Part shown: positions 1 through 64,000 of the stretch, one piece after another
How the letters are laid out: each line of letters starts with the position of its first letter
Numbering within the stretch: position 1 is the first letter of the stretch
NCBI GenBank assembly: GCA_033439295.1
Contig: JAVTLE010000014.1
Location: forward strand, 4,588,001-4,652,000
Source of the DNA: Deuterostichococcus epilithicus
Lineage: Eukaryota > Chlorophyta > Trebouxiophyceae > Prasiolales > Stichococcaceae
DNA: 64,000 bases
Direction: 5' to 3'
The notes under the pieces: generated by a model
The model's input: the letters and a program-made list of their open reading frames with translations, nothing else
Database searches by the model: none
What the model was told of the DNA's origin: nothing
Translations under genes and position numbers: made by a program

Positions 1-92
1 CTGCGCCCTCCAGGTGCATGCCTGGTGCAGGAAACATGGTACATCTGTTTGCATCATGTGATTCTTCCGGGGGTCAAGGAAAAAAGTCGCAC

Positions 93-744
93 CATGGCAC
101 TGCCGAAGGCCAGTGTGGAGCGGTCCAGCTCCAACTGGTTGAGTTGGTCCACTTCGGCCTTGGCCTGGGCGGCGGAAACAACACCGGTTTCAGAATTTAT
201 GACCGTTGGAGTGTGCTGCAGCCGCTCCCGGCCTCGGGGCCACCGCCAGCGCGCAGCAGCGGCACGCGGGGGCGTTGCTACCGCAACGTCGATGAGGGTG
301 GCATCTCTCGCTGGTGAGGTGGCAAGTCGGTTGACGGCCACTGGTGGCAGGTTGTTATGCTGTGCGGGTGAGCGATTGGCAGACCGCAAGGAGGGCGGCT
401 GTCCCGCGGTGGCGCAATTGCAGAGCGCACGACACGAGAGAGCGAAAGCTTGCCTCCTCGGCGGTTCGCCTCAGGCGCTCTGACTCGTCCTCGAAGAAGC
501 TCTTGACGTGCTGCTGCCCTATCTGCACGTGGATCATGTCCACCAGGCCGTCCTGCACGCGCTCGTCGCCGCCACGGTCCGCCAGGGCAGACGTTGTGTC
601 CCCCGCCCGGCGCTGGCGCCGCAGGAGCTGGCGGCGCTGTCGCGCGGCGACCCGTGGCTGGCCCCACGACGAGATGTGCTGCACAGCATGAGCGGCGCGA
701 GTATCGAGGCGCTCAGGCGGGCCGACGCGCAGCCGCAGGGTCAT
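93..744 (-). CDS. Unidentified gene, 5' part only; continues past window start
   Basis: Two exons can be joined in phase: 454-744 and 93-164. Exon 2 ends at a GT donor at 92-91, so the gene continues beyond the window. The intron between them (165-453) has a GC donor (GAG|gcaagc) and a standard cag acceptor. The first ATG in frame is at 744. An alternative is that the first exon shown really begins at a possible acceptor near 553 (gtgcag). The N-terminal part is rich in Arg and could be an organelle-targeting peptide. After it comes a charged segment containing IHVQIGQQHVKSFFEDESER, then KAEVDQLNQLELDRST, which looks like an amphipathic helix or coiled coil. I do not recognise the family. Coding status is inferred from composition and matching splice phase only. 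Confidence 0.45.
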
Positions 745-807
745 TTTTTCGGTGCTGACCAGGCGGGATGGACACGGGGCAGTCTGGTGGAACCGCAAAT
801 TGACAAT

Positions 808-856
808 CTCCAAAGGAGGAGGAATCCTAGGTAAACTCCAAAGGAGGAATCCTAGG
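808..856. repeat. Short direct repeat, two copies
   Basis: Copy one is at 808-831 and copy two at 836-856. Both contain ctccaaaggagga followed by atcctagg, and they differ by one 3-bp insertion. The pair lies 5' of the unidentified minus-strand gene, so it could be in its promoter or leader. No function is implied by the sequence. Confidence 0.7.
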
Positions 857-1806
857 CGGTTTATTCAACTCGATTTGCCAGTAATTTGAGAGTGTCTTTT
901 GCGAAGGTGACGCCACGAGCCTTGTATTGCAACACAAATTCGCACTGAGAATGACGAATGTGGCCCGAGCGTGCGCTATCGAGCCTGCCACAAGCCTAGG
1001 AAGCAATCCTTGCTGCTGTTTGCCAATTGCAAAGCCAAATTCTGCAGCACTGGCATTGGCCGAGTTTGAAGAGGGGCGGAACAACTGCCACGAGGGAACT
1101 TCCCCGACCAACGCAAATACAGAAATACTCGATTGACAAGGGGTATTGTTGACCTTCAGCACCACGTCTATCTTGTCCGCTTGAATAGGCTGCAAGTCCG
1201 ACTTTCAGTCGAAAGGGAGGTTACCCCCACTCTGAGGATAGAGGGAGGCCTTGGAATGACGCTCTGCAGTTTCATGCACCGAGGGCTTCATGCAAACAAC
1301 GCTGCAAGCAGGGTGCAAGGCGAGCCATGGTAAGCGAAGTAAATGTTTACAGTCTTTGCACCAAGCACTTCGCACTTCAATGCAAATGCAATGGTGGGCA
1401 TCGAGACCCGCCGGATCTCAGGAGCAAATTCACAGCAACAACATCTTCCAGCCAGAGGCGTCAAATAATGCCAGATAACTAACCGAGGAACGAGATGTCC
1501 CATACTCTAAAGAATGACCTGAGTGTTATCATTGTGTCGAACCCGTCAAATGAATTTGGTAGCCGCAGATGCGCCCACGGCAGCCGCCGGCACCTCGTAG
1601 ACGCTGCTGGCCCTCACGGTGGTTCAAATCAAATACTGCCCGTTCGTGTCAGATGTCGCCTGTCAGAAGGCGACTCAAGTTCCCACAAAATCATTGGCTG
1701 CAGCAGCAACGTGCAGACCCATACGCCAGCTGCGCCAATTCCGGCTGCATCGCAGCAGCCCCGACATTCCACCCCACATCTCCATCTTACATCGAAAAGA
1801 GTTTTG
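857..1806. other. Intergenic, no feature recognised
   Basis: About 950 bp between the leftmost gene and the small gene at 1807-2865. Open frames here are short and lack convincing splice partners or protein-like composition. A 251-codon plus-strand open frame running out of this region (1495-2250) mirrors the minus-strand exon at 1807-2226 and is rejected. Confidence 0.5.
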
Positions 1807-2865
1807 TCAGATGATACGCTTCATGCTGCCGCCGCAGCTTTCCATACTGTCCTGCCTTGTCGCCGGCAGGCACCAGTCGCTGAAGCCGCTGCTGGCGTCG
1901 CTGTTGCGAGTGGAGCTGGGCGATTGCTCGTCCGCGCCGCGCACCGGCACCTCCTGCAGGCCGCTGTGATGCCGCTGCGCCCGAGAGCGCTGCGCTGGCG
2001 GCGTGCCCGGCAAGGCATCCTCGCTGATGCCAAACAGGTCGGAACAGTCGCCGGCGTCACCACCGCTGCCGCCTGCCCGGGTGGACAGGTCCGCCATGCA
2101 GTCGAGCAGGCCGTCCAGGCGGTCGTGAGGCACGAAGCAGGACAGCTGCCCGCCCTGCAGCGAGGAGCGCGGCATCGCCTGCTGCAGCTCCTTGCTGAGC
2201 GCCGCTGTGTCATCGCCAAACGCCCCCTGCGGCCAGGCACCCACGCATAATTGCAGCAAATGCATCTCAAGTGGTGTTTGGAGGATGGTTTGGTGCTTCA
2301 CGCGCTCGTGGCTACGGTGCGACCAAAGCGACTGCCCTAGGGCTTCGAAGTTCGACCCCAGGAGTTGGCCTGCAGCCGGCTTGACCCAGTGCAGCAGCCT
2401 TGCACCTCGGCAAACAGTTTTGGGTAACATGTTTATGCCGCAGAGCTGAGCAGAGTGCCGCGCGCTGAGTCAGCCTCTGAAGAAGCCACTGGACGCAGGG
2501 CGAACCAAACGTCGTGATGGGGTCCCGTCGCCGCGGGCACACGTGTCTAAGCCAGAGTCCAGCATGCCACGGCAACAGTGGGTCGGCTCCAAGCCTGAGT
2601 GGGTGCCGTGCACGGCCGGTGTTGTGGCAGGGAGCACTTTTGGCCACGTGCTTGAACAAGCGCAAAGCGCAAGGCGCGTCGCGTTGCTGCAATATTCGCA
2701 GCGTTGGTGCTGAAAACAGGCTGAGAATCCACGCACCTCGAAGACGAGCTGCAGCGACTGGAACGAGGCTGACCGCCCGACGATGTGCTCTGAGAGGCCC
2801 CGTTTGACTGGTTTGGTGGTCGAGTGCATGCGACGCAGTTTGCCGCTGGAGCAGAATGTCGCCAT
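1807..2865 (-). CDS. Hypothetical protein, about 182 aa, two exons
   Basis: Exon 1 is 2737-2865 (ATG at 2865, 43 codons, ending VFE before a gtgcgt donor). Exon 2 is 1807-2226 (acceptor ggccgcag, TGA stop at 1807-1809). The joint is phase 0 on both sides. Exon 1 is basic (STTKPVKRGLSEHIVGRS). Exon 2 begins GAFGDDTAALSKELQQAM and becomes Ser/Asp-rich and probably disordered (GGSGGDAGDCSDLFGISED; SSTRNSDASSGFSDW). I do not recognise a domain. The intron of about 510 bp could hide another exon, and further 5' exons are possible. It lies on the same strand as the vacuolar sorting receptor gene and 3' of it. Confidence 0.35.
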
Positions 2866-3509
2866 TTGCAGTGAGAGTGCCGTGGCTACCAGCGACTGCG
2901 TGTCGTGCTAAGTGAAATAAGAAGAGGCTCCCCTCAGCGCAAGATGTGCCGTTTTCAAGAGCACAACCGTGCAACAAGTCGCTGGCAGTTTGATCCCTTG
3001 CAACGGATGTGGACCGGAGTCTGAATCACGGCGTAAGAGTAGACTGGGCCGGAGCGAACGCGTTCTGCCTCACAAACCGTGCAAAGAGTTGAGTCAGCGC
3101 TGGCGTGGAGTGCTGACGTCAGTGGGTCTGACAGCACGGGGCCACACACGCGGAATCGACTGCTTTCTGTGGTAGCCACTGGCGCCCGTCATGTGACACA
3201 GCAGTGCGAGTTCTCACAGGACTGGGCCAAACCAAAGACAATACACTGTAGAAATACATGCACTGCTGGTCACAGAGCAGAGATCAGACATGCTCGGGTC
3301 ACGGGGTCAGATGTGCCGGCGGTCTAGAGCAAGGGCTAAAGAAGACTAGACTGTCCGCTCCCGCATCAAGACACAAGACGACCGGCGACCACTGCAGCGC
3401 TGCATGCCGCTCGTGACGGTCGGAAATCTTGTAGCTCCTGCGCCGCCGCTGCCGCCGCCGCCGCCGCTGCAGCTGATGTGCTGAGGTACCGTCGGCGGGG
3501 CAGGACGCG
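2866..3509. other. Intergenic spacer, nothing recognised
   Basis: Spacer between the stop codon of the vacuolar sorting receptor (3510) and the proposed ATG of the small gene (2865), both on the minus strand. It should hold the receptor's 3' UTR and the promoter of the small gene. I see no RNA gene, and no open frame with plausible splice partners. Confidence 0.4.
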
Positions 3510-6500
3510 TCACACGCCATTGGACGTGGGCGCACCCTCCGCCTCTTGCAGCGGCATGTACTGCGCCATGATTGCGCGCACCTCCTGCGCGGGCAGCAGG
3601 TCATAAATCTTTTCGCAAACCGCAATTGAGACTGGCAGGCGCACGATGCGTGCTGCCGGCATCAACGATACGATGCAGCGCCCGCGGTGGGTTGGTGCAT
3701 GTGCTGGGCTTTGCGCTGCGCGGTGCCGACCCGCTCTCCGGTGTGCATTGCCCAGCACCGGATATACCGTCAGCTGCCTGTTCTCAATGCGTCCAATCAT
3801 TCCCTCTTTCAATGCGTCCAATCAGAATCAGAAATTGCACCTGGTGCATGGCGGACCGCAGGCGGAACTGGTACAGGCCGTAACCCGCTGCGGCGACCAC
3901 CGCCACCGCTACCACCACGCTCAGCAGGATGCTCCATGCCGGAGCCCTGCCGCTGCCTGTGGGGGGGCAGGTGCTGCCAGTCAGCGGCAAGGGGCCAGCC
4001 TGGCGACTGGACCGCAGCAGAGGACTGTGCACGCGAGCCGGTTGCGCTGTCGGAACAGCGAGTGAGAAGTGTGGAGAGAGGAGGATAGGGTCCCCTGAAA
4101 CCATAGCCAGACGAGCCACACATCAATGTGCGCTGCTTGTGCTCCACAGCAGCTGGCAGCAGAGCAGCAGGGGCGGGAGGGGAAAAAGAGTGCACCGCCG
4201 CCGCCGCCGCTGCAGGCGCCCGTCACAAGGTCGCACTTGTCGAGGTCACACGCCGGCTCGCAGGTGACCCGCCCCCGCAGGTCAGTGCTCTGCGAGAAGC
4301 ACTTGGGGCAGGCGCACTCGTGCAGTGGCATCTTGGCGATGTCCTTGCCATGCGCTGCGGCGTCCTGTGCCCAGGGACGCCCGGTATAAGTTATTAGGTT
4401 TTGTCTTGTACGAAGGCGGAGGCATGTCACAACCGGCAGCCCCCTGCCGCTGCAGCCGTGCTAGCATTGAAACCCATCTGCGCCAGGCGGCACCGACACC
4501 GGCACCACGAGAGGCGCACCGCGACACGATTCAGGCACAGCAGGCGAGGCGGCGATGCAAGGGTTCAGGGTTTCCCACTCCTCAGGAAAGGCAGCAGGGC
4601 AGGCGAGGCTGGTGGGAAGATGGGTCAAGAGCAGCAGGTAGGCATCCAGACCTGGATCTTTTTGATGTTGTCCTGGCAGGCGGAGAAGTGCGTCTTCTTG
4701 CTGCCGACATAGTAGTCCTTGTTCCAGCAGCCGCCATGGTTGGCCGCGCACTCGTCCTTTAAGTCCGCTATGCACCTGGAAGCAGATCCCAAAAGCGCCG
4801 TGACAAAAGTGTGCCAAGGTGCCAGACTCACAGGCGGCACATGGACGAGTATGCCATGCAAGTTCAGTACCAAACCATGGTTCGTGCGCTGCGGTGGGCA
4901 GCTGAGGCAGCCGCGGAGCAGGTCAATGCATGGGAATGCATAGCTTCAAGGTGCATGCCCGGCATGGAACCAGAGCTCGTAGGGCACGGCATCAAAAGTC
5001 CTGGGGCGACACTGCAAGGACCTTTTCAGCACACTTCTCCGTTAACGAGAGGGCGCGCACTTGTAGCCGCCGAAGACGTTCTGACAAGCACAGCGGTCGC
5101 AAGTGCACTCCGGCTCCAGCGTCGACATGTCAGTCGACAAGCACTCGTTGATATCCAGGCACACCTGTGTTCGTCCGATGCAGGATTTCAGGGTACACAG
5201 ATCGTGTCTCAGCGGACGGGCGGGAGGCCGGACTGCACGATGCAGTGGGCTGCGGCGCCGCCGTCTCGCCGGGCGGCAGGACAGCCGCATTCTGGGGCGG
5301 TTACAACGTGATCCTTTCAGGCACACAGGAAGGGTACCTCCCAGTTACGAAGGTCGTCCCAGCGCCAGCCAAAATCAGCCGCACCTCGCTGCCGTTCTTG
5401 GGGTCGGGGTGCGAGATGAAGCCGGAGCCGCAGGTGCACACATAGCCCGCAAAGGTGTCCTTGCACACCGTCTTGCCATCCTTCCTGAAGGAGGAACCCG
5501 AGAGCGGATGCTTGAGATTCTGTTCCCAGCACACGCTTGAGGTTCTGTTCCACGCTGCTGCTGCTGCTGCTGCTGCTGCTGCAATGAGAATCCAACCTGC
5601 GGCTGCCGCCCGCGGGCAGGCTGACATAGCGCAGCGGAGCACAGCCCACCTGCCAGCTACCACGCCGGCTGCCCGCGCAAGCTGGGGCAGGTGGGCTCGG
5701 CGCCTCCCCAGCCAGCAGGACTTTGCTCCGGACATTGCTCCAGCGTATTCGACTCATGCCTTCATGCCTCTGAAACCATTGACAGCACCCAGGCGCGCGC
5801 ACCGGTTCTTGCAGTCCACGTCGCCCGGCGCACCCACGCGGCAGTCGGCCTCACCGACCTTATTGCAGGCCGCCGGCTCATCGTTCTTGTTGAAGCCCGC
5901 GCACAGCGCCCGCAGCACCTCTGTGTAGGACAGCTTCCCCCGGTACTGCCCCTCGTTGATGCGGATGGTGGGCAGGATGTACACCTCGCCCTCCTGCAGC
6001 GCGCGGGGCATGACGCACAGTAAAGTGCAGCACAGCAAGACTGTAGTACAGCACAATTTCGTTGATGGTCTCGTTTCGACCGCAGCCACCCAAGGTTGCC
6101 CGCGGTCAGGGGGCCGCCAGGGTCGACTCGACTGGCGCAGCGCAGGCCAGCCCCCGCCGGGCTCCGGCGGTTCGGACTCGGCAGGCACCAGTGTGCGGCG
6201 TGCCCCGTCCGCTGCAGTCGGCGCAGGCACACCTGCGCTGTCGCACTTCTGGTGCAGAGACAGGCAGCCAGCAGCAGCCGGCGGCTTTGGTCTATCGGCA
6301 TCCGCACAACACCCAAAACGTGGTGTCAGATATGTGCTCACGTCGGAGTCGCCGCGCTGGCCGGCCATCTCCCTGTCCAGGATGTCGGAGGGTTTGTCCT
6401 CGTCAATGTCGCCGATGCAGCGCCGCAGCGCACCCATGTTGCTCCAGTCCTCGCCGCCGATCTCCTTGAAGATCTGCCGTGTGCGCAGGCGGAGCCTGGT

Positions 6501-9500
6501 CAAGTCACTGTGTTGCGATTCTCACGCAGATTGAGAGCAGTCTGCCAAGCTTGCAGGCTGGTGGCTCTGCTGGCAGTAACTAGCAGCAGGGCTGAATGCC
6601 CAGCGGCGGGGTGCACCAGGCTCCACGTCAAGCGCTTGCAGCAGCAGTGCGCCCTGACAGCAACCGACTCTCATTGTTGCGGCAGCTACTGTTGCGCGGG
6701 GATCGCCGCTAGATTCTGACAGGCTCCATGACAGCCGTGCACTCCTCCCCTTGTCTGCAGCCCACACAGTGCTGCTATCCAAAGCAGTTTCTCCTGTTCA
6801 GAGACATATTTGTACAACGGTATGCTCTCAGTCGCCAGTGCGCACCTTCTCTGCGCAGTCCTGGTTGTAGGTGCGGTCGTGCATGGAGCACTCCTCCCCA
6901 AACCGCACAATGTAGTCCCACCACAGCCAGGGCTTGCCGCTCTCGTTGGCCAGCCGGAACACGCACAGCTGGCGCAGGTTCTCCTGCGGGAGGGGCGCAC
7001 ACAGCAGGAGTTTGTAGGGTTGGCATGCTGAAGTGTGTCTGCAGGTCTGCTGTCGAGTTTGTGTTCCAGGGTTTATGGGGCAGAGAGCGTTGCACAGCAA
7101 ACAATCGAAGCTGGACACAGAGGAGCATTCGCAAACAGTAGAGTGCTCGAGACTCATGAGTCTCACCTGCACGATGTCGGCGCCAGAGTAGCCCTTGTTC
7201 AGGTCGCCATCGGGGTCGGGCGTGCAGTAGCGGCCCTGCCGGATGCACTGCGACTTGCACTCGTCCGACTTGTGGTAGCTGTCGGGGCACACCCACACCA
7301 GGTAGTGCGGTGTGAACTGCACCCACTTGTTCTCCTGGAAGTCCTTCGCCACGGGGGCGAATTCCTGCAGCCCATTGCAGGAGGTGCGTCGGCGTGCGCG
7401 GCGCAGGTGGGGGGACAGCGCATTGGGCGGATGCGGCTGAACAGACTTGTCTGCGCTGTGAGAGGCCTTTGACAAGATCACGTTGCATCCTGCAGCCTCG
7501 TGAGCACCAGGCTGGCCGGGCGAGGAGACTGCCCCAATCAGCCGCTTTGTAACGTGCAGAGTGGCATACGGGACAGATTCGACAGAGCTCGCCTTGATGA
7601 AGGACTTCTGCACATCGCACACAGGGCCGCACATGTCGTTGGCGTTCGACCAGAACTCCCAGTGTACCTGCAACAGGCAGCCGGCCGATCACGACCCAGC
7701 TCCTCAGGTTGCAGTAGACGTGACCGTCGGTTGGAGTTCTCATCAAGGACAATGCGACAATGACAACTATATTGCAGGCAGTGCGCAGCTGTCAATAAAA
7801 CAGTGGCAAACAGTGTGCATAGAATGAGAGCGGAAGCCCACGATCTCGGAGCGCGGAAGCAGGTCCGTCCAATCCAGGGAGATCATGACGCGTGGGTGCT
7901 TGTCCGATCGCGTCGGCTTGATGAGCGCCTTGAGGGCGTCGCCGTCGGTGCGTGTCACAAACGCCGCCGGGATGGTGATGTTGCGCAGGTACCTGTGTAA
8001 AGGACATTGGTTCCAGGCTCAGGTGGTGGGCAGGTGCACTGTTCTCCGGTAAAACTGGGAGTCCTGGTCCTGTGTGTAAGCCCAGCGGTGCGCCAGCGGC
8101 TGCTGCCGCGCCCGCTGGCACTGCGCTGCACATGGGAGCATGCGGAGCCGCAAGCAAATTTTGCTGTTGTTATATTTACGCGGAAGTAATGGGGAAGGAG
8201 CGGACGAGCCAGAGGAAGTGGCCTTTACTTGAGGGAATCGTCCTCGTCATTAGGCGCCTCCATCGTCGTCCGGCGGTCCTCGTAGTTGACCACGATGGCC
8301 TGGCGCTCGACATGACCATCGAGTCATGTGAATAAGAAAAGGTTGATGTGAAATTACCACATGCAACTACTTTGCACGATCGCCGAGCAGACCCAGGGAG
8401 CGCCGCGGGACTCGAGCAGCTTTTACACATGCTTCGAAATGAGTCGGACTCACCCCCACAGCGCCGGCCTGCTGAGCGTTCCAGACCTTCTGCGCAAACT
8501 TACAGGGCTTCATGCCCGGCTCCTCTGCACCAGCGCACCATGCTGTCAGCGGTTTCAAAGGCTATCGGACTATCGCAGTACAGTATTTCGTGCAGCATAG
8601 GGCACCACCTATAGAGGAACCTGGGTCTTTTCATTGGCACGACCATAACTCAGGTAAGGAAGGTCTGAATGCTGATGAGACGTGTTGCAAATCGAAGCTG
8701 CGTGGGAAGAAGCGTGCAGCTGCTGCAGATCGATGTAGCACCGCACCTGGCCCCCGGTCGATCAGCATGATGTACTGTGTCTGTTTGTCCAGCGTGAATG
8801 GCGGCTTCGCCTCCTGTAGACCAATAGACTTTTGTCAGGTGCCTGGTCCTGGGGCTTGCATGTACCCCCGGAGATCTCCTGGTACCCCCTGGAGTAATGG
8901 CCTTCAAACGGAACACAACAAGCATGCAACAAAGCAGTGGACCGCGTATGCGGCAGGGGCGCAGGCTCGCCAGCACGGCACGGCGGCGCATTATTCAACA
9001 GACGCACACTCACCGAGAAAGGCTGGCAGCCATAGTTGCACGGCACCGGTTTGCATTCAAAGTCCTCTCCGTAATTTTCGTCGACATACACGAGACTACC
9101 CCTGCAATACCACAGGCAAGACTCCCGGGCGTCACGGTGACCGCGTGAGATGTCAGGTGTCATGGAGGTTGCAATGCACAGCAGCTTGATGTTGCAACGC
9201 AAAAGCATGCCCGTGCGATCAGCCACAAGCACGGCAGCTTGCCAAAGCCATCGCAATGATTTGCTCGACAGCCAAGCCAGTGGAAGGGAGGCATGAGGGT
9301 GAGGCTCACACAATCGACCCGCCATACTTGGGCGAACCTGTCGACAGCACAAGTAGAGCCTTCAGTTTGCGCTGCAACGCGTAACATTCCGTCAGACAGG
9401 CCAAGCAGCAGTGTCCATCAACACTCACCGAAGTTGGCTAGGGACGTGTCAAAACCCTTTGGGTACTTTGACCTCGCAGAAGCGGGAAACTTGACTTTGA

Positions 9501-9591
9501 TGCCGCCCTGCTCTACCACAAACCTGCTGTCTACGGTGCTGCAGAGCGCTGCGAGACTCAAGACCACCAGGGCACTCGACAGGGCATTCAT
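3510..9591 (-). CDS. VSR: Vacuolar sorting receptor (VSR/BP-80 family), 18 exons, 686 aa
   Basis: Type I membrane receptor that sorts soluble proteins from Golgi/TGN to vacuole. Exons, all joining in phase: 9429-9591, 9310-9337, 9014-9101, 8747-8813, 8454-8524, 8229-8299, 7842-7992, 7593-7667, 7167-7364, 6846-6983, 6342-6473, 5803-5993, 5385-5484, 5061-5164, 4652-4775, 4196-4364, 3841-3956, 3510-3584. In order: signal peptide (MNALSSALVVLSLAALC), PA domain (SRFVVEQGGIKV, KVWNAQQAGAVG), the conserved luminal region (HWEFWSNANDMCGPVCD, VQFTPHYLVWVCPDSYH, CKSQCIRQGRYCTPDP, ENLRQLCVF), the thioredoxin-like part (VYILPTIRINEGQYRGKL), EGF-like repeats (GKTVCKDTFAGYVC; DINECL; CDRCACQNVFGGYKC; NHGGCW), a Cys-rich segment, one membrane helix near residues 629-648, and a short tail. 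The tail EVRAIMAQYMPL keeps the YMPL adaptor signal of land-plant VSRs. Intron 8 appears to use a GC donor (AAG|gcgagc). The plant family is about 620-630 aa. Confidence 0.93.
5554..5582. repeat. CTG/CAG triplet tract in VSR intron
   Basis: About nine to ten GCT triplets on the plus strand (CAG on the coding strand) sit in the intron just 5' of the exon 5385-5484. Beside it, at about 5510-5553, is a 20-25 bp tandem duplication (cttgagattctgttcc / cttgaggttctgttcc). Both lie close to the 3' splice site of that intron. Confidence 0.8.
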
Positions 9592-10110
9592 GAAGCCTCG
9601 CTGGACGCGTCCCGAGGAAGCCGTGAGGTCATACGCGTGCAGCGAGCAGGTCCGAAGATCGTCCAAAACCAGAGCAGTGCCCGTTTGCAGGACTCTGCAC
9701 ATGCTAGCCCTGCGAAGCTACAATGACCACACGGGGAGGGGTCGTATTCCCCTTGGACATGACGCGCACGTGCATCAAGGGCAAAGTGAGTTGCCCAGTG
9801 CGGCGTAATGGCATGCAGCAGGTTTGCATCGTGTTGCTGGGTGTTCATCCAGCCTGAGTGCATGGACTGCGATGTGATCTCCCATCAGGTGGGCCTCCCA
9901 GCCAGCAGGGCACAAACGTGATAGCCGCTAAACTGTTACCACCCGCATGAGCAATGCGATGTTCCCCACCTCTGGCATTCCGACAATGCAAACAGCAGTT
10001 GGGATGCAGGTACGTCGCGCCGCGCTCGCAGTTACACGTTTTTTTCCTGCAGGGTCGTCCCTTTTGCACTGCTGCTGGTCCCAGGCTTCATTCTACAGAC
10101 GTCCGCGGAC
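9592..10110. promoter_or_regulatory. Divergent intergenic region between VSR and SWAP genes
   Basis: The two ATGs face away from each other 519 bp apart (VSR at 9591 minus, SWAP at 10111 plus), so the region should hold both promoters and 5' UTRs. I see no clear TATA box near a recognisable start site. The call rests on gene arrangement, not on a defined motif. Confidence 0.45.
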
Positions 10111-13100
10111 ATGGGCACAAGCAGACCCAGGACAGGCCCGCCGCCCATCTTTGCGGGCGTCGACAGGCAGCCTCCACGACCGCAGCGCCCCAAGCCGTCC
10201 GGCAACGAGCTGGCCGTGCACGGCGAGCGCTGCCGGCTGTTTGAGGACAGCGCCGTCGCCGCTGCGGCCTTCGAGGCCGGCGGGCACCTGCTGCCGTGCG
10301 CCGGCGAGACGGTGGACCGCTTCGACGCGCGGCTGCTGCTGTCGGCGGCGCCGGCCGCGGCTAGCAGCGGCGCAGGAGCGGCGGCAGTAGGCTCGACGGT
10401 AACGGCAGAGGAGGAGCAGGCGCAGGCTGAGCTCGATGCCGAGCGGTATCGCGATCTGCAGGGAGACGGCAGCGACGAGGAGTCCGAGGAAGGAGAGGCC
10501 TCCGAAACAGGTCAGGACATGCAAAGGGCCGGACTGGGCACCAAAGCGTGTGAGCAGCTGGAATGCCCTCGTGTGCATTGCGTGAGGGGCACCTGCACAA
10601 CGCAAGCAGCTGCACCATCACTTTACTCCAGGCTGAAGGAATTGAGCCAAACGCAAGACTGTCACGCTCTACTCCGCATTGCATGCTGCAATCTGAGGAT
10701 GTCCTCCAACCCAGGCGGCGTGGCCATCCCATTCAGCTACGGCAGCAACGGCGGCGGCGGCGGCGGCGGCGGTGGCACTACCTCCTTCCAGGAGGTCGGC
10801 TACAGTTACGATGACGCAGCGGCGGCGGCAGGTGGCGCGCCTGAAGCAGCAGCGGCGGCGCAGCCTGCCCTGGACGAGCAGGATGGGGAACCCTTCGTGG
10901 CGCCCCTTGACTTGCCGCAGCCGCTGCAGGGCCACCTGCCGGTCACCGTGCGCCAGCACCAGGTCTGCGATGTTTGTTCGGAGTCTTTCGCCTTTCGTCT
11001 TTTCGATCCAGCCCCAGTCTGTCTGGTCTCCTCATCGGTCTGGCACATGCCGGCGCGCGCCTGCGCCCCGTTGCGGATGCTAGAGCAGTCTGCGTTGCGC
11101 ACCGGCAGACCAGGAACGCAGGAAGCCGGCCGCTGTGCCTGGTGTCGATGCGCCGCCCGCGCCGCGCAGGTGATCGCGCAGACTGCGGCTTTCGTGCGGG
11201 CAGCGGGCGGTCAGTCCGAGTTTCGGCTCGGAATGCAGCAGGCGGGCAACCCAAACTTCAGCTTCCTGCGTCCCGGCGACCGCCTGGCGCCCTACTTCCG
11301 CTGGCTGCTGCGCACGGCGCCGGCGGAGGCGCAGCGTGCCGCCAGCCTGCAAGGTGACAGATCTGTTAATGAACTCGAGTGGCTCTCGTGTGAACGTGGG
11401 GCACCCTGCCCGGTACTGCCGGTCTGGAGGCAGCAGCACGTCAAGAGATCATACAACGCCGAGGTCGGCGAGCTACAAGCAACATGTTTCGCATCCTCGC
11501 ACCAGCACCCAGGCGTTGGTTGCACTGATGGCATGTTGGGAGATCTGAAGGCACCGTTCTGCAGGTCCCACCGGCCTGGACATGCTGGCGGCATCGTACG
11601 ACACGGACCAGGCCTCCGACCCGCCGACGCCCCGCGCCCCGCGCCCGGAACCCGGCCCCTCAACAGCGGAGCAGGCGGGGGACGCCGCCGCCGAGGCGGC
11701 GGGGACGGTGCACGACGCCGCGGGCGCTGCGGCGCTGGCGGCAGGCGGTGCCGACGCTGAAACGGTGCCCAGAGCTGTGGCAGCGGCACCAGACGACCAG
11801 CAACAGGATCCGGCTGCAGCGGCGGCCAGCTCGACTGTGATGCCACCCCCCGAGGGGTATGGGGCGCAGAAGCCGGCCAGCTCCGAGCTGCCGGCTTCAG
11901 CAGCGGCGGTGCCGGCGGCGCCGCCGCCGCCGCCGGCCGTCCAGGCCATCATGGCGAAGCTTGTGGACTTTGTCAAGGTGCGACACGGTCCAGATTTTGA
12001 ACCTCACTCTTCACAAGAAACTGGTGCTGACTTAATTCGAAGTCTTTGGGATCCGCTTGTATCCCCGTGCGCCGCATAGTACGTTCCTGGCCGTGAGCAC
12101 CCGACCTGTGGCACACGCTGATCAAGGCGCAGCAGCGCTCTGGACTTGGCGCCGCCGCCGCAGCCTGAAGCGGCAGGCGCCGCGGCAGCCGGGGATGCCC
12201 AAGCCATGGAGACGTGTGGAGACGCCCCTGCGGTGACTCTGCGACCTCATCCCTGCATGGAACAGTCCCGGCTGCCTCGTTGATGCCACGCCTTGCCACC
12301 ACTGCTCCACTGCACCAGTGTCCACCCGTTGGCTGTTCAGGTTTTCCACTTCCGCGTCACGGATGCTTGCCACAGCTTGAATCGGTCTGATCGCAGCAGC
12401 GACTGCGCAGCTGCTGCAGGGCAGCGCAGCTGGTGTGGGGATTCCCTTGCAGGTGCCGCAGGCGTCGGCCTTGCCGGCCTCCCCAGGCAGCTCCCCACAA
12501 TGCCACAGGGCGACGGCAGCTCTGCAGGCTGCCAGCCGCCCCTGGTCGCCACCTACCGCCACTGATTCAGCACTGCGATCACAGCCTCAGCCGGCTGTGG
12601 TCACATCTCGCAGGCCAAAGGCGCGGCGCTGGGCCTGGCACTGGCGCGCCGGGAGGCGGCAAACCCGCGCTTCAGCTTCCTGCAGCCGGGCAACGCCTTC
12701 CACGGCGCCTGGCGCGCCGCCGTCGAGACCGGCCTGGACCCCACGACCGCCGCACAGCTGCTGCCGGTAGAGGCAGCGCCGGCGGCATTGGCGGCGCAGC
12801 CGGCGGAGCCGCCAGCGGCTGCTGCAGCACATGCAGCTGCAGCAAAACAGCCGCTGGCGGCTGCGGCCGACACCGAGGGAGCGGCAGCGGTCGGCGGCCC
12901 CGCTGCAGGCGGTCCGGCAGCGACCATGGAGGTGCCGCGTCTCGCAGCACTCGGCGGGAGCGCGGCGGCAGGTACGCCAAGGCCAAAGGTCATGCGCGCT
13001 CACTATGCCAGTGTGGCCCAGCCTGCTGATTCCGCTCAGCCGCCGGCGGGCGCCGCAGATCCTGCAGGCGCTGCTGCCGCCCCCGCAGCAGCGGCGATGG

Positions 13101-14782
13101 CACCAGCGGTGCCGGCCGCCCGGCCACGCGCCGCGAAGTCGACCGCCGGCAAGCCGGCGCCCGCAAAGCCCGCGGGCGCGATCCGCGCCAACCCCCAGCT
13201 GGCGCAGCGCATCATCGGGCCGCACCGGCCGCCACAGCAGACCGCGAGCGGCCGAAAGCCGCCGCCGTGGGCGGCAGCCGCGGGGGCGGACGGCTTTGTT
13301 GATTTTGACTCGGAGCCTGCTCGTGGAGCGGCTGTTGCCGACGGCGCACAGGCGGAGCAGCAGCCCGGGCAGCCGTGCCCAGCTGCCGCAGCAGCGGCAG
13401 CAGATCGTGACGGCTCCGAAGGCAGCCCCGCGCCTGGCAGTCCAGCGCCAGACGGCCCCGGCGACGAGGGCGGCTCGCCTGGCCTGGAGGGTGCCGAAGC
13501 CGCAAGTGCCGACGCGGAGGTGCAAGCCAGGAAGGCCCGCCGCCTCAGGTGGGCTTGACACACCTCCCTGCACCTCGGCTCGCTGCACTGCCACAGCACC
13601 TTCATATCGCCAGCCTCAACCTGTGAGCTGGCTGGCCTGCCACCACTCGCAGATCAGTGTCCCAAAGCCCGCTGGAACCTGCTCTGCAACCATGGAGTTA
13701 GATGCCGCTCAGCAGCGAGATATTCACTGCTGGAGCCTGCTCGGATGCCCTACCGCAGCACCGCTGCTGCGTCACGTGCAGGGCAGTGCGAGAGGCGCTT
13801 GCGGCCAAGCAGCAGGCTGCCGCTGAGAGGCACCGCGCAGTCTCGCAAGCGGCTGCGGCGGCGGCGGCTGCCGAGGCTGCGCGCTCTGAGGCCGAGCGGC
13901 GCCAGCGGGCGGAGGCGGCGGCGGCGGAGGCGCGCCGCCGGCGCCGCATCTTCCTGGGCGAGGTCTGCCTCCTCTGTCTGATGCGACATGACTGTACTTT
14001 GGCTTGTGCTGCTGCTGCTGCCGCCGCCGCCGCCGCGGCCTTCACAGGTGCAGCGCTGGCGGTGCACCAAATCTGGGACTGACCACTCTGTGCCGCATGT
14101 TCCTTCCCGATGTCTGGTGTAACGCCGCCGTCAGCTAACCGACTGTGCAGGCTTCCTCGTCAACCCAATCGCGGTGCAAGGACATGATCGGGGGGTGCTC
14201 TGCGCGGCAGCTGCGCTGCATGTCATCATCCTGAAAGCAGTCCTGCTACTCGCACAGGAGGCAGCAGAGCCGGACGCGGCGACGCAGCCACCGTTGCTTC
14301 AGCCGCGCCTCACGTCCGAGGAGCTGTGGGCTCGGCTGCAGCCCACTGGCAGCGGACGCGGCGGCGGCGGCGCCGGAGGTGCAGCTGGCGGCAGCGGCGA
14401 CGAAGGTCTGTCCAGCCAGCAGCTGGGCATGTCAGTGGGGCACATCGTTGCGCAGCTGCGCGCGGCGAACGCCGCTTCGGCCACGAGCGACACGTCAGTC
14501 TCCGGCGGCGCCGGGGTGGGGCCACCGCCGGTGGCAACAGCCGCAGTGGCTGGGCGTGTCGCTGGGAGCGCTGGCGGAGAGAACAACAGCAGCGACTCTG
14601 GCAGCCGGAGGAGGCCCGGCGACAACAAGCGGCGGGGCAGCAAGCGGCGGATGCAAGAGGCGGCAGAGGGCAGTAGCTCTGGGTCTGATCGAAAATCGCG
14701 GAAGTCGCGCGATCGTGAGCGGCACAAGGACGGCATCAGGGGCGGCAGCAGCAGGAAGCACGAGCGGTCCTCACAAGTCTGA
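10111..14782 (+). CDS. SWAP-type splicing regulator (DRY_EERY and two SURP domains), 961 aa
   Basis: Homologue of suppressor-of-white-apricot (SFSWAP), a nuclear pre-mRNA splicing regulator. Exons, all phase-consistent: 10111-10510, 10715-10962, 11170-11353, 11565-11977, 12614-13548, 13782-13962, 14258-14782. Residues about 30-75 match the DRY_EERY domain (LAVHGERCRLFEDS, HLLPCAGETVDRFDARLLL). SURP1 starts near residue 217 (VIAQTAAFVRAAGGQSEF, NPNFSFLRPGDRLAPYFRW). SURP2 is split by the 636-bp intron 4 (AIMAKLVDFVK | AKGAALGLALARREAANPRF), and the two halves give exactly the SURP spacing. Then come a long Ala/Pro-rich linker, a charged helix (ERRQRAEAAAAEARRRRRIF) and a short RS/RE-like tail (SDRKSRKSRDRERHKDG). 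A poly-Gly run is at about 10750-10773. The start has no upstream ATG competitor in frame. It lies upstream of the CHERP-like gene. Confidence 0.88.
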
Positions 14783-14940
14783 GTGCGGGCCAACAGCCTG
14801 CTAGGTAGCGAAGTCTTGCTGTTGGTCTGTTGTTGTCAGATGACTGGCTTATCAAACGCAGTCTGAACAACTGAAAATGCCGAACCCTACACCCGCAACA
14901 GTCTGTCTTGTGGGCCGACTTGTCCAGCAACACGTGGCGG

Positions 14941-16188
14941 TCACCCCACCACCGCGGCTGGTTCCCGCCTTGGGAATTTGCGATGGACAAAGTAGTGATG
15001 CGCAGGGTCATAGTTCCCCTCGTGTTCTCCTCTGACATCACACCCTCCTTGATGAGAATGCGTGGAGAGTGGCGCGAGTCTCGTCCTTTTCCCCCGCCAC
15101 TGCAGCAGCTGACATCGCATCCAGCCTGCATTACATGTGTGTACAGTTTAACACGCATATGTCAGTCAACAGCGGCGCTTCTACTGGAGTGCACTGTGGT
15201 GCAGGGCTCTGATTTTGATGGAACAGGATCTGCATGTTGCCATTCCGATGATGTCGCAGTGCATTGCGCAGCCACCTCCCACCCGACCGCCCAGGCACAG
15301 TTTTGCTCAGCAGCACTGGCCGGGCACATTCGCTTGACCCCGCAGCGCAGGCGAAGCTGCATGCTGCAGCAGGGACGCATTGACGGACGCTGACGCTGAC
15401 GGGGCCACGCCTTGGACGCTGGTGGGTGAGGGCCTCCACATCCACGGCTGATCACCTCTGGGAGGGGTGGTACACCGTCGTAGGTTGGCAGCGGCCGACC
15501 GAAGGCTGGCAAGGCTGGCAGATGGTGCAAAGTTTTCGTCGGGTGAGGGCTGTTGATCCGCTGCTTGCAAAGGCTAGCTCGTCAGAAAGGCGGCCACCAT
15601 TCGCTTTGTATCTCAGGCCAAGCTCCTCAAATATTCCCTGGCGTTGCGCAGCCCGCTCCTGCGGAGGGTTCTTCCACGGCGACGGGCTGCGGCGGGCAGG
15701 ATGACTGCAGCACGCTGTGCGGACTACCGCAGTAGGCATTTCTGATGACAGATGTCAATCGACCTCCGCAATTTCGATCCCTGAATGCCTGAGGTGTGTC
15801 AGGACGTGTGCATTGAAATACGTTGCGTGGAGCTAGGGTTTATTGAGATGCGCACCGGCCTTGAGCAAGGGGTATAAGGTTTGCCGAGATGTTGTAGTTG
15901 AACGCTGCAGTGTGCAGTCAGTTGCAACAGCTTCTTTCGGACCCACCTGACGCAGAATGACATCAGGCTGCATAATCGTTTGCTGAAACGTGTGCTGCAC
16001 CTGCGGCAGCGTCGCACTGGCATTGGTGGCACTGACAGTCTGATTGGTCCCAACGCTCGATCGCCCCCACCCAGCTGAAGTGTTTCGAACATAATCAGAC
16101 GTGTTCGAATCTTCGGACAAGCTGGCTAGCGTGGTCCTACGGATTCGAGGCGCTTGTGCAACTGCCTCCCTGGCCTCTCAGAAAGCAT
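14941..16188 (-). CDS. Unresolved minus-strand locus, probably a multi-exon gene
   Basis: Several stretches look coding on the minus strand but I cannot join them into one model. A possible first exon starts with ATG at 16188 (MLSERPGRQLHKRLES, donor gtagga). The frame at 15947-16120 (NTSDYVRNTSAGWGRSS, QQTIMQPDVILRQ, donor gtgggt) has no ATG. An exon begins at 15637 after a cag acceptor (GIFEELGLRYKANGGRLSDE). A possible last exon ends at TGA 14941-14943 (EGNYDPAHHYFVHRKFPRRE). Phases of the first two options both fit the exon at 15637. No family is recognised. It is head to head with the CHERP-like gene, with only about 50 bp between the possible ATGs. Confidence 0.3.
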
Positions 16189-16238
16189 GCTGACAGTGGC
16201 CACAAAGCAGCACTTGAAGAACACGTAAGATAGCAACT
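16189..16238. promoter_or_regulatory. Very short head-to-head spacer upstream of CHERP-like gene
   Basis: If the minus-strand ATG at 16188 is real, only 50 bp separate it from the CHERP-like ATG at 16239, so promoters or leaders must overlap. If the minus gene starts elsewhere, the CHERP promoter lies within 14783-16238. No core promoter motif is obvious. Confidence 0.25.
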
Positions 16239-19200
16239 ATGGCGGCCCTGGCGCAATTCTTCGACCCTTCACAGCCTCCACCGGTGGCGGTGGAGCCGCC
16301 CGCAGACGCCGCGCTGGCCACGAGGGTGGCGAAACTGGTAGAATTTGCGTCTCGAAACGGACCCAGCTTCGTGGCCCTGATCCAGGGCAAGCAAAAGGCG
16401 CGCTTGCTGGCCCTTGCTCCCCCGAGAAAGCCTGTCACGCGTCGCTGTCGACGCTGCCAGAGCATTGACCGGTGAATCAGCCCTCAAGGCTGACTCCCAT
16501 CTCGTAAATACACTCCTTCCTCCCACAGGACAACCCGGAGTATGGCTTCCTGTTTGACGGCGACGGCTCGGCCTTCTACAAGTGGTCACTTTACTCCACG
16601 CTAGCCGCTGCTGCCGCCGCGCCGCCGCTGCAGCAGCAGGGCCAACGGCAGCAGCAGCCGCCGCATGGGGAGCCGCAGGGCCAGCAGGCCGCGCAGGTGC
16701 AGCAGCAGCACGAGCCTGACCAGCAGCAGCAGGGAGCGGCGCAGCCGCACGGCAGTGCTCCCGGTCATGTGCCACCGCATCAGGCGCCGCAGCAGCAGGC
16801 GGACGGCGGCACGCCACTGCAGTATGGCTATGGCTACCCTCAGCAACAGCCCCAGCAGGTACAGGAGACGTGATGGAGGTTCGCTGCGCTTTGTGCCCTG
16901 TCCTGCCAGGCGCCCTGGACACGCTGTACGGAGCTGGGCGCTGCGCCGTGCAGGCGTGCAGAGCGTGGCCCTTCAGGGTCCAGACAGCCAAGCCCTAAGT
17001 GCAGCACGCCAATTGATGCAGCAACGTCGCGCGTTGCGCCGCAGGGCTACCAGGCGCCGGCGTTCGGCGTCCCCCAAGAGATCACCTCCGGCTTTGCCGC
17101 CGTCCTCTCCGGGCTGACCGGCTCAAAGGTGACGGGGCCCTCGAAACCTTCATGTGGGGAGTCTGTTTCACACCTGGCGTGCGACCATGGCCTACCAAGT
17201 GCAGAGCGGAGCACAGCCTTGCCAATACGCCTGTCGCCTCAGGCGTCACGAGCAGCGACCGAGTTGCTGCAGCGGCTGGTGCTTGCGTCGCGCAGGAGTC
17301 CATTCGGGGCGCAGCAGCGTGGTTCCTGGGGGCACAGCAGCATGCGTGGCCGCTGGCGCAGCAGATGGCGGCGCAGAGCACGCAGCTCTCGGAGCACGCC
17401 CGGCAGCTGCACCTGATCTACCTCGCCAACGACATCGCCCTCAAAGCGTGCGTGCCCAGGGCCGCCGCACATCCGTCGCGGGCTGCTGCGAACCCTGGAT
17501 TTGCCTGCGCCGCCTCAGGCCCGTGCGAGTTTTCTCGTGACCCTTGGTGTCCGACCCATTGCAGGTATGGTGCAAACAGTTCAAGTGTATGGCGGCCTCG
17601 AGCACAGCCATGCTCCAAGCCGCACCAGGTCATCACTGCAGCTATGGACGGGCTTCAGGACAGGTCGAGTGAAGAGTATCCCTCGGCGCTGACCTTGCAT
17701 TGCAGCCTGGACGCGCGACCTGCGGGCAGCGGGCCGGAGTCGGACGGAGTGGCGGCGGCGCTGCGGCCGGTGCTGCCGTTGATGCTGGCGGCCGCTGCCA
17801 GCACCGGCGGCCTGACACCGGAGGTGGGTTCTCGGTCGCTGGTGCCGTGCTGTGCCCAGATCCAGGGGAGAACCGTGTTTGGACCGCTTTGCAGCAGTGG
17901 CGGTGCCGGCGGGGGTTTTGGTAGGCGCCAGTGCAACCCCTGCCCCTTGTGTTCGCTGGAGAGGAATGCACTTGAAAGTCTTGCAGGACCGGGCCCGGTT
18001 GCTGCGGGACTGGGGAGGATTCATGTCAGCCACGATCCAGGAGGCTTGAGGGGTCTCACAGGAACCCTTCTGCAAGGCAAAGCTGTGCTTGCGCTTGCAG
18101 GTGGTTGCACGCCTCAATCAGATCGTGGACTTTTGGGGATCCAAGGGCGTGTTTGACGCCGGCGCGGCCGCCGAGATGCGGGCCGCTGCCGCCGCCGGCC
18201 GCGCTGCGCCACCACCGGCGCCCTATCCGCAGCAGCAGCAGCAGCAGCAGCAGCAGCACCTGCAGCAGCAGCACCCGCAGCAACAGGCGCCGGGGCAGCC
18301 ATACTGGGACGGGCAGCAGTGGGTGACGCCGCCGCCGGCAGGGTACGGCCACGTGTCTCCGCATCAGGTGAGCAGCAGCAATCCGTGGTGTGCACAGCGG
18401 AGTGCAGCTGCTGCAGGGTTGCTGAACCCGCGCTCGAGCGTGTACTTTCGCATGGCGGCATGGCAGCCTGCAGCAATTGTGCTACTGCGCTCCTGCGTGA
18501 GCTCGGTCCGGCAGCCTGCCGGACCGAGCTCAGCCAGCCTGCCACTACCATCACAGACAAAATCAAAACGCAAAACCGAGGTCTTGCGCTCTTTGAGCCC
18601 CTCGTGCGCTGACACAGCGTCTGACTGTGCAGCCCGGCATGTGGGGCGCCAACCCAGCGGCGCTGGCGCCGCCGCCAGACATCGCTTTTAGGCAGCAGGT
18701 GCACCCTCAATGCTCAGTCTTTGCAGCGTCCTGACCCAACGATGCTTGAAGCCATCGTGGTCGACGTTTGTGGCGGACTGCAGAGCTTTACCGTGCGTTG
18801 CCCCCTGCATCCGCTGCCAGCATGAACTGCAGGCAAGGGCTCCATACGCAGCTCCATACGCGTGCAGCCCGGACCCTGGTAAAGCACTCCTCGCAACAGC
18901 TTTACGCTGCACTGCCGCAGGACGGCTTCGGCGGCCAGGCGGCGACGCCGGACTTCCAGCCGCCGGCGGTGGCGCCGGTCGCGACGCCGACGCCGCCGCT
19001 GCCCAACTCCGTGGGCTTTCCGCCTGGCCTGCTGCCGCAGGTGCACAGCATTTCACGGGCAGCCCGACTTTGCCTGGGAAGCCAGACGAGCTTGCTTTGC
19101 GCCCGGCTCATGATCTTGGATCGACATGCGCTGTCCACCACGTTGCCGAGGTCCAGCGCCCGCAGTATGCTGTTGGCTGAATTGCGGCGGACTCCGCTTT

Positions 19201-21258
19201 GTCGTGCTGCTGCCACTGTGTTGCCTCTCTGTTGAGCTGGTAGATCCGGCAGAGACAGGCGCAGCCACACCCACCCACGCTCTGCCGCTACAAACCCTCT
19301 GCTGTTGCAATGCAAGGCTGCTGTGTCAGTGCAATGCTGCCTGCTCTGCGCAGCTGGTGCGGGCGCGGCATGTGCATCCGCCGGATGTCGCATCCATCAT
19401 CCTGCTCCCGCCGTACTCGATTTTCACTGTTCTTCTCTGCTTCCTGCAGCTGGTGTGCGCGCAGCAGGCGGAGAGCAGCCCTTCCTGCGGGCAAGGAAGA
19501 CATTTCTGTACTGCTGCGGATAAAAACCCTGTGCTTCGCTGCTCCATGCAGCTGGCGCATGCGCAGCAGGCGGAGGGCAGCCCTCCCTGCGGCGAATGCA
19601 GGGATTTTAGTACCGGAATGACCCTGTGCTGCCCATCATCTTCTCTGCAGCTGGTGCGGGCGCGGGCGGCGGAGGGCAGCTACACGCCCATCCCGCCGGG
19701 CGACGTGGCGGCGGCGGCGATGCCGCCGGCACGCGAGCCGGACGCCTACCTCAAGTCGCGCCTGGACCAATTTTACGCGGAGCTGCAGGTGGCAGCCGCT
19801 TTCGGTTGGATGTCTCGTCAGTATCGTCTCTCAAACATGCGGGTTATGCCACCTATCATGCGCCTCAAGTCCTGTACCCGTGCCATGCGCTAATGCAGTC
19901 CAATTACTCCTTCAGAATTCTGAAATCTCTTGAGAAAATCCCGCCATTTGTCGCAATGGCACTGCTGGAACTCTGAGCGCAAAAGTGACCAAGGTCCACC
20001 GCCGGCGCTTCAGCCGCTTGTGCCGCAAATTTACAGCGCTGGGTGTGGACACTGGGTGTGGGGTGCCGGATGTGGGAAAACAGTCCGCAATCCTGTCGCT
20101 GGACCGGGCTCCTGTACAATTGCGTACTCAAGTCTCCAGACCCCAGAGCAGACATTTTGTGAACAGTTGCCATCCAGGCAGCGATGCAAGGCGGGGCGCG
20201 CAGCAGCGACACCCGAAAGCTCCTCCTGTCCGGGTGTCTGGGCCGCTGTCAAGCCCCCGCGTTCACCTCGACGAGGGCCCAAACATCCAAACTGCAGGAC
20301 TACCGGCCAGGGCTGTCGCGCGCGGACGTGGAGGATGCGCAGCGGGCGCAGCGGCGCGCCGACGGGCGGGCAGAGGAGGCGCCGCCGGCGCGGCACGCCG
20401 AGCACGCGCGCACCTTCGACGGCCCTCCGCCGCGGGCGTCGGCAGGTGCCCCATGCCTCCTGCTTCCTGACAGCTTGTACCCTGCTTCCTGCTGCCATCT
20501 TGTGACCCGGGGTGCAGCGGCGCCCACCGCCATGGGAGTTGTCCCACACCCCCATCCTTGCCCTGCGTGACGCCGAGTGCACTCAGATCCTGGGGTGCGA
20601 ACGGATGAGCGCAAGGTTGAGGGCGAATGCCTGGTGGCTGTCGCGCGAGCCGGCGCTGCCAGAATGCTGCAGCAAGACCGCTGTGCTGCTGTGCGCTGTG
20701 TGCAGTAGCGTCCCCAGCAGGGGCGGCCAGCTTGTTGCTTCTAGTGTTGCGCACGGCGGGTGATACTGTCGTTGTGCGGTTGCAGACGGCGGCGGCAGCA
20801 GAGGCGGCCTGGGCTCCGGCCGCATTGGCCTGGGGTTCGAGGAGCCCTCCTCGCAGCAGCCCAGTAGCAGGTTTGCATCGTCCCATTGCGGCAGCCGGTT
20901 CCAGCCTTGAGGACCCTCCCGCTGCAGGTTTCGGGGCTCTGCAATGCCAGCTCACTCTGCTGCGCCAGCTCGCTGGCGCCGGGCTGCAGTCAGCTGTGCA
21001 TCCCGGCGCCGCGGGCACAGCATGGTCTGCTCTGCTGTGCTCGCCTGTTGCCCTGCAGCACCTTCTCTGCACCTACTTATCGACCTGACCAGACCACTGG
21101 CGGTTGACTGACTCGCTCGCCATGTGCCTCGCAGCGACTACGGCAACCCGTACGATTCCTTCCGCCAGAAGCGCAGCAGTGGGTACTACGAGACCATCAC
21201 GCGCAACAGCGTCGACGCGATGGTCAAGCGGGGGGAGCGCTTTGGTGGCGGCCGGTAA
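16239..21258 (+). CDS. CHERP-like splicing factor (SURP and CID domains), 596 aa
   Basis: Homologue of CHERP and its plant SWAP/CID relatives, which associate with U2 snRNP in the nucleus. Twelve exons join in phase: 16239-16397, 16529-16858, 17045-17128, 17296-17447, 17706-17823, 18101-18367, 18633-18698, 18921-19040, 19651-19788, 20298-20445, 20786-20870, 21135-21258 (TAA). SURP at residues about 29-72 (AKLVEFASRNGPSFVALIQG; DNPEYGFLFDGDGSAFYKW), a Gln-rich linker, then a CID/RPR domain (LSGLTGSK ESIRGAAAWFLG; LHLIYLANDIALKA; AALRPVLPLMLAAA; VVARLNQIVDFWGSKGVF). A run of nine Gln is at 18230-18256. The block LVRARAAEGSYTPIPPGDV followed by MPPAREPDAYLKSRLDQFY matches the conserved CHERP C-terminal block. 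The last exon (NPYDSFRQKRSSGYY) resembles the extreme C-terminus of the family; the glycine-rich exon at 20786 is only faintly like a G-patch. Intron 1 uses a GC donor (AAG|gcgcgc). Confidence 0.87.
18499..18531. repeat. Perfect inverted repeat in a CHERP-like intron
   Basis: Arms of 16 bp (18499-18514 gagctcggtccggcag and 18516-18531) are perfect reverse complements around one base. It lies in the intron 18368-18632, about 100 bp before the acceptor. It could form a strong hairpin in the pre-mRNA. No terminator context is present. Confidence 0.85.
19354..19680 (+). repeat. Tandem copies of a 3' splice site plus exon start (four units)
   Basis: The start of the CHERP-like exon at 19651 (cag|CTGGTGCGGGCG..GCGGAGGGCAGC) is preceded by three decayed copies, each with its own cag acceptor: at 19354, 19450 and 19552. 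Spacings are 96, 102 and 99 bp, all multiples of three. The plus frame stays open through all four units (LVRARHVH, LVCAQQAESS, LAHAQQAEGS, LVRARAAEGS), so use of an upstream acceptor would insert peptide without shifting the frame. Only the last unit continues into the conserved CHERP block. Confidence 0.85.
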
Positions 21259-21548
21259 CCTGCAGTCGCCTGATACTGCAGCGCGCAATGCCGGTGACAG
21301 CACGGTCAGTCGTGGAATGCTTCCTTCGCGGGATGCTGGCGACTGCGGCGGCTGCACAGAACGGCTTGCGGGCCCGCTGTCGCATGGGTTGTTCCCGTGG
21401 GGGCGGCGGGCTGCCTAGTGGCGGCGGCCAGCCATGCAACGCTTTGCCAAGCTGATGGGGCAATATATTGATCTTTCAAGAGTGTCACTGGCCGCTATCA
21501 CTGAACCGCTGACCCTGCTGACGTGGTGATGCATTTGCATGAGCCTGC

Positions 21549-22480
21549 ATGACGACGTCGCCCAACGTTGCAAGTCCGTCAGGAATTAACTGCCAAGAAT
21601 TCGACCCAGGTTTCAAAGCGATTGATCCGGCCATGGCGCAGCTGTGTGGCAAGTACCTTGAACAGCATCTATTGACTTGAACTCCTCGGATGTTGAGGCT
21701 TCTGGAGTGTTCGGCGAGCTGAAGCAGGGTACCTACGAGTACCGATGTACGGGAGTGGCATTGTCGGTCGACAGCTTCAACTGCCGGCTGCCCAGTAGTG
21801 CGTTGCGGCTTCCTGGCGGTCGCTGGCACGCACGGCTGCCGGCTCACGTACTGCGCAGCTAGCAGGCCTGAGTGGATGCGGCGTGCCCCACGTCTGTGCC
21901 GCCTTGTATCTCAGCAGCCAGGATCCTCACGTAACAGTGCACGTGCGGCGGCAGTACGAGAATGCCCTGCAGGTACCGCAGTTTGCTGACGCGCAAGCCA
22001 GACTCTTGGTTACGAAGGCATCTGGGGAATGTCAGAGCGCAGCCGCGTGCAGATTAGAGGTGAAGCGGATCAGCGGGACTCAGCTGCGCCAGGATACTCA
22101 CACAGCCCTTCACCCGCGCCGACACTGAGGAACACCCCACCAGGTGGGAGGACCCGCTCGGCTGCTATCTGAAGGCCCAGCTCGAAATTCACGCCGAACA
22201 GCACTCAGCATGCATTCTCCATACATCACGGGTGACACAGCTCCAAGTGCGGGCCGCTTCTGCATGGCTCAGCGCTGTTCGCGAACCGTTGTACATCACG
22301 AACGAAGAGTACCTCCGAAGGCTTGCCGTCGGGAGCGGAGACAACGACTCCAGAACCGCCTTGGTACCACAGCCCACATTCTTGCATATTCAAAGCGGAC
22401 ATGATGTCCAGACTACGATCAATCGGCAGCCGCACATCGATCGATCATCGTTTTCTCAGCAGACCGGCTGTACTCGATGA
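21549..22480 (+). CDS. Weak candidate gene, structure unresolved
   Basis: A short protein-like plus frame starts with ATG at 21549 (NCQEFDPGFKAIDPAMAQLC, then a possible donor AA|gtacct near 21651). Further plus-strand segments look coding: 21862-21971 between a cag acceptor and a gtaccg donor (SSQDPHVTVHVRRQYENALQ), and from 22144 after ccaccag (WEDPLGCYLKAQLEIHAEQH, later REPLYITNEEYLRRLAVGSG). I could not find one set of junctions in which all phases agree. The opposite strand also has protein-like stretches here (GLWYQGGSGVVVSAPDGKPS near 22340). No family is recognised; it may be a diverged or decayed gene. Confidence 0.2.
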
Positions 22481-23025
22481 CCCGATCGTCGGAGGTGTCG
22501 ACAGGGCGGCAGGATACCCTGATCTGTCTAGCAGCTCCGACATAACATCGGCCCAGCGCCGCGCTCAAGGCACCGCTCGCCGCATTGCACGCAGACCATC
22601 TGCAGTGCCGCGCGCACCTTGCCAATTTTCGTGCATGTTGCGTGTGCAGGAACGCAGCCAACAAACCAGGCGAAGAGATTGGAAGGGGGGAAGCCTTCAA
22701 GCCGCAGCATTACAGAGGTCGGCGATCAACGCACCAGACGGTCCAGGCAAGTCAAGGAACCACAGTAGTGTACATGTTCACTTCCTGCACCGCATCTGCT
22801 GATGGCGGCCGCTGATGCACCAAAATTGCGTAGCGTCGCGGCAGATGAAAGATGCATCCACATTCGAGTTTCGCAGCAGAGTGCGCGCGGCCCTTCGTCG
22901 TCAGCACTGATGAGCAAGATATGTGCCGCTCTGTGCTGATGCTCCTTCCATTTCCTTTCCTGGCAGGCCGACGCTGTGCCCCCTTTCAGCCGACAAAGGA
23001 TCTTCAGCGACCAGAACCCGCCTTA
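22481..23025. other. Upstream region of the giant repeat gene
   Basis: About 545 bp before the ATG at 23026. It should contain the promoter and leader of the giant gene. Open frames are present on both strands but none with clear splice partners. No TATA-like box or other motif is convincing. Confidence 0.35.
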
Positions 23026-26000
23026 ATGAGGGCCGCGACCATGGCCGCGGCCAGCAGAGCAGCGATGGCGCTGCTGCTGCTCGCGCTGCTCGCCTCTCCG
23101 GTGCCGCTGGAGGCACGGATGCAGCTGCCCTGGGGGCGCTCACATAACAGCTCAGATGAGCCGGCTGCCAGTGATGATCAGGTGAGCAGCTGTGACCTGT
23201 GTGCCTTCCGCTACCAGCAGTGCAGCATTACTTGCTACCAGCAGTGCAGCATTACACTTCTACAATGTCATTTTCGCGCCTTGCATGGCTCTGTTGGAGC
23301 GTGCGCGGGGGGGTGCACTTCTGGCAGCGAGGGACGAGAGGGGTGGTGCTGCTTAAGGAGTGTTTGCATGCACACGTTCGCAGCCCCAAACAGATCCAGG
23401 CCACAGCGAGTTCCTGTCTGACACCCGTCTGAGGAACATGTGGTGAAACGAATTCAGCAGTTTCGATTTGAACTCCCTGATCAATCCTGCCTTTTAGTCA
23501 ATCGCTGGGAAGCTTGCTGAGTCTCACATGAGGGCTCCTCCGAAGGGGCACAAATATTGGCAACATGGGTGCCAGCAGCATGGGCAGCGGCCTGGTGGTG
23601 GCCTTGAGGCACCTTGTCTGACTGGCCAAGGCGAGCAGTGGCATCGTCTGCTGCACCGACTGCATGAACAGTCCCGACTATGCAAATGTCTGCATAACTT
23701 CAATCACCAAGGTACCCTTGCAGCGCCGCCTACATCTGACCACAGCTCCTTAAACCTGCAGGTCGGCCCCAGCTCGAAAGGCCTGCGCCAGCTGCTGCAG
23801 CTGGTGAGCGTGACCAAGAATGGCGTGTCACTCAACCTCGGCGGCAGCACCTCCGGCCGGGATCCGCAGCCCAATGTCAACTTTCTGGCTGCAACCCCAA
23901 CATCGGCACCGACATCACAGCCGACTGCCGCGCCCGCTAAGGCCGCCGCCAACGCCATCGCTAACGCGAACCTGGGCCTGGGCCTTGGCCTGGGGCTGGG
24001 TCTGACGCTAGGTGGCACGACAACGGCCGCCCCGACACGCACTCCGACGGCCAGCCCCACCGCTATGCCGACTGCAGCGCCGACTGCCGCACCAACAGCA
24101 GCGCCTACAGCGGCGCCTACAGCGGCGCCTACCGCCAGCCCCACCGCCGCGCCGACGGCCACGCCGACACGCGCCCCGACGGCCAGTCCCACTGCTGCGC
24201 CGACGGCCGCGCCTACAGCGGCGCCTACCGCCAGCCCCACCGCCGCGCCGACGGTTGCGCCAACAGCCAGCCCCACTGCTGCGCCGACGGCCGCACCGAC
24301 AGCGGCGCCTACCGCTAGCCCCACCGCAGCGCCTACTGCCAGCCCTACAGCTGCACCGACAGCGGCTCCAACAACGGCCCCGACACGAGCTCCGTCAACT
24401 GCCCCAACACCTCTTCTTGGGCTCACACTCACGCTGGGCTTGCCGACCCGCGCACCCACTGCCATGCCCACGACTGCGCCTACGTCCGTCCCCACTTCAG
24501 CGCCTACAGCTGCTCCCACCGCAAGCCCCACTGCTGCGCCGACCGCAAGCCCGACAGAAGCTCCCACAGTTGCCCCAACAGCGACCCCGGCAGGAGCTCC
24601 CACAGCTGTCCCAACAGCGACCCCGACACGAGCTCCCACAGCAGCACCAACGCCGTTCCTCGGGCTTACACTCACGCTGGGCTTGCCGACCCGTGCACCC
24701 ACTGCTACCCCCACAGCAGGACCGACAGCCAGCCCCATGGCAGGTGCAACTGCTGCGCCCACGGCTGTCCCGACTGCACTTCCCACAGCCGCACCCACGC
24801 CGCTGCTGACGCTGACGCTGCCAACATTGACAGCAGCACCGACAGCCGGCACCGCGGCACCATCAGCAGCTCCCACGCCGGTGCTGGCGCTCACGCTGCC
24901 AACATTGACAGCAGCACCGACAGCCGGCACCGCGGCACCATCAGCAGCTCCCACGCCGCTGCTGACGCTGACGCTGCCAACATTGACAGCAGCACCGACA
25001 GCCGGCACCGCGGCACCGTCAGCAGCTCCCACGCCGCTGCTGACGTTGACGCTGCCAACATTGACAGCAGCACCGACAGCAGGCACCGCGGCACCATCAG
25101 CAGCTCCCACGCCGCTGCTGACGCTGACGCTGCCAACGATGACAGCAGCACCGACAGCAGGCACCGCGGCACCATCAGCAGCTCCCACGTCGCTGCTGAC
25201 GCTGACGCTGCCAACGTTGACAGCAGCACCGACAGCCGGCACTGCGGCACCATCAGCAGCTCCCACGCCGCTGCTGACGCTGACGCTGCCAACATTGACA
25301 GCAGCACCGACAGCCGGCACCGCGGCACCGTCAGCGGCTCCCACGCCGCTGCTGACGCTCACGCTGCCAACGTTGACGGCAGCACCGACAGCCGGCACCG
25401 CGGCACCGTCAGCGACTCCCACGCCGCTGCTGACGCTCACGTTACCCACAGCAACGAATGCACCGACGGCGCTGCCTACCCTGACGCTGCCGACAGCGAC
25501 GCTGCCGACGCTAACGCTGCCCGCCGCCACGCTGCCAACAGCGACCCTGTCGACGCCGACGCTGCCCACCGCCACCCTGCCATCAGTTGATGTGCCGACG
25601 CCAACGCTGCCCGCCGCCACGCTGCCAACAGCGACCCTGCCGACGCCGACGCTGCCCACCGCCACCCTGCCGACAGCGACGCTGCCGACGCCGACGCTGC
25701 CCGCCGCCACGCTGCCAACAGCGACCCTGCCGACGCCGACGCTGCCTGCCGCCACCCTGCCAACAGCGACCCTGCCGACGCCGACGCTGCCCACCGCCAC
25801 CCTGCCATCAGTTGATTTGCCGACGCCGACGCTGCCCGCCGCCACGCTGCCAACAGCAACCCTGCCAACGCCAACACTGCCGTCTGTGATCCAGCCCACC
25901 CTGACGCTGCCAACCGTCACCCTGCCACCATCGACCCTACCGACACCAACGCTGCCGTCTGTGGACCTGCCCACTGTGACGCTGCCAACCGCTACCCTGC

Positions 26001-29000
26001 CAACAGCGACCCTGCCGACGCCCACGCTGCCGTCTGCTGACGCTGCCCACCGCTAACGCTGCCAACAGCGACGCTGCCAACAGCGACCCTACCGACGCCC
26101 ACGCTGCCGTCTGTGGACCTGCCCACCCTGACGCTGCCCACCCTAACGCTGCCAACAGCGACCCTGCCAACAGCGACCCTGCCGACGCTGACGCTGCCGT
26201 CCGTGGACCTGCCCACCCTGACGCTGCCAACCGCCATTCTGCCTACTGCTACCCTGCCGACGCCCACGCTGCCGTCTGTGGACCTGCCCACCCTGACGCT
26301 GCCCATTGCAACGCTGCCAACAGCGACGCTGCCAACAGCGACGCTGCCAACAGCGACCCTACCGACGCCCACGCTGCCGTCTGTGGACCTGCCCACCCTG
26401 ACGCTGCCCATTGCAACGCTGCCAACAGCGACACTACCGACGCCCACGCTGCCGTCTGTGGACCTGCCCACCCTGACGCTGCCCATTGCGACGCTGCCAA
26501 CAGCGACGCTGCCAACAGCGACCCTACCGACGCCGACGCTGCCGTCCGTGGACCTGCCCACCCTGACGCTGCCAACTGCCACCTTGCCAACAGCGACCCT
26601 GCCGACGCCCACGCTGCCGTCTGTGGACCTGCCGACGCTGACGCTGCCATCAGTGGACCTGCCGACGCTGACGCTGCCGACCTGGACCTACCCACGCAAC
26701 GCTGCCATCAGTGGACCTGCCAACGCTGACGCTGCCGTCATTGGACCTGCAACGCACGCTGCACTCTGCCGACGCTGCCGCCACTGCACGCTGCCGCCAC
26801 CACGCTGCCGCCACTCACGCTGACCCGCACTGACGCTGCCGTCTGTGGACCTGCCGACGCTGACGCTGCTGTGGACCTGCCGACGCTGACGCTGCCATCA
26901 GTGGACCTGCCGACGCTGCCGTCTGTGGACCTGCCGACGCTGCCCACCGCCACCCTCCCCACCATCGATCTGCCAACGCTGCCGTCTGTGGACCTGCCCA
27001 CGCTGCCGTCTGTGGACCTGCCAACGCTGACGCTGCCATCTGTGGACCTGCCGACGCTGCCCACCGCCACCCTGCCCACCATCGACCTGCCGACGCTGCC
27101 GTCTGTGGACCTGCCGACGCTGCCCACCGCCACCCTCCCCACCATCGATCTGCCAACGCTGCCGTCTGTGGACCTGCCCACGCTGCCGTCTGTGGACCTG
27201 CCAACGCTGACGCTGCCATCTGTGGACCTGCCGACGCTGCCCACCGCCACCCTCCCCACCATCGATCTGCCAACGCTGCCGTCTGTGGACCTGCCGACGC
27301 TGCCCACCGCCACCCTCCCAACCATCGACCTGCCAACGCTGCCGTCTGTGGACCTGCCGACGCTGCCCACCGCCACCCTCCCCACCATCGATCTGCCAAC
27401 GCTGCCGTCTGTGGACCTGCCGACGCTGCCCACCGCCACCCTCCCCACCATCGATCTGCCAACGCTGCCGTCTGTGGACTTGCCAACGCTGACGCTGCCA
27501 TCAGTGGACCTGCCGACGCTGCCCACCGCCACCCTCCCCACCATCGATCTGCCAACGCTGCCATCAGTGGACCTGCCGACGCTGCCGTCTGTGGACCTGC
27601 CGACGCTGACGCTGCCATCAGTGGATCTCCCGACGCTGCCCACCGCCACCCACCCCACCAACGAACTCCCAACGCTGGCGTCAGTGGACCTGCCGACGCT
27701 GCCGTCTGTGGACCTGCCGACGCTGCCCACCGCCACCCTCCCCACCATCGATCTGCCAACGCTGCCGTCTGTGGGCTTGCCGACGCTGACGCTGCCATCA
27801 GTGGACCTGCCGACGCTGCCGTCTGTGGACCTGCCGACGCTGACGCTGCCATCAGTCGATCTGCCGACGCTGCCCACCGCCACTCTCCCCACCATCGATC
27901 TGCCAACGCTGCCATCAGTGGACCTGCCGACGCTGCCGTCTGTGGACCTGCCGACGCTGCCCACCGCCACCCTCCCCACCATCGATCTGCCAACGCTGCC
28001 GTCTGTGGACCTGCCGACGCTGACGCTGCCATCAGTGGATCTGCCGACGCTGCCCACCGCCACCCTCCCCACCATCGATCTGCCAACGCTGGCGTCTGTG
28101 GACCTGCCGACGCTGCCGTCTGTGGACCTGCCCACGCTGCCGTCTGTGGATCTGCCCGACGCTGCCCACCGCCACCCTCCCCACCATCGATCTGCCAACG
28201 CTGCCGTCTGTGGACCTGCCGACGCTGCCCACAGTCACCCTCCCCACCATCGATCTGCCAACGCTGCCGTCTGTGGACCTGCCGACGCTGCCGTCTGTGG
28301 ACCTGCCGACGCTGACGCTGCCATCAGTGGACCTGCCGACGCTGCCCACCGCCACCCTCCCCACCATCGATCTGCCAACGCTGCCGTCTGTGGACCTGCC
28401 GACGCTGCCAACCGCCACCCTCCCCACCATCGATCTGCCAACGCTGCCGTCTGTGGACCTGCCCACGCTGCCCACCGCCACCCTCCCCACCATCGATCTG
28501 CCAACGCTGCCGTCTGTGGACCTGCCGACGCTGACGCTGCCATCAGTGGATCTGCCGACGCTGCCCACCGCCACCCTCCCCACCATCGATCTGCCAACGC
28601 TGGCGTCTGTGGACCTGCCGACGCTGCCCACCGCCACCCTCCCCACCATCGATCTGCCGACGCTGCCGTCTGTGGACCTGCCCACGCTGCCCACCGCCAC
28701 CCTCCCCACCATCGATCTGCCAACGCTGCCGTCTGTGGACTTGCCAACGCTGCCCACCGCCACCCTCCCCACCATCGATCTGCCAACGCTGCCGTCTGTG
28801 GACCTGCCGACGCTGCCGTCTGTGGACCTGCCCACGCTAACGCTGCCATCAGTGGATCTGCCGACGCTGCCCACCGCCACCCTCCCCACCATCGATCTGC
28901 CAACGCTGCCGTCTGTGGACTTGCCAACGCTGACGCTGCCATCAGTGGACCTGCCGACGCTGCCCACCGCCACCCTCCCCACCATCGATCTGCCAACGCT

Positions 29001-32000
29001 GCCGTCTGTGGGCTTGCCGACGCTGACGCTGCCATCAGTGGACCTGCCGACGCTGCCGTCTGTGGACCTGCCGACGCTGACGCTGCCATCAGTGGACCTG
29101 CCGACGCTGCCGTCTGTGGACCTGCCGACGCTGACGCTGCCATCAGTGGACCTGCCGACGCTGCCCACCGCCACCCTCCCCACCATCGATCTGCCAACGC
29201 TGCCGTCTGTGGACCTGCCGACGCTGACGCTGCCATCAGTCGATCTGCCGACGCTGCCCACCGCCACCCTCCCCACCATCGATCTGCCAACGCTGCCGTC
29301 TGTGGACTTGCCAACGCTGACGCTGCCATCAGTGGACCTGCCGACGCTGCCAACCGCCACTCTCCCCACCATCGATCTGCCAACGCTGCCGTCTGTGGAC
29401 CTGCCGACGCTGACGCTGCCATCAGTGGACCTGCCGACGCTGCCGTCTGTGGACCTGCCGACGCTGACGCTGCCATCAGTCGATCTGCCGACGCTGCCCA
29501 CCGCCACTCTCCCCACCATCGATCTGCCAACGCTGCCGTCTGTGTCCCTGCCGACGCTGACGCTGCCATCAGTGGACCTGCCGACGCTGCCGTCTGTGGA
29601 CCTGCCGACGCTGACGCTGCCATCAGTCGATCTGCCGACGCTGCCCACCGCCACCCTCCCCACCATCGATCTGCCAACGCTGCCGTCTGTGGACCTGCCG
29701 ACGCTGACGCTGCCATCAGTGGACCTGCCAACGCTGCCGTCTGTGGACCTGCCGACGCTGCCCACCGCCACCCTCCCCACCATCGATCTGCCAACGCTGC
29801 CGTCTGTGGACCTGCCGACGCTGACGCTGCCATCAGTCGATCTGCCGACGCTGCCCACCGCCACCCTCCCCACCATCGATCTGCCAACGCTGCCGTCTGT
29901 GGACCTGCCGACGCTGACGCTGCCATCAGTGGATGTGCCGACGCTGCCCACCGCCACCCTCCCCACCATCGATCTGCCAACGCTGCCGTCTGTGGACTTG
30001 CCAACGCTGACGCTGCCATCAGTGGACCTGCCGACGCTGCCCACCGCCACCCTCCCCACCATCGATCTGCCAACGCTGCCGTCTGTGGACTTGCCAACGC
30101 TGACGCTGCCATCAGTGGACCTGCCGACGCTGCCCACCGCCACCCTCCCCACCATCGATCTGCCAACGCTGCCGTCTGTGGACCTGCCGACGCTGACGCT
30201 GCCATCAGTGGATCTGCCGACGCTGCCCACCGCCACCCTCCCCACCATCGATCTGCCAACGCTGGCGTCTGTGGACCTGCCGACGCTGACGCTGCCATCA
30301 GTGGACCTGCCGACGCTGCCAACCGCCACTCTCCCCACCATCGATCTGCCAACGCTGCCNTCTGTGGACCTGCCGACGCTGACGCTGCCATCAGTGGACC
30401 TGCCGACGCTGCCGTCTGTGGACCTGCCGACGCTGACGCTGCCATCAGTCGATCTGCCGACGCTGCCCACCGCCACTCTCCCCACCATCGATCTGCCAAC
30501 GCTGCCGTCTGTGTCCCTGCCGACGCTGACGCTGCCATCAGTGGACCTGCCGACGCTGCCGTCTGTGGACCTGCCGACGCTGACGCTGCCATCAGTCGAT
30601 CTGCCGACGCTGCCCACCGCCACTCTCCCCACCATCGATCTGCCAACGCTGCCGTCTGTGTCCCTGCCGACGCTGACGCTGCCATCAGTGGACCTGCCGA
30701 CGCTGCCGTCTGTGGACCTGCCGACGCTGACGCTGCCATCAGTCGATCTGCCGACGCTGCCCACCGCCACCCTCCCCACCATCGATCTGCCAACGCTGCC
30801 GTCTGTGGACTTGCCAACGCTGACGCTGCCATCAGTGGACCTGCCGACGCTGCCCACCGCCACCCTCCCCACCATCGATCTGCCAACGCTGCCGTCTGTG
30901 GACCTGCCGACGCTGACGCTGCCATCAGTCGATCTGCCGACGCTGCCCACCGCCACCCTCCCCACCATCGATCTGCCAACGCTGCCGTCTGTGGACCTGC
31001 CGACGCTGACGCTGCCATCAGTGGACCTGCCGACGCTGCCGTCTGTGGACCTGCCGACGCTGACGCTGCCATCAGTGGATCTGCCGACGCTGCCCACCGC
31101 CACCCTCCCCACCATCGATCTGCCAACGCTGCCGTCTGTGTCCCTGCCGACGCTGACGCTGCCATCAGTGGACCTGCCGACGCTGCCGTCTGTGGACCTG
31201 CCGACGCTGACGCTGCCGTCAGTGCGATCTGCCGACGCTGCCCACCGCCACCCTCCCCACCATCGATCTGCCAACGCTGCCGTCTGTGGGCTTGCCGACG
31301 CTGACGCTGCCATCAGTGGACCTGCCGACGCTGCCGTCTGTGGACCTGCCGACGCTGACGCTGCCAACGACTGCCGACGCTGCCCACCGCCACCCTCCCC
31401 ACCATCGATCTGCCAACGCTGCCGTCTGTGGACCTGCCGACGCTGACGCTGCCATCAGTGGATCTGCCGACGCTGCCCACCGCCACCCTCCCCACCATCG
31501 ATCTGCCAACGCTGCCGTCTGTGGACCTGCCGACGCTGACGCTGCCATCAGTCGATCTGCCGACGCTGCCCACCGCCACCCTCCCCACCATCGATCTGCC
31601 AACGCTGCCGTCTGTGGGCTTGCCGACGCTGACGCTGCCATCAGTGGACCTGCCGACGCTGCCGTCTGTGGACCTGCCGACGCTGACGCTGCCATCAGTC
31701 GATCTGCCGACGCTGCCCACCGCCACTCTCCCCACCATCGATCTGCCAACGCTGCCGTCTGTGGACCTGCCGACGCTGACGCTGCCATCAGTGGACCTGC
31801 CGACGCTGCCGTCTGTGGACCTGCCGACGCTGACGCTGCCGACGGCCACGCTGCCCACCGCCACCCTCCCCACCATCGATCTGCCAACGCTGCCGTCTGT
31901 GGACCTGCCGACGCTGCCACACCGCCACCCTCCCCACCATCGATCTGCCAACGCTGCCGTCTGTGGACCTGCCCACGCTGCCCACCGCCACCCTCCCCAC

Positions 32001-35000
32001 CATCGATCTGCCAACGCTGCCGTCTGTGGACCTGCCCACGCTGCCCACCGCCACCCTCCCCACCATCGATCTGCCAACGCTGCCGTCTGTGGGCTTGCCG
32101 ACGCTGACGCTGCCATCAGTGGACCTGCCGACGCTGCCGTCTGTGGACCTGCCGACGCTGACGCTGCCATCAGTGGACCTGCCGACGCTGCCGTCTGTGG
32201 ACCTGCCCACGTTAACGCTGCCATCAGTCGATCTGCCGACGCTGCCCACCGCCACCCTCCCCACCATCGATCTGCCAACGCTGCCGTCTGTGGACCTGCC
32301 GACGCTGACGCTGCCGTCAGTGGATGTGCCGACGCTGCCCACCGCCACCCTCCCCACCATCGATCTGCCAACGCTGCCGTCTGTGTCCCTGCCGACGCTG
32401 ACGCTGCCATCAGTGGACCTGCCGACGCTGCCGTCTGTGGACCTGCCGACGCTGACGCTGCCATCAGTCGATCTGCCGACGCTGCCCACCGCCACCCTCC
32501 CCACCATCGATCTGCCAACGCTGCCGTCTGTGGACCTGCCGACGCTGACGCTGCCGACTGCCACGCTGCCCACCGCCACCCTCCCCACCATCGATCTGCC
32601 GACGCTGCCGTCTGTGGACCTGCCGACGCTGACGCTGCCATCAGTCGATCTGCCGACGCTGCCCACCGCCACCCTCCCCACCATCGATCTGCCAACGCTG
32701 CCGTCTGTGGACCTGCCGACGCTGACGCTGCCATCAGTGGACCTGCCGACGCTGCCGTCTGTGGACCTGCCGACGCTGACGCTGCCATCAGTCGATCTGC
32801 CGACGCTGCCCACCGCCACCCTCCCCACCATCGATCTGCCAACGCTGCCGTCTGTGGACCTGCCGACGCTGACGCTGCCATCAGTCGATCTGCCGACGCT
32901 GCCCACCGCCACCCTCCCCACCATCGATCTGCCAACGCTGCCGTCTGTGGGCTTGCCGACGCTGACGCTGCCATCAGTGGACCTGCCGACGCTGCCGTCT
33001 GTGGACCTGCCGACGCTGACGCTGCCATCAGTCGATCTGCCGACGCTGCCCACCGCCACCCTCCCCACCATCGATCTGCCAACGCTGCCGTCTGTGTCCC
33101 TGCCGACGCTGACGCTGCCATCAGTGGACCTGCCGACGCTGCCGTCTGTGGACCTGCCGACGCTGACGCTGCCATCAGTCGATCTGCCGACGCTGCCCAC
33201 CGCCACCCTCCCCACCATCGATCTGCCAACGCTGCCGTCTGTGTCCCTGCCGACGCTGACGCTGCCATCAGTGGACCTGCCGACGCTGCCGTCTGTGGAC
33301 CTGCCGACGCTGACGCTGCCGTCAGTGGACGTGCCGACGCTGCCCACCGCCACCCTCCCCACCATCGATCTGCCAACGCTGCCGTCTGTGGACCTGCCGA
33401 CGCTGCCAACCGCCACCCTCCCCACCATCGATCTGCCAACGCTGCCGTCTGTGGACCTGCCGACGCTGCCCACCGCCACCCTCCCCACCATCGATCTGCC
33501 AACGCTGCCGTCTGTGGACCTGCCCACGCTGCCCACCGCCACCCTCCCCACCATCGATCTGCCAACGCTGCCGTCTGTGGACTTGCCAACGCTGCCCACC
33601 GCCACCCTCCCCACCATCGATCTGCCAACGCTGCCGTCTGTGGACTTGCCAACGCTGACGCTGCCATCAGTGGACCTGCCGACGCTGCCCACCGCCACCC
33701 TCCCCACCATCGATCTGCCAACGCTGCCGTCTGTGGACCTGCCGACGCTGACGCTGCCATCAGTCGATCTGCCGACGCTGCCCACCGCCACTCTCCCCAC
33801 CATCGATCTGCCAACGCTGCCGTCTGTGGACCTGCCACCCCTCACGCTGCCATCAGTCGACCTGCCGACGCTGCCGTCTGTGGNCCTGCCGACGCTGACG
33901 CTNCCATCAGTCGATCTGCCNACGCTGCCCACCGCCACTCTCCCCACCATCGATCTGCCAACGCTGCCGTCTGTGTCCCTGCCGACGCTGACGCTGCCAT
34001 CAGTGGACCTGCCGACGCTGCCGTCTGTGGACCTGCCGACGCTGACGCTGCCATCAGTCGATCTGCCGACGCTGCCCACCGCCACCCTCCCCACCATCGA
34101 TCTGCCAACGCTGCCGTCTGTGGACCTGCCGACGCTGACGCTGCCATCAGTGGATCTGCCGACGCTGCCCACCGCCACCCTCCCCACCATCGATCTGCCA
34201 ACGCTGCCGTCTGTGGACCTGCCGACGCTGACGCTGCCATCAGTCGATCTGCCGACGCTGCCCACCGCCACCCTCCCCACCATCGATCTGCCAACGCTGC
34301 CGTCTGTGGACCTGCCGACGCTGACGCTGCCATCAGTGGATGTGCCGACGCTGCCCACCGCCACCCTCCCCACCATCGATCTGCCAACGCTGCCGTCATG
34401 TGGACCTGCCGACGCTGCCGTCTGTGGACCTGCCGACGCTGACGCTGCCATCAGTCGATCTGCCGACGCTGCCGTCTGTGGACCTGCCCACGCTGCCGTC
34501 TGTGGACCTGCCAACGCTGACGCTGCCAACAGCCACGCTGCCCACCGCCACCCTCCCCACCATCGATCTGCCAACGCTGCCGTCTGTGGACCTGCCGACG
34601 CTGCCCACCGCCACCCTCCCCACCATCGATCTGCCAACGCTGCCGTCTGTGGACCTGGCGACGCTGCCCACCGCCACCCTCCCCACCATCGATCTGCCAA
34701 CGCTGCCGTCTGTGGACCTGCCCACGCTGCCCACCGCCACCCTCCCCACCATCGATCTGCCAACGCTGCCGTCTGTGGACCTGCCGACGCTGACGCTGCC
34801 ATCAGTGGACCTGCCGACGCTGCCGTCTGTGGACCTGCCGACGCTGACGCTGCCATCAGTGGACCTGCCGACGCTGCCGTCTGTGGACCTGCCCACGTTA
34901 ACGCTGCCATCAGTCGATCTGCCGACGCTGCCCACCGCCACCCTCCCCACCATCGATCTGCCAACGCTGCCGTCTGTGGACCTGCCGACGCTGACGCTGC

Positions 35001-38000
35001 CGTCAGTGGATGTGCCGACGCTGCCCACCGCCACCCTCCCCACCATCGATCTGCCAACGCTGCCGTCTGTGGACTTGCCAACGCTGACGCTGCCATCAGT
35101 GGACCTGCCGACGCTGCCGTCTGTGGACCTGCCGACGCTGACGCTGCCGACGGCAACGCTGCCCACCGCCACCCTCCCCACCATCGATCTGCCAACGCTG
35201 CCGTCTGTGGACTTGCCAACGCTGACGCTGCCATCAGTGGACCTGCCGACGCTGCCCACCGCCACCCTCCCCACCATCGATCTGCCAACGCTGCCGTCTG
35301 TGGACCTGCCAACGCTGCCCACCGCCACCCTCCCCACCATCGATCTGCCAACGCTGCCGTCTGTGGACCTGCCGACGCTGCCCACGACGGCCACCCTCCC
35401 CACCATCGATCTGCCAACGCTGCCGTCTGTGGACTTGCCAACGCTGACGCTGCCATCAGTGGACCTGCCGACGCTGCCCACCGCCACCCTCCCCACCATC
35501 GATCTGCCAACGCTGCCGTCTGTGGGCTTGCCGACGCTGACGCTGCCATCAGTGGACCTGCCGACGCTGCCGTCTGTGGACCTGCCGACGCTGACGCTGC
35601 CGTCAGTGGATGTGCCGACGCTGCCCACCGCCACCCTCCCCACCATCGATCTGCCAACGCTGCCGTCTGTGGACTTGCCAACGCTGACGCTGCCATCAGT
35701 GGACCTGCCGACGCTGCCGTCTGTGGACCTGCCCACGCTGACGCTGCCGTCAGTGGATGTGCCGACGCTGCCCACCGCCACCCTCCCCACCATCGATCTG
35801 CCAACGCTGCCGTCTGTGGACCTGCCGACGCTGCCCACCGCCACCCTCCCCACCATCGATCTGCCAACGCTGCCGTCTGTGGACCTGCCGACGCTGCCCA
35901 CCGCCACCCTCCCCACCATCGATCTGCCAACGCTGCCGTCTGTGGACCTGCCGACGCTGCCCACCGCCACCCTCCCCACCATCGATCTGCCAACGCTGCC
36001 GTCTGTGGACCTGCCCACGCTGCCGTCTGTGGACCTGCCAACGCTGACGCTGCCATCAGTGGACCTGCCGACGCTGCCCACCGCCACCCTCCCCACCATC
36101 GATCTGCCAACGCTGCCGTCTGTGGACCTGGCCGACGCTGCCCACCGCCACCCTCCCCACCATCGATCTGCCAACGCTGCCGTCTGTGGACCTGCGCGAC
36201 GCTGCCCACCGCCACCCTCCCCACCATCGATCTGCCAACGCTGCCGTCTGTGGACCTGCCCACGCTGCCCACCGCCACCCTCCCCACCATCGATCTGCCA
36301 ACGCTGCCGTCTGTGGGCTTGCCGACGCTGACGCTGCCATCAGTGGACCTGCCGACGCTGCCGTCTGTGGACCTGCCGACGCTGCCCACCGCCACCCTCC
36401 CCACCATCGATCTGCCAACGCTGCCGTCTGTGNNCCTGCCGACGCTGACGCTGCCATCAGTGGACCTGCCGACGCTGCCGTCTGTGGACCTGCCGACGCT
36501 GACGCTGCCGACGTGGATGCCGACGCTGCCCACCGCCACCCTCCCCACCATCGATCTGCCAACGCTGCCGTCTGTGTCCCTGCCGACGCTGACGCTGCCA
36601 TCAGTGGACCTGCCGACGCTGCCGTCTGTGGACCTGCCGACGCTGACGCTGCCATCAGTGGATCTGCCGACGCTGCCCACCGCCACCCTCCCCACCATCG
36701 ATCTGCCAACGCTGCCGTCTGTGGGCTTGCCGACGCTGACGCTGCCATCAGTGGACCTGCCGACGCTGCCGTCTGTGGACCTGCCGACGCTGACGCTGCC
36801 GATCAGTGGATGTGCCGACGCTGCCCACCGCCACCCTCCCCACCATCGATCTGCCAACGCTGCCGTCTGTGGACCTGCCGACGCTGACGCTGCCATCAGT
36901 GGACCTGCCGACGCTGACGCTGCCGACATGTGCCGACGCTGCCCACCGCCACCCTCCCCACCATCGATCTGCCAACGCTGCCGTCTGTGGACCTGCCGAC
37001 GCTGACGCTGCCATCAGTCGATCTGCCGACGCTGCCCACCGCCACTCTCCCCACCATCGATCTGCCAACGCTGCCGTCTGTGGACCTGCCGACGCTGACG
37101 CTGCCATCAGTGGACATGCCGACGCTGCCGTCTGTGGACCTGCCGAAGCTGACGCTGCCGCCAGTGGATGTGCCGACGCTGCCCACCGCCACCCTCCCCA
37201 CCATCGATCTGCCAACGCTGCCGTCTGTGGACTTGCCAACGCTGACGCTGCCATCAGTGGACCTGCCGACGCTGCCCACCGCCACCCTCCCCACCATCGA
37301 TCTGCCAACGCTGCCGTCTGTGGACCTGCCCACACTGCCCACCGCCACCCTCCCCACCATCGATCTGCCAACGCTGCCGTCTGTGGGCTTGCCGACGCTG
37401 ACGCTGCCATCAGTGGACCTGCCGACGCTGCCGTCTGTGGACCTGCCGACGCCGACGCTGCCGCCAGTGGATGTGCCGACGCTGCCCACCGCCACTCTCC
37501 CCACCATCGATCTGCCAACGCTGCCGTCTGTGGACTTGCCAACGCTGACGCTGCCATCAGTGGACCTGCCGACGCTGCCCACCGCCACCCTCCCCACCAT
37601 CGATCTGCCAACGCTGCCGTCTGTGGACCTGCCCACACTGCCCACCGCCACCCTCCCCACCATCGATCTGCCAACGCTGCCGTCTGTGGACTTGCCAACG
37701 CTGCCCACCGCCACCCTCCCCACCATCGATCTGCCAACGCTGCCGTCTGTGGACTTGCCAACGCTGACGCTGCCATCAGTGGACCTGCCGACGCTGCCCA
37801 CCGCCACCCTCCCCACCATCGATCTGCCAACGCTGCCGTCTGTGGACCTGCCCACGCTGCCCACCGCCACCCTCCCCACCATCGATCTGCCAACGCTGCC
37901 GTCTGTGGACCTGCCGACGCTGACGCTGCCATCAGTGGACCTGCCGACGCTGCCAACCGCCACCCTCCCCACCATCGATCTGCCAACGCTGCCGTCTGTG

Positions 38001-41000
38001 GACCTGCCGACGCTGACGCTGCCATCAGTGGACCTGCCGACGCTGCCGTCTGTGGACCTGCCGACGCTGACGCTGCCATCAGTGGATCTGCCGACGCTGC
38101 CCACCGCCACCCTCCCCACCATCGATCTGCCAACGCTGGCGTCTGTGGACCTGCCGACGCTGACGCTGCCATCAGTGGACCTGCCGACGCTGCCAACCGC
38201 CACTCTCCCCACCATCGATCTGCCAACGCTGCCGTCTGTGGACCTGCCGACGCTGCCCACCGCCACCCTCCCCACCATCGATCTGCCAACGCTGCCGTCT
38301 GTGGACCTGCCCACACTGCCCACCGCCACCCTCCCCACCATCGATCTGCCAACGCTGCCGTCTGTGGACTTGCCAACGCTGCCCACCGCCACCCTCCCCA
38401 CCATCGATCTGCCAACGCTGCCGTCTGTGGACCTGCCGACGCTGACGCTGCCATCAGTGGACCTGCCGACGCTGCCCACCGCCACCCTCCCCACCATCGA
38501 TCTGCCAACGCTGCCGTCTGTGGACCTGCCCACGCTGCCCACCGCCACCCTCCCCACCATCGATCTGCCAACGCTGCCGTCTGTGGACTTGCCAACGCTG
38601 ACGCTGCCATCAGTGGACCTGCCGACGCTGCCAACCGCCACTCTCCCCACCATCGATCTGCCAACGCTGCCGTCTGTGGACCTGCCGACGCTGACGCTGC
38701 CATCAGTGGACCTGCCGACGCTGCCGTCTGTGGACCTGCCGACGCTGACGCTGCCATCAGTGGATCTGCCGACGCTGCCCACCGCCACCCTCCCCACCAT
38801 CGATCTGCCAACGCTGGCGTCTGTGGACCTGCCGACGCTGACGCTGCCATCAGTGGACCTGCCGACGCTGCCAACCGCCACCCTCCCCACCATCGATCTG
38901 CCAACGCTGCCGTCTGTGGACCTGCCGACGCTGCCAACCGCCACCCTCCCCACCATCGATCTGCCAACGCTGCCGTCTGTGGACCTGCCCACGCTGCCCA
39001 CCGCCACCCTCCCCACCATCGATCTGCCAACGCTGCCGTCTGTGGACCTGCCGACGCTGCCGTCTGTGGACCTGCCGACGCTGACGCTGCCATCGTGGAC
39101 CTGCCGACGCTGCCCACCGCCACCCTCCCCACCATCGATCTGCCAACGCTGCCGTCTGTGGACCTGCCGACGCTGCCACACCGCCACCCTCCCCACCATC
39201 GATCTGCCAACGCTGCCGTCTGTGGACCTGCCGACGCTGCCCACCGCCACCCTCCCCACCATCGATCTGCCAACGCTGCCGTCTGTGGACCTGCCGACGC
39301 TGACGCTGCCATCAGTGGACCTGCCGACGCTGCCGTCTGTGGACCTGCCGACGCTGACGCTGCCATCAGTGGATCTGCCGACGCTGCCCACCGCCACCCT
39401 GCCACGCTGACGCTGCCATCTGTGGACCTGCCGACGCTGCCGTCTGTGGACCTGCCGACGCTGACGCTGCCATCAGTGGACCTGCCGACGCTGCCGTCTG
39501 TGGACCTGCCGACGCTGCCGTCTGTGGACCTGCCGACGCTGACGCTGCCATCAGTGGACCTGCCGACGCTGCCGTCTGTGGACCTGCCGACGCTGACGCT
39601 GCCATCAGTGGATCGGCCGACGCTGCCCACCGCCACCCTCCCCACCATCGATCTGCCAACGCTGCCGTCTGTGGGCTTGCCGACGCTGACGCTGCCATCA
39701 GTGGACCTGCCGACGCTGCCGTCTGTGGACCTGCCGACGCTGACGCTGCCGCACGAGCCGACGCTGCCCACCGCCACCCTCCCCACCATCGATCTGCCAA
39801 CGCTGCCGTCTGTGGGCTTGCCGACGCTGACGCTGCCATCAGTGGACCTGCCGACGCTGCCGTCTGTGGACCTGCCGACGCTGACGCTGCCATCAGTGGA
39901 CCTGCCGACGCTGCCCACCGCCACCCTCCCCACCATCGATCTGCCAACGCTGCCGTCTGTGGACCTGCCGACGCTGCCCACCGCCACCCTCCCCACCATC
40001 GATCTGCCAACGCTGCCGTCTGTGGACCTGCCGACGCTGCCCACCGCCACCCTCCCCACCATCGATCTGCCACACGCTGCCATCAGTGGACCTGCCGACG
40101 CTGCCCACCGCCACCCTCCCCACCATCGATCTGCCAACGCTGCCGTCTGTGGACCTGCCGACGCTGACGCTGCCGTCTGTGGACCTGCCGACGCTGCCGT
40201 CTGTGGACCTGCCGACGCTGACGCTGCCATCAGTCGATCTGCCAACGCTGCCCACCGCCACCCTCCCCACCATCGATCTGCCAACGCTGCCGTCTGTGGA
40301 CCTGCCCACGCTGCCCACCGCCACCCTCCCCACCATCGATCTGCCAACGCTGCCGTCTGTGGACTTGCCAACGCTGACGCTGCCATCAGTGGACCTGCCG
40401 ACGCTGCCCACCGCCACCCTGCCGCCATCGACTGCCAACGCTGCCATCAGTGGACCTGCCGACGCTGCCGTCTGTGGACCTGCCGACGCTGACGCTGCCA
40501 TCAGTGGACCTGCCGACGCTGCCCACCGCCACCCTCCCCACCATCGATCTGCCAACGCTGCCGTCTGTGGACCTGCCGACGCTGACGCTGCCATCAGTGG
40601 ACCTGCCGACGCTGCCAACCGCCACTCTCCCCACCATCGATCTGCCAACGCTGCCNTCTGTGGACCTGCCGACGCTGACGCTGCCATCAGTGGACCTGCC
40701 GACGCTGCCCACCGCCACCCTCCCCACCATCGATCTGCCAACGCTGCCGTCTGTGGACCTGCCGACGCTGCCGTCTGTGGACCTGCCGACGCTGACGCTG
40801 CCATCGACGTGCCGACGCTGCCCACCGCCACCCTCCCCACCATCGATCTGCCAACGCTGCCGTCTGTGGACCTGCCGACGCTGCCGTCTGTGGACCTGCC
40901 GACGCTGACGTCTGCCGACCTGCCGACGCTGCCCACCGCCACCCTCCCCACCATCGATCTGCCAACGCTGCCGTCTGTGGACTTGCCAACGCTGACGCTG

Positions 41001-44000
41001 CCATCAGTGGACCTGCCGACGCTGCCCACCGCCACCCTGCCCACCATCGATCTGCCGACGCTGCCCACCGCCACCCTCCCCACCATCGATCTGCCAACGC
41101 TGCCGTCTGTGGACCTGCCCACACTGCCCACCGCCACCCTCCCCACCATCGATCTGCCAACGCTGCCGTCTGTGGACCTGCCGACGCTGACGCTGCCATC
41201 AGTGGACCTGCCGACGCTGCCCACCGCCACCCTCCCCACCATCGATCTGCCGACGCTGCCCACCGCCACCCTCCCCACCATCGATCTGCCAACGCTGCCG
41301 TCTGTGGACCTGCCGACGCTGACGCTGCCATCAGTGGACCTGCCGACGCTGCCAACCGCCACCCTCCCCACCATCGATCTGCCAACGCTGCCGTCTGTGG
41401 ACCTGCCGACGCTGACGCTGCCATCAGTGGACCTGCCGACGCTGCCCACCGCCACCCTCCCCACCATCGATCTGCCAACGCTGCCGTCTGTGGACCTCCC
41501 GACGCTCCCCACCGCCCCCCTCCCCACCNTCNNTCTNCCAACGCTGCCGTCTGTGGACNTGCCNACGCTGACGCTGCCATCAGTGGACCTGCCGACGCTG
41601 CCCACCGCCACCCTCCCCACCATCGATCTGCCAACGCTGCCGTCTGTGGACCTGCCCACGCTGCCCACCGCCACCCTCCCCACCATCGATCTGCCAACGC
41701 TGCCGTCTGTGGACCTGCCCACACTGCCCACCGCCACCCTCCCCACCATCGATCTGCCAACGCTGCCGTCTGTGGACCTGCCGACGCTGCCCACCGCCAC
41801 CCTCCCCACCATCGACCTGCCGACGCTGCCGTCTGTGGACCTGCCGACGCTGCCCACCGCCACCCTCCCCACCATCGATCTGCCGACGCTGCCCACCGCC
41901 ACCCTCCCCACCATCGATCTGCCAACGCTGCCGTCTGTGGACCTGCCGACGCTGCCCACCGCCACCCTGCCCACCATCGACCTGCCGACGCTGCCGTCTG
42001 TGGACCTGCCGACGCTGACGCTGCCGACCGTCGACCTGCCGACGCCGACGCTGCCCACCGCCACCCTGCCCACCATCGACCTGCCGACGCTGCCGTCTGC
42101 GGACCTGCCAACGCTGCCCACCGCCACCCTCCCCACCATCGATCTGCCAACGCTGCCGTCTGTGGACCTGCCGACGCTGCCCACCGCCACCCTGCCCACC
42201 ATCGATCTGCCAACGCTGCCGTCTGTGGATCTGCCAACGCTGCCCACCGCCACCCTCCCCACCATCGATCTGCCAACGCTGCCGTCTGTGGACCTGCCGA
42301 CGCTGCCCACCGCCACCCTGCCCACCATCGATCTGCCAACGCTGCCGTCTGTGGACCTGCCCACGCTGCCCACCGCCACCCTCCCCACCATCGATCTGCC
42401 AACGCTGCCGTCTGTGGACCTGCCGACGCTGCCCACCGCCACCCTGCCCACCATCGATCTGCCAACGCTGCCGTCTGTGGACCTGCCGACGCTGCCCACC
42501 GCCACCCTCCCCACCATCGATCTGCCAACGCTGCCGTCTGTGGACCTGCCGACGCTGACGCTGCCGACGCCGACGCTGCCCACCGCCACCCTCCCCACCA
42601 TCGATCTGCCAACGCTGCCGTCTGTGGACCTGCCGACGCTGACGCTGCCATCAGTCGACCTGCCGACGCCGACGCTGNCCACCGCCACCCTGCCGACAGC
42701 GACGCTGCCAACAGCGACACTGCCGATCGCCACCCTGCCGACAGCGACGCTGCCAACCCCACGCTGCCGACAGTGACGCTGCCCACCGCCACCCTGCCGA
42801 CAGCGACGCTGCCGACCGCCACCTTGCCGACAGCGACGCTGCCGACAGCGACACTGCCGACGCTGACGCTGCCGACAGCGACGCTGCCCACCGCCACGCT
42901 GCCGACAGTGACGCTGCCCACCGCCACCCTGCCGACAGCGACGCTGCCGTCGCTGACATTGCCCACCGCCACCCTGCCCACCGCCACCCTGCCAACAGCG
43001 ACCCTGCCGACAGCGACGCTGCCGACTGCCACCCTGCCGACAGCGACCCTGCCGACAGCGACGCTGCCGACAGCGACGCTGCCCACTGCCACCCTGCCGA
43101 CAGCGACGCTGCCGACCGCCACCCTGCCGACAGCGACGCTGCCGACCGCCACCCTGCCGACAGCGACGCTGCCCACTGCCACCCTGCCGACAGCGACCCT
43201 GCCGACAGCGACGCTGCCGACCGCCGACGCTGCCGACAGCGACGCTGCCGACCGCCACCCTGCCGACAGCGACGCTGCCGACCGCCACCCTGCCGACAGC
43301 GACGCTGCCGACCGCCACCCTGCCGACAGCGACGCTGCCGACCGCCACCTTGCCGACAGCGACGCTGCCGACCGCCACCTTGCCGACAGCGACGCTGCCG
43401 ACCGCCACCCTGCCGACAGCGACGCTGCCCACCGCCACCCTGCCGACAGCGACGCTGCCGACCGCCGACCCTGCCAACAGCGACCNTGCCGACAGCAACG
43501 CTGCCCACTGCCACCCTGCCGACGGCCACCCTGCCAACAGCGACGCTGCCGACAGTGACGCTGCCCACTGCCACCCTGCCGACAGCGACGCTGCCGTCGG
43601 CGACACTGCCAAGCGCCACCCTGCCGACTGCGACACTGCCGACCCCCACCCTGCCGACAGCGACGCTGCCCACTGCCACCTTGCCCACCGCCACCCTGCC
43701 GACTCTCTCAACTCTCCCCACACTGGCGACAATTCCAAGCTTGCCAACTCTTTTCACACTGCCGACGATCCCTTCACTGGCCACCATCCCCACGCTGCCG
43801 TGGCCCGCGTCGCTGCCGACACTTGCCACCCTAGCCACCATCCCCAGTCTGCCCTCACTGTATACTCTCCCCTCGTTACCTATGGTGACGCTTCCCATCT
43901 TCAGCCTGCCCACGCTCGGTACGCTGCCGAGGCCGACGTTGCCGATTGCTACCCTGCCGACAGCGACGCTGCCGTCGCTGACGTTGCCCACCGCCACCCT

Positions 44001-46491
44001 GCCCACCATCACACTGCCGACAGCGACGCTGCCCACTGCCACCCTGCCGACCGCAACGCTGCCGTCGCTGACGCTGCCCACCGTCACNCTGCCAACAGCA
44101 ACGCTGCCATCGATGACGCTGCCCACCGCCACGCTGCCAACAGCGACGCTGCCGATGCCGACGCTGCCCACCGCGACACTGCCCACCGCCACCCTGCCGA
44201 CAGCGACCTTGCCGTCGCTGACGCTGCCCACCGCCACGCTGCCCACAGCCACCCTGCCGACGCTCTCCACTCTCCCCACCCTGGCGACAACTCCAAGCTT
44301 GCCAACTCTTTTCACACTGCCGACGATCCCTACACTGGCCACCATTCCCACGCTGCCGTCGCTGTTCTCGCTGCCGACACTTGCCACCCTCGCCACCATC
44401 CCCAGTCTGCCCTCACTGTACACTCTCCCCTCGTTACCTACAGTGACGCTGCCCATCTTCAGTCTGCCCACGCTCGGCACACTGCCCAGGCCGACGCTGC
44501 CCACCGCCACGCTGCCAACAGCGACGCTACCAACGCTGACACTGCCCACTGCCACCCTGCCAACCGCGACGCTGCCGTCGGTGACACTGCCGACAGCGAC
44601 CCTGCCGACAGCGACGCTGCCCACTGCCACCCTGCCGACAGCGACGCTGCCCACTGCCACCCTGCCGACAGCGACGCTGCCGTCGGTGACCCTGCCGACA
44701 GCGACCCTGCCGACAGCGACCCTGCCGACAGCGACGCTGCCCACTGCCACCCTGCCGACAGCGACGCTGCCGTCGGTGACACTGCCGACAGCGACCCTGC
44801 CGACAGCGACGCTGCCCACTGCCACCCTGCCGACAGCGACGCTGCCCACTGCCACCNTGCCGACAGCGACGCTGCCGTCGGTGACACTGCCGACAGCGAC
44901 CCTGCCGACAGCGACGTTGCCCACTGCCACCCTGCCGACGCCGACGCTGCCCACTGCCACCCTGCCGACAGCGACGCTGCCCACTGCCACCCTGCCGACA
45001 GCGACGCTGCCGTCGGTGACACTGCCGACAGCGACCCTGCCGACAGCGACGTTGCCCACTGCCACCCTGCCGACGCCGACGCTGCCCACTGCCACCCTGC
45101 CGACAGCGACGCTGCCGACCGCCACCTTGCCGACAGCGACGCTGCCGACAGCGACGCTGCCGACGGCCACGCTGCCGACAGCGACGCTGCCGACAGCGAC
45201 GCTGCCCACCGCCACCCTGCCGACTCTCTCAACTCTCCCCACACTGGCGACAATTCCAAGCTTGCCAACTCTTTTCACTCTGCCGACGATCCCTACACTG
45301 GCCACCATTCCCACGCTGCCGTCGCTGTTCTCGCTGCCGACACTTGCCACCCTGGCCACCATTCCGAGTCTGCCATCACTGTACACTCTGCCCTCGTTAC
45401 CAACGGTGACGCTTCCTATCTTCAGCCTGCCCACGCTCGGCACACTCCCCAGGCCGACGCTGCCGTCGCTGACGCTGCCCACCGCCACTCTGGCAACAGC
45501 GACGCTGCCCACCATCTCAACACTGCCGACACTGAGCACGCTGCCAACCCTCAGCTCCCTGCCTTCTCTCGGTACTTTCCCGAGGCTTCCCACGCTACCC
45601 AGCTTGGCAACGCTGCCGTCGCTGGCAACGCTGCCCAGCTTTGCCACGCTGCCAAGCTTTGCCACGCTGCCGACGCTGGCTACGCTGCCGACGCTGCCCA
45701 GCTTTGCCACACTGCCGAGCTTCGCCACGCTGCCAACGCTGCCAACCTTTGCCACGCTGCCCAGCTTTGCAACGCTGCCATCGCTGGCAACGCTGCCCAG
45801 CTTCAGCCTGCCGACGATCGGCACACTACCAAGCTTCACGCAGCCGCTGCCGGGCACGCTGGCGACGCTGCCGGTTTTCACCTTCCCACGGTTGCCGACG
45901 CTTGCCTTCCCAACGCTGCCGACATTCTCCTTCCCAACGCTTTCATCGGTGAGGCATCCCTCGGCCCTTGACCCAGACCCATTGCAAGCCTTCACCGCAC
46001 GGTGTGATGGCCGTGATTGAGCTGAAAACACCAACAGACAGCTCGCGGTCACTGACTGGAGCTCCTCCCTGTGCCGCAGAGCTCGCTGCCGGTGTTCACG
46101 CTGGGCACACTGCCGGGTACCAACCTGCCAGTCATCGTGCTCTTCCCTGGCGGCTTCAGAACACCTCAGACCGTCACAGTGACGCTCCCCGCACAGGTAA
46201 CAAGCTCACAGGACCACCTTGACGAATTTCACGGCTCACAACGGGCTCGCCCAGGTCGTCGAGATATACAAAATGTGTTTTACAGCCGATGCAGGCCGTG
46301 CAAGCAACCTGCATGGATGGTGCCAGAGCATGGTAGTGGAGCGTTGCATTCCGCGCTGCTCCTCTCCGACTGATGACTGACGATCCTCTGTGCCGTCTTT
46401 GCCGCAGGTGAACATCCCGCAAAACTCCATTGGCGGCGGCACCGTTGGCCGCCGCCTACTGGGCAGCGGCCCTCGACGGCTACACGCCTGA
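23026..46491 (+). CDS. Giant secreted Pro/Thr/Leu-rich repeat protein, about 7,500 aa
   Basis: Exons: 23026-23181 (ATG, signal peptide with core MALLLLALLASPVPLEA), 23631-23711 (Cys-rich: SGIVCCTDCMNSPDYANVC; its acceptor ends aag and is less sure), 23762-45948 (22,187 bp), 46080-46196 (SLPVFTLGTLPGTNLPVIVL) and 46408-46491 (TGA). All junctions are phase 0. The large exon opens with a unique stretch (KGLRQLLQLVSVTKNGVSLN) and then is repeats to near its end: APT/SPT-rich, a 26-residue repeat, TLPTA pentamers, an array of modules ending DLP, then TLPTA again and three 81-residue blocks. I see no anchor or enzyme domain. Composition suggests an O-glycosylated, extended cell-wall or matrix protein, which is inference. 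The L-P-T frame switches about 20 times in the assembly, and exon 3 is not a multiple of three, so the assembled frame is not intact. Uncalled bases lie in the same array. Confidence 0.8.
24000..24802 (+). repeat. APT/SPT-rich low-complexity coding repeat
   Basis: Codes for tandem AAPT, ASPT, ATPT and RAPT units. It is interrupted twice by the same Leu-rich insert (GLTLTLGLPTRAPTA) at about 24420 and 24660. This is the N-terminal mucin-like part of the giant gene. Similar PT-rich stretches occur in secreted algal proteins (general knowledge). Confidence 0.85.
24803..25426 (+). repeat. 78-bp tandem repeat, eight copies
   Basis: Each unit codes for 26 residues: LLTLTLPTLTAAPT followed by AGTAAPSAAPTP. 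Copies differ at few positions: copy 2 begins VLAL, copy 5 has TMTAA and ends in S, copy 8 has SATPTP. A ninth partial copy follows. The reading frame is intact throughout. Confidence 0.92.
25480..26690 (+). repeat. TLPTA/TLPTP/TLPSVDLP mixed repeat
   Basis: Irregular array of 15-bp units (TLPTA, TLPTP) mixed with TLPSVDLP and TLTLP units. It looks like the source from which the downstream DLP modules were amplified. The L-P-T frame shifts near 26040, where about 14 bp of a unit appear to be missing. The stretch 26690-26870 is irregular and breaks the frame more than once. Confidence 0.8.
26840..42660 (+). repeat. 15.8-kb array of three coding modules (24, 30 and 39 bp)
   Basis: The array is built from TLPSVDLP (24 bp), TLTLPSVDLP (30 bp) and TLPTATLPTIDLP (39 bp, containing the palindrome atcgat). 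The 24-bp module writes Ser as TCT (ccg tct gtg gac) and the 30-bp module as TCA (cca tca gtg gac/gat), so modules can be told apart by silent codons. They combine into higher-order units of 63 bp (39+24), 93 bp (39+24+30) and 147 bp (39+24+30+24+30). By length there are roughly 500 modules. Variants such as SVGLP, SVSLP and LASVDLP recur at matching positions of larger blocks, which indicates segmental duplication of long stretches. Confidence 0.93.
42680..43690 (+). repeat. TLPTA 15-bp repeat
   Basis: Near-uniform run of ctgccgacagcgacg and ctgcccaccgccacc units coding for TLPTA pentamers with occasional TLPSL or TLPTV. The frame switches near 42760, 43222 and between about 43465 and 43553. 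The same unit also separates the three large blocks downstream. Confidence 0.88.
43701..45464 (+). repeat. Three copies of a 243-bp coding block
   Basis: Copies at about 43701-43943, 44260-44501 and 45222-45464. Each codes for about 81 residues with Phe and Tyr, unlike the rest of the gene: LSTLPTLAT, SLPTLFTLPTIP, LATIPSLPSLYTLPSLP, then VTLPIFSLPTLGTLPRP. TLPTA/TLPSV pentamers fill the gaps. Copies 2 and 3 are closest; copy 1 has a variant middle (LPWPASLP). Confidence 0.88.
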
Positions 46492-48033
46492 TTTCTGACA
46501 ACCGCTGCTGCTCGTCGCATACAAGTCAGGTGCAGCCTCTCCTCCCTACGCTCTGTCCCGACGTGCAAGCATGTGCACTCTCGCTCGTCTTTGGGATTAT
46601 CATGTGAACGCCGCGCATGAGGCTCACTGCGTAAAAGCAGTCATCATGCCAGCCCAACGGCAAACTTTCGAACATGCCGAACACCGCACAGGGACGATTA
46701 TGCCCCGTTTGCAGGCGGAGGTTGAGAATTAAGCTGGTCGTCTCATGGGTCATTGCAGGCGCTTGGCGGAAAGAGCCGGTGCAGCCTGAGTGCTGTCACT
46801 AGCGGACAGCCGCGGCACAGCTGCCACACTTGCTGGTGTGGCAACTTCAGCAAAAGCGAGCTACGGGAGCTGCAGCCTACAGAGCCGACCTGGCTGGGTG
46901 CCAGCCACCTGCCGGCCACAAGCCGGCCGCACCAGAAGCACAAATTTGGGGTAGATATATCGGGGTGATTGCTACATCATCTGAGGGCTTGCTTTTCAGC
47001 ATTGTTTCGAGCTGACTGTGCCCAGATGTTACAATAATACTGGTGGCAGGTTTTCGTGCCGCCAGATGTTTCATTACTGATTACACTGATCCGACGGAAT
47101 TGCAGCCTGCGGTGCGGCTTCCCGCAATGCCCGTATCAGCCTGATGGCTGGCGATCTGAAAAAACGTTTGTAGCAGTCAAGTGAACGAGAGAACAGCTGG
47201 ATGCAACTCTTGGAAGGTGTTCCTAGCGCGGTGCCTTCCAAGACAACTTAGGGCGGCGCATTTTGGATTTGATGATGGGATTGATTGGCAGCAATGCTTC
47301 AGCACCCGGGCCATGTTTACGAGCTTCTTCATTTCGATCGCTCCTCGTCTTCTTTTAGGTACTCCAGATGTTACGGGCGTTCGTTTCAGCCAACACACTC
47401 GCTTTTGCACGAGGTGGCTCAAACAGCTAATTCAGGTTTCAACACTGTAACACCGTCCATGGCCATGCCGCAACCGGTGAATCACAACATGGTTAAACCA
47501 AACCGCACGCAATGAGCTGTCGCATTGTTGATTGGTGGGTACATGACCCATTCCCGACCATTGCAATTGTTGCAGATTGGCAGAAGGATGGCAGGCCGCA
47601 CACATTTTACAAGCCAAATGCCTTGCGTCTGACTCTCCCTCTCTCGACCCCACACACTGAGGCAGGTGCGCCAGCAGAACCAGACCTCAAAGTCAAACAG
47701 CCGCCTGGTATGGCGCTGAAGTCGGTTGCAGTCGCTTCCAGGACGCGCCGCTGATGGCAGTCGCAGCATAGCACCCGTCGTCAAAACCCTTGAACTCGTC
47801 AAGATCGCATCGCCGCGGCTCAACACGCCACGCGCCGCTGACGCGGGCGCGCTTCCCACAAAGTGCCGCGCAACAGTCTGCTTGCTGTTTGCAAAGTGGG
47901 AGTTGCTAACCCGCTGCCACCGCAGAAGCCCTGCGGCAGCCAGGGCCGCATGGCTACACTCGCCCGCGCCCGTATAAATCTGACCGGTGGCTGCTGCCGC
48001 CGCACTCCCGCGCGGCGGAAGAGTCACGGCCCC
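46492..48033. other. Convergent intergenic region
   Basis: About 1.5 kb between the stop of the giant gene (plus) and the stop of the FtsH-like gene (minus), so it should hold two 3' UTRs. A minus-strand open frame at 47482-48027 lies directly 3' of the FtsH-like stop and has no protein-like motif; I treat it as UTR. No RNA gene or mobile element was recognised. Confidence 0.4.
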
Positions 48034-51000
48034 CTATGAGGGCCCCAGAGGCGAGGCGCGCATCTGCTGCTGGCTCGACGCCTTCTGGATGAGCCAGTCC
48101 TGCAGGCGGCGGCGCCAGCCCGACACGCCGGGCAGCAACGAGTTGCCGCCACCATTGACGCCATACCTGCAGGAAGCAGGATGGAGGGTCTGGCAGTTGG
48201 TCTCACATGCGCAGCCGGCGCTGCGGTGCCCGAAGGCAGCCCGAAGGCGAACGAGGCACTCACGGCAGAAACTCTTGCGCACTCAGGCACGCTGCAAGCC
48301 ACGACTGCTTTCCAGGCAGCACGGGCGGCTGCTTCCGGAACCGGGCTCACTTGGTGCGCTGCACGCCGTCGATGAGCTCGCTCAGCTCTATGGCGTCCTT
48401 CCCGGCACGCCCCGCCAGCAGCGCAGCCTCATTGACCACATTGGCCAGCTCCGCGCCGGAGAAGCCTGCGGCAGCAGCGGAACCTGATTCGAGGGTCTCG
48501 GGGCTGCAAAATTTCATGGGCGCCCCTGGGCATCTGCGTGCTGCAGCTGCAGGGTGGACGCCGTGTGCAGAGCTGCTGCGTTGTCAGATTGCGGGCCAGC
48601 TGCTGGGAGGGCTGCCCGCAATCTGGCGGCGCCAGCAGCAGTGCGGAGGCCTCGCGGCTAGCCTTTGCGGCAGGTCCGGGACCTGTGACGTGGCGAGCAC
48701 CCTTCCTGCGGCGCTCTCTGGCGTGACATGCGTGCCGGGGCATCCAACGACATGGCACAGGCCGAAGCCGGCAGTGGCAACTGCTTCACGCGGCAGGCAG
48801 TGGGCCTCCGGCAACTCTATGCCGTAAGCCCCGCGGCAACACCCGGTCACCGCCCGGCCAGCCAACAGCGCCAATGCTGGACGTCTGTTCACTGCCATCC
48901 CACGAAGCGACATGTGTCTATACATCATGCTGTCTGCAGGATCTCGAGCTCAGGGGCCGGCGGCGGCTTACCGCGCGTCATGCGGGCTATGTTCTGGCAC
49001 AGCAGCGGCTTGTCGGTTGCCAGCGGCAACGGCGTCCCCCGCAGGTGCACCGCCAGGATGTCCGCCCGCCCCTGCTGGTCCGGCAGCGGCACCACCACCT
49101 GTAAAATACACATTTGCGGAACAGAGATGTGACGAGAAGTCCTTGCTGAAGACGTTTCGCATGTGTGCCACCAGGGTGTCCGCCGGGCCCCCCTGCAGCG
49201 GCGGCGCCACCTGGGAGCACCGGGAGTGGGGGGTCCGACAGGGAGATTCTGACAGGAATAATGCCTTCCTTTAAGCCGCCAGGGTGCCCGCCCGGCCCTG
49301 CTGGTCCGGCAGCGGCATCACCACCCAGGTGGTTGCAAGAAGGAGCGCACTCGAAGGTGGCAGCAGAACTCCGCCTGACCTTCTGCACTGGGTGACTTCT
49401 GTGCACTGGGAAACTTTCAAGACTTACCCGACACGACTGTGTCTGTGTTTTATATTCCTCGCTGTTCTCCGGCGGCGCCAGCCCCAAGACGGATGCGGCA
49501 TGGGGGATGCAGCGGCGCAGTGGATGCTTTCCAAACACGGCGCCCCACTTGCACGGAGAAGGGTTTCGATACTGCCCCCCGCGCGGCCGGAGAGGCGGAA
49601 CTTGGGCGCGTCAGCGACGCAAGGACCACCATACCACCTCGGGCCAGGTGACGGCAGATTGAAGGTGCAGCATTCAGACGCAGACACGCACATGATTCCC
49701 TCGGCATCCCCACTGATCAGCCCATGTCGCAGGGTGGGGCAGCTGCCCCAGGCGCACAGGGCCCAGCGCCTCTGGGGGCTGTCGGAGGCAGTCACAGACA
49801 CACTTTGCACGACCATCATCTGGTGATCGATGGTTCGTGTTTTGGTTGACTGGTGGGAAAACCGGCGCACCCGGCGGGAGAGGCGGCCTGGGCGCGTCAG
49901 CGCTGGGTCCAGCACCTCGGGCCGGTTGGTGGCCGCCAGCAGCAGCACACCGGCGCGGCCCTCGAAGCCGTCCAGCTCTGTGAGCAGCTGGTTCAGCGTC
50001 TGGTCCCGCTCCTCGTTGAGGCCCAGGCCCCGCTTGCCGCCTGTGGTTCGCACAGTCGTGGGAAGGTGAGCGGCCTCCTACATAGTACGACACGCGCGGT
50101 GCACCCGCAGCAGCAGCGGTGGCCTCAGCGGCCTCAGCGCCAGCCAGCTGGGTGTGGGCATCTGGTCCCGCTGCATGTCCAACCCCAGCCCGCGCTTTGC
50201 TGCACGTATTTGCACGGACACAAACGTGAGCGGCCCAAACAGGGCCGGCAATGATGGCGCGCACAGCTGCTACGAGCTTGCGATAAACTGTGGCGGCAAC
50301 ACCATGGTGACGGGTTAGGCTGAGTCTGTGTGTCATGGCTGCAGGCACACACGCGAGCGAGCCTGTCGGCAGTGGCACACCCCATGCCGGATGACCATCG
50401 CACCCGGGCCGGCAATCGGTGACGAGCCCAGCCCGGCACTCGGCCAGCATTGTAGATATTCGTTTCTGAGAGCATCCACCGTGCCAACAGCATTGTCGAC
50501 GCACGTGCACGCAGCTGTGCGCGCTGTTACTGCAGCCGACACCTCGCTGTCGCTCAAACTTCAACATACAGAAAGGAGAGGTAGAGGGAGACACCGACGG
50601 GACCGCACCGACGGCGCCCAGCTCGTCGAGGAACCAACCCCGGCAAATTTTTTTGCAGAAGACGCCACAGCAGGGACGCACCGACGGCGTCCAGCTCGTC
50701 GATGAACACCACGCAGGGCGACTTCTTGCGCGCCTCCGCGAACAGGTCGCGGATGCGCGCCGCGCCGCGGCCGACGAACAGCTCCACAAACTCCGAGGCG
50801 CTGGCAGCGAAGAAGGGGACCCCCGCCTCCCCCGCCACCGCCTTGGCTGCAATCACATAACCAAATTTTGTTGGAGAAGTTTCCAGAGACAATCGCAATC
50901 TATTTTGTGTTGCCTGTCCGTCTGTCCAGATGGACGGACCAACCTGTCAAGCCTGCTCATGCGGCAAAGCTTGCGGCAAAGCTCGGAGGCTCCCAAACCG

Positions 51001-54000
51001 CTGCAGGGAAAGGGGCGCCCCCACCTCGCTCGCTGCCGCCGCGGCTGTGTCACACAGATGGGCAGCGGGGCTCGTGGGGCTGCTCGCCTGCTCCAGGATT
51101 TGCCGGCCGGACTATCAAGCGACTATCAGGCATGGACGGGACGCGCTGCAGCAAGTTCGGATGATGCTGCCTATGGGATACGGAGGGGGGCACTTGTTGT
51201 GATTCACTCGGGCCATACCTCGCGCCGTGCGACCAGCTCAGAAAGCGGTTCCAGAGGTCTCGTCTCAAGCTGTGGCAGGAAGAGGAGGCCCGGATGGGAG
51301 GAGTGCCTTTTGAGTATAGCAAACAGGCCCCGGAGAAGGCTCGTGGGAAAGGCTCCGGAGGCGCACCGAGCAGCGTCTTGCCGGTGCCGGGGGAGCCGCA
51401 CAGCAGCACGCCGCTCGGCATCTTGGCGTTGAGCCGCGCATACCGCTGCGCGTCCTTGAGGCAGGCCACCACCTCCCGCAACTCCTCCTTGGCGTTCTCC
51501 ACGCCCGCGACGTCGCGGAAGGTGATCGCGGGTGCCGCCGGCTTGCCGCCCGTCTTCTTCGCCCTGCTGTGAAGGTCGGACCCAAACAGGTTCAGAGTCG
51601 GGTCCGTCTGGACGCATGCGCGGAGGGTGATTGCGGGCATCGCAGGCTTGCCGCCTGTCTTCTTCGCCCTGCTGTGAATTTAGACCTGACAGTCTTGGAT
51701 GTAAACTCGCGTAAAGATGTCTTCTCCCCCTTGCTGTGAAGGCCGCACTATACGATTTTCAGTTTTGAATTCGTGTCAAGTCGTCTTCTTCGCCCTGCTG
51801 TGGAGGCAGCACTGGACGGTTTCAGGTTTGAACTCGTGCGGAGTCGTGGCGCGCCAGCCTCAGCGTCAAGGCGAAACCCCTGCGGCTCGCCGGCGCTGCC
51901 CTGGGGGCCCACAAGATTCTATGCAGCAGGTCTCTTATGACTGAGTTTTCGACAGATTTGGCAAATGCAAGGAGCTGGTGCAGCGCGGCGGCAGTGCACG
52001 AGCAGCGGGCACCTGGTGTTGGTCTTGCCGTTGAGCGCGCGCCGCATGATGAAGATCAGCGGCGTGAGCGGGATCCACAGCGCCAGCGCGGTTCCCACGA
52101 CGCGCAGCACCGCCCCCGTCACCGTCGCCCGCATGGCGCCAAACTCCACGCCCGCCGCCAGCAGCACGTTCACCAGGCCTGTGCAACAGGATGTCCGGTC
52201 CCGTTCCGTTCTGTTCCGCCTGCCATGACACACCTGTCACGCTTGCCATTGCATGCAGTGGCTCGGGCACAAGAGCCTATGCAGCAAGGTGCCTGCCGGC
52301 CGTCAGCGACGCGCAAGGATATGCCCAGGTCCAGCGAGTCTTGAGAGCGGGCGACCATGGAGGCTGCTTCGCACGAAATATTGCAAAAAATCCACACGCT
52401 AAGGCCAGCAGGCCTACCTGGGTCGTCGATCTTTTTGGCGTAGTACTGCCGCGGCGCCACCGTCGGCTCCGGGGCTGTCGGGGCAGCTGCCCCCTTCTCC
52501 GCCTTGCTGGCTGCGCAGTGCAGCCAGGCTGGGTCAGCGCCACGGCAGCGGCTGCTCAGAAGCGCACGCTGTTACTGCCTCGCTTCCGGCACCAGCGTCC
52601 CCCAGTCTGTGCGGCGCCTTGACAGAGAGCCCCCTCCTCGCAAAAAGGTTTGCTGCCCCGGGGCAGGCCCCAAGCTCGGCGCAGGCACGAGCTGCGCACG
52701 CCTGTGCAGGCCAGCGGCAGGGTGGCTGCCCGCTCGCGGAAACTGCGCCCACCTGGGGCGGCGGGCGGTTGGAGGTCGAAGTACACGCGCTTGGTGGCGT
52801 CGTCAAAGCGCACTGCGCGCACGTTGCCGCCTTTCACCGCGTCCAGGAACTGCGAGTACACCACCTGCGCGGCGCATGAATAAAGAGTAAATTCAAAGAG
52901 ATACAGACCATTCGAGCTCAGACTCTGCTCGTTCAGCGCGCTCAGCACACAGCAGCTGCGCAGGCATCTCGACCGTGCGAGCGGCCGCCCTGCACCGCAG
53001 TGGTGAAGGTGCAAACCCTGCGCCACCATGATGCTGTACGGCGGCAGGTCTCGGTTTGCCAGCGGCCGCACTGAGCGGCCCACGACCGTGTGGCGCCCGG
53101 CGTTCCCCCAACAAACCAGGATGAGAGCTTCTAAAAGCACCGTCGCAGTTCGCTGCCGGTTGCCAGGCGCACGCCTGGCATACAGCACCCGCACGCGCCG
53201 CACGCGCACTGGAACAGCAGCCGAGCTGTGCCAGCGCGGCTTGTGCAAGCGCAGAGGCCGCACGCTATCTCATAGCTCCAAAACACGGAAAAAAACCATA
53301 CTTAATACCATCCCGCACCTCCTGCGGGGCACGCGATGCCGCGTAGCCGCCGGGGCTGGCGGCGCCAAACACGAATGCGGCACCAATGCCCAGCAGCACC
53401 GCCCAGCCCGACAGCTTATTCAGGCGCAGCCGCTGCGGCACCACCTGCGGTCGGCGCGGGACAGCTCGCCACTGAGATCCTGGCCCAGAGTTCGAAGGCT
53501 TGAAAAAGCGTGGTCGGAATTGCTGCATGACAACGCCGCGGCATGCATTTTCAGGGTCGCCCAGGATGAAGGGCTCGTCAGTGTGGCAACACGCGCTGCT
53601 GCGTGTGCCCAGAGCATCTGGCGGTTGCCACCGCAGGAGGGCTGCTGCGAGGCCCCAAAATGGGCAGCTATTGGTCATGGCCTGCACCTTGTACACGAAG
53701 TATGCCGCCTTGACGACCATCTGCAGCAGCTTGCTGAACAGCTTCTCCAGCTGGTTGGGCCGCCGCGAGGAGTCGTCGGGGGGCACCCCCGAGTCTGCTC
53801 GCTCTGCGCATTGGAACAGGATGCACTTTTCACAGCGTGTGACCCCGTGTCGGTGACTTATGCATACGGCCAGACTGTGCACAGCTCCGGAACTGTGGGC
53901 AGCCAGCGCTGGCTGACCTCGACCATCAAGAGGTTACGTGTCGCTATTTGGCATAGAATGTCAAGAATACACCCACCCACGATGACGCTGCTGGCGTCTT

Positions 54001-54250
54001 CAACGCGCGGCGCCGCCCGCTTTATCAGCTTGGAGCCACTGCCATTTCTGCCGCTGCTGGGGCCACTGCTGCCGTGGCTGCCGGGCAAGGCGCTGAGCCG
54101 CAGCCGCAGCACGCGACGGCTGGCCGCATGCTGCGGCCTCAGCTGCCGTTGCGCTGGCCTCGGGAATGCGCGGCCGCCAGCATCCGGCGCTCTGCGGGCT
54201 GGCGCCGCATGTAACGGCGTGTGCGCGCTGCTGCAGGTCTGCGGCATCAT
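48034..54250 (-). CDS. FtsH-like AAA ATPase lacking the M41 protease domain, 595 aa
   Basis: Probable plastid membrane AAA protein, closest by eye to plant FtsH7/FtsH9 or the protease-dead FtsHi proteins. Exons in phase: 53977-54250, 53688-53794, 53319-53444, 52753-52864, 52418-52510, about 52012-52177, 51367-51566, 50682-50846, 49871-50040, 48972-49098, 48351-48465, 48034-48166 (TAG). The N-terminus is Arg/Ser/Pro-rich like a transit peptide. Two membrane segments ([30 protein letters not shown]) flank the FtsH extracellular motif ([20 protein letters not shown]). AAA module: Walker A GSPGTGKT, pore loop [18 protein letters not shown], Walker [12 protein letters not shown], second region [17 protein letters not shown] (then LSRR where FDR is usual). 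After [20 protein letters not shown] only about 65 residues remain, with no HExxH zinc site. The protein may act as an unfoldase or partner subunit (inference). Confidence 0.87.
49177..49331 (-). repeat. Decayed copies of an FtsH exon edge inside its intron
   Basis: The 5' edge of the exon 48972-49098 (plus strand 49058-49101: gcccctgctggtccggcagc) recurs upstream in the intron at about 49281-49331 (gccctgctggtccggcagcg, close match) and about 49177-49221 (poorer match). Spacing is about 110 bp per unit. The copies are not open in the FtsH frame and are read as intronic relics. Confidence 0.75.
49578..50217 (-). repeat. Decayed copies flanking FtsH exon 49871-50040
   Basis: The 3' part of the exon (49870-49935, agaggcggcctgggcgcgtc) has a degraded copy in the downstream intron at about 49578-49650 (agaggcggaacttgggcgcg). 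The 5' part (50000-50055, starting tctggtcccgct) has a degraded copy in the upstream intron at about 50161-50217, also starting tctggtcccgct. So copies lie on both sides of one exon. Confidence 0.65.
50603..50709 (-). repeat. Duplicate of the Walker B exon end in FtsH intron
   Basis: The exon 50682-50846 ends in the codons for FIDELDAVG. Its last ~30 bp (50678-50709: cgcaccgacggcgtccagct) recur in the intron at 50603-50635 (cgcaccgacggcgcccagct), 75 bp away, including the gtgcg donor. Either donor could be tried by the spliceosome, but the second copy is not linked to the frame in a useful way. Confidence 0.8.
51508..51803 (-). repeat. Tandem copies of the first FtsH AAA exon edge
   Basis: The 5' edge of exon 51367-51566 with its acceptor (51508-51574, including gtcttcttcgccctgctgtg) is copied at 51611-51678 at high identity, 104 bp upstream in the transcript. 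Shorter fragments recur at about 51718-51740 and 51780-51803. All are in the intron 5' of the exon. Confidence 0.85.
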
Positions 54251-55148
54251 TGCGGCCGCCCCAGGCCTGCTGCGATGCGGGTTTGGGAGGCTTTGCATAT
54301 GGCGCGCAGGCGGGATGCCGCAGGCATGCCTGCACGCCATGCCGCAGGCAGCCCCCCGGCAGTGTGCGCGTGCCACCAGCTTCTTGTGCCTGTACAACTC
54401 AGATCCCAAACTGCTGAGGAAGCACTGGCCTGGCGTGCCTCACGTGCGGAGGCAGACACGGTGCGGGTCGGGTGTCAAGACCCAAGGCTGACACTGCTGG
54501 GCCGAGCGACCGCGGAAGACACTGGCAAACAAGGCTGTGCGGCAAGCTGGCTCCCCGCTTCAAATCCAGGCAAACGTTAAGTTACTTGCTGTCCCTTTTT
54601 CTGTCTGCGTGCCAGTGCGGAGCTCGCACAAGGCCTTCTAAGGCGCGTATGTCTTTGAATCAGCTTCCGGGAACGCAGTACAGCTGCTGCACGACCTTTT
54701 GCTGACCTCAGAATGCAACTGCACACGGCCTCCGTGGCCTAGCACCGTCCTGTCTAATGCTGACGACCAAGTCTGACGACACGCGCGAGCGGACACGTGC
54801 GAGAGTCTTCGCACGAAGACTTGCGAAGACTCTCGACTTGGTATTGTTCAATTTCAAAACATGCTGCTTAGCTAAACTCAGAGCTGAACCTCCTCCTGTT
54901 TTCAACTTGTCGCCTTCTTCGTCTGCAGGGACGGTTTGTAGCGGCAGGTGGGTTCTGAAAGCCGTTACTGCAGCTCGTTCAGCGCTCGGTGAATTCATCG
55001 CCTTGAGTGTCGACTGAATCCCGGAACCTTGTTCAGACACGCAACCGCATCGAAAGAATTCAGCAATTGATAATAAAACCAGCACCGTAATCGCCTAGGT
55101 CTCGATAACTGCACGCTTGGCCCCAAGCTTAGCGGGCGCCATCATCAG
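54251..55148. promoter_or_regulatory. Divergent region between FtsH-like and NASP genes
   Basis: 898 bp between outward-facing ATGs (54250 minus and 55149 plus), so both promoters should lie here. It contains a strong inverted repeat at 54800-54835. A 125-codon minus-strand frame at 54708-55085 has no recognisable protein character and is not called. Confidence 0.45.
54800..54835. repeat. Inverted repeat with 14-bp perfect arms
   Basis: Arms 54800-54813 (cgagagtcttcgca) and 54822-54835 are perfect reverse complements with an 8-base loop. The loop itself (cgaagact) nearly repeats part of the arms. It lies in the FtsH/NASP divergent region and could be a protein-binding palindrome or an RNA hairpin in a leader. 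Confidence 0.85.
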
Positions 55149-58100
55149 ATGGCGGAGGCAGGAGCGGCTGGCGCCGCAGCTGTCAGCAGCGCCGCTGAGC
55201 CTGACGCGAGGCTCGTCGTCGCAGACCGCCAGTACCAGGAAGGCGTACAAGCTATACGGGTACGGTCTGCCACTTGAAGGTTATGAACATGCGTTGCCTT
55301 GCCGCATGCATACCCGAATTGCCTGGATCGCATGAGGAGTCCTGCGCGGAGCATTCAGACCCATGCACCTTCGTGAGCGCAGGACAACAAGCTGGAGGAA
55401 GCGGTGGAGCTTTTCGGAAGCTGCCTGGAGAAGCGGGTAGAAGTGCACGGTGGTGAGATGACCGCTGTGAACTGGCCGCTACTTCTGCGTGTTGATACAT
55501 GCGCAACAGAATCCTGCGGCAGTTTGGCTACAGCGCGGTGACCTGTGCGGGCTGTCGCTCGCCTGGACGAGCCTTCTGCCTCACAGCAACCCACAGGCTC
55601 TGCACCGGCTGGCAGAGCTCTGACCATGTGGCCCGGTCCCAAGCCCCTGAGAACCTCTTTGTTCCGCAGAATCGCAGACCGGACGGCGGAGTGCGGCCAG
55701 CGCCTACTACCGCTGGCACTGCGCGAATCCACAAGGCGGCCATGCGCCTGTCGCTGAGCTCCGCGCACACATGCTGAGGGCTGCCCTTTGCTCTCCTCCC
55801 GCAGACCAGGCGGCGGAGTGCGGCAGCGCCTACTACCGCTACGGCGCGGCGCTGTTTTACAAGGCGCAGGACGAGGCCGACGTGTTTGGCGACAACCTCC
55901 AGGGCGCCGCTGAGCAGCATGACGCTCAGGTGCCCGAATTTCAGCAAGCAAACTTCGCCTTCGGCCTAGACTTGCTTTCGCGACGGGGGATTGCTAACAG
56001 GGGTGGGCAGTCTCCAGGGCGCCGCAGGGGAGCAGGACGACTTGATGCCTTCGTCTCCCGAAAACACGATTTGGGTTGGTTTGCTTCAACGCCCGGCGTC
56101 CAGCGTTCAACATTGCTCAGCGCCCGGCACTGGATCATCCTCTGTCTGAACACTGTGCGTAACGTCCCATGAGAACGCATGCGCTTGCCAGGCCTAGATG
56201 GCTGTTCGAGAGCAGGAATGTTCTGCTGGGATCAAAGGCGCAGCAGAAGGTCTGCACCCGCCCTGCCTTCCCAGCCCTGGGCGCCGGCCGTGGCCAGCAA
56301 CTCGGGTCGAGCGGAGCGGGATGTGCTCACAAGCTTCCTTGTGCTGAGCCGATCCCGGATCGTGCTGAACAGGCTGACAACAGGGAGCCTGCGCCAGAGG
56401 CGGAGGCCGGCGGTGGCGCCGGCCCGTCAGACGCTTCAGACGCCGGCGCGGGGCCGTCGAGCGGGCGCCCGGCCGGTGCCCGCGCGCCCGCAGCAGAGCA
56501 GGACGACGGTGGCAGCGACGAGGAGGGCGGCGCCGCCGCTGAGAAGGTGACAGTTGTGGCGAGCCAGCATTAGTCTTCAGGTGTTGCAGGTTGATGAACC
56601 GGCAGGAAGCTCGAGGTGCAGTAAGTTGGTGGACCAGCAGGAAGCTTGGGGTGCGTGACGGCGGGTGCCGCCATAACGCCGGGGGCCAGGCCCCGCCAGG
56701 CCGCAGCAGGGCACGAGCGGTGCTTTCAGATGTGGAATGCTTTTTCTCCAGCACTTCACAATTGTGGCTCACAATTGTGGCTCCCTGGCGAGCGCAGGCG
56801 GGCGAGCAGACGGACATGCAGCTGGCGTGGAGCATGCTGGAGGTGGCCAAGCTCATCTTCAGCCGCGACCGCGCCACCAACGCACTGGACTTGGCAGGTG
56901 TGCGCCGCACATCGTCATCAAATTTCGAAGCCTAAGCCACGCATAGCTCTCTCCAGTGCTATGGACCGCCCACCCTGCCATCAGGGTAGGCGATGAACAC
57001 ACGCCTAAGACAGTGACCGCCGCTGCGAGCTGTCGGTCCCTGAAAGCCGCACCGGCCAGAGCCCTCGAAACCTGCCTTGCGCGCACTCCAGCTGCTTGAC
57101 CATCGCACCTTTGACTCGTCCCCTGGTTTTCCCTCAACCCTGGATGCACCCGCAGACGTGCACCTGCTGCTGGGCGACCTGAGCTCCGAGAATGACGCCT
57201 TTGCGGATGCGCTGGCCGACTACCAGACCGCTCTGGAGCTGCTCGGCGGGCCGCTGCCGGAGGTGAGCGCAAGGTCTCTCGACAGCACGCGTGTTGGCAC
57301 ATTTCTATATGCGACTCGCTCACAGGCAACCCGACTTCTCTCGTGAGCTGCGCGGCAGCCCTTGCTGGACGCGCGCCATGCATGCCTTTGATGTTTTCTG
57401 CTCTTCCACAATGACAAATGACATTTGATGTGCGCTTTTTGGCTGCGAAATCAGACTGCTCTAGACTGCTCGCTGGGCGCGCGGCCGCTTTGGCAGACCA
57501 GGTTGACGCGCCACCTGTGCGGTGACTGTGCAGCGGCGCATCCCGGCTCTCCAGCCACTAGCACTCTCGGGCTGCCACCAGGGGGTCCCTGCTCGTCCAT
57601 GCATGAGCCGCAGGTCCGTGCACGAATTTGTAATCCCGACATGCTGCAGGGCAGGAGCGCGCCGGTACGGCGGCTGGCGGAGCTGCACTTTAAGGCCAGC
57701 CTGGCGCTGCAGTTCCAGCACCGCCCCGCGCCAGCGCTGCAGCACACCCAGGCACGACCAGCATCGGCACCGCGTGCGCGGCTGCCTGATGTGGCTGCCG
57801 CCAGTTGCGCTGCAGCATCGCATGCGGCCACAGCCCTTGGTGCGGCCTGTGGGGGTCCTGGCAGGCTCCCACCTGCGTCGCAAAACATCCATCACTGGCT
57901 GGGGCTGCACACAATAGCTGCTGCCAGCTTTGACATTCCGCTGCTGGCTGCAGACGGCCATCGAGCTGTGCAAGCAGCGCCTCGCAGAGCTGGCGGCCCG
58001 GCAGGCGGAAGCCGGAAGCGGCAGCGGCGCAGCTGCAGACGCAAGCGGCGGGGACAAGCCCAACGCGGTGGCGGCCGCAGGCGACGACAAGTTGGACGCA

Positions 58101-59817
58101 GCGGCAGCTGCCAGCGGCGAGGAGCCTGATGCGGCAGCTGCGGCAGACATCAGCAGGCCTGGTGCGGCTGCCGCCGACGCTGGCAGCGGCGCCGCCAAGT
58201 CGGCGGATGCCAAGGAGGCCGAAGCACTGCAGGATTCGTTGGAGGGTCTCCAGGTGCGGCCGCACCATGCCCGTGGTCATATGGTGCACCCCCCTGTAGT
58301 TGTTAGGCCGATGCATGGACTTTGGCAGCGCCTGTGGCATGTTTGTCGCGGACATGAAGGTCAATCAAATTTGTCGACGCCACATATTATGTTTTTTTTC
58401 CGGCACATGCTGTGGCTGACACTGACCTGCCCAACGAGCAGTTGCCAGGAGCAATCCCGGTCATGCCACGACGGGCAACTCGCAATCGCAACGGTGTTGA
58501 CGGTGGTTTTGTTCGCGCACAGGAGCGGTTGACAGAGCTGCAGGAGATCCTTGCAGAGGAGGAGGCGACGAAGCGGCAGCTGAAGGCGTGCAACCCCCTC
58601 ACACACGCATGCCATGCCTGGCGCAGAGCTCCCTGTCAGCACCAGACTGCATGGCAGACACGCTCGCTGTCAACGAATGTATCCCCCTCCGAGTGTTGCC
58701 CGCTGAGATTTGCTTGCAGACAGCAGGGACCGTGCACATGTCTTGGCCGCAAGATGCTGAGCTGTGGGTTTCTTGATCGTCGTCGCAGGCGGCGTTCGCA
58801 TCGATCTCGGGCGCCGGCGCCGCCGCGCCCAGCGGCGGCGCTCGGTCGGCGGCGCCGGTACAGAACCTGGGCGTCGTAGGGCGCGGGCAGAAGCGCATCA
58901 CGCTCGCGCCGCAGCCGGCGGCGCCCCGGCCACAGGGTCAGCACATGTTATCCTCACCTCAAGTATTTCATACCATTCTTTGAAGATTGCTTTGCATTTC
59001 ATATCCAATCGCAAAGACGCTCATGGCCGCTCCGAGGCATCAGCATCAAGGCATCGCTCAGACCTACTGGCCGCCTTTAAATCCTGCCGACCTTCACAGG
59101 CTGCAGATACGGCCCGGGTGCGCTAGGGAGCACCGAGACCGATCCTGGCCGCCGCCCCCCCCGGCCCTCCTGGAAAGACGGGAGCAGTGTTGAGCCGATG
59201 GCACTCCCAACATGTGTGCTGGCTGTTGCCACACCGACTTTGTGTGACATGCTGCTGTGCAGGCAGGGGCACCGGGCCAGCTGGCGCGCCAGCCGCCGCG
59301 GCCGCCGCAGCGGAGGCAGCGCCCAAGAAGCGGAGGCTCGACGACCTCATGGGTGTGTGCGCAGCCATTGCTGTGGAGACTCTGCTTTGAGCACGCTACG
59401 CCAGCTTGAAACCAGTTGCCGCAAAGTGGCAGATGCATCGGAGGCCTCAGCCGCCATGCCCAAGGGTGGTGGCTAGGCCTGACTCACCTCCACAGTCTGC
59501 TGCCTGTCTGACCAGCCATGGGCAGTCCGTACTCGCTCGTTAGAAGAGACAACTTGCACAAATCCACCAGATTCTTTCAGAACCCCATATTCCCACTGCG
59601 CGCCCCAGGCGGTGGGGCGACAACAGTCGGCTTTGGAGCGTCAGCGCCCGCCAGCGTGCAGGCGACGGCCTCCCCCGCCGCCGCCGCTCCGGCCACCAGC
59701 GCAGCGGCGGCAGCGGCTCCGGCGCTGCCCTCCTTCCTGCAACCGGCGGCGGTCGCTGCAGCGTACGGGGACGGCAAGGACGGCAGCAGCGGCAAAAGCG
59801 ATGAGGCACAACAGTGA
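55149..59817 (+). CDS. NASP: NASP/Sim3/Hif1-type histone H3 chaperone, 532 aa
   Basis: Binds histone H3 (and H3-H4, CENP-A in fungi) in nucleus and cytosol. Twelve exons, all in phase: 55149-55259, 55383-55452, 55805-55929, 56373-56546, 56798-56897, 57156-57262, 57650-57751, 57954-58253, 58523-58585, 58789-58936, 59263-59352, 59609-59817 (TGA). The SHNi-TPR pattern is clear: DNKLEEAVELFGSCLEKR; ECGSAYYRYGAALFYKAQDE; then an acidic insertion (EQDDGGSDEEGGAAAE) inside TPR2 as in NASP; DMQLAWSMLEVAKLIFSRDR; DVHLLLGDLSSENDAFADAL; RLAELHFKASLALQFQ; TAIELCKQRLAELAARQ. The tail has QNLGVVGRGQKRITLAPQ, typical of plant members as I recall them, and a nuclear localisation signal PKKRRL. Introns 7 (CAG|gcacga) and 9 (AAG|gcgtgc) need GC donors for the phases to agree. 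Confidence 0.92.
55680..55841 (+). repeat. Decayed copy of a NASP exon start in its own intron
   Basis: The start of exon 55805-55929 with its acceptor (gcagaccaggcggcggagtg, cagcgcctactaccgct) is matched by a degraded copy at about 55673-55713 (gcagaccggacggcggagtg, cagcgcctactaccgct). The spacing is about 125 bp. Another short tandem repeat (about 35 bp, two copies) is in intron 4 at 56591-56660. Confidence 0.8.
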
Positions 59818-60450
59818 TGAGTCGGATGGGCGAGACACACGCGTCAGTGCTGACCTGGAGGGTGGCTGGTCACGCGCACGATGACCCTGCGCAAAGCCTC
59901 GTTCTGGTGGCACGGACTGTCTGGCAAGGCGGACACCGCGTCTGACATGTGCATTTGCTGCAGCTTGCTGCAGCTTGCTGACAGCTGTGCATGACGGCGG
60001 TGGCACTGTCCACTGGTCGGTGATGTGGCCTTTATCACAGATGATGCAACTTGGTGCCTGAAGCATGTTTGGGAGCAAGATGTTTGATGGAGTCTGTGGC
60101 TCGTCACTCATTTCAGGTACTTCATTGTCACAGAAACCGTAAGTTACAGCTTCCGAGTCCAACCTACTGCAGTGGCTACCTATTATTGTTCCAACACATT
60201 GTGCCCGTCGCTCGTCCAGGCATCGAGTCGAACGAAAGCTGACAGGTGTGATTGAGTGTCTGGTGGCGGCAATTTGCCTCGAGTCTTGGGGTCTACTCTA
60301 AGGGTTGAGCACTCAATCACTGTGTCTGCAATCTGCAAGGCGATTAGCTGCCGTGGACCAGTAGTGTCTGCGGCAGTAGACATGGTGCGATATGGTGCAA
60401 AGGGGATCATTGTCCGCTGGCCCGTACCTGGTCCTTGACTGGCCCTGTCG
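59818..60450. other. Convergent spacer, nothing recognised
   Basis: About 630 bp between the stops of the NASP gene (plus) and the transporter gene (minus), expected to be two 3' UTRs. No open frame with a protein-like composition, RNA gene or repeat was seen. Confidence 0.45.
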
Positions 60451-63400
60451 TCAGTACTTTTGCTGCAGCTTGATGACCAGCTGGTGCACCGATGCATAGG
60501 TGCCCAGGCCACTGACAGCTAACGATGCCGGGATCAGCATCATCTGCATGTTGAAGAACGGCGATCTTTGGTGGACGAGAGGAAGCGTGCTCGCTGCAAA
60601 GCTTGGCTGCAAACGTTGTCGCGCTCACAGGCGGGCGGGCAGCCCAAAGGAGGTGCACTATCTGACTGCGGCAAGTGGCGCTCATGGCGCCAGCTCATTT
60701 CACGTCTTAGGGCAGCGAGCCCTGCAGCGTACATGTAAGCACGGCAGCGCATGCAAGGAGCTGGGCTCAGCGCAGCCGGTTTCTGCTTGCGTCATGAAAC
60801 CCTCATGCGCCGTCCGGAATGGCAGCAAACTCCGGCAAGCCGGCAGCTCACCTGGATGGTGGTGTTGACCCAGCTCTGGCTCTTGCGCATCAGCCGCAGG
60901 CAGAACAGCGCTGGCAGCGTGTGCGCTACAGTCAGGTAGGTGCCCGCTGTCACCAGGCCTACCTGCGGTTCAGCCGTGCACAGCATTCACAGTATGCAAA
61001 GCTCATGCCGTACTGGGCAGGGGTTGTGTTCACCTCTGCGGTCAGTGAGTGGCTGGGGCAAGCGCTGATACTTGAGCAAGAGCAAGGGTGAGGAACCCAC
61101 CAGCTCTGAGAAGAATGGAACCTGCAAACCATCACAAGATTCACGATCTGAGTTCATTCTAAGAGACAGGTCGGCAGCGCGGAAATCGCATTGACATGAC
61201 TGACTGAATGCGCGGCAGCCCAACAGGATGATGCCGTCGAAAGTGTCAACCGTAGCCAGCAGGTCGTGTGGCGCCAGGAGCAGTGGATTACCGCGACACA
61301 GATTGCATAGCTGTAGCCGATGACGGCGCCAGTGGTCAGCAGCCAGGACAGACGGCCATGGTCGCCAGCGGTCTCCAAGGTAACCGCCAGCTGCGCGGTT
61401 GTGGCAGAGGGAGCTCAAGCAGCTGAGCAAGAGTACATACAGGCCGGCTCCGTTTTGCCGCAGTCATCCCTGTGGCTGCCTTGTTCTGGGACACCGGTTC
61501 AGTTGCATTTGTCCGTGGGTCTGTAACAGACCCCGAAACGTTCATTGCGTCGGCATTGTGGCACGCTCTGCCAGCGCAAAGCTGCGCACCTCGCGTGAGC
61601 GAAAGGAACGGGCGACCAGTACGAGGATGTTGTGAGACCAGACGTTGATGTTGACGAGGTACTGGCTTAGAGCCTGCATCGTCAAAATTCATGGCCATGG
61701 ATGAGAGGGCCGGATTGTGCCTGCAGTGCGACTGCAGGGTACACACCCACCAGGCGGCCACTGCCGTCACCAGGACATAGCCACTGGCCCTCGCACCAAA
61801 CAGCACCGTGTCCAAAGGTGCGACATCTGCAAAGCTGGACTCGAAAAGCGAGCTGGTGGCACCTGCAGCAGCAGCGCGCCGGCGGCGGCGCGGCTGACGG
61901 CGTCCTGCGGCAGCGCCCACACAATGACGTCCGCCCGCATGTCCCTCCCCTGCAGGCATTGTCGCGGCATGTCACCGAATTTTCAGTGATGTATTGACTG
62001 CCGCATGTGCAGGAGCACCTTGCACTCACTCTTCATTGGGGGCACTCGAAGGGCACTTTTGGGCGCACTTAGGTTGGCGACGTTGTGCTCATTGAAACTT
62101 GCAAGCCGTTCAGGGTGAGAATCAGCAGCTGCCGGCACCTGGCTCCAGTAGCCCACGGAGCCGAGGCCCATGTAAGCGCACACCAGCACCGTCAGGCAGG
62201 CAGACGCGGCACGCGGGAAGCGTGCCGGCCGCCGCATTGCTGTGAGGATCTCCACGAAGGCGAACTGTCCACCTGCATTTGCAATGGCAACGCCGTGAAC
62301 AAGGCATATCTACGATGTGTCAAAGCAGTTTGTGTGGCATTGATTTACGCTAGGCATCAGCACTGACTGAAATTGAGCAGGCTGACGGCGGGCAGCTGGC
62401 GAAGGCATCGAGAGTCTTGGTGAACTGATTGCACTCACAAAGGTGCACGTGATGGAAAACGCTGACATAGCCACATATACAGCGCCGAGCGGCGCACCAA
62501 AGGCGAAGAAGATGTTCATGACGGCGACGACGGCCGCTTCGAAGGTCTCGCCGCCGTGATTGCCCGCCGTGAAGCGGAAAGCCTCATGCTGCGCTGCCGG
62601 GTTGGGGCTGCCCGCCAGCTTGGCGATGGTCAGCCCCAGCGCTGTTAGGCACGCGGCGGTGCCAATAGACAGGAAGCCCGTTAGCTTCGGCAGCGACTGC
62701 ACCTGCGCGGCAGTCAGCAAGAGCAGACTGTGAGCGAGCGACAGCATCGTCTTCAGAGGGCCAGAGCATGGATAAAACCAAAGCCGCTATGGAGTGCCTT
62801 GTACGTGGTTAAACGACGGAGCGTCAGGGCGGCCCAGCAGCTGCCCTCGAGCTGCAGCGAGAAGCAGACCAAATGCTCAGCAGCCATCCTGAAACTGCTC
62901 AGCGGCACCTGGACGACGATGAAGGCGGCGCCGGCAACGACGCCGCCATAGGCCCACAGGCTCATGCCCGCATCGCTGACCAGGTGCTGCAGCGACTGCG
63001 TCGCCGCGAGGTGCATGATGATTGCGCGCGTTGCGTCCAGAGAGTAGACCGTCAGGTAGCAGGCGGCGCGCCCCTGCGAAATTGGGCAGCAATGTCGAGG
63101 CAGGGCTACAGCCTAGCAGGAACAGCTCCACAGCAGAGTCCAGCATTGTCCTCCGCTGTTGCTGCCAGGCTGCCAGGCTTTTAAGTTGAAAGTTTGTGAC
63201 GTGCTGAGGGGTGGCAGCTGTGACAAGCCTAGTTGCATTGGCAGGTCACGATGCACTCACCATTGTGCCACAGGCGGCATAGCCGATGTCGCCAAACAGC
63301 ACCGCATCCGACACACGCAGCTTCAGCCGCGTGAACATCCGAGCAGAGTATGCTGCGGCGCCTGCGGATAGCAATGCATGTTAGAGCCAGACCAGACATA

Positions 63401-64000
63401 TGTGTGTGAATGCCTCTGCTTGATGCAGCCGCAATAGCACAGGTTCGAATCATCGTGTCCATACATGAGCATTGCTTGCACATGCAACCACCTTGCAGGC
63501 TCTTGGAGGCCGTGTTCAGACCCGCAGCTGTGCTGCGCTCTGGGCCAAAGACAGCGCTGCAGAGGCGTCAGGCATGGACAAAAGAGTTCACAAGTGCCTC
63601 ACATGCGACGACGGCGATGGTGATGGCGCCGCCACCCCAACCCAGGCGAGAGAAGTCGTACGGTCTGCAGGCGGCACACACACCCCTTGACTTGTTGCAC
63701 GGTCGCAGGGGCGGGAAGAAACCAGGGGCGACAATGATGTGTCATGCTACAATGTCGTCACTGCCGGCAGTGCCGTCTCCCGCTCGCTTGGACGAGGCTC
63801 TTGCTCGAGACTCACATTAGCCAGAGGCCCCATCCCAGCTGCAGCGACAGCAGCGTGAGGATGGTGAACGGCCACCGCTGCCCCGACGGCTTGGAGATGT
63901 CCTGCAGGTCGCAAGTCGCGCCGCCGTCCTCCGGAAGCTGGAAGGCGGGGTCCTTGATGCCGCCGGCGCCAGCGGCGGCGGCAAACGCCGCCGAGGAGGC
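60451..64000 (-). CDS. AAAP-family amino acid transporter, 5' end beyond window
   Basis: Multi-pass membrane permease of the amino acid/auxin permease family, proton-coupled in known members; substrate and membrane cannot be told. Phase-checked exons: 63816-64000 (continues right), 63603-63664, 63261-63361, 62909-63073, 62498-62702, 62139-62272, 61863-61949, then 61590-61673, 61292-61390, 61097-61121, 60852-60958, 60451-60543 (TGA). The first exon shown has an acidic cytosolic N-terminus followed by WPFTILTLLSLQLGWGLW. Family features: PYDFSRLGWGGGAITIAVV (first helix), AAYSARMFTRLKL, VLFGDIGY, a transport core GGQFAFVEILTAMRRPARFP followed by GLGSVGYWS, VIVWALPQ, and the C-terminal VPFFSELVGLVTAGTYLTV, LPALFCLRLM and GLGTYASVHQL. 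An exon coding for ASGYVLVTAVAAWW lies at about 61747-61830, but its 5' junction is unresolved. The 25-nt exon 61097-61121 is very small. Confidence 0.85.

Follow-up and report, generated by a model that had tools for sequence, protein, structure and literature searches.

Secreted proteins made of tandem proline-containing pentads are known from flowering-plant PELPK proteins (PELPK1 and PELPK2 of Arabidopsis) and from the classical PRPs, with their P2V(Y/E/H)K repeats; the PELPK pentad places an acidic residue before Leu-Pro, and the units of PELPK and PRPs carry Lys (PMC3149072). The Chlamydomonas wall proteins and agglutinins and the Volvox pherophorins are large, secreted, proline-rich matrix proteins, and the green-algal proline-rich proteins covered by two sources rest on Ser-Pro(n) (PMC3149072, PMC10762512). 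A period of five residues also characterizes the pentapeptide-repeat (Rfr) proteins (PF00805), which have a small hydrophobic residue at position i-2, Leu at position i, a minimum of eight contiguous pentads and a quadrilateral beta-helix fold. Their published consensus is (A/C/S/V/T/L/I)(D/N/S/K/E/I/R)(L/F)(S/T/R/E/Q/K/V/D)(G/D/E/N/R/Q/K) (PMC8145042); they are described as having a phi angle near -60 at i+1, as employing the i+1 carbonyl and the i+2 amide between coils, and as showing, where turns are of type II, a phi at i+2 that is positive (PMC7337050).

Here we describe a locus that compares with each of these systems and that we judge, with somewhat better than even confidence, to be one of two paralogous green-algal genes for giant secreted structural proteins. 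It lies in a window of 64,000 nucleotides, the whole stretch of DNA analysed (contig C12, positions 4588001-4652000, of a 46.8-Mb genome in 21 contigs); the second gene lies on contig C3. As in PELPK and the PRPs, a putatively secreted chain is made of tandem Pro pentads, and the DLP pentads share with PELPK an acidic residue before Leu-Pro; in contrast to both, Lys is almost absent, Thr accounts for roughly a quarter of residues or more and the proteins are far larger, the likeness being one of kind. The predicted products resemble the algal matrix proteins in being large, putatively secreted and rich in Pro, but they are built on Leu-Pro-Thr/Ser, with scarcely any contiguous Pro. With Rfr proteins they share the period of five, the small hydrophobic residue at i-2, Leu at i, TATLP pentads in the same register, and more than eight contiguous repeats (the longest runs of pentad steps are 47 in the window and 86 in C3). 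They differ in that i+1 is Pro and i+2 is Thr/Ser, and in lacking a Pfam pentapeptide match, any match for the main DLP array and a confident fold; when set against the Rfr consensus, i-2 and i fit, i-1 fits in about half of the window pentads, and i+1 and i+2 do not. The PT disordered repeat (PF04886) scores above its cut-off in the N-terminal region of both genes, but it spans only about 480 residues ahead of the pentads. Extensins are marked by Ser-Pro(n) blocks with n of at least 2, by an N-terminal signal for secretion and by Pro that is hydroxylated and glycosylated. Because Ser-Pro-Pro is practically absent, the proteins are filed neither as extensins nor as Rfr members; they partly resemble both.

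Relatives were searched for in viral, bacterial, archaeal and plasmid collections, none of them eukaryotic. Viral contigs contained 88 pattern stretches for the conserved head of the protein and 24 for a 250-aa array segment, and bacterial and archaeal genomes contained 58, none of which was confirmed; plasmids gave no match. In the literature on giant, proline-rich or pentapeptide algal proteins, no title or abstract start among the matches listed described the family, which is no claim of its absence from print.

Layout of the locus

The plus strand of the window carries a tandem array rich in Leu, Pro and Thr at about 23.9-45.95 kb, its short repeats running from about 24.0 to 45.9 kb. The initial annotation had proposed one locus here, with a signal-peptide exon, a small Cys-rich exon, a single open repeat exon of 22.2 kb and two short last exons, all with phase-0 junctions, encoding about 7,500 residues in which no known domain was seen. 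The plus-strand repeat array proved real, whereas the single open exon and the Cys-rich exon found no support. The features as we read them are as follows, all on the plus strand:

23026..23181, plus strand: first exon, with a Met start and a signal-peptide-like hydrophobic core, ending with a Gln/GT junction in phase 0 (by eye)
23631..23711 (coordinates reconstructed), plus strand: proposed Cys-rich exon, unsupported; best C3 match E 0.11
23762..23931, plus strand: conserved head, adjoining the repeats (LRQLLQLVSVTKNGVSLNLGG...QPNVNFLAA); matches C3:892358-892720 with E 4.1e-8
24028..25461, plus strand: Ala-Pro-Thr (PT) repeat region, grading into 78-base units; PF04886 and tandem repeats
25470..26870, plus strand: mixed TATLP/TPTLP/SVDLP pentads, with 5 of the 23 frame changes of the array
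26870..42650, plus strand: main array, made of the pentads SVDLP, TIDLP, TATLP and TLTLP interspersed with TLP triads; third-position bias
42651..45225, plus strand: mostly TATLP pentads, plus two LATIPSLPTLF-type modules (from about 43699 and about 44257)
45226..45948, plus strand: end of the repeat exon, with a third LATIP module followed by SFATLP and SLATLP units
46080..46196, plus strand: penultimate exon, unique sequence, GT/AG borders by eye
46408..46491, plus strand: last exon, ending in GRRLLGSGPRRLHA-stop, without a hydrophobic tail (by eye)

To follow the array, we used the most likely reading frame with stops penalised (the window path), in which the count of frame changes depends on the chosen penalty. 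This path comprises 7,338 residues, about 10 of which fall beyond the donor at 45949, and leads to roughly 7,500 residues for the whole protein, as had been annotated.

At the 5' end, the signal-peptide-like exon could be confirmed by eye. It is similar to the start of the C3 gene (local match E 1.8e-4), which has the same kind of Gln/GT junction, and it can be joined straight to 23762 in phase 0; C3 shows, by eye, an arrangement of the same kind. The Cys-rich exon was not adopted, as the C3 paralogue has no significant counterpart to it. At the 3' end, the two short last exons were borne out by fitting GT..AG borders (by eye), and the only match of either in the genome is its own place. Uniform phase-0 splicing failed at the repeat exon, since this exon, taken as starting at 23762 and ending at the 45949 donor, measures 22,187 bases as assembled, which three does not divide. 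A known domain, which had been missed, was found in the N-terminal part: PF04886 matches there at 81.3 and 31.8 bits, and in C3 at 69.3 bits, against a cut-off of 26.2, and APT motifs occupy residues 33-510 of the window path.

Open frames upstream of the locus, at 9925-11760 and 17017-18156 on the plus strand, contain DRY_EERY plus Surp (of the splicing regulator type) and CID domain matches, so that the giant gene has ordinary nuclear genes in its neighbourhood. Downstream, frames at about 49424-51679 on the minus strand resemble, by eye, an FtsH-type AAA protease; a Pfam scan of frames 49674-50852 and 51050-51679 gave no match. Elsewhere in the genome, a nuclear RbcS gene of two exons on contig C11 is 81% identical over 38 residues and 57% over 60 residues to a Chlamydomonas query, which supports a probable green-algal host.

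A second gene on contig C3

When the genome was searched with the conserved head, only the head itself and the start of a 3,225-aa open frame on C3 were matched, the latter at 892358. A query from the C-terminal repeat region found 30 places, twelve of which lie in C3:895610-899278 inside that same frame and one on contig C10, and the DLP query found places on C12 and C3 only, among the matches listed of 198. The C10 place was set aside as a low-complexity match, its reading frame being of Val-Gly-Val-Pro type; two long open frames overlap there, 132477-135065 on the minus strand and 132325-134947 on the plus strand, and it is the minus strand that reads the Val-Gly-Val-Pro type repeats.

The C3 gene extends from about 891.07 kb to about 930.9 kb (end by eye) and has the larger repeat array, of about 37 kb. 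Its order, read by eye, is a signal-peptide-like first exon at about 891.07 kb with its Gln/GT junction, then the head, the PT region and the array, which reaches about 929.9 kb. In a small BLAST comparison of 5' open-frame fragments with composition correction off, the window and C3 genes matched in the head (E 1e-9) and in the first-exon region (E 1.8e-4), and the two heads are 42% identical over 66 columns; at the C-terminal ends of the two genes, similarity was not convincing. The C3 path is 12,505 residues long, with 20 frame changes and one stop, and runs without a change of frame for as much as about 7.2 kb. Its Leu-Pro spacings are 5 in 1,951 of 2,204 cases and 3 in only 32; the C3 array is thus larger and more regular than that of the window.

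The repeat unit

The array is built on a pentad, [TS]-[AVIL]-[TD]-L-P, into which TLP triads are inserted. The window path contains 1,463 Leu-Pro pairs, whose spacings are 5 in 1,004 and 3 in 353 of 1,462 cases, and the triad is TLP in 350 of the 353. The commonest pentads are SVDLP (313), TATLP (289), TIDLP (158) and TLTLP (150). The units of 8, 10 and 13 residues that had been described are sums of these (5+3, 5+5 and 5+5+3), the basic units being 5 and 3.

The window path consists of T (24.3%), L (23.7%), P (22.4%), A (6.9%), D (6.9%), S (6.2%) and V (5.5%) for the most part, and it contains no Cys, no Asn-X-Ser/Thr, 2 Lys, 14 Arg and 3 Glu. Asp occupies i-1 in 473 of the 1,004 pentads, and the summed net charge is about -490 for the window path and about -470 for C3. 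PP occurs 12 times in the window and 36 times in C3, and overlapping TxT 525 and 1,449 times, respectively.

Reading frame and assembly

The repeat exon, annotated as open over 22.2 kb, is interrupted as assembled: the longest plus-strand open frame is 1,723 aa, and the window path, while free of stops, requires 23 frame changes. Moreover, the minus strand of the array, with an open frame of 1,741 aa, is about as open as the plus strand, so that openness alone proves nothing. These observations, together with the 20 frame changes of C3, fit the alternative that the locus is a decaying gene or a non-coding minisatellite, in which arrays would have grown by unequal exchange, the full-length protein would be lost and the breaks would be real; we consider this unlikely, although it is the alternative that we take most seriously.

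The positions of the breaks add to this alternative. Eight of the C3 breaks lie in one common sequence context and three in another, as if an indel had been copied with its unit; frame changes recur at one common context in C3 at 924.5-927.5 kb, and in the window two breaks, at 31920 and 39179, lie in identical surroundings. Given these shared contexts, the breaks are not all independent random errors, and they could be real indels that were copied along with the units.

Faulty assembly, on the other hand, is suggested by the distribution of ambiguous bases. All 17 N of the window fall within the array (30360-44857), and all 163 N runs in 76 kb of C3 (872001-948000) fall in 895426-929588. In an 80-base block of C3, five copies (908257, 912668, 913163, 918853 and 919648) share four N places, at which five other copies have bases; the pattern used for this block caught nine copies, of which four contain N and five do not, the end of the 912668 copy being slightly different. 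Shared N places of this kind are hard to explain except by a faulty consensus or by the pasting of a block, which makes copy number and array length uncertain.

Tests of coding constraint

A chance origin of the array was rejected, as a 63-base unit is present in 139 copies. These copies were picked by DNA mismatch alone, and 284 of their 336 differences from the consensus are third positions of the DLP frame. With every change counted, 288 were synonymous compared to 122.6 expected, a count that treats the copies as independent, which they are not, and that thereby overstates the evidence. In six of six unit types, non-synonymous changes fell short of expectation, with observed-to-expected ratios of 0.10, 0.34, 0.18 and 0.17 for the window types and of 0.44 and 0.55 for those of C3. 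A single change in the 54-base unit creates a stop.

In a stricter test, distinct changes were counted once for four of the six unit types. Among all distinct changes, 26 of 53 were synonymous in the 63-base unit (17.0 expected, p 0.007) and 21 of 35 in the 30-base unit (15.7 expected, p 0.053), while no excess was found in the 54-base unit (20 of 49, 19.6 expected, p 0.50) or in the 45-base unit of C3 (30 of 83, 26.7 expected, p 0.25). When restricted to changes present in at least three copies, the synonymous fraction was 13 of 17 in the 63-base unit (6.0 expected, p 0.0007), 16 of 21 in the 30-base unit (9.7 expected, p 0.005) and 20 of 40 in the C3 unit (13.9 expected, p 0.03), with the 54-base unit again showing no excess (12 of 26, 10.8 expected, p 0.39). 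In the distinct-change test, a synonymous excess was not seen in the two other frames. The evidence for constraint at the protein level is thus good in two of the unit types and modest in C3, and in one type there is none. That one of the four strictly tested types lacks a synonymous bias favors decay; the excess in the other units, confined to the DLP frame, and the retention of the head by both paralogues argue against it.

Fold

The initial annotation held that the repeat units do not suit a regular solenoid. The resolution of the array into pentads and triads, with TATLP in the Rfr register, weakens this view, whereas the matchless DLP array and the lack of a confident fold agree with it. 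A giant beta-solenoid, in which pentads would coil as in Rfr proteins into a stiff rod with ordered Thr faces, Ala/Val/Ile and Leu lying inside and Pro-Thr/Ser at the corners, appears improbable to us.

The evidence for such a solenoid comes mainly from phmmer searches against PDB sequences. A right-frame TATLP stretch (42797-43219), which is in register with pentapeptide-repeat proteins, matched them at a best E of 8e-13 in alignments that pair Ala with i-2 and Leu with i, and pentapeptide-repeat matches were also obtained from the C-terminal part (1.3e-8) and from C3 pentads (1.1e-6). One permuted control, TTALP, found two dehydrogenases alone (0.011 and 0.63) and no pentapeptide-repeat protein, so the A-x-L register matters, and the published Rfr geometry leaves room for Pro at i+1. 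However, a wrong-frame translation of the same DNA also matched pentapeptide-repeat proteins (3e-5), and right-frame queries matched unrelated chains (Lmo2470, 3.7e-6; apolipoprotein B-100, 2.8e-5), which indicates that these E-values are inflated. The main DLP array segment found no pentapeptide-repeat protein (best E 0.18, to another molecule), and the Pfam pentapeptide model matched neither the array segments scanned (E up to 1) nor the right-frame TATLP stretch (E up to 0.01). In addition, Pro at i+1 and Thr/Ser at i+2 lie outside the published consensus, Thr would, we infer, be poorly suited to the positive phi that type II turns have at i+2, and the triads interrupt the register in the main array of the window. 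AlphaFold models had a mean pLDDT of 48.5 for the DLP segment and 42.2 for the C-terminal part, the latter opening with only about seven plain TATLP pentads, so that neither model represents a long plain TATLP stretch; Foldseek returned 31 matches for the DLP-segment model, with a best E of 0.98.

It is very doubtful, in our estimate, that the uninterrupted pentads form a proline-cornered pentapeptide beta-helix. They would then make a giant Rfr-like solenoid, a micrometre-long, acidic and secreted rod that falls outside the known sequence family. If this were true, its ordered Thr-x-Thr faces could bind ice, calcium or wall polymers; ice binding, which in proteins with ordered TxT faces goes with regular TxT across a flat beta face, was not adopted as the main reading, no fold having been obtained.

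Finally, an ordinary hydroxyproline-rich glycoprotein of the extensin, arabinogalactan-protein or pherophorin type is scarcely credible, for although the secreted-type start, the Ala-Pro-Thr region and a sub-threshold Extensin_1 match in one C3 part (51.9 bits against a cut-off of 105) point in its direction, the window parts scanned had no Extensin_1 match, SPP occurs 0 times in the window path and once in C3, and nearly all Pro is preceded by Leu (1,463 of 1,642 in the window path). The PF12499 pherophorin model was without a match in this genome and also in control genomes, and so gives no evidence of absence.

Discussion

A giant, secreted and extended protein, as originally proposed, is still the best reading of the locus, and it is strengthened by the similar start and conserved head of the C3 gene. 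On this reading, the two genes would form a family of secreted acidic pentad-repeat proteins, a variant of the proline-rich tandem-repeat wall proteins. Secretion, expression, wall location, calcium binding and mechanics are features that we infer.

We envisage that an N-terminal signal would take the chain into the secretory pathway, and that the chain would consist of the short conserved head, the disordered Ala-Pro-Thr region and then the pentads [TS]-[AVIL]-[TD]-L-P, roughly a thousand of them in the window gene and two thousand in C3. Each Leu-Pro-Thr/Ser step is probably a turn or kink, so that the chain would be a fibre of great length, either flexible or spiral. Its roughly 500 Asp, set against few Lys or Arg, would make the fibre a polyanion that would suit the binding of calcium or basic wall components; its charge suggests cation binding. 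It may be incorporated into the wall or matrix, where it would act as a spacer or as a filament of a network. O-glycosylation, which had been proposed for the protein at large, is plausible in a heavy, plant Hyp-type form only for the N-terminal Ala-Pro-Thr part and not for the remainder, because most Pro follows Leu and SPP is absent. The length of the arrays would be set by unequal exchange, and each array would be homogenised within its own gene, with the exported, spacer-like character kept; preservation of the head and PT region alongside drifted array mixtures is what would be expected under such within-gene homogenisation.

If both genes are intact, they would show that giant repeat genes can be concealed by assembly damage, and about 60 kb of a 46.8-Mb genome would be given to secreted proteins of about 7,500 and 12,600 residues that are built on one five-residue motif. 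Fully extended, such chains would measure a few micrometres, about the size of a small algal cell (estimated at about 0.3 nm per residue). Intact genes would then offer a simple test, set up by nature, of the shape that a proline pentad gives to a fibre, of the means by which long arrays stay in frame, and of the way in which an alga may build its wall without the usual Ser-Pro blocks.
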